Source of the DNA: an uncultured Bacilli bacterium
GTDB lineage: Bacteria; Bacillota_I; Bacilli_A; RF39; UBA660
Direction: 5' to 3'
Length of the DNA stretch: 43,193 bases
Assembly (NCBI GenBank): GCA_947626535.1
Contig: CANQSO010000005.1
Span: 1-43,193, forward strand
Part shown: piece after piece, positions 1-43,193 of the stretch
How the letters are laid out: each line of letters opens with the position of its first letter
Numbering within the stretch: position 1 is the first letter of the stretch
The notes under the pieces: generated by a model
Told to the model about the DNA's origin: nothing
The model's database searches: none
What the model saw: the letters and a program-made list of their open reading frames with translations, nothing else
Translations under genes and position numbers: made by a program

Positions 1-155
1 CCTATCATATAGCTGCCTATAACAAAAAGCCTTTTGAAATAAATTAACTAATATAATTGAATAGGACATTTTAACTTGTAAATCACAAAAAAGTAAAGAA
101 ATAGTACTTTTTTCTTTTAGATTATGGTAAAATATTTATTACGGAGGTAAGAAAC

Positions 156-2645
156 ATGGGAATATTTAGAAAATTAATTGATTCCGAATATAAAGAATTA
201 AAAAGATTTGAAAAGATTGCTGATGAAATTGTGGCTTTAGAGCCTGAAATGGCAAAATTAAGCGATGAAGAATTAAAGAATAAAACGGTGGAATTTAGAG
301 AAAGATTAGATAAAGGAGAAAGTTTAGAAGATCTTAAAGTCGAAGCTTTTGCAGTTGTAAGAGAAGCTGCTTATCGTGTTATTGGTGAAAAAGCTTATTA
401 TGTCCAAATATTAGGTGGACTAGCTATTCATTATGGTAATATTGCGGAGATGAAAACTGGTGAAGGTAAAACCTTAACTGAAACAATGCCTACATACTTA
501 AATGCTTTAACTGGCGAAGGTGTTCATATTGTAACCGTTAATGAATTCTTAGCAAAACGTGACTCTGAATGGATGGGTAGTGTCTTTAGATTTTTAGGAT
601 TAACTGTTGGATTAAATTTAAGAGAAATGAATCCAATGGAAAAACAAGCTGCTTATAATTGTGATATTACTTATTCTACTAATAATGAAATAGGTTTTGA
701 TTACTTAAGAGATAATATGGTTGTTAGAAAAGAAGATCGTGTTCAAAGAGGATTAAACTTCTGTATAGTCGATGAAGTTGACTCAATCTTAATTGATGAA
801 GCAAGAACACCATTAATTATTTCTGGTGGAAAGCAAAATGCGAGAAATTTATATCAAGAAGCTAATGATGCAGTTAAAGGTTTTAAAGAAGATGAAGATT
901 ATACTTTAGATGCTAAGACTAAAAATGTTAGTATTACGGAAGTTGGAGCTGAAAAGTTAGAAAAACATTTTCATTTAGAAAATTTATATGAATTTGGTAA
1001 TTCTGTTTTAGTCCATCATATTAATAATGCTTTAAAAGCTAATTTTGGGTTTAAAAAAGATGTTGATTATGTTGTAACTAATGGTGAAGTTATAATTGTT
1101 GATCCATTTACAGGACGTTTAATGCATGGTAGACAATATAGTGAAGGATTACATCAAGCTATTGAAGCTAAAGAAAGAGTTAAGATTAATGAGGAAACTC
1201 AAACAATGGCAACAATTACTTTCCAAAATTTATTTAGAATGTATAATAAACTAGCTGGTATGACAGGTACTGCTAAGACTGAAGAAGAAGAATTTAGAAA
1301 TATTTATAATATGTATGTTATTTGTATTCCAACTAATAAACCGGTTATTAGACAAGATTTACCTGATTTAATTTATAGTGGAGAAAAGGGTAAATATCAA
1401 GCTGTTGTAAATGTAATTAAAGAAATACATGCAACTGGACAACCTATTCTTGTTGGTACAATTTCTGTTGAAAATAATGAAAGATTAAGTGCAATGCTTA
1501 AAAAAGAAGGCTTAAAGCATGAAGTATTAAATGCTACTAATCAAGCTCGTGAAGCTGAAATTATTGCTAAAGCTGGAGAAAAAGGAGCTATTACAATTGC
1601 TACTAATATGGCTGGACGTGGTACCGATATTAAACTTGGTGAAGGTGTTAAAGAATTAGGGGGACTATATGTAATTGGTACTGAACGTCATGAATCTCGT
1701 CGTATTGATAATCAGCTTCGTGGACGTTCTGGTCGTCAAGGAGATCCTGGAACTAGTCAATTCTTTGTATCTTTTGAAGATGATTTAATGAGAAGGTTTG
1801 GAACTGACCGAGTTAAAACAATGATTGAAGCTTTAGGAATGACTGGTACGCAAAGTATTCGTTCTAAAAGATTAACTAAATCTATTGAACAAGCTCAGAA
1901 AAAAGTTGAAGGTAATAACTTTGATATGCGTAAGAATTTACTTGATTATGATAATGTTGTTAATGAACAAAGAAGAATTATATATGAACAACGTAATGAA
2001 ATAATTAATAATGAAAGTATTCATGATAGTATTAAAGAAACATTTAGAAATATTATTGAAGATTTAGTTACAGCGCATATTGAACCTGAAGGATATTTAA
2101 CAGAAGATGATTTAAAAGAAATTGTTGAATATATGAATACTAATTTTATGAAGAATTCTAAGTTAGAGGTTGCGGATATTAAAGATTTAGATGAAGGTAA
2201 AGTTATTGAATTTTTAACGGAAAAATTAAATAATGATTATGAAGATAAGATTAAAGATGCTCCTAATTTTGAAGAATTTGAAAGAGCTATATCTTTAAGA
2301 ATTATTGATTCATTATGGGTAGAACATTTAAATGCAATGGAAGCTTTAAAAGAAGGTATTTTCTTAAGACAATATGCTCAAGCTAATCCATTACAAGCTT
2401 ATACAATGGAAGGTTATGATACTTTTGAACAATTATTAAATAAGATTGATGAAAGTATTGCACAGTTTTTGTTAAAAGCAAATATTGAACAAAATACCGA
2501 AAGAAAGCAAACTATTAAAGGCAACACTAATGAACATAAAGAAAAGGAAAGTAGAAAGCCAATAAGAAAAGAACAAAAAATTGGTAGAAATGATCCTTGT
2601 CCATGTGGCAGTGGTAAAAAGTATAAAAATTGTTGTGGAAAGTAG
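156..2645 (+). CDS. secA: Preprotein translocase ATPase SecA
   Basis: SecA is the ATPase motor that pushes unfolded secretory proteins through the SecYEG channel. The 829-residue protein has the full family layout: Walker A MKTGEGKT at residues 99-106, DEVD around 206-209 followed by the ILIDEARTPL stretch, GRGTDIK near 487, GRSGRQGDPG near 523, and a C-terminal zinc-binding tail with Cys815, Cys817, Cys826 and Cys827 (the fourth ligand is Cys rather than the His seen in some relatives). Length is close to the usual 840. The ATG at 156 has a GGAGGT site 7 bases upstream, and TAAAAT at 128-133 is a possible -10. The last 40 bases before the stop are the sequence repeated as orphan copies downstream at 5902, 15531 and 18222, so this gene's 3' end is the likely integration target of the neighbouring elements. 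Identification is secure. Confidence 0.98.
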   Translation: MGIFRKLIDSEYKELKRFEKIADEIVALEPEMAKLSDEELKNKTVEFRERLDKGESLEDLKVEAFAVVREAAYRVIGEKAYYVQILGGLAIHYGNIAEMKTGEGKTLTETMPTYLNALTGEGVHIVTVNEFLAKRDSEWMGSVFRFLGLTVGLNLREMNPMEKQAAYNCDITYSTNNEIGFDYLRDNMVVRKEDRVQRGLNFCIVDEVDSILIDEARTPLIISGGKQNARNLYQEANDAVKGFKEDEDYTLDAKTKNVSITEVGAEKLEKHFHLENLYEFGNSVLVHHINNALKANFGFKKDVDYVVTNGEVIIVDPFTGRLMHGRQYSEGLHQAIEAKERVKINEETQTMATITFQNLFRMYNKLAGMTGTAKTEEEEFRNIYNMYVICIPTNKPVIRQDLPDLIYSGEKGKYQAVVNVIKEIHATGQPILVGTISVENNERLSAMLKKEGLKHEVLNATNQAREAEIIAKAGEKGAITIATNMAGRGTDIKLGEGVKELGGLYVIGTERHESRRIDNQLRGRSGRQGDPGTSQFFVSFEDDLMRRFGTDRVKTMIEALGMTGTQSIRSKRLTKSIEQAQKKVEGNNFDMRKNLLDYDNVVNEQRRIIYEQRNEIINNESIHDSIKETFRNIIEDLVTAHIEPEGYLTEDDLKEIVEYMNTNFMKNSKLEVADIKDLDEGKVIEFLTEKLNNDYEDKIKDAPNFEEFERAISLRIIDSLWVEHLNAMEALKEGIFLRQYAQANPLQAYTMEGYDTFEQLLNKIDESIAQFLLKANIEQNTERKQTIKGNTNEHKEKESRKPIRKEQKIGRNDPCPCGSGKKYKNCCGK
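2602..2641 (+). other. secA 3'-end core, presumed integration target (attB-like)
   Basis: These 40 bases encode the zinc-tail residues CGSGKKYKNCCGK of native SecA. The copy at 15531-15570 differs from it by one silent base. The copy at 5902-5941 differs at seven third-codon positions, all silent. The copy at 18222 differs silently until its last codons. I infer that this is the attachment core used by the integrases downstream. The sequence right of the native core does not resemble the left ends of the downstream elements, so no element appears to be joined directly here. Confidence 0.6.
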
Positions 2646-2740
2646 TAGATTTTATAAGGTTTTGTGAAGCATAGGTTTTGAAAAAATTATAAAAAAACCC
2701 AAAAAATTGAAAAATGTGCTCAAAATGTGCACAAATAATT

Positions 2741-2808
2741 AAAATGTTCCCAAAAATTTGAAAAATTTAAATGAAACAAAGGAATTTTCAATGGGAACAT
2801 TTTTTGTA
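2741..2808 (+). terminator. Long stem-loop after secA, likely terminator
   Basis: AAAATGTTCCCA at 2741-2752 is perfectly complementary to TGGGAACATTTT at 2792-2803, which runs into TTTTT. A second inner pairing (TTGAAAAATT with AATTTTCAA, one bulge) extends the stem. It lies about 100 bases after the secA stop and fits an intrinsic terminator. The long A-rich arms would also let it work in reverse. Confidence 0.6.
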
Positions 2809-2813
2809 AAATT

Positions 2814-2842
2814 AAATCAGTTTTATACTGATTTTTAATTTT
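2814..2842. terminator. Short hairpin between secA and the metallo-hydrolase gene
   Basis: AAATCAG (2814-2820) pairs with CTGATTT (2828-2834) around a 7-base loop, with T-runs on the plus-strand side. It sits directly beyond the stop codon of the reverse-strand hydrolase gene, so it probably ends that operon and may back up the secA terminator. Confidence 0.5.
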
Positions 2843-3599
2843 TTTCTAATATTAATTTTTTACCTTCTTTAGCAACTTCAACATTTTTAAAATTTTGTTT
2901 AGCTTCCTCTAAATATAATCTTTTATCTTCTTCCGGCCAAAAATGTGTTAACAATAATTTTTGCACATTAGATTTACTTGCTAAAATACTAGCGTCATAA
3001 GCTGTCATATGCGTTTTACTATTAGAATTATGTGCTTTTAGGAAAGAACTTTCACAAATTATTAAGTCAGCATTTTTGCAAAAATCTACTAATTTATTTA
3101 AATTTGTGGTACCTATATCAGAAGTATAAACAATCTTAAAATCTTTGTTTTGTAATTTAACCATATATGATTCAATAGTATGAGATTTATTATCTTCAAA
3201 GCTAATTCTTAAATCATCTATAAGAAATGAATATGAATTATTTATATAATAATAATCTGAATAGCTTTCATTATTAGATATGATTGATTCTTTATTAAAT
3301 GAAATATCATTTTTAGGTAAATATATTTTTACTTTGTTATCAAGTAATTGCAAGTTATGGTAAACAAAAGAAGCATATTGTAAAGCACCTAAATCTCCAA
3401 AATGATCTTTGTGATAATGCGTTATAATTATACTTAAATCTTTCAAATCATTTGGAAAATTTAATAATCTTGTTATACCATTACCACAATCTAATAATAT
3501 TTTTTTGTTATTATATTCAACTAAAAATCCAGGGCAATTCATATTTCCTTTTGTATAAGGGGATATTGTCCCAAGTGGCGTAATTATTATTTTACTCAT
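2835..3599 (-). CDS. MBL-fold metallo-hydrolase (YhfI/RNase Z-like)
   Basis: The 254-residue protein has the metallo-beta-lactamase metal motif THYHKDHFGD (His61, His63, Asp65, His66), a downstream YTSDIG with a metal-ligand Asp, and a final LLTHF with a His ligand, as expected for a two-metal hydrolase. Its overall form resembles the RNase Z-like subgroup that includes Bacillus YhfI. The substrate cannot be deduced. Its ATG overlaps the coaD stop by four bases (ATGA type), so it is the last gene of a coaE-coaD-hydrolase operon and is probably translationally coupled. No signal peptide is seen, so it should be cytoplasmic. The family call is firm; the function is open. Confidence 0.85.
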   Translation of the reverse strand: MSKIIITPLGTISPYTKGNMNCPGFLVEYNNKKILLDCGNGITRLLNFPNDLKDLSIIITHYHKDHFGDLGALQYASFVYHNLQLLDNKVKIYLPKNDISFNKESIISNNESYSDYYYINNSYSFLIDDLRISFEDNKSHTIESYMVKLQNKDFKIVYTSDIGTTNLNKLVDFCKNADLIICESSFLKAHNSNSKTHMTAYDASILASKSNVQKLLLTHFWPEEDKRLYLEEAKQNFKNVEVAKEGKKLILEKN

Positions 3600-4090
3600 C
3601 TTATCAAACTCCTTTGCTTTACAATCATTTTTTCTTCTACAATCGGGTCTACATATCTTGAAACATTTTTATTAAGATTAAAAACTTCTTTAACCATACT
3701 TGATGATACAAATTGATATTCTTTATCTGCAAATAAGCAAATTGTGTTTACTTTATTATTTGATATTTCCTTATTCATTTGTTGTAATTGAACTTCATAG
3801 TCATAATCACTTAAACTTCTAAGTCCTCTAATAATTGCCTTACATTCATGAAGTAGAGCAACATCAACTGCAGCACCACTAGCAGAAATAACTCTTACAT
3901 TATTTATTCTTTGATATAATTCTTTAATTATTTCCATTCTTTCTTCTAAAGTGAACAATCCGGATTTTTTTAAGGGATTTTGCATAACTGCTATTATTAC
4001 TTCATCAAATAAATTACTAGCTTGCTCAACAATATTCATATGCCCTTTTGTTATTGGATCAAAGCTTCCAGGATATAAAACCTTTGTCAT
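3596..4090 (-). CDS. coaD: Phosphopantetheine adenylyltransferase
   Basis: CoaD transfers AMP from ATP to 4'-phosphopantetheine, the penultimate step of coenzyme A synthesis. The 164-residue length is typical. The nucleotidyltransferase signature YPGSFDPITKGH is at the N terminus with the TxGH motif at 14-17, IIRGLRSLSDYDYE contributes the pantetheine/phosphate site, and a C-terminal SSSMVKE stretch binds ATP. The start overlaps the coaE stop by four bases, and its own stop overlaps the hydrolase start by four, indicating one coupled operon. Having CoaD next to CoaE, the next enzyme of the pathway, supports both calls. Confidence 0.97.
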   Translation of the reverse strand: MTKVLYPGSFDPITKGHMNIVEQASNLFDEVIIAVMQNPLKKSGLFTLEERMEIIKELYQRINNVRVISASGAAVDVALLHECKAIIRGLRSLSDYDYEVQLQQMNKEISNNKVNTICLFADKEYQFVSSSMVKEVFNLNKNVSRYVDPIVEEKMIVKQRSLIR

Positions 4091-4644
4091 AATGATTTCA
4101 CCAACCTTTTAACCATTTCTTTATCATTTGCTTTTAAAACATAATCAAATGCACTTTCGTCATAACTGATACTTGCTTTTTCCCTTAAATCAAATGCTTC
4201 TTCTGTTATGTTATCTCTTTTAATTGCTCTTTGCTTTCTAATTTCATATGGGATATCTAAAAGTATTTTTATATCACACATATCAAAGTATTTTGAAATT
4301 GAAAGTAATAACCAATCTAGAATTATAATTTTATCTTTATGAAGATTCAAAAAGTAATCAATTTCTAGTTGCATATATTGCCATGTAATATCGGATAGTT
4401 TATTCATTTCATTTCGTGAATTAAAAACAATTTCACCAAGTTTTTTTCTATCAACTATGTTTTCTTTTATGATAGATTCTCCAAATGAATTTATTAATTC
4501 TTCTTTAACCTCTGGTAGTAATAATACGCTGTGGCCAACTTTATCAATGTCTAAGTGTATTGCTTTATTATTTGTTAATTCAATTATTTGATTTGCTAGG
4601 GTACTTTTACCACTGCCTGATTTACCACAAATCCCTATAATCAT
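4087..4644 (-). CDS. coaE: Dephospho-CoA kinase
   Basis: CoaE phosphorylates the ribose 3'-OH of dephospho-CoA, the last step of CoA synthesis. The 185-residue protein starts with the P-loop GKSGSGKST (residues 7-15) and continues with HLDIDKVGH, matching the family's acceptor-site Asp region, and a lid region RAIKRDNITEEAF. It is the first gene of the reverse-strand operon. An AGAAAGGAGA ribosome site lies just upstream of the ATG at 4644. On its strand TATACT (complement of 4686-4691) is a possible -10 that overlaps the forward LysR promoter, so the two transcripts may compete. Confidence 0.93.
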   Translation of the reverse strand: MIIGICGKSGSGKSTLANQIIELTNNKAIHLDIDKVGHSVLLLPEVKEELINSFGESIIKENIVDRKKLGEIVFNSRNEMNKLSDITWQYMQLEIDYFLNLHKDKIIILDWLLLSISKYFDMCDIKILLDIPYEIRKQRAIKRDNITEEAFDLREKASISYDESAFDYVLKANDKEMVKRLVKSL

Positions 4645-4664
4645 ACTTTTTTTCTCCTTTCTGT

Positions 4665-4693
4665 TTGTATTGTATTACATTATTTAGTATAAT
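4665..4693 (+). promoter_or_regulatory. Promoter of the LysR gene, within the divergent coaE/LysR spacer
   Basis: TTGTAT (4665-4670), a 17-base spacer and a perfect TATAAT (4688-4693) lie upstream of the AGGAGG ribosome site at about 4725 and the ATG at 4736. The 91-base spacer also holds the reverse-strand coaE signals. A LysR regulator usually binds such a divergent spacer. Confidence 0.6.
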
Positions 4694-4735
4694 TAAAATA
4701 TATATTTATTATGTCTGTCATAACAGGAGGTTATT

Positions 4736-5635
4736 ATGAATATTGATTTTGAATTATATAGAATCTTTTATGTAGTAGCAAATCACTCTAATATTACTAA
4801 GGCTAGTGAAGAATTAAATATATCTCAACCTGCAATAAGTAAATCAATTAAAAATCTAGAGGAACAATTAGGTGGTCAATTATTTGTTAGAACTAAACGA
4901 GGTGTGATTCTTACTGAAGAAGGAAAAGAGTTTTATAACTATATAAAACAAGCAATTGAATATATTAATAATGCTGAAAATAAGTTTACTGATCTTATTA
5001 ATCTTGAAACAGGGTGTATAAAAATTGGTATTAGCACAACATTAACAAAAGAATTTTTACTTCCGTATTTAGAAAAATTTCATTCTTTATATCCTAAAAT
5101 AGATGTAAAAATTATAACTAATATCACATCAGAGTTAATATCGAATTTAAAAAATGGATTAATTGATATAGTAATATTAAATTTAAATGATAAAAGTTAT
5201 GTCAATGATTTAGAAATTATTAAATGTAAAAAAATTAGAGATTGTTTCGTAGTAAGTAATAAATATAAGGATTTAATTGGACAAGAAATTTCTTTAAAAG
5301 ATTTAAACAATTATCCTTTAATTTTACAAGCAAAAGGATCTAACACTAGAGATTTTTTAGATAAGTTTTCAAGAGAAAACAAGGTCATTCTTAAACCTAA
5401 TTTTGAATTAACAAGTTATTCATTAGTTGCCGAGTTTTCTAAAATTGGCTTTGGAATTGGATATGTAACTAAGGAATATATTAAAAGTTCAATTGATAAT
5501 AAAGAATTATTTGAGCTAAATATAAAAGAAAAAATTCCTTGTAGATATATTGGCATCGCATTATCAAAAAATCATTTGCCTAATTTTAGTACGAAAAAGT
5601 TAATTGAAATTATTAGAAAGGAAAATGTTAATTAA
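4736..5635 (+). CDS. LysR-family transcriptional regulator
   Basis: The 299-residue protein has the classic LysR layout: an N-terminal winged helix-turn-helix in the first 60 residues (ASEELNISQPAISKSIKNLE, then RTKRGVILTEEGK) and a periplasmic-binding-fold effector domain from about residue 90. Length is standard for the family. It is transcribed divergently from coaE with overlapping promoter elements, so autoregulation or control of coaE is possible. The effector is unknown. The gene sits immediately before the first orphan secA-tail site, so it may belong to the accessory island and not to the core chromosome. Confidence 0.93.
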   Translation: MNIDFELYRIFYVVANHSNITKASEELNISQPAISKSIKNLEEQLGGQLFVRTKRGVILTEEGKEFYNYIKQAIEYINNAENKFTDLINLETGCIKIGISTTLTKEFLLPYLEKFHSLYPKIDVKIITNITSELISNLKNGLIDIVILNLNDKSYVNDLEIIKCKKIRDCFVVSNKYKDLIGQEISLKDLNNYPLILQAKGSNTRDFLDKFSRENKVILKPNFELTSYSLVAEFSKIGFGIGYVTKEYIKSSIDNKELFELNIKEKIPCRYIGIALSKNHLPNFSTKKLIEIIRKENVN

Positions 5636-5734
5636 CTATAAATAATGTTATTTGGCTAATTGATTATTATTAATAATTTCGATATAATATCTTTATCAAA
5701 ACTTATTAGAAAGTTTGATATAATTATTTAAAAT

Positions 5735-5901
5735 ATAATTGTAAGCGAATGATAACAATGTTCTCAATTTGTTCCCATCTTATGAAATATTTATAGTAAA
5801 CATAGTACTATAAATACCATAAATACTATTTGTTCTCAGACCTAAAATTCCTTGAAATACCGATAATAACGGTAATACTATATATACTCAAAAGTAGGGA
5901 G
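5735..5901 (+). repeat. Right-end arm region of an integrated element (copy 1)
   Basis: This AT-rich stretch precedes the orphan secA tail at 5902. It shares with the regions before the other two tails the 19-mer ACTATAAATACCATAAATA (here 5807-5825) and the string AATACTATATATACT. The order of the shared blocks differs from that at 15370 and 18062, so this copy is more diverged. I infer integrase arm-type sites. Confidence 0.55.
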
Positions 5902-5945
5902 CATGTGGTAGCGGCAAAAAGTACAAGAACTGTTGCGGAAAATGA
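5902..5945 (+). other. Orphan secA 3' tail 1: attachment-site core
   Basis: In frame it reads ACGSGKKYKNCCGK-stop, the end of SecA, with a stop codon two codons upstream, so it is not a gene. It differs from native secA only at seven third-codon positions. Selection to encode the tail is expected if an inserting element must restore the secA reading frame. The bases that follow (ATGATTATGAAATAAGGGA) are repeated after the tail at 15531, marking a shared element left end. Confidence 0.7.
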
Positions 5946-6029
5946 TTATGAAATAAGGGAAAAATTGATTTGTTAAGAAATAAAATGTGGTAGCGAAAAT
6001 AAATTTTGTCCACAAAACATAAAAAATAA

Positions 6030-6100
6030 TAGCTAAAACACTTATAAATAAAGGAGTGTTAACATAAATTACATGTTGACATTCCTTTTTGTTTTAGCTA
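6030..6100. other. Large two-part inverted repeat between att site and integrase
   Basis: The outer arms TAGCTAAAAC (6030-6039) and GTTTTAGCTA (6091-6100) are perfect. The inner arms AAAGGAGTGTTAACAT (6050-6065) and ATGTTGACATTCCTTT (6073-6088) pair with two mismatches around a 7-base loop. The surrounding 5636-6174 stretch holds no gene. The structure could terminate read-through into the integrase, sequester its expression, or bind an accessory recombination protein. In element C only its first few bases survive (18347-18355). Confidence 0.55.
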
Positions 6101-6174
6101 AGAAAGGTATGGTGAAAAATAAATTAATCTTTAAATTGTAGTAAAAATATTGATTTTAGAAAGGAGACAAAAAT

Positions 6175-7461
6175 ATGAGTAGAATCAATATAAAAAAACG
6201 TGGTAAAGTATACCAATATTGCTTTGAAGCAGCAAAGGTAAATGGAAAAAGAAAGCAAATTACAAAATCAGGATTTAAAACAAAAAATGCAGCTTATGTT
6301 GCAGGAGAAAAAGCATATGAGGAATATATAAATGGTGGATGTGTTACGCAAGCATATATGTCATATGGTGATTATTTAGATTACTGGCTAGAACACTATT
6401 GTAAAGAATTTTTAGCTCATCGAACGGTTGAAGAATACTCTGTTATAGCCAATAAATATTTAAAACCAGGATTAGGGCATTTTAGATTAAATGCAATCAC
6501 AGGTCATCAATTAAATATGTATTTGATTGAAATATGTAAAAGATATAACTATTCTTATGGTTATTTTAGAAATTTTGTAAAAACTATAAAATGTTCTTTT
6601 AGGGTGGCAACAGATATTTTTGGATTCATTCGATATAATCCTTCTCTTACAATACAATTACCACCATTAAATAATGTAAAAAAAAAATTAATTAAACATG
6701 TATACACACAAGAAGAAATAGATCTTATTTTAAATCGCTTTAAAAATAATTCCACTTTTACATGCTTGTTTATAACAGCTTGCTATACTGGAATGAGACC
6801 TAGTGAGATTTGTGCATTAACTTGGAATGATATTGATTTTGAAAAAAGACTTATTAAGGTAAGACACAATGTATATAGCAAGATAAAAGACAACAAAGGA
6901 AGATGGTTTTTAGGTTCGACTAAAACAGTAAATGGAATTAGAGATATTTATATATCTGATACACTTTATATAGCATTAAAGAATTTTAAAAATAGGCAAG
7001 ATAAATTAAAAAAAGAGTTTGGAAAAAATTATCATTATTATCATTTAGAAGAAGTAAAAAATAGATATGGAAAAATTAATGAATATAGAATTGTTGAAAT
7101 TACTAGAAAAAATAAATTATTAAAAACTTTTGATTTAGTATTTACTAAAGATAATGGTATTTATAATGGTACGGATATTACAAGATATCCATATAAAGTT
7201 GTTCATGGTGAATTAGGTATAAATAATTGTAGATTTTATGATTTAAGGGGAAGTTTTGCAACAAGAACTTTACGAAGTGGTGTTGAAATTAGAGATGTGG
7301 CTGATATATTAGGCCATAGTAAAATAGAAACTACTGAGAATTATTACATATCAAGTTCTAAAGAAACAATGAAAAATGCTAGTAAAATGTTTGAACAAAC
7401 AGTGAAGTCAGAAACTATAGATGAAATAATTAAATATTTGCCTATAGTTTATAAACAATGA
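6175..7461 (+). CDS. Tyrosine recombinase/integrase of element A
   Basis: The 428-residue phage-type integrase is expected to recombine an element attachment site with the chromosome. The N-terminal 55 residues form an arm-binding type domain (YQYCFEAAKVNGKRKQITK), residues about 62-170 a core-binding helical domain, and the rest the catalytic domain: Arg208 in TGMRPSE, Arg358, His381 in DILGHS and the nucleophile Tyr390 in TTENYY. The usual HxxR histidine is Tyr355 (FYDLRG), the same as in the second integrase in this window, so this is a subfamily trait and not damage. An AAGGAG site precedes the ATG. It lies just right of the first orphan secA tail, as expected for an integrase beside its own att site. 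Confidence 0.95.
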   Translation: MSRINIKKRGKVYQYCFEAAKVNGKRKQITKSGFKTKNAAYVAGEKAYEEYINGGCVTQAYMSYGDYLDYWLEHYCKEFLAHRTVEEYSVIANKYLKPGLGHFRLNAITGHQLNMYLIEICKRYNYSYGYFRNFVKTIKCSFRVATDIFGFIRYNPSLTIQLPPLNNVKKKLIKHVYTQEEIDLILNRFKNNSTFTCLFITACYTGMRPSEICALTWNDIDFEKRLIKVRHNVYSKIKDNKGRWFLGSTKTVNGIRDIYISDTLYIALKNFKNRQDKLKKEFGKNYHYYHLEEVKNRYGKINEYRIVEITRKNKLLKTFDLVFTKDNGIYNGTDITRYPYKVVHGELGINNCRFYDLRGSFATRTLRSGVEIRDVADILGHSKIETTENYYISSSKETMKNASKMFEQTVKSETIDEIIKYLPIVYKQ

Positions 7462-7473
7462 GGAATATCTTTA

Positions 7474-7671
7474 ATGAATGAGGTTATCGTGGCTACCGAT
7501 TTAACTAATTCCAAAATAGATAGACAGAATATATTAAATAATAATTTTGCTGTAAGTGAAATAGAAAAAGCTTGTAGTATAAAAGTTATTTTACAAATAT
7601 GTTTGAAGTATTTACTTTTAACGATAACAGTGCTAATATATAACTTAAGTTTTACAAGGGGATGGAGATGA
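7474..7671 (+). CDS. Small unrecognised ORF after the integrase
   Basis: The 65-codon ORF has a GAGGA site about 7 bases before its ATG and lies 12 bases after the integrase stop. The first 35 residues are polar (IDRQNILNNNFAVSEIEK); the rest is hydrophobic with one possible membrane segment near residues 43-57. The abrupt change suggests either a tiny membrane protein or a truncated gene start read into unrelated sequence. I do not recognise a family. Confidence 0.35.
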   Translation: MNEVIVATDLTNSKIDRQNILNNNFAVSEIEKACSIKVILQICLKYLLLTITVLIYNLSFTRGWR

Positions 7672-7678
7672 CATTTAT

Positions 7679-8962
7679 ATGGTTAATTATTCTAAAGTAT
7701 CGGCCGAAGGTTGTGAACAATTAGAATGTTTAGCAGAAGCATATAATTTATTTGCTCTTTTTGGCACTCCAGCTAATGTTATTTTTGCTGACTAATTTAT
7801 TATTAATGTTAACAAATTTAAAGATATTTTTACGCAATATTTTTCGCGTGAAAATATCTTTTTTTCATGTAAATGTAACAAAAGTTTTGCTCTTTTGAAG
7901 TATGCTTCAGAGCAAAATTGTGGTATAGAAGTAGCAAGTAATTATGAATTAAGTGATGCACTTAAGTTTACAAAAAAAATAATAGCTTCTGGTCCTGCAA
8001 AGGATTATGCTTATTTGAATAATTCAATAGATAACGATGTACTGATATCTGTTGATGATGTTGAAGAATTAAAACAAATTAAGGAAATTAACAAGCCAGC
8101 TCGGATTCTTTTAAGAATTTCCGATTTATTAGGAAAAGTTAGCAGATTTGGAATAAACTTAAATCAAATTGATTTTTGTTTAGACATTATTTCTAATAGT
8201 TTAATACAACTTGAAGGATTTTCATTTCATATAAATAACTACTCTTTAGATGATAGAATTAATGCAATTAATGAAGTAGTAGAATTAACTGAATCTAAAA
8301 AAATAAATATTAGTTTTATTGATATAGGCGGAGGAATTCCTACAAATTATTGTACTAAATATGATTACTATAATTTTTTAAAACAAAATAATAAAGAAAT
8401 GTATTTTAAGGAACACTTTATTACCGATTATTATCCTTATTATAGTGAAATTGCTGATGAAAAAGCATTAGATTATATTTTGAAAAACGTTTATAAAAAA
8501 TTAAACGAAAAAGGAATTGAGATTATTATAGAACCAGGTAGGAGCCTACTTAAGAATGTTGGAGTTAGTATATATGAAGTTCAATATATGAAGAGATTAT
8601 TTAATGGTGAAAAAATTATTGTTACAAATGGAAATATCAATTGTTTATCAGAACAATGGTTTAATAGCGATTATTTAATAGAGCCTAAATTAATTTCTAA
8701 AAATAATAATTCTAATAATAGTATTTTAGCAAGTGTTGCAGGTAATTTATGTTTAGAACAAGACATGATTACATGGAGAAAGATTAAATTTGATACAATT
8801 CCAGAAAAGGGCGATTTATTAATTTATTATAATACAGCTGGTTATCAAATGGATTCAAATGAAAGTGAATTTCATAAAATTCCGTTAGTCAAAAAGTATA
8901 TTGTTAAAAAAAATGACAATGGATATGTTATAGAGGAGGATAAGAAGTTTGATTGTAAATAA
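7679..8962 (+). pseudogene. PLP-dependent decarboxylase-like gene (alanine-racemase fold), interrupted by in-frame TAA
   Basis: Read through the TAA at 7793-7795, the frame from ATG 7679 gives about 427 residues of the fold-III PLP family that includes diaminopimelate and ornithine decarboxylases and Y4yA-type enzymes. Visible features are an N-terminal ALFGTPANVIF strand, the PLP-lysine segment SCKCNKS (Lys65), IEVASNYEL, IASGPAKD, DIGGGIP, the phosphate-binding EPGRSLL and a C-terminal AGNLCLEQD. The TAA falls between residues 38 and 40. Restart downstream (for example TTG 7895) would lose Lys65 and so should be inactive. The family-like sequence continues directly on both sides of the TAA in the same frame, so a single-base nonsense change, a sequencing error or stop read-through are all possible. 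It is the first gene of the biosynthetic cluster and overlaps the next by 14 bases. Confidence 0.75.
7820..7861 (+). terminator. 16-bp stem-loop inside the decarboxylase frame, 25 bases after its in-frame stop
   Basis: AAAGATATTTTTACGC (7820-7835) pairs over all 16 positions with GCGTGAAAATATCTTT (7846-7861), with one U-G wobble and a 10-base loop. It runs into a T-tract, the form of an intrinsic terminator. It lies within sequence that looks coding, just after the TAA at 7793. It could attenuate transcription of the cluster, promote stop read-through, or be coincidental. Confidence 0.5.
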
Positions 8963-9938
8963 AGTCACAGATTTAATTGGGAATACACCATTGTTTGAAA
9001 TTAAGATGAAAAACAACGATTGGAAAATTTTTCTTAAACTTGAAAAATTTAATCCAGGTGGAAGTATGAAAGACCGAATGGCATTAAATATGATTGAACA
9101 AGCAGAAAAAGATGGAAGATTAAAACCGGGAGGAACAATAATAGAGTCATCAAGTGGGAACACTGCTATCGGATTAGCAATTGCATCAGCAATAAAAGGA
9201 TATAAATTTATAGCAGTTGTAGATCATCACGCCTCAAAAGAAAAAATTGATATGATTAAAGCATATGGTGGAGAAATTGTAGTTGTTGGTGATGAATATA
9301 AAGCAAATGAAGTTGCAGTAGTTGAAAGGGAAAGAACAGCCAAGAGAATGTCTGAGGAAATTGAAAATTCTTTTTTCCCTAATCAAGCAGATAATTTTGA
9401 TAATCGTTCAGCATATACTAATACCCTTGCAAAAGAATTAATTAAAGAATTAGGGACTATTGATTCTTTTTATGCTGCAATTGGAACAGGTGGTTCATCT
9501 TGTGGTACAGCAATTGGATTAAAAGAAAATAATAAAAATACAATTATTAATGTTGTTGAGCCGGTGGGTTCTATATTATTTGGTGGTAAAGGACAACCTT
9601 ACTTTCAATCAGGAACTGGTAATCCTATAGATGCGTCAATACCAAAAATAATTGATTATGAAATTATAGATAATAATTTTTATGCTAAGGATGATGAGGC
9701 ATTTAATACTTGTAGATATTTTGCAAAAAAATATGGTTTATTAATTGGTGGTTCAGCAGGAGGAGTTATTTATAAAGCACTAGAAGATATAAATAGTAAA
9801 ACAGGTTCTGGTAATGCAGTTATCTTATTATGTGATGGTGGAGAAAAATACTTAAATAATGTCTTTAATGATGAATGGATGATAAATAATAACTTAATTA
9901 ATGATGAAGTTGCTGAAAAATTGGAACAATGGATTTAG
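8949..9938 (+). CDS. Cysteine-synthase-family PLP enzyme (CysK/SbnA-like)
   Basis: This 329-residue fold-II PLP enzyme belongs to the beta-substitution family of O-acetylserine sulfhydrylase and SbnA, which replaces the beta group of an activated serine. Seen are TDLIGNTPLF at the N terminus, the PLP lysine Lys41 in GGSMKDRMA, the substrate loop SSSGNTAIGLA and the glycine-rich phosphate cup GTGGSSCGTA. The start is TTG 8949 with a GAGGAGG site 8-9 bases upstream; it overlaps the preceding gene by 14 bases, indicating coupling. Next to two amino-acid ligases and a KamA-like enzyme, a role in making an unusual amino acid such as 2,3-diaminopropionate or a relative fits better than housekeeping cysteine synthesis, but no SbnB-type dehydrogenase is present. 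Confidence 0.88.
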   Translation: MIVNKVTDLIGNTPLFEIKMKNNDWKIFLKLEKFNPGGSMKDRMALNMIEQAEKDGRLKPGGTIIESSSGNTAIGLAIASAIKGYKFIAVVDHHASKEKIDMIKAYGGEIVVVGDEYKANEVAVVERERTAKRMSEEIENSFFPNQADNFDNRSAYTNTLAKELIKELGTIDSFYAAIGTGGSSCGTAIGLKENNKNTIINVVEPVGSILFGGKGQPYFQSGTGNPIDASIPKIIDYEIIDNNFYAKDDEAFNTCRYFAKKYGLLIGGSAGGVIYKALEDINSKTGSGNAVILLCDGGEKYLNNVFNDEWMINNNLINDEVAEKLEQWI

Positions 9939-9949
9939 GAGAGATAACT

Positions 9950-11083
9950 ATGAGATTTGAAAAATGGGAAGAGGAAGCATTTAATTATCTTACATCTTTA
10001 TATGAAAACTTTTTTAAAGAGTTGTCAGAAAAATGTATGGACTGTTTTAGAATAGATTCTAGAGAACTATTCTCTGAAAATGTTAAAGAATTAACTGACG
10101 AGCAGGAAAAAAAGATAAAAGATTATTGGGAAAAATATACAAAAGATTTTGATATTGCATATCACAAATATTATATAGATAGAACTGGAAAATTTGATGA
10201 AAGATTTATTCCAGATGATTTATTTGTTGGATATATTGATGGCTATTTAAATAATAGAGCAATTGAACCAGGGGTTGCAGATAAAAACTATTTTGATTTA
10301 TATTTAAAAGGTTTTAATTTGCCCAAGACATATGTTCATTTGATAAATGGTGTTTTTGAAGATAAAGACTATAACATTATAACCAAAGAAAAAGTGATTG
10401 ATATTTTATTATTAGCTAGTAATATTACGATAAAACCAAGTATGGCATCATATGGTGGGAAAGGTGTTATATTTCTTAATAATCCAACAAAAAGAGATTT
10501 AATAGATTTTTTGGATAATCTAGAAGATGAAAACTTGATTTTTCAAGAAACAGTGAATCAATCTAAAGAAACTGCTAAATTACATCCAGATTCACTTAAT
10601 ACAATCAGGATTATGACATTAATTCTAGATGGAGAGGTAAAAGTCTTACCTTGGTGTGCATTCAGAATGGGAATTGGAAAATCTAAAGTTGATAATGCGA
10701 GTTTTGGTGGGATTTACTGTAAAGTTAACGAAGATGGAACACTTTCAAATTTTGCATATGATGCACTTGGTAAAAGATTTGACAAACATCCAGATGGTGG
10801 AAATTTTGAAAATGTAAAATTTGAATTTATAGATAAGGTTAGAGACTTAGTAAAAGAAGCAGCGCAAAGATTTCCACATTTTAGATTAATTGGATGGGAC
10901 ATTGCAATTACAAAAGATAATGAACCAATTATTATTGAAGCAAATTTAACAATGAGTGGAATGGATGTTATTGAAACGATATGTGGTCCATTGTTTGGTG
11001 AGTATACTGAAAAGGTGTTAGAGGAAGTATTCTTAAAAAAGCATAAAAAGAAAACATCGATGGATATATCACAATATGTATAG
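9950..11083 (+). CDS. ATP-grasp protein (sugar-transfer-associated ATP-grasp type)
   Basis: The 377-residue protein has ATP-grasp character: IKPSMASYGGKGVIF as the glycine-rich ATP loop, NTIRIMTLI, an acidic metal site in GWDIAITKD and IIIEANLTMSG. These match the ATPgrasp_ST group, whose members often sit in glycan or natural-product loci. It probably activates a carboxylate with ATP and joins it to an amine. The ATG at 9950 is chosen over the one at 9929 because GGAG at 9938-9941 lies 8 bases before it; this start leaves a short gap after the upstream stop. It is the third gene of the cluster and the first of two ATP-grasp ligases, suggesting two amide bonds in the product. Confidence 0.8.
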   Translation: MRFEKWEEEAFNYLTSLYENFFKELSEKCMDCFRIDSRELFSENVKELTDEQEKKIKDYWEKYTKDFDIAYHKYYIDRTGKFDERFIPDDLFVGYIDGYLNNRAIEPGVADKNYFDLYLKGFNLPKTYVHLINGVFEDKDYNIITKEKVIDILLLASNITIKPSMASYGGKGVIFLNNPTKRDLIDFLDNLEDENLIFQETVNQSKETAKLHPDSLNTIRIMTLILDGEVKVLPWCAFRMGIGKSKVDNASFGGIYCKVNEDGTLSNFAYDALGKRFDKHPDGGNFENVKFEFIDKVRDLVKEAAQRFPHFRLIGWDIAITKDNEPIIIEANLTMSGMDVIETICGPLFGEYTEKVLEEVFLKKHKKKTSMDISQYV

Positions 11084-11098
11084 TTAGGAGAAATAGAT

Positions 11099-12079
11099 AT
11101 GAAAAAAGTAAGAGAAGAAGAATATATATATGCTGGTATTCCTACTTATATGGGTGGGGAATTCATTAGAGAAAAAGAAATAAAAAACTATGATGTAGTA
11201 TTTTTGGGTGTTCCTTGTGATTATGGTGCATCGTATAGGTTAGGTGCAAAATATGCTCCAAGACAATTAAGAGAGTATTCATTTTGGGATAGAATCTATG
11301 GAGAAGAATTATATGATTTAGATCATAATGAATATTTAAAAACTAATGAACTGAAAATAGCAGATTTAGGAGATGTGTACGTTAATCCGACTAATACAGA
11401 AGAAAATCAAAATGCAATAACCGAAAAAGTATATTCTATTACAAAAAATAGTTTTCCTCTTGTATGTGGTGGAGACCATTCTATTACATATGGCAGTTTT
11501 AGAGGCTTTTATAAAGTCATAAAAGAAAAATATCCTGATTATGAAATTGGATTAATACATTTTGATGCACATATGGATGTAGAAGATAAGTATTTAAATA
11601 TGCCGGATATTTGGCATGGTAATGTATTTAGAAAACTGATTGAAGATGGATATTTAAATGGTGAAAATATGTATACAATAGGTCCACGAGGTGTTGTTGG
11701 AAAAGATTGGTTTGATTATGTAAAAGAAAAACATATTAATTTATTTACATCTAACTATACAAAAAAGAATGGAATTTTGAACATTATTAATGAGATAAAA
11801 GAAAGAAATAAAAATAAGAAAATAAAGTTTTATATAACATTTGATATTGATTGTTTAGATGTATCATATATTTTTGGAACAGGTACTCCACAATGTAATG
11901 GCTTAACACCTTATGAATGTGATGAGGCATTAAGAAACTTGCATGATTTAGATATAGCTGGATTTGATATTGTAGAACTTAATCCAAAACTTGATGATTC
12001 TCATACATCATTTGTTATTGCTGAAGAATTACTATATCACTTTTTAGCATTTGGTCTAAATAAGGAGAAGTTAAAATGA
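11099..12079 (+). CDS. Arginase/agmatinase-family ureohydrolase
   Basis: This 326-residue member of the ureohydrolase superfamily uses two manganese ions to hydrolyse guanidino groups to urea and an amine. The metal motifs are complete: GGDHS near residue 124, HFDAHMD near 154 and FDIDCLDVS near 248, followed by the GTGTP loop; the C terminus has VELNPKLDD. AGGAG lies 8 bases before the ATG, and its TGA overlaps the next start (ATGA). Inside a biosynthetic cluster it more likely trims an arginine-derived intermediate than degrades free arginine. Substrate preference among arginine, agmatine and formimidoyl compounds cannot be read from the sequence. Confidence 0.87.
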   Translation: MKKVREEEYIYAGIPTYMGGEFIREKEIKNYDVVFLGVPCDYGASYRLGAKYAPRQLREYSFWDRIYGEELYDLDHNEYLKTNELKIADLGDVYVNPTNTEENQNAITEKVYSITKNSFPLVCGGDHSITYGSFRGFYKVIKEKYPDYEIGLIHFDAHMDVEDKYLNMPDIWHGNVFRKLIEDGYLNGENMYTIGPRGVVGKDWFDYVKEKHINLFTSNYTKKNGILNIINEIKERNKNKKIKFYITFDIDCLDVSYIFGTGTPQCNGLTPYECDEALRNLHDLDIAGFDIVELNPKLDDSHTSFVIAEELLYHFLAFGLNKEKLK

Positions 12080-13048
12080 AAAAAATAGCAATGTTATTTA
12101 ATTTAAATAGACATCAATATGAATATGAAACAGAATTTGATTCTGAATTAACTATTGAAAGTATATATAATGTTTTATCTAAAAAATATGAAGTAAAAAA
12201 AAATTGAAGCCGATAAAGAATTTAAATGGATAGATAAGTTAAATCAATATCAGCCTAATCTGGTCTTTAATATTTGTGAAGGATATAATGGTCCTGCTAG
12301 AGAATCTGTATATGGAGCAATATTAGAACAATTTAAATATAATTATTCAGGTCCAGACAGCACGAATTTGTTGATGTGCCATAATAAATTTTTAGTAAAA
12401 AATCTTTTAAAAGATTGTATAGATTGTCCAAAAGGGTATAGTGTTTGTGAAAAAAATGATATTGATTTATTGAATGATATTCAATTTCCAGTAATTGTCA
12501 AATTAAATTCTGAAGGTTCAAGTATGGGAATGGATGAAAAATCAATAGTAAATTCATATGATGAATTAAAAAAACAAATATTATCTTTACTTGAGAAATA
12601 TGATAGAAATGTTTTAGTAGAAGAATATATAGAAGGCCAAGATTTTAGCATGATTTATGTTGAGGGGATTGGTGCATTAGGACCATGTATAGTTAATTGT
12701 GATTCTGAATTTTATGATTATGAAATGAAAACTATTAAGGATGATACAGTTGATATACAAACAGCAAATGGCGAATTTAAATCTTTAAAAAATATTGTTT
12801 TGACTATTGCAAAAAAATTAGATATTAAAGGATATGCAAAAATAGACTTTAGAGAAAAAGATGATAAGTATTATTTGATAGAAGTTAATTCTCAAGTAAG
12901 TTTTCATCCTACTGGCGAATTTATTACATGTGCAAAGACAGGTGGATATTCGTTTGATGATATCATCAATTATATTGTGGAAAAAGCATTGGAAACTAGT
13001 GCCAAAAAAAATTCAATAGGATATAAGGTGATTGATAATGATAGATGA
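12076..13048 (+). pseudogene. D-Ala-D-Ala-ligase-like ATP-grasp gene, frameshifted at an A9 tract
   Basis: From ATG 12076 the frame runs about 42 residues and then meets a run of nine A's (12195-12203). With eight A's the frame would continue through LVFNICEGYNG and GPARESVYGAILEQF into the long frame ending at 13048, giving about 323 residues, the usual size of D-alanine-D-alanine ligase relatives. The rest shows VKLNSEGSSMG, the lid strand VLVEEYIEGQDF, KIDFREKD and the metal-binding IEVNSQVSFHPTGEF. The change could be a true mutation, a phase-variable slip tract, programmed slippage or an assembly error. Its start overlaps the arginase stop by four bases, with AAGGAG upstream. The expected role is ATP-dependent ligation of two amino acids in the cluster's product. 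Confidence 0.8.
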
Positions 13049-14114
13049 AAAAATAATTGACAAAGAATTGCAAGAAAAATATCGACAATTAGTTGAAATG
13101 GATAATTTGCTACCAATTAAAATATCTGACTTTTATATGAAAAAAATAATTGAAGAAATAGATACAATTGGTATGGGTGGACCATTATATAGATCAGTAA
13201 TTCCTATAAAAGATAAAATAGATTTAAAAACCAGTGTTGAAACTAGAGATTATGTTGAAGAAGATAAACATAATCCAGTTGAAAATTGCGATTACATAAT
13301 TCAAAAATATGAAAATCGTTTAGTTTTTATTATAACGGATGTTTGTTTTGCACATTGCCAATATTGTTTTAGAACTTATAATTTGTCTAAATTTCAACAA
13401 AGTAATTTGAAAGAAACAATAAAAAATAAAATATTGGTTTTGAAAAAGTATCTACAATCGCATTCAAATATAAAGGAAGTAATATTTTCTGGTGGAGATC
13501 CGTTAAGTATAGGCTATGAAAATATGAAATTTGCGTTAGATGAATTACAACAATGGAATATTAGAATACATACAAGAGCAATTGTATATGAACCATCTAT
13601 TTTTACAGAAAAAATGATAAATTTATTCAATAAACATAATATTAGACTTGTATTTCATATTAATCATCCTTATGAAATAGATGAAGTAGTTGAAGAAAAG
13701 ATAAATGAAATTAGAAAAGCTGGAATAAGAATGTATTCTCAATTTCCACTATTAAGAGGTATTAATGATAATTCAAAAGTTTTAATAAAATTATTAATAA
13801 AAATGGACGAATTAAATATTAGACCATTATCTATTTTTATTCCTGATCCAATATCATATGGTGCTGTAAATAGAATTTCAGTAAGTAGAATAGAAAAAAT
13901 AATGGATGAAGTAAATTGGAATGCTCCTTCTTGGGTTAATTCAGTTAGGTTTGTAATGGATACTACAATTGGAAAAGTGAGAAGAGAGAATATAATAAAA
14001 AGAGAAGGCAAATGTATTACATTTTCTAGAGATGGCAAAACTGTAGAATACTATGATTTAGATGATGGAATTGATGTTCCTTCACCAATTGATAAATTAT
14101 TGTGGAAAAACTAA
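13038..14114 (+). CDS. KamA-family radical SAM aminomutase
   Basis: The 358-residue protein belongs to the lysine 2,3-aminomutase family, which uses an iron-sulfur cluster, SAM and PLP to move an alpha-amino group to the beta carbon. The radical SAM motif CFAHCQYC gives Cys103, Cys107 and Cys110, followed by FSGGDPLS. I could not assign the PLP lysine with certainty. The ATG at 13038 is preferred over TTG 13032 because AAGG is better spaced; it overlaps the upstream gene by 11 bases. It is shorter than full lysine 2,3-aminomutases and could instead be an EpmB-like enzyme acting on a protein. As the last gene of the cluster, making a beta-amino acid building block is the more natural role. Confidence 0.85.
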   Translation: MIDEKIIDKELQEKYRQLVEMDNLLPIKISDFYMKKIIEEIDTIGMGGPLYRSVIPIKDKIDLKTSVETRDYVEEDKHNPVENCDYIIQKYENRLVFIITDVCFAHCQYCFRTYNLSKFQQSNLKETIKNKILVLKKYLQSHSNIKEVIFSGGDPLSIGYENMKFALDELQQWNIRIHTRAIVYEPSIFTEKMINLFNKHNIRLVFHINHPYEIDEVVEEKINEIRKAGIRMYSQFPLLRGINDNSKVLIKLLIKMDELNIRPLSIFIPDPISYGAVNRISVSRIEKIMDEVNWNAPSWVNSVRFVMDTTIGKVRRENIIKREGKCITFSRDGKTVEYYDLDDGIDVPSPIDKLLWKN

Positions 14115-14193
14115 TGAATTGAATATATATATTTTTTTAAAAGTGATACAATATAATTAAGTAATTTCATTTTACATGAAAGGAATGATTAAA

Positions 14194-15297
14194 ATGCCAC
14201 ATTATAATGCGTATGATAGTTTTAAAACTAAAAAAAGTATAGAAAAAAAACAAAGAGCTAAAGAAAGAGCTTTTGGAAAGAAAACTGAAGCAGTAGATAA
14301 CTTTATTATTGATTCTTGTGATGAATATGGAGTTGTTATTGAAGTTAGATATGATGATGCATATATACTTTATAATGGAGAAGTAGTATTAGCAAAACTA
14401 AGAAATGATATAAACTTAGTTTGTAATCAAGTTGTTTTTCCTGGAGATAAAGTAGATATAGAAAAAGCAAATGATACATATATTATCAATCACTTATTAA
14501 ATAGAACTTCAATATTATCAAGAACTAAAAAAGATAGTACGAGATTAAATGATGTTGGATCAACAAAGAATATTGCTTCAAATGTTGATTTGGCTGTAAT
14601 TGTGGTTGCTGCTAAAGAACCACCATTACATCCAAAATTTATTGATAGATATCTAATGATTCTTCAAAACAGTAATATTCCAGCTATAATTTGTTTAAAC
14701 AAGTGTGATTTAAAGACTGATGAAGATGAAGAAATCCTTTCAACGTATAGAGATTTAGGAATAGATGTAATTGAAACATCCACTTATAGTAATATTGGCA
14801 TTAATGAATTAAAGGCACGATTAATTAATAAACAAGCTATATTTGTTGGAAATAGTGGTGTTGGAAAGTCTTCACTTACAAATGCTATTATGGGAGATGA
14901 TGAAATAAAAACAAGCCATGTTAGTGATAAAAGTAAACGTGGAAGACATACAACAACAACTTCAAAATACTATGTATGGGAAGATAATTCTTCCATCATT
15001 GATACACCTGGTATAAGAAGTTTAGATGTTTCAACTTTTAATCCAATTGAAATACAAGATTACTTTCCTGAATTTGAAAATTGGAGAGATAAATGTAAGT
15101 ATAATGATTGTCTTCACTTTAACGAGCCTTATGATTCTTGTATAATTAAACAAGGAGTGGCTAGCGGATTTATTAGTCCAGAACGCTATGAAAGTTATTT
15201 AAGAATTATGGGAGATGTACTTGGTGAAAAAAATTATGAAAGTATATTGAATGAAGTTGCTCCAGATTTCAAAAAAAAAATTAATTTTAAAAAATAA
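14194..15297 (+). CDS. rsgA: Ribosome small-subunit-dependent GTPase RsgA
   Basis: RsgA is a circularly permuted GTPase that helps late 30S ribosome maturation. The 367-residue protein has an N-terminal OB-like domain, the permuted order with NKCD (G4) before GNSGVGKSS (G1, from about residue 219) and DTPGIRS (G3), and a C-terminal zinc site CKYNDCLHF...C. The ATG at 14194 has AAAGGA 9 bases upstream and is preferred over the ATG at 14176. A TATAAT at 14152-14157 suggests its own promoter, although no clear -35 is seen. It lies inside element A, between the biosynthetic genes and the second orphan secA tail, which is unusual for a housekeeping gene and raises the possibility of a self-protection role. 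Confidence 0.93.
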   Translation: MPHYNAYDSFKTKKSIEKKQRAKERAFGKKTEAVDNFIIDSCDEYGVVIEVRYDDAYILYNGEVVLAKLRNDINLVCNQVVFPGDKVDIEKANDTYIINHLLNRTSILSRTKKDSTRLNDVGSTKNIASNVDLAVIVVAAKEPPLHPKFIDRYLMILQNSNIPAIICLNKCDLKTDEDEEILSTYRDLGIDVIETSTYSNIGINELKARLINKQAIFVGNSGVGKSSLTNAIMGDDEIKTSHVSDKSKRGRHTTTTSKYYVWEDNSSIIDTPGIRSLDVSTFNPIEIQDYFPEFENWRDKCKYNDCLHFNEPYDSCIIKQGVASGFISPERYESYLRIMGDVLGEKNYESILNEVAPDFKKKINFKK

Positions 15298-15369
15298 GTA
15301 ATAATTATATTTATTTTATATGACAATAACTAAGTATTTAAAATTTAGATTAAAAATAATGTAATGTAC

Positions 15370-15530
15370 TAGTAAACGAATGTTGTAAATTTCCTCATTA
15401 TTTCCTCATTTTGTAAATAACGATAATACGGATAATACTATATATACTGATGTTACATTGACTGTATTTTCAAGAAATAACAATAATACTATAAATACCA
15501 TAAATAAGGATAATATGAGATTGCACTGAG
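15370..15530 (+). repeat. Right-end arm region of element A (copy 2)
   Basis: This 160-base block is about nine-tenths identical to 18062-18221. It begins AGTAAACGAATGTTGTAAAT and includes ACTATAAATACCATAAATA at 15488-15506, exactly 43 bases before the secA-tail core, the same distance as in copy 3. The TTTCCTCA motif occurs twice here. I read it as the integrase arm-site region at the element's right end. The rest of 15298-15369 is AT-rich with no gene. Confidence 0.65.
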
Positions 15531-15574
15531 CATGTGGAAGTGGTAAAAAGTATAAAAATTGTTGTGGAAAATGA
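15531..15574 (+). other. Orphan secA 3' tail 2: attachment-site core
   Basis: It encodes CGSGKKYKNCCGK-stop and matches native secA at 39 of 40 bases (2602-2641), the one change being silent. A TGA stop lies one codon before it, so it is not expressed as a gene. The following bases repeat those after tail 1 (ATGATTATGAAATAAGGGA). It forms the right border of element A and the left border of element B. Confidence 0.72.
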
Positions 15575-15639
15575 TTATGAAATAAGGGATGTCGCAATAT
15601 GATAAATGGGTGACATCTTTTAAATTTAAAGAGGTATGA

Positions 15640-15988
15640 ATGACTAATAATGATAATTCTAATATAATTATTTATCAATCTGATGATAGAGAAACAAAAC
15701 TGTTTGATTATCTCAACAACAAATGGCAATGCTTTTTAAAACTTCAAGAACGAATATTATTGAACACATAAACAATATATATTTAGAAGGAGAATTGGAT
15801 AAAATTTCAACATGTCAGAATTTCCGACAAGTTTAAAAAGAAGAAATAGAGAGGTATGACGAGAAATTCCATTTTATAATTTAGATATGATAATATCTTT
15901 AGGATATTTTATTAAATCTAAAATAGCTACTAATTTTAGAAATTGGGCTACTTAAAGTTTGAAAGAATATATTCCAAAAAAGCATTGA
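15640..15988 (+). pseudogene. RhuM-family virulence/DNA-binding protein, decayed
   Basis: Fragments in changing frames match the RhuM plan: an N-terminal SNIIIYQSDDRETK from ATG 15640, then in another frame MLFKTSRTNIIEHINNIY with EGELDKISTCQNFRQ, a stop, and then in a third frame FYNLDMIISLGYFIKSK and NFRNWAT. At least two frameshifts and two stops show it is dead. RhuM-type genes are frequent passengers of mobile elements. It fills most of the apparently empty stretch at the left end of element B. Confidence 0.7.
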
Positions 15989-16023
15989 AAAATGCAAAAT
16001 AATTACTTTTGACATTATGCATG

Positions 16024-16052
16024 TTGTAATTTTTTTACATTTTGTATATAAT
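16024..16052 (+). promoter_or_regulatory. Promoter of the ATPase/TOPRIM-like pair
   Basis: TTGTAA (16024-16029), a 17-base spacer and TATAAT (16047-16052) end just before the GGAGAG ribosome site at 16059, implying a very short leader. A separate TTGACA at 16009-16014 lies nearby but has no good -10 at the right distance. Confidence 0.6.
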
Positions 16053-16071
16053 AATGTTGGAGAGTGATATT

Positions 16072-17226
16072 ATGTTAAAAAAAATAAAATTGGATAATTA
16101 TACAACATTTATTAAACCTACTGAGATAGATTTTTCTGCTACTAACTATAAGTTTTTAGAAAATGAGAATGTTGGAAGTAACAAAATACTTAAAGGTTGT
16201 CTATTTGTTGGCGAAAATGCTTCTGGTAAAACAAAAATATTAAAAAGCATAACTTTATTGCTTGATTTATTATTTGGAAATAATGAAATGTATTTTATGT
16301 CTAATAAAAGTTTTTATACAACTAAACCAACATATAAACTTGAATATACATTTATAGAAGATAATAAAGAAATAGTATACTCAATTGAACTAGACAATAA
16401 TAAAATTATTTCAGAAAAGTTATTTTTTGAGCATCAAATGATTTTAGAAAGATTAGGGAATACCGCAAAATTTAATTTAAATGAAGAAAAAACATTTAGT
16501 GATATTTCTGATAAACTATTGTTTTTGCGTAGAATATATTTTGATACTAATTTTTATGACAACAAAATATTAAATAAGTGGTTTTTATATATGAAAAAAT
16601 CAGTATATATTAATTGCTATTATAGAACAGTTATTAATTATTTAGGAAGTAGTTTATTGGTTCATGAATATTTAAATAATAATACAGTAGATGATATAAA
16701 TAAATTTTTAGAAAAAATTGATTATAAGCAAAAAATAGAATATGGTACAGAAATAATTGATTCAAATAAAAAAAACTTTGTTAAGTTAAATGACAATAAA
16801 AAATTTATTTCATTTAATAAGAAAGGTACAGATATTTATATCCCTGAAATGTTTGAATCAACAGGTAATATAACTTTTATGGAATTACTACCATCATTTT
16901 TACATGCTATTAATAATGAATGTATGATAATTATTGATGAGTTTAGTAGTGGTTTTCATAATGAATTAGAAGAATGCATAATAAAATATTTTTTTCATTA
17001 TTCAAAAAATTCACAACTATTTTTTACTTCACATTCTACGAATATTTTAAATAATACATTGATTAGACCAGATCAAATATATTCAGTTTCTTTTGATTCA
17101 AAAAAAGGTTCAGTTTTAAAAAGATTTTCTGAAGAAATGCCAAGAGAATCCCAAAATACAGAAAAAATGTATTTAAATGGAGTGTTTAATGGAATGCCTA
17201 GATACAACAAAATCTTTAAAGATTAA
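16072..17226 (+). CDS. AAA15/OLD-like ATPase, first gene of a probable defence pair
   Basis: The 384-residue ABC/SMC-like ATPase has Walker A GENASGKT at residues 47-54 and Walker B MIIIDEFSSGFH followed by FFTSHSTNIL, with a short middle region in place of a long coiled coil. This is the AAA15 architecture found in OLD, RloA, PARIS AriA and related phage-defence ATPases. The ATG at 16072 has GGAGAG 7 bases upstream; the ATG further upstream at 16042 has no such site and lies in the promoter. The downstream gene overlaps it by 38 bases, so the two are co-translated. I infer a sensor ATPase that holds or releases the partner effector on infection; I cannot assign a named system. Confidence 0.82.
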   Translation: MLKKIKLDNYTTFIKPTEIDFSATNYKFLENENVGSNKILKGCLFVGENASGKTKILKSITLLLDLLFGNNEMYFMSNKSFYTTKPTYKLEYTFIEDNKEIVYSIELDNNKIISEKLFFEHQMILERLGNTAKFNLNEEKTFSDISDKLLFLRRIYFDTNFYDNKILNKWFLYMKKSVYINCYYRTVINYLGSSLLVHEYLNNNTVDDINKFLEKIDYKQKIEYGTEIIDSNKKNFVKLNDNKKFISFNKKGTDIYIPEMFESTGNITFMELLPSFLHAINNECMIIIDEFSSGFHNELEECIIKYFFHYSKNSQLFFTSHSTNILNNTLIRPDQIYSVSFDSKKGSVLKRFSEEMPRESQNTEKMYLNGVFNGMPRYNKIFKD

Positions 17227-17974
17227 TTTTAAAAGAAATATTGGTTCAGTATTAATTGTTGTAGAAGGTGCTTCATATGAATTTGATTTATTAAAGCAAA
17301 TTTTTAGAAAAATTCTTCATTACAATTATATTGAAAAAAGCAGAAATCAACAAAATTTTAAAAACTATGATGAATTTGTAATGAAAGGGAACGAAAACTC
17401 TCATGTGATAGTAATAAATTCAAAAAATTCTAATTTATCTTCTATAAAAAAAGATGAAAATTATCTTAATGAAATTTATAAACAATTATATTTAGAATAT
17501 GGAATAGATGTAAAAAATATTAATATATATTTTATTTGGGATAGAGATAATGAATCTAATCCATCAGATGTAACAGAAGACTTATTAAGTCGATTAGGAA
17601 ATTCAGTTGAGAATAAAAATGGGGAAATGAATGGATTATTATTGCTAAGTTATCCATGTATAGAAGCTTTTACTATTTCTAATTTTGATAAACAGACAAC
17701 AAGTTTAAAAGAAAAAGATTTAAAAAAGTATGTTAAAGATAACGATTATAATATAAATAAAATAAATAGATATACACTATTGAATGCTACAGTTATGATG
17801 AACAAAAGTTTATTAGAATGTGGAATTACAGAATATGATTTAGATGATTTTTCAAAAACATCTTTAAAAGTTTTTAGTAAACAAGAATTATTTTTGCGTA
17901 GCAAAAAATATTATAATTTATTGTCATTAATTTCAATAATGCTTTTAGATTTAAATATTATAACAATAAGATAA
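17189..17974 (+). CDS. TOPRIM-like partner of the AAA15 ATPase (putative nuclease effector)
   Basis: The 261-residue protein has a TOPRIM-like pattern: VLIVVEGASYEF near residue 21 (Glu26), then IYFIWDRDNESN with two acidic residues and YPCIEAF. This resembles the RloB/DUF4435-type partners encoded with AAA15 ATPases, but I cannot place it in one family. The ATG at 17189 has TGGAG 6 bases upstream; it overlaps the ATPase gene by 38 bases. No signal peptide is seen. A nuclease that cleaves RNA or DNA when its ATPase partner is triggered is the natural inference. It ends about 90 bases before the right-end repeats of element B. Confidence 0.65.
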   Translation: MECLDTTKSLKINFKRNIGSVLIVVEGASYEFDLLKQIFRKILHYNYIEKSRNQQNFKNYDEFVMKGNENSHVIVINSKNSNLSSIKKDENYLNEIYKQLYLEYGIDVKNINIYFIWDRDNESNPSDVTEDLLSRLGNSVENKNGEMNGLLLLSYPCIEAFTISNFDKQTTSLKEKDLKKYVKDNDYNINKINRYTLLNATVMMNKSLLECGITEYDLDDFSKTSLKVFSKQELFLRSKKYYNLLSLISIMLLDLNIITIR

Positions 17975-18015
17975 ATATTTTATAGTATAAAAATAATAAG
18001 CATTGTAGTAGCAAT

Positions 18016-18042
18016 TATATTTTTGCCAATGGTAAAAATATA
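18016..18042 (+). terminator. Stem-loop after the ATPase/TOPRIM pair
   Basis: TATATTTTTGCC (18016-18027) pairs with GGTAAAAATATA (18031-18042), with one wobble and a 3-base loop, 42 bases after the stop codon. There is no strong T-run, so it may be a weak terminator or an mRNA-stabilising hairpin. Nothing else genic is seen in 17975-18061. Confidence 0.45.
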
Positions 18043-18061
18043 AAATATATAGTATAATAAA

Positions 18062-18221
18062 CAAGTAAACGAATGTTGTAAATTTCCTCATTTTGTAAAT
18101 AACGATAATACAGATAATACTCATAATACTATATATATTGATGTTTTGTTGACCGTATTTTCAAGAAATAACAATAATACTATAAATACCATAAATAAGG
18201 ATAATATGAGATTGCACTGAG
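18062..18221 (+). repeat. Right-end arm region of element B (copy 3)
   Basis: Nearly identical to 15370-15530, it contains AGTAAACGAATGTTGTAAAT, TTTTCAAGAAATAACAATAA and ACTATAAATACCATAAATA (18179-18197), the last again 43 bases before the secA-tail core. It differs mainly by an extra TCATAATAC-like insertion. The close match with copy 2 shows that elements A and B share one integration system. Confidence 0.65.
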
Positions 18222-18268
18222 CATGCGGTTCGGGCAAGAAGTATAAGAACTGTTGCGGGAGAGGCTAG
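18222..18268 (+). other. Orphan secA 3' tail 3: attachment-site core
   Basis: It reads CGSGKKYKNCCGRG-stop in frame, preceded directly by a stop codon. It is the most diverged copy at the DNA level (GC-richer codons such as TCG, GGC, AAG) yet identical in protein up to the last two residues. It probably derives from the secA of a different host species and was carried in by an element. Confidence 0.65.
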
Positions 18269-18357
18269 TAAATAAAGGGTTTTTATTAATTTTATAAAAA
18301 ATTACATTGGTAGCGAAATTTGATTTTGTTTGCATAAGTTTAAAAAAATAGCTAATG

Positions 18358-19398
18358 TATCAGTATCCTTTTGAGGCAGCAAGAGTTAATGGTAAAAGAA
18401 AACAAATTACAAAATCAGGATTTAGGACCAAAAATGCTGCTTTTATTGCAGGGTAAAAAGCTTATGAAGATTATCAAAATGGTGGTTGTAAAGTGGAAGG
18501 CTGTATGTCTTATGGATATTTTAGAAATTTTGTAAAAGTTATAAAATGTTCATTTAGAGTTGCAACAGATATTTTTGGATTTATAAATTATAATCCTTCA
18601 CTTACTATCAAACTCCCTTATATCGAATTATTAAAAAAACAAAGAAGGCACGTTTACACAAATGAGGAAATAGATCTTATATTAACTAGATTTATGAATA
18701 ATGAACCTTTTACTTGCCTATTTATTACTGTTTGTTACACAGGTATGCGACCAAGTGAAGCATGTGCATTAACGTGGAATGATGTCAATTTAGAAAAAAG
18801 GATAATTACTATAAAGCATAATGTATATCCAAAAGTGAAAGATGAAAAAGGAAAATGGTTTATTGGTACACCCAAAACAGATACGAGTAATAGAGAAATT
18901 TATATATGTGATACGCTTTTTCAAGCTTTACATAACTTTAAGTCAAATCAAGAAAAACATAAAAAGTATTATAATAGTAAATATCATTATTATCATTTAG
19001 AAGAAGTTAAAAATAAATTTGGAAAGGTAGTTGAACATAGATTAATTGAATCAAAAAGAAAAAATCGAAATCAAGAAATATTTGACTTGGTATTTGTTAA
19101 TAAAGATGGAAGTTATTCTGGTACAGATATAACGAAATATCCTTATAAAGTAATTCGCAATGAATTAGGAATTATTAATTGCCGTTTCTATGATTTAAGA
19201 GGCAGTTATGCTACTAAAAGTTTAAGAAATGGAGCAGATCTTAGAGATGTAGCTGATACATTAGGTCATAACAATATTGAAACGACCGAAAATTATTATG
19301 TCACAAGTTCTTTTGCTTCAAGGAAAGAAGTAAGCGAAAAATTTGAACAAACAATTTCTTCAAAAGTTATTGAACAAATTATAAATAAAAAGGGCTAA
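18358..19398 (+). pseudogene. Decayed tyrosine recombinase of element C
   Basis: This is a close relative of the integrase at 6175. The N-terminal piece YQYPFEAARVNGKRKQITK starts without a start codon and meets an in-frame TAA at 18454-18456, where the other copy has Glu (GEKAYE). Residues 66-129 of the intact enzyme, most of the core-binding domain, are missing. The join falls exactly between two SYG-coding repeats, pointing to slippage between short direct repeats. The catalytic domain (TGMRPSE, FYDLRGSYAT, DTLGHN, TTENYY) remains open from about 18493. It should not support integration by itself. Confidence 0.85.
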
Positions 19399-19404
19399 AA
19401 TTTA

Positions 19405-19433
19405 TTGATTAAATATACCACTTGCGGTATAAT
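19405..19433 (+). promoter_or_regulatory. Promoter of the Fic gene with embedded inverted repeat
   Basis: TTGATT (19405-19410), a 17-base spacer and TATAAT (19428-19433) precede the GAGGTGA ribosome site. The palindrome ATACC-N6-GGTAT (19415-19430) overlaps the spacer and the -10, a good position for an operator bound by the Fic protein's own N-terminal helix-turn-helix. Confidence 0.6.
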
Positions 19434-19452
19434 TGCTTTGAGAGGTGAAATC

Positions 19453-20379
19453 ATGGAATTTATGACTACAAAAGAAGCTGTTCTAAAATGGAATATTAGT
19501 GAAAGAAGAATAAGAAAATTATTAAAAGAGGGAAGAATAGAAGGCGCAGTCAAAAATGGAAATAGTTGGAATATCCCAATTGATGCACTAAAACCAGTTG
19601 ATAAAAGGGTTATAAAACCTGATCATAATGATTTTATTATTAATTTACCAAATAACTTTTTTGATGAAGTAGACAATTTGAAAAAAGAACTTGATAATAA
19701 AAGACCTATACCAAAAGATACACTTAGAACTCTACAAGAAAAAATTAATTTGGAATGGACTTATAATAGTAATGGTATAGAAGGAAATACTTTGACGCTT
19801 AGAGAAACTCAAGTAGTTTTAGAAGGAATTACTGTTGGTGGAAAATCAATAAAAGAACACTTAGAAGCTATAAATCACGAACGCGCAATTTTGTTTTTAC
19901 AGACTATAGTAAAGGATGATGACCCGATTACTGAGTGGAACATTAAAAATATACACACTCTTATATTAAAGAAAATTGATGATGAAAATGCTGGAAGATA
20001 TAGAAGTGAAAATGTAACTATAAAAGGAGCAACTCATATTCTACCAGACTTTGTAAAAGTTCCCGAGTTAATGGAAAAATTAATTTTAAATTATAAAATT
20101 TGGAATAAATATCATCCAATAATTCGAGCCACATTATTGCATGGTGAACTTGTTAAAATTCATCCTTTTGTTGATGGAAATGGAAGAACATCAAGATTAA
20201 TTATGAATTTAGATTTAATGAAACATGGATTTAATCCTGTAATTATAAAAAAAGAAAATAGACTACAATACTATGAAGCCTTAGATAAAGCCCATACAAT
20301 GCAAGATTATACTGATTTTATTAAATTGATTACTAAATTAGAAATTGAAATGTTAAAATATTATTTAAAATTGATTTAG
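19453..20379 (+). CDS. Fic-domain protein with N-terminal helix-turn-helix
   Basis: Fic enzymes transfer AMP or related groups onto target proteins. The 308-residue protein starts with a short excisionase/MerR-like HTH (TTKEAVLKWNISERRIRKLL). It then has the inhibitory-helix motif SNGIEG (Ser106 to Gly111; Glu110 would block ATP) and the active-site motif HPFVDGNGRT from His237. The inhibitory motif lies before the Fic core, the class II arrangement, so activity should be autoinhibited. ATG 19453 follows GAGGTGA; the TTG at 19405 lies in the promoter and is rejected. It lies directly after the decayed integrase and is probably cargo of element C. Its targets are unknown. Confidence 0.92.
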   Translation: MEFMTTKEAVLKWNISERRIRKLLKEGRIEGAVKNGNSWNIPIDALKPVDKRVIKPDHNDFIINLPNNFFDEVDNLKKELDNKRPIPKDTLRTLQEKINLEWTYNSNGIEGNTLTLRETQVVLEGITVGGKSIKEHLEAINHERAILFLQTIVKDDDPITEWNIKNIHTLILKKIDDENAGRYRSENVTIKGATHILPDFVKVPELMEKLILNYKIWNKYHPIIRATLLHGELVKIHPFVDGNGRTSRLIMNLDLMKHGFNPVIIKKENRLQYYEALDKAHTMQDYTDFIKLITKLEIEMLKYYLKLI

Positions 20380-20402
20380 CAAACAAATAGGAGGTTGATA
20401 AT

Positions 20403-20423
20403 ATGGTACAATTTAATTATTAA
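20403..20423 (+). other. Six-codon ORF with a perfect AGGAGG site
   Basis: An AGGAGG at 20389-20394, 8 bases before ATG 20403, would start a peptide of only MVQFNY. It probably marks the beginning of a gene lost by deletion at the right end of element C. The rest of 20424-20647 is extremely AT-rich without a recognisable gene. TAAAAT at 20609-20614 is a possible -10 for parA. Confidence 0.3.
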
Positions 20424-20647
20424 ACTTAGTTTAAAATATAAAAATATTTTTTTGAAAAAACTAATATCATAATAGTTTTAGATTATAATGAAAGTTTGAA
20501 AAAATTAAAAAATTGAAACTACATTTGTAAATTAAAAGTTATAAAAATAAATCAAAATAATTTTTTAACTTTTGCTCTTTTCTTAAAGACAAAGTTAGTT
20601 CTTTATGTTAAAATAAATTAGTACAGATTTATAAAAGGTGTGGTATT

Positions 20648-21433
20648 ATGGCAAAGATTATTTCATTAGTTAATCAAAAAGGTGGAGTAGGAAAAACAAC
20701 AACAAGTATTAATCTTGCTGCCGCTTTAGGTAAAGAAGGCAAAAAAACGCTTTTAATTGATTTAGATCCTCAAGGTAATTCTTCAAACGGTTTAGGTTTA
20801 AATAATAATGATTTTGAATATGATGCTTATGATGTTATAACTAATGCTTGTAATGTTAAAGATGCAATTGTTAAAACAAAATTTAAAAACTTATCAATTC
20901 TTCCAGCCACTATTAATTTAGCTGGTATTGATGTTGAATTTGTTAAAAAAATGTTAGAGGATAATTCTTTTAAACAAAATGAACAATTAAAGAATGCTAT
21001 TAAAGAGATTGAACCTTTATATGATTATATAATTATAGATTGTCAACCATCTTTGGGTATTTCAACTATGAATGCCTTGGTTGCAAGTAATTCTGTTATT
21101 ATTCCCGTTCAATGTGAATATTATGCTTTAGAAGGAATAACTCAATTGCTTAATTCCATTATTTTAGTGCAAAATAATATGAATCCTAATTTAAGAATTG
21201 AAGGAGTTTTACTTACGATGCTTGATGGAAGAACTAATATTGGTTTAGAAATAATTGAAGAAGTTCGCAAATGTTTTAAGACTTTAGTTTTTAATACTAT
21301 TATTCCCCGTTTAGTTCGTTTAGTAGAAGCACCATCTCATGGTAAACCAATTAGTGATTATGATCCAACTTCAAGAGCTACGTTAGCCTATGAAAATTTA
21401 GCAAAGGAAGTGATTAGTAGAAATGGAAACTAA
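20648..21433 (+). CDS. parA: Chromosome-partition ATPase ParA/Soj
   Basis: ParA binds DNA in an ATP-dependent way and with ParB positions replication origins. The 261-residue protein has the deviant Walker A KGGVGKTTTS near the N terminus, the switch LIDLDPQGNSS, and Walker B YIIIDCQPSLG. It is followed by parB with an 11-base overlap, the standard soj-spo0J order found near the origin in Firmicutes. A GGTGTGG site precedes the ATG. Confidence 0.97.
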   Translation: MAKIISLVNQKGGVGKTTTSINLAAALGKEGKKTLLIDLDPQGNSSNGLGLNNNDFEYDAYDVITNACNVKDAIVKTKFKNLSILPATINLAGIDVEFVKKMLEDNSFKQNEQLKNAIKEIEPLYDYIIIDCQPSLGISTMNALVASNSVIIPVQCEYYALEGITQLLNSIILVQNNMNPNLRIEGVLLTMLDGRTNIGLEIIEEVRKCFKTLVFNTIIPRLVRLVEAPSHGKPISDYDPTSRATLAYENLAKEVISRNGN

Positions 21434-22310
21434 AAGAAAAGCCTTAGGAAAAGGGCTTGAGCAATTATTTTCAAATGAAGTAATTAACTTTCAAAATTAT
21501 ACTAAAGAAATAGTTGATAATGCTAGTTCTTCTGATATTTTAGAAATTCCTTTAAGTGAAATAAGAAGTAATCCTTATCAACCAAGAAAAACTTTTGATG
21601 AAGAAACGATTAAAGAATTAGCCGAATCAATTAAAGAACATGGCATTATTGAACCTGTAATAGTCAAAAAAAGTATTAAAGGTTATGAACTTGTGGCAGG
21701 TGAAAGAAGATGTAAAGCTGCTAAAGAAGCAGGTTTAGAAAAAATTCCAGCTGTTATTAAAGATTTTAGTGATCAAGAAATGATGGAAGTTGCTTTAATT
21801 GAAAATATTCAAAGAGAAGATTTAAATCCGATTGAAGAAGCTACTGCCTATCAAAATATAATTAAATTAAGTAATTTATCGCAAGAAGAATTTGCCAAGA
21901 AATTTGGTAAAAGTCGTAGTTATGTGACTAATTTATTAGGCTTACTTAATTTACCAGAAGAAACAAGAAAATTAGTGATATCTAAAGAACTTAGTATGTC
22001 TCACGCAAGATGCTTAAGTAAATTAAGTGATGATTATCTAATAAATACTTTAGCAAATAAAGTTGTTAAAGAAGGAATGAGTGTTAGAACTTTAGAAAAT
22101 TTAATTAATGCTCAAGAACTTCCTAAAAAACAAAAACAAGAAAGAGATAATACTAAAAATATTCGTAATTCCATTTATGAAAAATTATTAAGAGAAAAAG
22201 TTGGTACTAAAGTTAAAATATCTCCTAAAAAGATTGAAATACCTTATAGTGATGAAGAAGATTTAGCCCAAATACTAGAATCTTTAGGAATTAGAATTGA
22301 GGAAATTTAA
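21423..22310 (+). CDS. parB: Chromosome-partition protein ParB/Spo0J
   Basis: The 295-residue ParB has the CTP-binding core NPYQPRKTFDEETIKELAES followed by VAGERRCKAAKEAG (the GERR nucleotide motif) and LIENIQREDLNPIEEA. It also has a helix-turn-helix (LSQEEFAKKFGKSRSYVTNLL) that recognises parS, and a C-terminal dimer domain. It overlaps parA by 11 bases and shares one base with the next start, so translation is coupled. No parS site is seen in this window. Confidence 0.97.
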   Translation: METKRKALGKGLEQLFSNEVINFQNYTKEIVDNASSSDILEIPLSEIRSNPYQPRKTFDEETIKELAESIKEHGIIEPVIVKKSIKGYELVAGERRCKAAKEAGLEKIPAVIKDFSDQEMMEVALIENIQREDLNPIEEATAYQNIIKLSNLSQEEFAKKFGKSRSYVTNLLGLLNLPEETRKLVISKELSMSHARCLSKLSDDYLINTLANKVVKEGMSVRTLENLINAQELPKKQKQERDNTKNIRNSIYEKLLREKVGTKVKISPKKIEIPYSDEEDLAQILESLGIRIEEI

Positions 22311-23119
22311 TGAATAAGTTTTTTGAAGGTTTATTTAGAAAAGAAATTATTGGACCAGTAATTATTGTTGCAGTAGGATTTTTGCTACATAAAATAATTA
22401 AAGTTATTGTTGAAAAAATTTTTATTCATGGGAAAAATACTTATGAACAAAAGAAACGCAAAACGATTGTTAATTTAACTAATAATGTTATTAAATTTTT
22501 CTTATATGCAATCATGCTAATAATGATTTTAGATATTTATGGCATTGATACTAGAAGCTTTATTGCCTCTTTAGGAATTGCAGGAGTTGTAATTGGCTTA
22601 GCCTTACAAGAAACCGCTCAAGATTTTATTAGTGGTATAGCTATTATTACTGATAACTACTATGTTGTAGGAGATTTAGTAACAATTAATAACTTTACTG
22701 GTGAAGTAATTGAACTAAGTTTAAAAAGTACAAAAATTAAAAGTATTAGTGGGGAAGTATTAGTTATTGCAAATCATAATGTCACAACAGTTATAAACCT
22801 TAGTCAAGAACGAGCTGGTATTAAAGTTGATGTTCCAACTGCTTATGAAGAAAATTCTGATAAGGTTGAAAAAGTTTTAAAACAAGTTGTTGAACAAGCT
22901 AAAAAAATTCCTAATGTTTATCCTGATAGTAAATATTTAGGTATGGAAGAGTTTAAAGATTCAGCTATAACTTATTCATTTGTTGTCTTTTGTAAACAAA
23001 GTGAACGTTTTGATATTAAAAGAAGAATTTTAAAATTAGTTAAAGAATTTTATGAACAAGAAAATTTAAAAATCCCTTATAATCAAATTGAGGTGCATAA
23101 TGGAAAAGATATTGTATAA
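22310..23119 (+). CDS. Small-conductance mechanosensitive channel, MscS family
   Basis: The 269-residue membrane protein has about three transmembrane segments. The third, pore-lining one contains SLGIAGVVIGLALQETAQDF, the Gly/Ala-rich packing pattern of MscS. It is followed by the beta domain (GDLVTINNFTGEVIEL) and a C-terminal alpha/beta domain. It releases solutes on hypo-osmotic shock. Its start shares a base with the parB stop, and the DUF951 gene starts inside its end. Confidence 0.92.
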   Translation: MNKFFEGLFRKEIIGPVIIVAVGFLLHKIIKVIVEKIFIHGKNTYEQKKRKTIVNLTNNVIKFFLYAIMLIMILDIYGIDTRSFIASLGIAGVVIGLALQETAQDFISGIAIITDNYYVVGDLVTINNFTGEVIELSLKSTKIKSISGEVLVIANHNVTTVINLSQERAGIKVDVPTAYEENSDKVEKVLKQVVEQAKKIPNVYPDSKYLGMEEFKDSAITYSFVVFCKQSERFDIKRRILKLVKEFYEQENLKIPYNQIEVHNGKDIV

Positions 23120-23312
23120 TTTAAATGATCATGTTATTATGAAAAAGCCTCATGCTTGTAAAACTAATGAATGGGTTATTACCAGAGTGGGGGTAGATAT
23201 TAAATTAAAATGTTTTTATTGTGGACATGAAATTATGATGGATCGTTTAGAATTTGAACGTAAATTAAAAAAGGTAATTGGTGATATAAATGAAACAAAA
23301 ATTGAAAAATAA
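23100..23312 (+). CDS. DUF951-family small protein
   Basis: This 70-residue protein has the DUF951 core HVIMKKPHACKTNEW, a Cys pair in CFYCGH that may bind zinc, and MDRLEFERKLKKV. The family is widespread in Firmicutes beside mscS and ychF, and its function is unknown. The ATG at 23100 (GAGG 6 bases upstream) is preferred over the ATG at 23088; it overlaps the mscS end by 20 bases. Confidence 0.88.
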   Translation: MEKILYNLNDHVIMKKPHACKTNEWVITRVGVDIKLKCFYCGHEIMMDRLEFERKLKKVIGDINETKIEK

Positions 23313-24828
23313 ATTAACTCTTCATCCGATTATGACTTACTTAATATTTGTAGGTATAATCATTGTAATAAGTGGGATATTATCTTTTATTGGTATTGCA
23401 TCAACTACATATAAGATTAATGTTAATACTCTAGAATATAATCAAAGTCTTTTAAGTGTTAAATCTTTATTTAACTTGACTGGTATTAGATATATTTTTA
23501 GTTCAACGGTATCTAACTTTATGAACTTTGCTCCTTTAAGTAGTTTTATAATCATTTTAATTGGTTTTGGGGTAATGGAAAAAAGTGGTTTTTTAAAAAC
23601 TGCTGTTGCCGTTATAACTAAGAAAATGAAGAAAAATACCGTAACTTTTTTAATAGTTTTCTTAAGCGTTGCCTTAAGTATTATGGGGGACTTATCCTAT
23701 ATTGTTATGCTTCCTTTAAGTGCTTGTATATTTAAATATGGAAGACGTAATCCTAAAATCGGTTTAATTGCTTCTTTTGCAGGGCTTTCTTGTGGCCAAG
23801 GTTTGTCAGCTATTTTTACAAGTGTAGACTCATCCCTTTTAACGGAAACCTCACTTGCGGCCAGAATTATTGATCCATCATATCGCCTTGCAACAATTAG
23901 TTCAATCTTTATTATGACCGTAGCCGTAGTGTTAGTTTCTTTAGCAATCACTTGGATTACTGAAAAAAAAGTTGCTAATAAAATTGGAAAATATCAAATA
24001 CCTGAAGAAGATAAAGAAGATATTTTAGTAACGAGAAAAGAAATTAAAGGATTTATTTTTTCAGTTGGGGCAGCAATTTTATATATCTTAGTATTCTTAT
24101 ATAATATTATACCAGGTCTTCCTTTTTCTGGAGCTTTATTAGATAATACCCAAGGATTTTTTATCGACAAACTATTTAGTTATAATTCTTTCTTCTCTAA
24201 TGGTTTTGTCTTTGTTGTAACTATTTTCTTTGTTATCTTAGGTTTATTTTATGGAATTGGTTCGAGAACTATTAAAAATCATCAAGACTTTATTGATACT
24301 TTAGGACATTCTTTGGATGGAACCGGAAAAACTTTAGTGTTGATTTTCTTTGCATCTTTATTTATAAGTTTATTTAAAGAAACTAATATTGGCTCTGTTA
24401 TTGTCGCGTCTTTAGCTAATTTATTTAGTAGTTTAAATTTCTCAGGGCTACCTTTAGTAATCTTGTTATTCCTAATTAGTGCTGTTGCCACATTCTTTGT
24501 GCCAACTTCAATTACTAAGTGGTCTATTTTAGCTCCTGTTGTAGTGCCTGTTATGATGAATGCTGGAATATCTCCTGAATTTTCGCAAGTAATATTCCGT
24601 TTTGGGGAATCATCTGTAATGGGTCTAACCCCATTAATGGCTTACTTTGTTATTTACCTAGCTATGTTAAATAAATATCATGATAAAGATAATTCTATCC
24701 CTTTAATGGAAGCCTTACGTTATCAAATACCATATTGTATTGTAACCTTCTTTGTTTTACTAACCTTAATTATCTTATGGTATGTTATTGGTCTTCCTCT
24801 TGGAATTAATGGAGCTATAGTGCTATAA
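23290..24828 (+). CDS. AbgT-family transporter
   Basis: The 512-residue polytopic protein has about a dozen hydrophobic segments and the AbgT family's features: NFAPLSSFIIILIGFGVMEKS, FLKTAVAVITKKMKKN, and a second repeat half near FVPTSITKWSILAPVVVPV. AbgT relatives carry p-aminobenzoyl-glutamate or export antimetabolites such as sulfonamides. The substrate cannot be fixed here. The start overlaps the DUF951 gene by 23 bases, so it is in the parAB-mscS operon. Confidence 0.88.
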   Translation: MKQKLKNKLTLHPIMTYLIFVGIIIVISGILSFIGIASTTYKINVNTLEYNQSLLSVKSLFNLTGIRYIFSSTVSNFMNFAPLSSFIIILIGFGVMEKSGFLKTAVAVITKKMKKNTVTFLIVFLSVALSIMGDLSYIVMLPLSACIFKYGRRNPKIGLIASFAGLSCGQGLSAIFTSVDSSLLTETSLAARIIDPSYRLATISSIFIMTVAVVLVSLAITWITEKKVANKIGKYQIPEEDKEDILVTRKEIKGFIFSVGAAILYILVFLYNIIPGLPFSGALLDNTQGFFIDKLFSYNSFFSNGFVFVVTIFFVILGLFYGIGSRTIKNHQDFIDTLGHSLDGTGKTLVLIFFASLFISLFKETNIGSVIVASLANLFSSLNFSGLPLVILLFLISAVATFFVPTSITKWSILAPVVVPVMMNAGISPEFSQVIFRFGESSVMGLTPLMAYFVIYLAMLNKYHDKDNSIPLMEALRYQIPYCIVTFFVLLTLIILWYVIGLPLGINGAIVL

Positions 24829-24850
24829 TTTAAAAGAAAGGTGTGGTCAT

Positions 24851-25954
24851 ATGTCTTTAAAAGCGGGGATTATTGGTTTACCAAATGTGGGAAAGTCGAC
24901 TTTATTTAATGCAATCACTAAAAAGCATATCTTAGCAGCTAATTATCCTTTTGCTACCATTGAACCAAATGTTGGGGTGGTAACGGTTCCGGATAGTCGT
25001 CTAGAATTCTTAGAAAATTTATATGTTCCTAAAAATACCGTTCCAACTTCATTTGAATTTACCGATATTGCAGGTTTAGTAAAAGGAGCTAGTCAAGGTG
25101 AAGGTTTAGGTAATAAATTTTTATCACATATTAGAGAAGTTGATGCCATTGTTGAAGTAGTAAGATGTTTTCAAGATGAAAATATTATTCATGTTGCCGG
25201 GGGAGTAGATCCGATTAGAGATATTGAAATTATTAACGTTGAATTAATACTAGCAGATTTAGAAATCATTTTAAATCGTATTAGTAAAATCGAAAAAAAA
25301 GCAACAACAACGAAAGATAAAGAATCATTATTAGAATTAGGAGCTTTACAAAAATGTCAAAAGTCTTTAGAACAAAATATTCCAATCAGATTAATTAAAG
25401 ATTTGAATGATGATGAACAACTGGCAATTAAAAGTTTTAATTTTATAACTGCTAAACCGATAATTTATGTAGCTAATGTTAATGAAGATACGGCTGTTCT
25501 AGGTGAAAATGAATATGTTAGTAAAGTTAAAAGTTATGCTAGTAATGAAGGTTCTAGTGTAATTGTGATGTGTGCTAAAATGGAAAGTGAATTAGCTGAG
25601 TTAGAAGAAAGTGAAAAGAAAAACTTCTTAAAAGAATTAGGTATTAATTATAGTGGTTTAGATAAATTGATTTTTGCGACTTATGATTTACTAGGACTTG
25701 AAACATTTTTTACCGTTGGTAAAGATGAATGTCGAGCTTGGACTTTTAAAAAGGGAATGGTTGCTAAGAAATGTGCTGGTTTAATTCATTCTGATATTGA
25801 AAGAGGTTTTATTAAAGCCGAAATTATGAAATATAATGATTTAGAAGAATTAAAAGATGATAAAAAAGTTCAAGAAGCTGGTAAGCTTTATTTAGAAGGT
25901 AAAGATTATGTAATGCAAGATGGGGATATTGTATATTTTCGTTTTAATGTTTAA
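24851..25954 (+). CDS. ychF: Redox-regulated ATPase/GTPase YchF
   Basis: YchF is a conserved Obg-type P-loop protein that binds ATP and ribosomes. The 367-residue protein has G1 GLPNVGKST at residues 9-17, FTDIAGLVKGASQGEGLGN (G3 and switch), a central coiled coil and a C-terminal TGS domain (GKDYVMQDGDIVYFRFNV). AAAGGTG lies upstream of the ATG. It follows abgT by 22 bases, in the usual parB-to-ychF neighbourhood of Firmicutes. Confidence 0.97.
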   Translation: MSLKAGIIGLPNVGKSTLFNAITKKHILAANYPFATIEPNVGVVTVPDSRLEFLENLYVPKNTVPTSFEFTDIAGLVKGASQGEGLGNKFLSHIREVDAIVEVVRCFQDENIIHVAGGVDPIRDIEIINVELILADLEIILNRISKIEKKATTTKDKESLLELGALQKCQKSLEQNIPIRLIKDLNDDEQLAIKSFNFITAKPIIYVANVNEDTAVLGENEYVSKVKSYASNEGSSVIVMCAKMESELAELEESEKKNFLKELGINYSGLDKLIFATYDLLGLETFFTVGKDECRAWTFKKGMVAKKCAGLIHSDIERGFIKAEIMKYNDLEELKDDKKVQEAGKLYLEGKDYVMQDGDIVYFRFNV

Positions 25955-25970
25955 AAAATAGAGGTGTGGG

Positions 25971-26690
25971 ATGTTTTGGATTAGTTTATTAGTGGCAGTT
26001 TTTTTAGGACTTGAGTGTTATAGTTTATTTCAAAAAAAATTAAAGAAGACAAGTATAAGATTTGCTTTGTTAACTTTAGTATATCTTGTTATTAACTTTT
26101 TAATGCTTTATAAATCTTTAAAAGTAGAATATTCATCTATAATCTATTTAATGAATTCTTTAGCTAATAATCCAATTGTAACTATTTTATGGATACTAAT
26201 AAATATTGCTTTATATTTGTATCTTGCTAAAGAAATGTTTAAACTTCGTAAAAAACATAAACAAAATAAAAAAATATTATTAGGAATATTAATTTCATAT
26301 TTAATTTATGATATCTTGTTAATCTTTGTTTTGTTCCATAATATTATGGTTTATATTTTATTAATTCTATTAATTAGTTTAATTGTCTTAACCGTTAAAA
26401 GTTATTTAAAATCTCATAAAAATTATTTAATTATTATTTTTCTAATTTTAAGTTTATTTACTTTCTATTCATACTTTACTTATGGAGGTTCTGCTAGACT
26501 TCAAATTGCCATGATGGGTTACCCTTTTAGTGCCTATCAAACGGGTTTAGAAGAATTAACTCATTTAAAAGAAAAAAATGTTAGACAATTTTATCCCATT
26601 AAAAATATTCCCGTTGAAAGTGGAGATATGGGTATTATTTTAATTAAAAATCATGTTATTATTAAAATTGGTAAATATATTGGCTTTTAA
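25971..26690 (+). CDS. Uncharacterised membrane protein
   Basis: The 239-residue protein has about five transmembrane segments, a Lys-rich cytoplasmic loop near residue 95, and a soluble C-terminal tail of about 60 residues (EELTHLKEKNVRQFYPIKN, then a short beta-like end). I do not recognise a family. It starts 16 bases after ychF with GAGGTG upstream, so it is the last gene of that operon. Confidence 0.7.
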   Translation: MFWISLLVAVFLGLECYSLFQKKLKKTSIRFALLTLVYLVINFLMLYKSLKVEYSSIIYLMNSLANNPIVTILWILINIALYLYLAKEMFKLRKKHKQNKKILLGILISYLIYDILLIFVLFHNIMVYILLILLISLIVLTVKSYLKSHKNYLIIIFLILSLFTFYSYFTYGGSARLQIAMMGYPFSAYQTGLEELTHLKEKNVRQFYPIKNIPVESGDMGIILIKNHVIIKIGKYIGF

Positions 26691-26760
26691 TAAGCCTTTT
26701 TATTTTTATAAAAAATGTAGAATTATTATTAAAAAAATAGTTAAAAATTTACGGTTTGTT

Positions 26761-26840
26761 TTCTAAAAATGTGATTTTTAAAGCAAAAAAGCCTTCTAAA
26801 AATGTGATTTTAGGTGTTGATTTTCTTTCTGAAAATGTGA
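26761..26840 (+). repeat. Three copies of a 14-mer at exact 33-bp spacing upstream of the ATPase gene
   Basis: TTCTAAAAATGTGA occurs at 26761 and 26794 and as TTCTGAAAATGTGA at 26827; the starts are 33 bases apart each time, about three helical turns. The third copy fills the spacer of the promoter at 26817-26846. This fits a cooperative operator array. The same motif recurs at 29003 and 29036, again 33 apart. Confidence 0.65.
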
Positions 26841-26846
26841 TAATAT
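26817..26846 (+). promoter_or_regulatory. Promoter of the DUF4143-type ATPase gene
   Basis: TTGATT (26817-26822), an 18-base spacer occupied by the third repeat copy, and TAATAT (26841-26846) lie before the AGGAGAG ribosome site at about 26852. A protein bound to the repeat would block this promoter. Confidence 0.55.
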
Positions 26847-26865
26847 TATTTAGGAGAGTGATATT

Positions 26866-28212
26866 ATGGCTGAGTTAAAGCGAAAAATAGATAAATTTTT
26901 AGTTGATTGGAAAAATTCAAAAGATAAAAAACCATTAATAATTAAAGGAGCAAGACAAATTGGTAAGACGACATCGATAGAAAAATTTGGTAAAGAAAAT
27001 TACACATCTTTTATTGAAATTAATTATGTTTCTATGCCTCAATTTACTCAGATATTTCAAAATGGCTATTCAACAGATAAAATTATTAAAAATATTAGTT
27101 TGCTAAATAGTGATTTTAAATTTATACCAGGAGATACTTTAATATTTTTTGATGAAATGCAAGAATATCCTGATACGGCAACATCTTTAAAATTTTTTCA
27201 TGAAGATGGTAGATTTGATGTTATTTGTTCTGGTTCATTAATGGGAATAAATTATAATCAAATCCATTCTAATAGTGTAGGTAATAAAGAAGATTACATA
27301 ATGATGTCATTAGATTTTGAAGAATATTTATGGGCTAAAGGATATAGTAATGAACAAATTGAAGATTTGTATAAATGTATGAAAGAAGTTAAGCCATTAA
27401 CAAATATAGAGTATGATGTTATGATGAGTAATTTTAAAGATTACATTATAACTGGGGGAATGCCTGAAATTGTAAGTACATTTATTGATAACAAAAATTT
27501 TAGTGGGATTTTATCATTAGAGCAAAAATTATTAGCTGATTATGAAGAAGATATTACTAAATATGCTGGTGGTTTAGATAAATCAAAAATATTAGATGCT
27601 TATAAAAAAATTAAAATATTTCTTGGAAATGATAATAAGAAATTTCAAATTACTAAACTCAGAAATGGAGCTAGAAATAGAGAGTACATTGGTGTTATAG
27701 ATTGGCTAGATAGAGCTGGAATTGTTAACATAAGTTATTCATTAGAACACTTAGAAATGCCTTTGAAAGCAAATTATAATCCAGATAATTATCGTCTTTA
27801 CTTTAGTGATACCGGACTATTAATAGGCTCGCTTGATGAAGAATCACAAAAAGATTTAAGAAATAATCAAAACTTTGGAACGTATAAAGGAGCTCTATAT
27901 GAAAATATAGTGGCAGAAATGCTTACTAAAGCTGGATTTGATTTATTCTTTTATAGAGACGAACAAAATAAAATCGAAATGGATTTTATAATAAGGGATG
28001 AAAAAAGTATAATTCCTGTAGAAGTAAAAGCAAGTGATAACGCAACTTATTCATTAAATAAATTAATAGAAGAAAAACAATATAAAAATGTGAAATATGG
28101 TATAAAACTATGTAATAAAAATATAGGATTTAATGGTAAATTTTATACATTTCCGTACTTTATGACTTTTTTTCTTAAACGCTTTTTAAATGAAAAAAAG
28201 TTGGAAAAATAG
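26866..28212 (+). CDS. AAA ATPase with C-terminal DUF4143
   Basis: The 448-residue protein has P-loop GARQIGKT at residues 28-35, Walker B TLIFFDEMQEYPD and sensor region VICSGSLMG. The C-terminal DUF4143 region includes EMDFIIRDEKSIIPVEVKASDN, which has the D...E-x-K pattern of restriction-endonuclease folds. This family is common and often multi-copy in gut bacteria; its role is not settled. The 3' end of a second copy lies at 28930-28986, beyond the toxin-antitoxin pair, so the locus once held at least two. Confidence 0.88.
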   Translation: MAELKRKIDKFLVDWKNSKDKKPLIIKGARQIGKTTSIEKFGKENYTSFIEINYVSMPQFTQIFQNGYSTDKIIKNISLLNSDFKFIPGDTLIFFDEMQEYPDTATSLKFFHEDGRFDVICSGSLMGINYNQIHSNSVGNKEDYIMMSLDFEEYLWAKGYSNEQIEDLYKCMKEVKPLTNIEYDVMMSNFKDYIITGGMPEIVSTFIDNKNFSGILSLEQKLLADYEEDITKYAGGLDKSKILDAYKKIKIFLGNDNKKFQITKLRNGARNREYIGVIDWLDRAGIVNISYSLEHLEMPLKANYNPDNYRLYFSDTGLLIGSLDEESQKDLRNNQNFGTYKGALYENIVAEMLTKAGFDLFFYRDEQNKIEMDFIIRDEKSIIPVEVKASDNATYSLNKLIEEKQYKNVKYGIKLCNKNIGFNGKFYTFPYFMTFFLKRFLNEKKLEK

Positions 28213-28278
28213 ATAAAATATAATGGAATAAGTTTCAAAAATATGCATACAATATATATATAATATATGTATATTAAG

Positions 28279-28307
28279 TTGACAAAACTAAACAAATATG
28301 TTAATAT
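28279..28307 (+). promoter_or_regulatory. Promoter of the relB/yafQ operon
   Basis: A perfect TTGACA (28279-28284), a 17-base spacer and TAATAT (28302-28307) precede an AAAGGAGG ribosome site (about 28317-28324). Because the promoter covers 28279-28307, coding cannot start at 28267. Confidence 0.75.
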
Positions 28308-28332
28308 ACTATCGAAAAGGAGGGTTGATGTT

Positions 28333-28626
28333 ATGGCTAATTTAACTAGCATTGTTAATGTCAACGTGGATAAAAACTTAAAAAATCAAGCAAATGAAAT
28401 CCTTAATGATTTAGGACTAAATATGAGCACTGCTATTAATATGTTTTTAAAACAAATAGTTAAACGAGATGGACTTCCATTTGAAGTAACAAATCCTAAG
28501 CCAAGTAACGAAATGTTGCATGCTTTAGAAGAGAGTGAAAAAATAATAAAAGAGATAAGAGAAGGAAGAAGAACAGGTTATAATAATATGAGTGACCTTA
28601 TATCTTCTTTAGAAGAGGAATATTAA
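28333..28626 (+). CDS. RelB/DinJ-family antitoxin
   Basis: The 97-residue protein has a ribbon-helix-helix DNA-binding N terminus (SIVNVNVDKNLKNQANEIL, then LGLNMSTAINMFLKQI) and the DinJ-like RDGLPFEV, with an acidic C-terminal tail that would cover the toxin. It probably represses its own promoter together with the toxin. The stop shares one base with the toxin start, the normal coupled arrangement. Confidence 0.93.
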   Translation: MANLTSIVNVNVDKNLKNQANEILNDLGLNMSTAINMFLKQIVKRDGLPFEVTNPKPSNEMLHALEESEKIIKEIREGRRTGYNNMSDLISSLEEEY

Positions 28627-28913
28627 TGAAATTCATTGTAGATTATACTAGTGATTTTAAAAAACAATTTAAAAAAATTAAAAAACAGGGAAAAGATTTA
28701 AAAAAGTTATATGAAGTAATAGAACTTTTAGCAAATGGACAACAGCTAGATTCAAAATGTAGAAATCATAAACTAATTAATGATAAATACTATAAAAAGT
28801 GTTATGAATGTCATATTGCACCAGATTGGTTATTGATTTATAGATATGAAGAAAAAGAATTAATTTTACCATTAATGAATACTGGCAGTCATAGTGAATT
28901 ATTTGATAAATAA
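28626..28913 (+). CDS. YafQ-family ribosome-dependent mRNA interferase toxin
   Basis: The 95-residue RelE/YafQ-fold toxin has a basic N terminus (DFKKQFKKIKKQGKDLKKL), the ECHIAPDWLLIYRYE core and C-terminal TGSHSELF with the catalytic histidine. It should cut mRNA on the ribosome when the antitoxin is degraded. The pair sits between an ATPase gene and the 3' remnant of a second ATPase copy, as if it arrived by insertion or by a deletion that fused two loci. Confidence 0.93.
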   Translation: MKFIVDYTSDFKKQFKKIKKQGKDLKKLYEVIELLANGQQLDSKCRNHKLINDKYYKKCYECHIAPDWLLIYRYEEKELILPLMNTGSHSELFDK

Positions 28914-28929
28914 GATATCTTTTCTGAAA

Positions 28930-28986
28930 ACATTTTCATATTTCATAAACTTTTTTCTTAAACGCTTTTTAAATGAAAAAAAATGA
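28930..28986 (+). pseudogene. 3' remnant of a second DUF4143-type ATPase gene
   Basis: In frame it reads TFSYFINFFLKRFLNEKK-stop, matching the end of the upstream ATPase (TFPYFMTFFLKRFLNEKK, with three further residues before its stop). A stretch of about 30 bases is identical in the DNA, while upstream codons differ. It has no start and no ribosome site. It shows that a paralogous copy once ended here. Confidence 0.8.
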
Positions 28987-29002
28987 GTTTTCCAAAATAT
29001 TT

Positions 29003-29049
29003 TTCTAAAAATGTGATTTTTGTTATTGATTTTCTTTCTAAAAATGTGA
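29003..29049 (+). repeat. Two more copies of the 33-bp-spaced 14-mer
   Basis: TTCTAAAAATGTGA begins at 29003 and again at 29036, 33 bases apart. TTGATT before the second copy (29026-29031) keeps the layout of the ATPase promoter, but the -10 position is weak. It looks like the control region of a lost ATPase copy. Confidence 0.6.
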
Positions 29050-29065
29050 AAATTCAGGAAAAAAT

Positions 29066-29113
29066 AGTCGGAATTTTGTGTAAAAATAGCTTAAAAAAGT
29101 CGGAATTTTGTGT
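29066..29113 (+). repeat. Two copies of a 16-mer 32 bases apart
   Basis: AGTCGGAATTTTGTGT occurs at 29066-29081 and 29098-29113. It differs from the 14-mer family, but the near-33 spacing continues the same periodic pattern. No gene is seen in 28987-29292. Confidence 0.5.
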
Positions 29114-29205
29114 TAAACATCTAGAAATAAAGTATTTGTTCATATTTAATTTATAAGGCAATACCTAATAATTATGGTGTACTTTAGTTCAAATAAATAA
29201 ATATA

Positions 29206-29234
29206 ACACCTAGTAAAATTAGGTGTATTTTTTT
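29206..29234 (+). terminator. Orphan terminator before the radical SAM gene
   Basis: ACACCTA (29206-29212) pairs with TAGGTGT (29220-29226) around a 7-base loop and runs into ATTTTTTT. No coding gene lies directly upstream on this strand, so it ends read-through from the toxin operon, a small RNA, or a lost gene. Confidence 0.6.
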
Positions 29235-29292
29235 GAAAAGATGTAAGTGACAAACAATCGTTTTTTTTGTATAATTTAATTGGGTGGGTTCT

Positions 29293-30180
29293 ATGGAAAA
29301 AGTTAAAACTAAAACTATTATGACTAAATCAGACCAAGGTAATAAATGGTTTGGGATTGATTATCATATGAATTTATATAAAGGTTGTTCTTTTGGATGT
29401 ATTTATTGTAATTCAAGATGTGAATCTTATCATATTAAAAATTTTGATCAAATTAGATGTAAAGAAAATGCTTTAGAAATTTTAGAAGAAGAATTAAAAA
29501 GTAAAGGATATAAAGGTGTTATATCTTTTGGAACATTATCTGACCCTTATAATTTAGAAGAAGAAAATTTAAAATTAACTAGAGGTGCTTTAGAATTAAT
29601 TTTAAAGTATGGTTTTGGGGTATCTATTGATACGAAAAGTGATTTAATCTTAAGGGATATTGATTTACTTAAAGCTATATCTGAACGTAATAGTGTTATT
29701 ATTAAAATATCGATTACTACTCATGATGATGCTCTAGCTAAAAAAATTGAACCTAAAGTTATATCTTCTAGTAGACGTTTTGAACTTGTTAAAACTTTAA
29801 ATGAAAATGGTATATATACTGGTATTTTATTACATCCCGTTTTACCTTTTCTAACTGATAATGAAGAAACAATTACTAGTATTATCGAAAAAGGGTATTC
29901 TGCTCACACTAAATTTATTTATACTAAAATGGGCATGACTTTAAGAACTAATCAAAGAGATTATTATTATGCCGCTTTAGATCAATTATATCCAGGTTTA
30001 AAAGAAGATTATATGAGTGTTTATAATAATCGTCATATTTGTAATACCTTGCAATATCGTTATTTAATGGAATTATTTTTAAATAAGTGTAGTGAGTATC
30101 ATATCTTAACTGATATGGATGCCATAATAAGTGATTATAAAAAAGTAATACCTAAAAATGAACAGATAAGTTTATTTTAA
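29293..30180 (+). CDS. SPL-type radical SAM protein
   Basis: The 295-residue radical SAM enzyme has the motif CSFGCIYC (CxxxCxxC) in YKGCSFGCIYCNSRCESY, and FGTLSDPYNLEE in the SAM-binding region. It belongs to the spore-photoproduct-lyase-like family, whose members are mostly of unknown substrate; it is not shown to repair DNA here. ATG 29293 is chosen over GTG 29284; the ribosome site is weak (GGTGGG). Confidence 0.82.
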   Translation: MEKVKTKTIMTKSDQGNKWFGIDYHMNLYKGCSFGCIYCNSRCESYHIKNFDQIRCKENALEILEEELKSKGYKGVISFGTLSDPYNLEEENLKLTRGALELILKYGFGVSIDTKSDLILRDIDLLKAISERNSVIIKISITTHDDALAKKIEPKVISSSRRFELVKTLNENGIYTGILLHPVLPFLTDNEETITSIIEKGYSAHTKFIYTKMGMTLRTNQRDYYYAALDQLYPGLKEDYMSVYNNRHICNTLQYRYLMELFLNKCSEYHILTDMDAIISDYKKVIPKNEQISLF

Positions 30181-30181
30181 A

Positions 30182-30216
30182 AAGTTAGGATATATATTAT
30201 ATTCCAACTTTTTTTT
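30182..30216 (+). terminator. Terminator after the radical SAM gene
   Basis: AAAGTTAGGATATA and the downstream TATTCCAACTTTTTTTT pair with a small bulge and end in a long T-run directly after the stop codon. Confidence 0.6.
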
Positions 30217-30249
30217 ATGGCATAAAATAATTTGAAAGAAGGCGTCTTT

Positions 30250-30606
30250 ATGGAAAGTATTTCTTTAGGCCAAATAGCAGGTATTTTAACTTTTTTAACT
30301 GTCTTAATAGGTGGGATTACAACTATTGTTGCTGTTCTTAAAAAATTTATTTCAAAAATCCTTAAACCAATTGAAAAAAAGATCGATGAGCTACAAGAAA
30401 CTTCTTCTAAAAGTAGAAATAATATTGAATTAGAATTAATTAAAATAATATTAGTTAATTTTGTTAATGATATTGATCAAGGTATAAATAAAACCCAAAT
30501 TCAAAAACAAAATGCTTATGAACTTTATGATCGATATCAAACTTTAGGTGGAAATAGTTATGTTCATGATCGTTGGAAAAAGTTAAAAGATGAAGGTAAA
30601 TTATAA
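30250..30606 (+). CDS. Small single-pass membrane protein (phage-type)
   Basis: The 118-residue protein has one N-terminal transmembrane segment (about residues 8-33), then an amphipathic basic region and a soluble tail ending ELYDRYQTLGGNSYVHDRWK. Similar short proteins with an ELYDxY/GNSYxHDxW tail are common in Firmicutes prophages; the function is unknown. ATG 30250 fits the AAGAAGG site better than ATG 30232. It stands alone between two terminators. Confidence 0.6.
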   Translation: MESISLGQIAGILTFLTVLIGGITTIVAVLKKFISKILKPIEKKIDELQETSSKSRNNIELELIKIILVNFVNDIDQGINKTQIQKQNAYELYDRYQTLGGNSYVHDRWKKLKDEGKL

Positions 30607-30615
30607 ATTATGTCA

Positions 30616-30648
30616 TAAAAAAAGCCTCAATTTTGAGGTTATTTTTTA
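30616..30648. terminator. Bidirectional terminator between convergent genes
   Basis: CCTCA and TGAGG form the stem core (30625-30638), flanked by an A-run on the left and a T-run on the right, so it serves both the forward small-protein gene and the reverse DUF308 gene. Confidence 0.75.
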
Positions 30649-31154
30649 TTTTTTAAAGAATTTATTATGTCATATATTGAAGTAATTATTAAAACTATAC
30701 CAATAATAATTAAGATAGCATTAGCAAATAATATTGTATAAATGCCTAATAAAATTAAAACAATTGCCAAAACTAAATCAACTAAATTAGTTTTAAATTG
30801 TAAGTAAATTATTAACTTATTTAATCCAACAAGTAATAACCAAATACCTGATATTATTTGAATAGCATTACTTAAAATACTAGCAAGTAAAATGGTTAAT
30901 AAACCAATTGCAATTCCAAGAATTCCACTAACTAGAGTTTCATTATTATCTAGATTAAATTGCTTTTTATCTTTAAAATATGTTCCTAATCTAATAATTC
31001 CAAAAGCTGTTACAATTACTCCTAAAATAATAAATATTGTCGTGATAAGTTGATTAGCATTTAAGGTTAAAATAATACCCAATACTAACATAATAATACT
31101 AGAAATTAAATTTAAATTTTTATCTTCTTGTTTTTTTACAACAGTTACTTTCAT
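30639..31154 (-). CDS. DUF308/HdeD-like membrane protein
   Basis: The 171-residue protein consists almost entirely of six hydrophobic segments in a repeated pattern, as in the HdeD/DUF308 family (for example SIIMLVLGIILTL, then GILGIAIGLLTILLASIL). In other bacteria HdeD is linked to acid stress; here only the family is clear. The start at 31154 has an AAGG site; the longer in-frame start at 31202 lacks one. Confidence 0.78.
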   Translation of the reverse strand: MKVTVVKKQEDKNLNLISSIIMLVLGIILTLNANQLITTIFIILGVIVTAFGIIRLGTYFKDKKQFNLDNNETLVSGILGIAIGLLTILLASILSNAIQIISGIWLLLVGLNKLIIYLQFKTNLVDLVLAIVLILLGIYTILFANAILIIIGIVLIITSIYDIINSLKNKK

Positions 31155-31251
31155 GACTACCTTCTTTCTAATAATAATATAACACTTAATAATTAAATTC
31201 ACAATATTAAAAAAATTTGTTATAATAGTTCTTAGAATAAGGGTTGAAAAA

Positions 31252-32883
31252 ATGAATAAAAAAGATATATTAAAATTATTTAAAAAATATGGTTTTGATA
31301 GTTCTTCAAAAGAACCTTTTTTATATGAAGAAAAAGATAAGTTAGGAATATACTATACTTTTAAAGATGAAATATATGGTTCTTTAAATCGCATATTTCT
31401 TCCTTTTGATATAGAAAATTGTGAATGGTTTTTAAAAAATTATTATGCTTATCAAAATTCTCATTGTAATCTTATTAAATTAGCTAGTTATAATGATCCT
31501 TATGCTAAACCAGAATTTATTGATAATATAGAACTTTTAGATGAAAATACCGTTATTAACTTCTTTGATGATGAACCTTTTTATCGTAGTGCAAATTTAT
31601 TAATAAAAATTATTAAAGAAAAAATGGATTTATCATTACTAACATATGAAAATGTCAAAAAATTAACTGAAAAATATACAAGAATCAAACAAGAATTAGC
31701 TAATAAAAGAAAATCACCAGAAGAATTAATAAGTGTTTATAATCCTAAACAATTAGAAAACATTAAAATTAAACAAGATAACATAGTTAATGAATTAAAT
31801 AATAAATTAAAAAATTGCCAAACTAAAGAAGAATTAAAAAACATTATTGATGAATTAATTAATTATTTAAAATCTTTAGAATTAGAAGATAGTTTAATTA
31901 ATAATAAATATTTTATGTTAAAAATACCAATTGAAATAGAACAATTTAAAGAAGAAATTAAATTATATGATGAATATAATATTGCTAAATTAAAAAAGAA
32001 AAAGAAATTAGAATTAGAAGAAAAAATAAAAGCTTTAGAATTAAAACATGCTAAAAATAAAGTTATTTCTTTAGCGTCTTTTATGAAAAAAGAAATTCAA
32101 AATATTAATGAAAAATATAATTTAATTAGTGAAATTGATTATAATACCGTAGCGGATTATTTAATTGAATTTGATAATTTAAATTTAAAAAATAGTATTG
32201 ATATAAAAGAAAAACAAGGAATAAAAATTCTTAGAGATTCTTTTAATAAATTAGATGATCAAGATAAAAATAATTTATATTTAATAACTTTTTTTAGTAA
32301 TATTATTGATAGTTATAATCCCTATATAATTAAAGAATATTATAAAACAATTATGAATCCAAATAATGTATTAGCTAAAATAAAGTTATTTAAAGATATA
32401 GATATAAGTTCTTATAAAAATTTTGAATTATCTATAAAAGAATTAATTAATAAAAATAATAATATTATAAAACTAAAAATGCCATGTGATATGTTAATGT
32501 TTTTTGAAGGCAATAAAGTCTTAACTACTAACTTATTAATCGCATCAAGTAAAAAAGCTTGTATGCCAAAATTAGATAGTAATAATCCTTGTATATATAT
32601 TGTTAATTTAAAGAAAAATTCTTTAATTAATTATGTGCCTTCTAAATTAACTATTGATATTACTAATGAAGATAAAATAGTTTTAAAAGAAGGAAATCCA
32701 TTATTTATAATTGATATTAAAAAAAATAATATTTTAAAGACAAATAATGATATAATTAAAGTAGCAAGAATAAAAATATTAGAAAAGAAAACAACTGATA
32801 TTATAACTGTAAGTAAAATAAAAACAGAAAGCATTACTTGTTATAAAAAAATAGAAATAGAAGGGAATGAATATAATGGATAA
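31252..32883 (+). CDS. Large uncharacterised coiled-coil protein
   Basis: The 543-residue protein is unrecognised. It is very rich in Asn, Lys, Ile and Glu, with long helical or coiled-coil stretches (about residues 165-280, including KLKKKKKLELEEKIKALELK) and a more beta-rich C terminus. No signal peptide or membrane segment is seen. It heads a tight operon, overlapping the next gene by eight bases, with a membrane protein and two surface proteins, suggesting a role in their export, assembly or control. Confidence 0.75.
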   Translation: MNKKDILKLFKKYGFDSSSKEPFLYEEKDKLGIYYTFKDEIYGSLNRIFLPFDIENCEWFLKNYYAYQNSHCNLIKLASYNDPYAKPEFIDNIELLDENTVINFFDDEPFYRSANLLIKIIKEKMDLSLLTYENVKKLTEKYTRIKQELANKRKSPEELISVYNPKQLENIKIKQDNIVNELNNKLKNCQTKEELKNIIDELINYLKSLELEDSLINNKYFMLKIPIEIEQFKEEIKLYDEYNIAKLKKKKKLELEEKIKALELKHAKNKVISLASFMKKEIQNINEKYNLISEIDYNTVADYLIEFDNLNLKNSIDIKEKQGIKILRDSFNKLDDQDKNNLYLITFFSNIIDSYNPYIIKEYYKTIMNPNNVLAKIKLFKDIDISSYKNFELSIKELINKNNNIIKLKMPCDMLMFFEGNKVLTTNLLIASSKKACMPKLDSNNPCIYIVNLKKNSLINYVPSKLTIDITNEDKIVLKEGNPLFIIDIKKNNILKTNNDIIKVARIKILEKKTTDIITVSKIKTESITCYKKIEIEGNEYNG

Positions 32884-33499
32884 ATATTTAAATGAAATTA
32901 GAAGTTATTTAACCGTACTTGATCAAGAAACTGTTAATAAAGAATTAGAAAATATTAAAAATGTTATTAGTGAAAGATTAAATAATGGTGAAAGTTTTGA
33001 AAAATTAAATTTAATAAACGCTAAAGAACAAGCAATTTTAATATTGAAAAGTTATAATATTAATCCTGATGTAGTAGTTAAAAAGAAAAAGGGTTTAAAA
33101 AATAAATTTAATGAAATAATAGAAGCTTTTAATGGTTTATTAAATATAATGGGTAATAATGATTTAAAAGCTAATTTAAAAATAATTTTTGATATTATTT
33201 TATTATTAATATTTGTAAGTTTAGTAAAAATACCTTTTATAGCTATTAGAAATGTTGGAGAATCATTATTACAAAATATTAATTTTCCATTGGGATATGA
33301 TATATGGGGTTTTGCCATTGAAGCAGTATATATAATTATAGCAATTATGATTATTATTAATGTTTTTCCAAAATGGTTTAAAAATTTAAAACCTAGTCCA
33401 AAAAAACAAATTGTTAAAAAAGAAGTTCCAATAGAAACTAAAAAAATGGGTAATGATTTAGAATCTATTTCTTTAACTGATAATAAAGATAATAAATAG
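32876..33499 (+). CDS. Membrane protein with HAAS/DUF1700-like N terminus
   Basis: The 207-residue protein has an N-terminal helical domain (MDKYLNEIRSYLTVLDQETV) similar in layout to HAAS/DUF1700 proteins, often partners of PadR regulators. Two transmembrane segments follow (near residues 105-125 and 145-165), then a charged tail. ATG 32876 lies 9 bases after AAGGGA, better than ATG 32867. It overlaps the coiled-coil gene. No PadR regulator is seen nearby. Confidence 0.6.
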   Translation: MDKYLNEIRSYLTVLDQETVNKELENIKNVISERLNNGESFEKLNLINAKEQAILILKSYNINPDVVVKKKKGLKNKFNEIIEAFNGLLNIMGNNDLKANLKIIFDIILLLIFVSLVKIPFIAIRNVGESLLQNINFPLGYDIWGFAIEAVYIIIAIMIIINVFPKWFKNLKPSPKKQIVKKEVPIETKKMGNDLESISLTDNKDNK

Positions 33500-33522
33500 A
33501 ACTTGTGGGAAGGAGAAAAAGA

Positions 33523-34923
33523 TTGCATAATATTTATAAAATAGGTGATAGTATGAAATTAGGAAAGTATGAAGATAAAGATAAGAAAAAGAGAAAAATA
33601 ATTTTAATAAGTATAAGCATCATAGTAATAATTGGTATATCATTCTTATTAATTAAAACCTTTGCTATTTTTACCGAGAGTGTAGAATTTCCCCTAATGA
33701 ACGGTAAAGTAGATTACTATGGTAATAGTGACTTTTATTTTGTCTTTTATAAGGGAGATAAAGAACTAGATGAAATGCCAAAGAAAGATAATAAAGAAAA
33801 TTTAGTATTTGAACATGGCGAATGTGATAATGGAGCAAGTATTGAATGGGATTATGATAATTGGGAGCCTTTTATAGGGAATTTAGATGTTGGCAAAACT
33901 AGATGTGAATTATTTTTTGATGAAAACTTTGCTACTAAGTTTATAAAATGTGGAAATAGTGAAAAAGATGCTGTAACATGTTTTAAAGAAAATGCTTCAG
34001 TTGATAGTATAAATTTAGCAAGTGATAATACTGATGATAATAATATAAGATATATTGGAGCTAACCCAAATAATTATATAGATATAGGTGATAGAGATAG
34101 TGATGGGAAACCAATATTATGGCGAATAATTGGGGTTATGAATAATGTAGTAAATTTAGATAACGATGAACAACAAGAAAGTTTAATAAAAATAATCAGA
34201 GCAGATAGCATAGGTTCATATAGTTGGGATAGTAGTGATTCTAAATCAAATGGTGGTTATGGAATAAATGAGTGGAGCCAAGCTGATGCTATGAAATTGA
34301 TAAACAAAAAAGATACCTATTTAGATGAACCGGAAATAGGAGGAAGTTTGTATTGGAATAGAGAAGCTGGAAAATGTTATTCTGGACCAACAAATAGCAA
34401 TAGTGATTGTAGTTTTACAACAAATGGTTTAAGTGAAAATGTAAAAGATAAATTGGTTAAAGTAAGATGGAATACTGGAGCAGCTAAATATGATGAGATT
34501 AGAAATATGTATAATATGGAACGAGGAAGCGCTACAGGAAGAGAATGCCCTGGTGGGAATTATTGTACAGATACCGTTGAAAGAACCACAACTTGGGATG
34601 GTTATTTAACTTTAATGTATCCATCCGATTATGGTTATGCTGTAGGTGGTGATAAAAGAGAAACATGCTTAACCGATAATTATTCTGTTAAAGGTTGTTT
34701 TGATAATGACTGGCTTTTTGATAGTACTTCTGCTCAATGGACATTAACGCCAGAAAACAATGCTTCATCAGCTGGAAAAGCATTTAAAATAACTAATCAA
34801 GGAGGTAGGGATACATCTTTTACTAACAGTCTTGGTGCCATTCGCCCAGTTGGTTATTTGAAATCAAATTTTAAAATTACTGATGGGGATGGAACATCAG
34901 ATAATCCCTATAAATTATCATAA
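33523..34923 (+). CDS. Membrane-anchored surface protein 1
   Basis: The 466-residue protein has one N-terminal transmembrane anchor (IILISISIIVIIGISFLL) and a large extracellular part rich in Trp, Gly, Asn and paired Cys. Conserved blocks shared with the next gene include HGECDN, ILWRIIGVMNN, IIRADSIG, GGSLYWNRE, VRWNTG, LMYPSDYGYAVGG and a final RPVGYLK. The C-terminal pattern is reminiscent of FGE/C-type-lectin-like folds, but I cannot prove it. The start TTG 33523 is chosen because AGGAG lies 7 bases upstream; ATG 33553 is the alternative. It follows the membrane protein by 23 bases and belongs to the same operon. No LPXTG motif is seen. Confidence 0.7.
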   Translation: MHNIYKIGDSMKLGKYEDKDKKKRKIILISISIIVIIGISFLLIKTFAIFTESVEFPLMNGKVDYYGNSDFYFVFYKGDKELDEMPKKDNKENLVFEHGECDNGASIEWDYDNWEPFIGNLDVGKTRCELFFDENFATKFIKCGNSEKDAVTCFKENASVDSINLASDNTDDNNIRYIGANPNNYIDIGDRDSDGKPILWRIIGVMNNVVNLDNDEQQESLIKIIRADSIGSYSWDSSDSKSNGGYGINEWSQADAMKLINKKDTYLDEPEIGGSLYWNREAGKCYSGPTNSNSDCSFTTNGLSENVKDKLVKVRWNTGAAKYDEIRNMYNMERGSATGRECPGGNYCTDTVERTTTWDGYLTLMYPSDYGYAVGGDKRETCLTDNYSVKGCFDNDWLFDSTSAQWTLTPENNASSAGKAFKITNQGGRDTSFTNSLGAIRPVGYLKSNFKITDGDGTSDNPYKLS

Positions 34924-34939
34924 GAAAGTGTGGTAAATA

Positions 34940-36694
34940 ATGAGAAAAATAAAAATAATATTAATTAGTTCAATACTGTTAACAATTAGTTTAATGTATA
35001 TAACTATTACAAATCAAAATCAACAAGAAGGAAGTTACCAAATTTCTTATTACATGGGTAATCAAAAGCTAAATAATATGCCGAAGAAAGATGGAATTGC
35101 AAAATTTGACCATGGGGAATGTGATAATGATGCAAGTATTGAATGGGATATTAATAGATGGGGACCAATTGTTAAAAACTTAAGTAAAAATAGGACAAAA
35201 TGTAGTATATATTTTATCAGTAATTTCTCAGATGAATTAGTAAAATGTTCTAATAATGGAACAGATTTGACAACATGTATGAAAGATAATGCTAAATTAG
35301 ACGAAATTAACTTAGCTTTAGATGATACTAACAATCAAAATTTAAGATACATTGGAGCAACTCCAAATAATTATATTGATATTGGTGATAAATATAATGA
35401 AGACATAAATGAATATACATTTAAATATAATAATTCAACTCAAATAGTGCATACAACACTTGAAAATTGTGAAAATGATTTAAGTTATAATGTTGAAAAC
35501 GCAGTAGAAAATGCCAAATGTCAAGAAATTAGAAGCGGTGACTATTGCTTTGATTATACTGAAGTATCTACGGGTTTAAAAAAGAGTTTTTGTGTTTATA
35601 ATGAAAGTATATGTATTCAACAAAAACAAAGCTATAGTTTAAATAGTTTATATAGTGATATAAGCGAATGTTCAAAGAAAAGTCAAGAATATGTATATAG
35701 AGTTTATAATTCTGAAGTTTTGTCAATGACCTTTAATACAGAAGAAGCATGCAATAGTGCTTTATCAAATACATCATTCCAAACTAATTATTATAAAGTT
35801 TTATCTGGATGTGAAACAGAAAACATTCATTCAAAAGGAGAACCAATACTATGGCGAATAATAGGAGTAATGAATAACATAGCTAATTTAGATAATGGCG
35901 GGCAACAAGAAAGTTTAGTAAAAATAATAAGAGCAGATAGTATAGGAAAATATAGTTGGGATAGTAGTGCATCAGGAATAAACTATGGCAATGGAGTAAA
36001 CGAATGGAGCGAGGCAGACTTAATGAAACTATTAAATCCAAATACAGTATATAGTGGAACCCCAACAATCGGAGGAAGTTTGTATTGGAATAGAGAAAGC
36101 GGTAGTTGTTATGATGATGAATATGATGTAAACACAACATGTAACTTTACAAGTATTGGATTAAGTGAAGAAGCAAAGAACAAGATAGCCAAAGTAAGAT
36201 GGAATACAGGGACGTTTGCAACTTATAATGAAAGTGACTGGACAGCAAAAGCAACATATGAAGCAGAAAGAGGAAGTCATAATGGCAAAGAGCAATGTAC
36301 AAGTAATGGTGGAGGAGATTATTGTAATGACAACGTACCAAGAACAACAACATGGGAAGGATATATAGGATTAATGTATCCAAGTGATTATGGATATGCA
36401 GTAGGAGGAAGTGTTAGAGAGACATGTTTAGGAAAAAGTATGCATAATTATAATAGTGATAGTTGTAACACAAATGATTGGTTAAACCCAAGTAGTAACA
36501 TGTGGACAATGACACCATCGCCGGATTCTTCTTATGCTAACTTTGTGTTCCGTGTGCGTTCGTATGGCTATGTCTACAACTACGATGCGTTCTCTGCGAA
36601 TGGGGTTCAGCCAGTCGCTTATCTAAAACCATCTGTTAAAATTACTAGTGGAACAGGTTTAATTGGTTCACCATTTCTTGCCACTTTAGATTAA
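34940..36694 (+). CDS. Membrane-anchored surface protein 2, paralog with Cys-rich insert
   Basis: The 584-residue paralog of the previous gene has an N-terminal membrane segment (ILISSILLTISLMYITI), the same HGECDN, ILWRIIGVMNN, GGSLYWNRE and LMYPSDYGYAVGG blocks, and an extra domain of about 145 residues (roughly 151-296) with eight Cys, inserted where protein 1 has a short loop. Near its C terminus the DNA shifts abruptly to high GC (36541-36600), while codons before and after are AT-rich. GTGTGG precedes the ATG 16 bases after the upstream stop. It is probably exposed on the cell surface; its ligand is unknown. Confidence 0.7.
   Translation: MRKIKIILISSILLTISLMYITITNQNQQEGSYQISYYMGNQKLNNMPKKDGIAKFDHGECDNDASIEWDINRWGPIVKNLSKNRTKCSIYFISNFSDELVKCSNNGTDLTTCMKDNAKLDEINLALDDTNNQNLRYIGATPNNYIDIGDKYNEDINEYTFKYNNSTQIVHTTLENCENDLSYNVENAVENAKCQEIRSGDYCFDYTEVSTGLKKSFCVYNESICIQQKQSYSLNSLYSDISECSKKSQEYVYRVYNSEVLSMTFNTEEACNSALSNTSFQTNYYKVLSGCETENIHSKGEPILWRIIGVMNNIANLDNGGQQESLVKIIRADSIGKYSWDSSASGINYGNGVNEWSEADLMKLLNPNTVYSGTPTIGGSLYWNRESGSCYDDEYDVNTTCNFTSIGLSEEAKNKIAKVRWNTGTFATYNESDWTAKATYEAERGSHNGKEQCTSNGGGDYCNDNVPRTTTWEGYIGLMYPSDYGYAVGGSVRETCLGKSMHNYNSDSCNTNDWLNPSSNMWTMTPSPDSSYANFVFRVRSYGYVYNYDAFSANGVQPVAYLKPSVKITSGTGLIGSPFLATLD
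36519..36622 (+). other. GC-rich patch near the end of surface protein 2
   Basis: In 36541-36600, 29 of 60 bases are G or C, far above the flanking sequence. It encodes FVFRVRSYGYVYNYDAFSAN just before GVQPVAYL. In protein 1 the matching stretch is AT-rich and unrelated in sequence. The patch has TAC, AAC, GCG, TCG and CGT codons unlike the rest of the gene. I infer an exchanged or diversified cassette. Confidence 0.55.
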
Positions 36695-36726
36695 CTGGAA
36701 TTTTTAGACAAAACTTTCCAGTTTTT
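36693..36726 (+). terminator. Terminator after the surface-protein operon
   Basis: AACTGGAA (36693-36700) pairs with TTCCAGTT (36716-36723) and runs into TTT. It overlaps the stop codon of the surface protein gene. Confidence 0.7.
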
Positions 36727-36727
36727 G

Positions 36728-36756
36728 TTGCAAAATTAGTAAAATTGTTGTAATAT
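36728..36756 (+). promoter_or_regulatory. typA promoter
   Basis: TTGCAA (36728-36733), a 17-base spacer and TAATAT (36751-36756) lie just after the upstream terminator and before the AAGGGG ribosome site. Confidence 0.6.
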
Positions 36757-36787
36757 CTTGAGAGTATTCTTAAGGGGATGTTTTATT

Positions 36788-38590
36788 ATGGAAAAAATTA
36801 TTAATATTGCTGTTGTTGCCCATGTTGATGCTGGTAAATCAACTTTAGTTGATGCTTTACTTAATCAAAATGGAGCATTTTCGGCTCATGAAGAAGTAGT
36901 TGATTGTGTAATGGATAGTGATGCTATTGAAAAAGAAAGAGGTATTACTATTTATTCTAAAAATTGTTCAATTAAATACAAAGATTATAAAATAAATATT
37001 GTTGATACTCCCGGTCATGCTGATTTTTCAAGTGAAGTAGAAAGAGTTATTAGAACTGTTGATACAGTTGTTTTAATTGTTGACTCTGCTGAAGGTCCAA
37101 TGCCTCAAACAAGATTTGTTTTAAAGAAAGCTTTAGAACAAAATTTAAAACCAATTTTATTTATTAATAAAATTGATAAAAAAGATGCTAGACCTACTGA
37201 AGTAGTTGATATGACTTTTAATTTATTTATGGAACTAAATGCTAGTGATGAACAACTTGATTTTCCAATTATTTATGGAATTGCCAAAGAAGGTAAATGT
37301 TCTTTAGATCCAGAACATTTAGAAGACAATATTACTCCTTTATTAGAGACTATACTAAGTCAAGTAGAACCGTATAAGGGTGATGAAACCGAACCCTTGC
37401 AAATGCAGGTAAGTAATCTTGATTATGATAATTTTTTAGGTAGATTAGGGATTGGTCGTGTAAGTAAAGGAACTATTAAAAATGGGGAAACTGTTAGTGT
37501 TATAGATAATGAAGGTAAAATATCTAGTTTTAAAATTAGTAAATTATTTGTTACTGAAGGTATTAAGCGTGTTGAAAAACCTATTGCGTATTTTGGCGAC
37601 ATTGTTACTTTTGCTGGATGTCCTACCATATCTATTGGTGATACGGTTTGTGAAAAGGACCATGTTGAAGCAATGCCTCCTATTATGATTGAACGTCCAA
37701 CTTTATCAATGAATTTTTTAGTTAATAATAGTCCTTTTGCTGGTAAGAGTGGTAAGTTTTTAACTACTAGACATTTAAAAGAAAGATTAGAAAGAGAACT
37801 TGAAACTAATGTTGGTTTACTTGTTGAGCCTTTACCTGATGCTGATGGTTATAAGGTAAGTGGTCGAGGCGAACTTCATTTATCTATTTTACTTGAGAAT
37901 ATGCGTCGGGAAGGTTATGAACTTTCTGTTTCTAAGCCTGAGGTTTTATATGAAGAAATTGATGGAGTTAAGTGTGAACCTTTTGAAAGAGTTATTATTA
38001 ATTGTCCTAGTGAATATCAAGGAACCGTTATTAATGATTTACAAGAACGTAAAGCTAGTTTAGAAGTTGTAAGTACTACTGATGAAGGCTATTCTCATTT
38101 AGAGTTTTTAGCTCCGACTCGTGGTTTAATTGGTTATCGCTCATCTTTTATAACTAATACTAAGGGTGAAGGAATAATGGTTCGAAGTTTTGATTCTTAT
38201 AAACCTTATGTTGGTTTTATTGAAAGAAGAAAAAATGGGGTTTTAGTTTCTATGGAAACTGGTAAAGCTTTAGGCTACTCATTATTTAATTTACAAGAAC
38301 GCGGGACTTTAATTATTGAACCGGCTACTGATGTATATGTTGGTATGATTATTGGTATTCATAATCGCGATAATGATTTAGATGTTAATCCATGTAAAAA
38401 TAAAAATCTTACTAATACCAGAGCTAGTGGTAGTGATGAAGCTATTAACTTAACTAAACCTCGTAAATTTACTTTAGAAGAAGCTTTAGAATTTATTGAA
38501 GATGATGAATATGTTGAAGTAACTCCTAGTGATATTCGCCTTCGTAAAGCTATATTAGATCCAAAAGAAAGATTTAGAAGTAACCGCTAA
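36788..38590 (+). CDS. typA: Translational GTPase TypA/BipA
   Basis: TypA is a ribosome-binding EF-G-like GTPase needed for growth under stress and for 50S assembly at low temperature. The 600-residue protein has G1 AHVDAGKST (residues 11-19), RGITIYSKN (switch I), DTPGHADFSSEVER (G3), NKIDKKDARP (G4), and the C-terminal TypA domains (GRGELHLSILLENMRREGYE, then FLAPTRGLIGYRSSF). ATG 36788 with AAGGGG upstream is preferred; an earlier in-frame start at 36758 lies beside the -10. Confidence 0.98.
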   Translation: MEKIINIAVVAHVDAGKSTLVDALLNQNGAFSAHEEVVDCVMDSDAIEKERGITIYSKNCSIKYKDYKINIVDTPGHADFSSEVERVIRTVDTVVLIVDSAEGPMPQTRFVLKKALEQNLKPILFINKIDKKDARPTEVVDMTFNLFMELNASDEQLDFPIIYGIAKEGKCSLDPEHLEDNITPLLETILSQVEPYKGDETEPLQMQVSNLDYDNFLGRLGIGRVSKGTIKNGETVSVIDNEGKISSFKISKLFVTEGIKRVEKPIAYFGDIVTFAGCPTISIGDTVCEKDHVEAMPPIMIERPTLSMNFLVNNSPFAGKSGKFLTTRHLKERLERELETNVGLLVEPLPDADGYKVSGRGELHLSILLENMRREGYELSVSKPEVLYEEIDGVKCEPFERVIINCPSEYQGTVINDLQERKASLEVVSTTDEGYSHLEFLAPTRGLIGYRSSFITNTKGEGIMVRSFDSYKPYVGFIERRKNGVLVSMETGKALGYSLFNLQERGTLIIEPATDVYVGMIIGIHNRDNDLDVNPCKNKNLTNTRASGSDEAINLTKPRKFTLEEALEFIEDDEYVEVTPSDIRLRKAILDPKERFRSNR

Positions 38591-38667
38591 ATCTTTTTAT
38601 TTTAATATTTTCCAAAAGCTGATATATTTCTTAAAGTATTCTCATTTAAATCTTTTTGATCTCTTTA

Positions 38668-39732
38668 TTATTTGCCAATATTACATGTTGATAAGTCATA
38701 TAATCCAAATAAGTGAAATAATAAATCTAACAATAATGGTAAGAAAACAATTATAGTTGCAATTGCAATTCGAATAACAGTTCTTTTATTAGCTTTTTTA
38801 GTATCACCGTTCCCTGTTAAAACTTTATAATAATCTAAGATTGTTAAAACAATTGCCATTAATGGAGCTGCTATTTGAATTAAATTAAAAATTCCATCTA
38901 ATATTTTTTTAAATTCTGTTGGTTCTCCATATTGATTAATTAAAATTGTTTGACAAGTAAAATCATTACTACTTTCTGGTTTATCTATAAAATTATCACC
39001 ATAATCATCATATATTGATCCTCCCGATAATTCATTTGATTCATTAAAAGTTACTAGAGAAAAATAATGATCAGCAGTTCCTTTATAAACATAACAATTA
39101 TTTACTAATTCTGAAATTGTTCTTTTTTTGGCATTTTTAGAATATCCTGAACTATCTATAAAAATGGCATTATTATCATCATCAACTCCTAATAATAATA
39201 AAGCATGATTAGTATTAGCTAAATCCGAACATCTTCTATTTACAAATAATATAGCTGGTTGATTATTTTCAAAAGCTTGAAAAATTAAAGAAATAATTTT
39301 ACTATTATTAATATCACTATGATAAGCATGAGCCTTAACATCAAAAAATTCAAAAGCATTATCAATATTACTTGCCATTAAACGCCCATCATATGGCGAA
39401 TATTTTTTTAGTAAATTTTGTAGATCTAATGTCGAATATTTAGAATCTTTTAAAGCATTACAAGCACTTATTAAAGCATGTGAACGACAAGAACCTTCTA
39501 TTATTAGACCTTCAGCATCATATTGTTTAGGCATATAAAAGACTTTTTCTTCATTATTATCATAAGTTACTTTTGCAATAGCCATACAATTATTCTTTTT
39601 AGGATTACCACATCTACCTTCTGGATCATTAGCGTTGTAAGTTATTTTTATACTTTCTGGTTTAGCATATACATTTGGTATTAAAAATAAACAAATAAAT
39701 AATAGAAAAAATAATATTTTTACTTTTTTCAT
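38668..39732 (-). CDS. Secreted papain-fold (C39-like) protein with C-terminal membrane domain
   Basis: The 354-residue protein has a signal peptide (1-23, cleavage after NVYA) and a peptidase-like domain with Cys82 in EGSCRSHALIS, His176 in NTNHALLLLG and Asp193 in IFIDSSG, a plausible Cys-His-Asp triad of C39-like peptidases. A linker follows, then a C-terminal domain with two transmembrane segments (IQIAAPLMAIVLTILDYYK and IRIAIATIIVFLPLLLDLL), similar in layout to TrbC/VirB2-type small membrane proteins. The combination would place a cysteine peptidase outside the membrane. Its ATG at 39732 faces the forward operon at 39841. The short interval 38591-38667 holds no gene. Confidence 0.7.
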   Translation of the reverse strand: MKKVKILFFLLFICLFLIPNVYAKPESIKITYNANDPEGRCGNPKKNNCMAIAKVTYDNNEEKVFYMPKQYDAEGLIIEGSCRSHALISACNALKDSKYSTLDLQNLLKKYSPYDGRLMASNIDNAFEFFDVKAHAYHSDINNSKIISLIFQAFENNQPAILFVNRRCSDLANTNHALLLLGVDDDNNAIFIDSSGYSKNAKKRTISELVNNCYVYKGTADHYFSLVTFNESNELSGGSIYDDYGDNFIDKPESSNDFTCQTILINQYGEPTEFKKILDGIFNLIQIAAPLMAIVLTILDYYKVLTGNGDTKKANKRTVIRIAIATIIVFLPLLLDLLFHLFGLYDLSTCNIGK

Positions 39733-39840
39733 TTAATATCACTCTCTAATTCATATTAGCATAATTTAATAATTTTATAAATACCACTTTAAAAAAAATA
39801 TTAAATACGTTATAATAATATATACTATAAGAGGTGTGAA

Positions 39841-40329
39841 ATGAAAAAAATTAAAGATATATGGAATCGTAATCGAGTATTAATAGTATTAATTATTATT
39901 GTTTTAGTTTGTTTTTGTATTATGGGAGTAGTTATGGTAAAATACTTTTTCGGAGGGAATACATCTAGTTATGGAGATCGTTTAGATGATATTAAAGATT
40001 TACCATTTAAAGAAGAAGATCAATTATCATTAATTAATACAATTAAAGAAAATGATATTGTAAGTGATGTTACTGTTAATGTTAAAGGTAAAATTATTTA
40101 TATTAGAATATTATTCAATGATAAAGCTACATTAGATACTGCTAAAGGTGTAGCTAGTAAATCAATTGAATCCATAAATGCTGATTATCAAAGTAAATAT
40201 GATTTAGAATATACTATCGTTCAAAATTCAAATGAAGCCGTAGCGGGTTTTACTTTGATGGGTGCTAAAAATATTAATCGTAGTGTTTTAATTTGGAATA
40301 ATAATACCCCTCTAAAAGATAAGGAGTAA
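39841..40329 (+). CDS. Small membrane-anchored protein, unknown
   Basis: The 162-residue protein has one N-terminal transmembrane helix (VLIVLIIIVLVCFCIMGVVMV) and an alpha/beta extracellular domain of about 115 residues. I do not recognise a family. A GAGGTG site precedes the ATG, and TATAAT at 39811-39816 with a weak -35 is the likely promoter. The next gene starts three bases after its stop, so it is first in a three-gene operon with a sensor protein and YihY. Confidence 0.7.
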   Translation: MKKIKDIWNRNRVLIVLIIIVLVCFCIMGVVMVKYFFGGNTSSYGDRLDDIKDLPFKEEDQLSLINTIKENDIVSDVTVNVKGKIIYIRILFNDKATLDTAKGVASKSIESINADYQSKYDLEYTIVQNSNEAVAGFTLMGAKNINRSVLIWNNNTPLKDKE

Positions 40330-40332
40330 TTT

Positions 40333-42342
40333 ATGAAAAAGAAAATTTTAATTATTAGTATTATTTTAATTTGTGGTTTAGGAATTGGGAGCTATTTTAT
40401 TTTTAGAAATAATAATAGTTTAAATCAATATGAAAAAGAATGGATAACTGATTCAACAAATAAAGTTATTAATATTCATGTTGTAAATGATGAAAATATT
40501 TTTGGAAATAATGGTAAAGGGTTATTCTATACTTTTATTAAAGATTTTCAAGAAAAATATAATCTATCATTAAATAATATAACATATAAAAGCAGTGAAG
40601 TAGCGTCAGGAGCTTTATTTGGGGTTTCAAATAATTTACCAGAAGGTTCTTTAGAATTCTATAAAGATCATTATGTTTATCTTAGTAAAGAAAAAGAAAT
40701 AATACCTTCATATAATAATTTAAATAATAAAACCGTAGGAATTTTAAATACTAATGTTACTTATTTAAATAAATATTTTAAAAATCTTAATATTATGAAT
40801 AAAGATTATAGTAATAAAGAAGATTTGATTAAAGCTTTAGATAGTAATGAAGTTTCTGCTATCGTAGTGCCTAGAATAGAATATTTAGATTTAATTTTAC
40901 AAAAAAATTATTATATTAATTATCATTTTAGTGATATACCATATTATTACTATATGAATGATGTTGAAGATTCAAGACTTAAAAGTGTTATGAAAAAATA
41001 TTTTGTAAAATGGCAAAAAGAAAATATGCAAGAATATATGTCTCAAGAAGAACGAAATGAATTTCTTAAAGATTTAAAAATTGAAGATAAAGATTTAGTA
41101 GATATGCAAAGTAGAGATATTAATTATGGATTAGTAAATAATAGTCCCTATGAAACATTATTAAGTGGTAATGTTGGAGGAATAGTAACAGATTACTTAA
41201 AAGCATTTAGTGATTTTTCTGGTATTGATATAGCTTATTCTAAATATAAAAACTATAAAAAATTAAATAAAAAAATTAATAGTAATGATGTAAGTTTATT
41301 TATGAATTATTATTATAGTAATAATATTAATTATATTCCATTAAATATTAATTTAGGATATCAAGTATTTGTATATGAAAATAGTGATATTGTTATAAGT
41401 TCATTAGATAGTTTAAAAAATAAAACTGTTTATGTAGAAGAAAATACTTTATTATATAATGAATTAAGTAAAAATAATATTTTAAATATTAAAACTTATA
41501 ATAAAGAAAAAGATTGGAAGAAAATTATTAAAAAGAAAGATAGTATTATAATTATAGATGCAAATTTAGGTAATTATCATAGTAAAGGGGATTTAAGAAA
41601 ATTCAAAAAAATATATGAAAATAATACTAATATTAATTATTCTTTAGGATCTTTAAATAGTGATAATTTTAATAAATTATTAACTAAATATATAAATTAT
41701 TTAGATAATAATGTTATAAAAGAAACAGGTTTTTATCATAATAAAGAAACTGAAAAAGAAGGAAATGTAATAAGTACGTTAGCAGAATATTCTTTCTATT
41801 TAATATTAGTTATAGGATTAATATTAATATTAATCTATCATAATAGTAAAAAAGTAAGAATTGCTAAGAAGATTAAGAAAGATGATAAATTAAAGTATAT
41901 AGATCAATTAACTTCTTTAAAAAATCGTAATTATTTAAACGAAAATATTGATTCTTGGAATAAGAATACTATTTATCCTCAATGTGTTATTATGTTAGAT
42001 TTAAATCGATTACAAGAAATTAATGATACATTAGGATATGAAGAAGGAGATAAACAAATACAAGGTGTTGCTAATATATTAATAAGAAATCAATTAGATA
42101 ATACTGATATTATTAGAACTGATGGTACTGAATTTATGATATATACTGTAGGTTATAATCAAAAACAAATTACAAGTTATATTCATAAATTAAATAAAGA
42201 ATTTAAAAATTTACCATATGAATATGGAATATTTATTGGTTATAGTATGATATTAGATGATTTAAAAGATATTAGTGATGCTATAAATGAATGTGTAGAA
42301 GACATTAAAAGTCAAAAAAATGAACAGAAAGAAGAAAAATAA
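40333..42342 (+). CDS. Sensor with two solute-binding domains and a degenerate GGDEF domain
   Basis: The 669-residue protein has an N-terminal membrane segment, two extracellular periplasmic-binding-protein-like halves (about residues 45-270 and 270-475, each with a NKTVGIL/NKTVYVE-type strand), a second transmembrane helix near 486-505, and a cytoplasmic GGDEF-fold domain (YIDQLTSLKNRNYLNENI, VIMLDLNRLQEINDTLGYEEGD). The catalytic GGDEF loop is DGTEF (597-601), so diguanylate cyclase activity is doubtful. It may bind nucleotide or act as a receiver. Binding of a small solute outside would be signalled inward. The stop shares one base with the next start. Confidence 0.82.
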   Translation: MKKKILIISIILICGLGIGSYFIFRNNNSLNQYEKEWITDSTNKVINIHVVNDENIFGNNGKGLFYTFIKDFQEKYNLSLNNITYKSSEVASGALFGVSNNLPEGSLEFYKDHYVYLSKEKEIIPSYNNLNNKTVGILNTNVTYLNKYFKNLNIMNKDYSNKEDLIKALDSNEVSAIVVPRIEYLDLILQKNYYINYHFSDIPYYYYMNDVEDSRLKSVMKKYFVKWQKENMQEYMSQEERNEFLKDLKIEDKDLVDMQSRDINYGLVNNSPYETLLSGNVGGIVTDYLKAFSDFSGIDIAYSKYKNYKKLNKKINSNDVSLFMNYYYSNNINYIPLNINLGYQVFVYENSDIVISSLDSLKNKTVYVEENTLLYNELSKNNILNIKTYNKEKDWKKIIKKKDSIIIIDANLGNYHSKGDLRKFKKIYENNTNINYSLGSLNSDNFNKLLTKYINYLDNNVIKETGFYHNKETEKEGNVISTLAEYSFYLILVIGLILILIYHNSKKVRIAKKIKKDDKLKYIDQLTSLKNRNYLNENIDSWNKNTIYPQCVIMLDLNRLQEINDTLGYEEGDKQIQGVANILIRNQLDNTDIIRTDGTEFMIYTVGYNQKQITSYIHKLNKEFKNLPYEYGIFIGYSMILDDLKDISDAINECVEDIKSQKNEQKEEK

Positions 42343-43175
42343 TGAAGATAATAAAGAAAGTAAAAAATGTTGTTAAAAGATTATGGAGAATTATGAGTAA
42401 ACCAGATATGCTTGTATTACCAGGACAACTTGCTTTCTTTTTTTTACTTGCTATAGTGCCTACTATTTCATTAATAGCCTATGGGGCTTCCTTATTTCAT
42501 GTTTCATATGATTTTATAAGTAATTTTGTTAGTAAAGCTTTTGGAGGAGAAATAGCTAATTTAATTGTTCCTATAGTGCAAGAAATAAGTATGACACCAG
42601 CTTTCTTTATAACATTATTAATTTCTTTTTATACAGCATCTACTGGAGCTAGTTCAATTATTATAACTAGTAATGAATTATATCATGTTAAAAATACTAG
42701 TTTTATTAAAAGAAAAGTTAAAAGTATATTTATGATTTTAATATTAGTTATCTTGTTAATATTTTTATTATTAATACCAGCTTTTGGTAATAAATTTATT
42801 GAATTAATTAAATATGTTAATATGAATAGTAATGTTACAAATATTATAATTACTTTTATTAAAGTTGCCCAAGGGCCAATATCTTGGTTTTTTACCTTTT
42901 TCCTAATAAAAATAATTTATTCAATGGCACCTGATCAATATATACCATCTTCTTATACAACTAAAGGAGCTTTATTTACAACAGTTGGATTTGGACTTGC
43001 TACTTGGTTATATAGTTTCTTTGTTAATAATTTTGCTCATTATGATATTTTATATGGAGGACTTGCACATTTTGTGGTTTTAATGATATGGCTTTATTTA
43101 CTTGCTAATATTGTAACGGTTAGTTTAGCAATTAATTGTGAAGAATTAGAACGTTACCAAAAAAAGGAACAATAA
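42342..43175 (+). CDS. YihY/BrkB-family membrane protein
   Basis: The 277-residue protein has six transmembrane segments and the family's blocks: QLAFFFLLAIVPTISLIAYG near the N terminus, FYTASTGASSIIITSNELYH in the middle, and ILYGGLAHFVVLMIWLYLLA near the C terminus. The function is unknown; it was once mislabelled RNase BN. It is translated directly after the sensor gene (TAATG overlap) and is complete, ending 18 bases before the window end. Confidence 0.92.
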   Translation: MKIIKKVKNVVKRLWRIMSKPDMLVLPGQLAFFFLLAIVPTISLIAYGASLFHVSYDFISNFVSKAFGGEIANLIVPIVQEISMTPAFFITLLISFYTASTGASSIIITSNELYHVKNTSFIKRKVKSIFMILILVILLIFLLLIPAFGNKFIELIKYVNMNSNVTNIIITFIKVAQGPISWFFTFFLIKIIYSMAPDQYIPSSYTTKGALFTTVGFGLATWLYSFFVNNFAHYDILYGGLAHFVVLMIWLYLLANIVTVSLAINCEELERYQKKEQ

Positions 43176-43193
43176 AAATCTAATAATTAAATA

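Follow-up and report, generated by a model that had tools for sequence, protein, structure and literature searches.

An accessory RsgA GTPase linked to a mobile biosynthetic cluster in uncultured Bacilli, and its possible role in self-protection

The window analysed here is the whole of a 43,193 nt stretch (contig CANQSO010000005.1, GenBank assembly GCA_947626535.1) from an uncultured Bacilli bacterium of the UBA660 family. It contains an element that begins and ends with a copy of the 3' end of secA and carries, in order, a tyrosine integrase gene, six biosynthetic genes and an rsgA gene, here called rsgA2 (Table 1). The two direct repeats are 89 % identical over 62 bp. The genus mate G002, whose SecA is 98 % identical to that encoded in the window, has a secA end to which the right repeat is 95 % identical over 59 bp. 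A close copy of the integrase (89–97 %) lies directly 3' of secA in both G002 and G386, the latter from another genus. An integrase and flanking direct repeats of its target, the secA 3' end, are the features expected of a mobile element, and both are present. The position of rsgA2 between the biosynthetic genes and the right end, first proposed in a sequence-only reading of this DNA, is borne out by the reading frame, the profile matches, the integrase and the repeats.

Table 1. Features of the integrase element in the window
Feature	Position	Strand	Basis or remark
Left secA-3'-end repeat, putative att	5899..5960	+	First 40 bp 82.5 % identical to secA 2602-2641
Tyrosine integrase	6175..7461	+	Sequence; place beside secA in G002 and G386
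LysA/Orn-DAP-Arg decarboxylase-like PLP enzyme	7682..8962	+	Profile matches; in-frame stop at 7793-7795
SbnA/cystathionine beta-synthase/cysteine synthase-like PLP enzyme	8949..9938	+	TIGR03945, 253 bits, below the cut-off of 350
ATP-grasp protein (PF14397)	9929..11083	+	136.7 bits
Agmatinase/arginase-family ureohydrolase	11099..12079	+	PF00491, 238.8 bits
Ddl-like ATP-grasp ligase	12076..13048	+	Profiles; full-length copies in relatives
KAM, KamA/lysine-2,3-aminomutase-like radical SAM enzyme	13032..14114	+	TIGR00238, 157.6 bits, below the cut-off of 199.2
Spacer 5' of rsgA2, with a 26 bp block around GTGATACAATATAATTAAGTAATTT	14118..14193	+	Alignment to G055
rsgA2, accessory RsgA paralogue, 367 aa	14194..15297	+	Family profiles, motifs, alignment of relatives, tree
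Right secA-3'-end repeat, putative att, just 3' of rsgA2	15528..15589	+	97.5 % identical over 40 bp to secA 2602-2641

Unlike the arrangement in G002 and G386, where the integrase adjoins secA, four genes separate secA from the left repeat in the window (2835-5635; metallo-beta-lactamase-fold, coaD-like, coaE-like and LysR-type). The integrase island at secA in G002 has a different cargo. A 99.6 % identical copy of the ORF at 17177-17974 is found on the G002 contig, near another repeat, and it therefore seems that cargo passes between secA islands. Within the window, this ORF is part of a second cargo module between secA-3'-end repeats (15528-18258); it has no Pfam match and is the partner of an AAA_21 ATPase gene (16042-17226), and the pair has the look of a defence system. 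Past a third repeat at 18219, the region 18342-20379 holds the remnant of a related second integrase (79 % DNA identity at the start) and a Fic-type gene.

The rsgA2 frame is open throughout. An in-frame ATG upstream, at position 14176, is an alternative start, but the position equivalent to 14194 (MPHYNAYDSF...) is where the proteins of nearly all relatives begin. The protein consists of a K/R-rich N-terminal extension, an OB region, a circularly permuted GTPase, with G4 (NKCD) ahead of G1 (GNSGVGKS) and G3 (DTPG), and a C-terminal Cys/His zinc motif, CKYNDCLHFNEPYDSC. Matches to TIGR00157, 'ribosome small subunit-dependent GTPase A' (210.6 bits, cut-off 100), and to Pfam RsgA_GTPase, PF03193 (175.6 bits, cut-off 30), are above the respective cut-offs, and a profile built from the RsgA2 clade retrieves Escherichia coli RsgA in 30S complexes (2ykr and 7boi, E about 1e-51). 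The core residues of the GTPase and zinc motifs are invariant across 16 relatives. The structure model is of low confidence (pLDDT 68, pTM 0.51). Judged by these sequence features, 14194-15297 encodes a genuine RsgA with the GTPase and zinc motifs all intact. RsgA2 thus shares with the RsgA/YjeQ/YloQ/CpgA family (TIGR00157) the permuted GTPase, the OB region, the zinc motif and an above-cut-off match, and differs from it in being a second copy that forms a separate clade, lies on a mobile cluster and has a conserved N-terminal extension missing from the RsgA of its host.

Two kinds of RsgA can be distinguished in the host's family. Almost all of 119 relatives have an ordinary rsgA, the product of which is 31–39 % identical to the window RsgA2 over the GTPase part, whereas close relatives of RsgA2 (60–79 % identity) were found in only a handful of them. 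Across 386 genomes of the family, the RsgA2 type is present in 16. The ordinary RsgA proteins examined in the family are about 273–284 aa long and lack the N-terminal extension, and the gene in G013 sits in a prpC-prkC-rsgA-rpe-like row (read from the sequences). RsgA2 and all other RsgA fall into separate clades in the tree (98 % SH-aLRT). The sequence-only reading had asked whether a second rsgA exists, and an ordinary copy does accompany RsgA2 in all eight of the other sampled cluster hosts, with about 30–37 % identity between the two types; none was seen in the window's own genome (G000), the assembly of which is 67.9 % complete. The window gene is a dedicated second RsgA on a mobile cluster and not the housekeeping copy. 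No RsgA2 was found outside the family in a 395-genome sample of the class, where the matches were to family members only. Phage and plasmid records yielded only distant RsgA, all <60 % identical, and a viral origin was rejected as viral contigs were without RsgA2.

In the window, two of the six biosynthetic genes are broken, namely the decarboxylase gene and the Ddl-like gene, which has a frameshift in an A-run at about 12195-12203 with its downstream part forming the ORF 12368-13048, while rsgA2 is intact. As the complete copies of both genes in relatives are intact, the producer in the window may be inactive or the assembly in error; a metagenome assembly error could account for both lesions. 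No conserved exporter was found among the cluster copies compared. The cluster in G396 (L062) includes an extra, second ATP-grasp gene (6825-7982, reverse strand), which shares 39 % identity with the first, as well as a 161 aa Cys-rich ORF, and the product therefore probably varies among hosts.

Copies of the cluster in other genomes were located using KAM as the anchor. KAM was found in 9 of the 386 family genomes, and all nine also have RsgA2. With 16 RsgA2 genomes among the 386, the chance value for this co-occurrence is 2e-14, which is a guide value only, since it presumes independent genomes and those of one family are not. More weight attaches to the recurrence of the pairing across several genera and despite insertions. 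A KAM-alignment scan of 84,980 species added two clusters readable past KAM and one (L084) that ends inside KAM. RsgA2 follows KAM in all 11 readable copies, either immediately or with one or two genes inserted in between (radical SAM, small acetyltransferase-like, or a 168 aa ORF). The sequence-only reading had also asked whether related clusters always carry rsgA, and the readable copies all do. Going by the record titles, the hosts are uncultured Bacilli of gut, rumen and faecal samples. An impression formed from the first 12 genomes, in which RsgA2 occurred without the aminomutase and appeared to have no link to the cluster, was overturned at 386 genomes.

The linkage of RsgA2 to the cluster is also seen in the tree, where the cluster-associated RsgA2 fall into one clade (97 % SH-aLRT) that includes two cluster-free members. 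Between G000 and G386, KAM and RsgA2 are 97–98 % identical and SecA is 64 % identical, from which it follows that the cluster moved together with rsgA2, between genera. The dN/dS of rsgA2 is 0.05–0.13, similar to that of the cluster enzymes, and the gene is under purifying selection. The arrangement that would have spoken against a special role, a sole rsgA in the same place in relatives lacking the cluster, was not encountered; cluster-free relatives are usually without RsgA2, and the secA island of G002 carries other genes.

Not all RsgA2 are accompanied by the cluster. Of the 16 genomes with RsgA2, seven have no KAM, and absence of the cluster consequently does not entail absence of RsgA2. 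Two of the seven show signs of cluster loss. The cluster-free RsgA2 of G272 and G440 are nested in the cluster clade (97 %). The DNA just 5' of rsgA2 in G272 aligns in register with the KAM end and the KAM–rsgA spacer (99 bp, 76 %, E 8e-12). In G440, the corresponding DNA matches the acetyltransferase-like gene at its end (61 bp, E 4e-4). These matches are short, yet collinear up to the rsgA2 start, and the simplest reading of them suggests that the cluster was lost and rsgA2 retained, though the G272 contig begins only 293 bp upstream and the cause there may lie in the assembly. The more distant cluster-free RsgA2 branch outside the cluster clade, and RsgA2 therefore probably predates joining the cluster.

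Cluster-free RsgA2 (60–79 % identical) occupy varied places. The rsgA2 of G226 is flanked on one side by an APH(3')-like gene, which scores 197 bits against a cut-off of 205, and on the other by an ABC-F ribosomal-protection-like gene, which scores 428 bits against a cut-off of 380; a similar ABC-F gene (435 bits) is found 3 kb upstream of rsgA2 in G055. These resistance-type neighbours are few (two genomes) and may be there by chance. The G226 row (L072 6927-13530) is near-contiguous and comprises NUDIX, APH(3')-like, rsgA2, ABC-F ribosomal-protection-like and arginase-family genes, after which come two radical-SAM-like ORFs; it may be a further biosynthetic cluster that includes resistance genes. 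In G037 (L034 3330-4975), a methionyl-tRNA synthetase-like gene split over two frames is located just 3' of the cluster-free rsgA2.

The spacer in front of rsgA2 bears on whether the gene is expressed separately. The 26 bp block in the window spacer recurs 5' of the cluster-free rsgA2 in G055 (92 %, alignment score 28, compared with a best score of 21 among 300 shuffles). A scan of the rsgA2 upstream region for consensus promoters gave matches at chance level in this AT-rich DNA. On the strength of the block shared with G055, it is possible that rsgA2 has its own promoter. In G396 and G456, the gap between the preceding cluster gene and rsgA2 is about 15 bp, which is operon-like, while in the other clusters a spacer of 60–80 bp gives rsgA2 the appearance of a separate unit.

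The role we consider most likely for RsgA2, though with only about even confidence, is that it shields the 30S subunit of the producer from the cluster's own product. The enzymes encoded (a decarboxylase, an SbnA-like enzyme, an aminomutase, two ATP-grasp ligases and a ureohydrolase) would probably make a small basic amine or a beta-amino-acid peptide, and this product would act on the 30S subunit. RsgA takes part when the decoding centre of the 30S subunit folds (PMC9032327). RsgA2 would bind the 30S subunit near the decoding region and keep that region working or return it to function. It would do so by sitting in the drug site, by clearing it or, should the product block ordinary RsgA, by substituting for that protein. 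Self-protection is consistent with the retention of a dedicated RsgA beside a cluster apparently geared to making a basic amine or beta-amino-acid compound. The suggestion of a self-protection gene, made from the sequence alone, thus gains a second, ordinary rsgA and constant linkage to the cluster, while action of the product on the ribosome and protection by RsgA2 are still predictions, held with no more than middling confidence. Several points weigh against self-protection. The product may not be an antibiotic, a conserved exporter is missing, RsgA2 is older than its association with the cluster, and RsgA is a known assembly GTPase. As the last gene in the row, and maybe with its own promoter, rsgA2 could also be a passenger.

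The passenger reading, in which RsgA2 is a general accessory factor for 30S assembly or stress (cold, drugs or nutrient stress) that was captured as useful cargo and has no specific link to the product, appears unlikely but deserves weight. It is favoured by the cluster-free RsgA2 in G055, G226, G037, G011, G030, G016 and G013, by the 26 bp upstream block common to the window and G055, by the NUDIX, HD_4 and methyltransferase genes that are other neighbours of RsgA2, and by persistence of RsgA2 after apparent loss of the cluster. That all 11 readable copies retain RsgA2 at a constant end of the cluster, across genera and insertions, is hard to reconcile with an unrelated passenger, and the grouping of the cluster-associated RsgA2 in one clade, its two cluster-free members included, also argues against it.

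RsgA2 might instead serve the pathway or repair a metabolite, for example as a CpgA-like phosphatase acting on a toxic phosphorylated by-product. Bacillus subtilis CpgA (RsgA) acts on 4-phosphoerythronate, and this moonlighting activity is conserved among Gram-positive orthologues (PMC12445079); the short gap in front of rsgA2 in G396 and G456 would also suit such a role. It is nonetheless improbable, as the pathway enzymes indicate no need for repair, the longer spacer elsewhere looks like that of a separate unit, and cluster-free RsgA2 are instead found beside genes of the type that confer resistance to ribosome-targeting drugs. That the window gene is the housekeeping rsgA of its genome displaced into the element, a reading that can point to the lack of another rsgA in G000, was rejected as highly improbable, because that assembly is incomplete, an ordinary rsgA coexists in the other cluster hosts and is present in nearly all relatives, and the two types form separate clades.

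Self-protection by RsgA2 can be set beside known ribosome-protection factors, which include ABC-F proteins and TetM-type GTPases. By analogy with these, RsgA2 would be a nucleotide-binding ribosome factor serving as a resistance determinant, and its cluster-free copies have ABC-F genes as neighbours in two genomes, but RsgA is a 30S assembly GTPase and belongs to a different family. Self-resistance genes are sought by ARTS and Psi-footprinting using duplication of a core gene, location in the cluster and distinct phylogeny (PMC9290621). All three are found for RsgA2, with the resistance function itself predicted from sequence. In the berninamycin producer covered in the same study, rsgA is only listed as duplicated and is not in the cluster, in contrast to rsgA2, which is inside the cluster in every readable copy. 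An incomplete literature search found no report of RsgA as a self-resistance factor.

More broadly, and tentatively, we propose that RsgA paralogues are an unrecognised class of ribosome-protection factor, namely dedicated 30S GTPases directed against compounds that act at the decoding region, in producers as well as in bystanders that kept or acquired them. If this is true, the assembly GTPase RsgA would join the known ribosome-protection proteins, RsgA paralogues would provide a genomic marker for clusters with 30S-targeting products, and an undescribed family of such products would be indicated in uncultured gut and rumen Bacilli.
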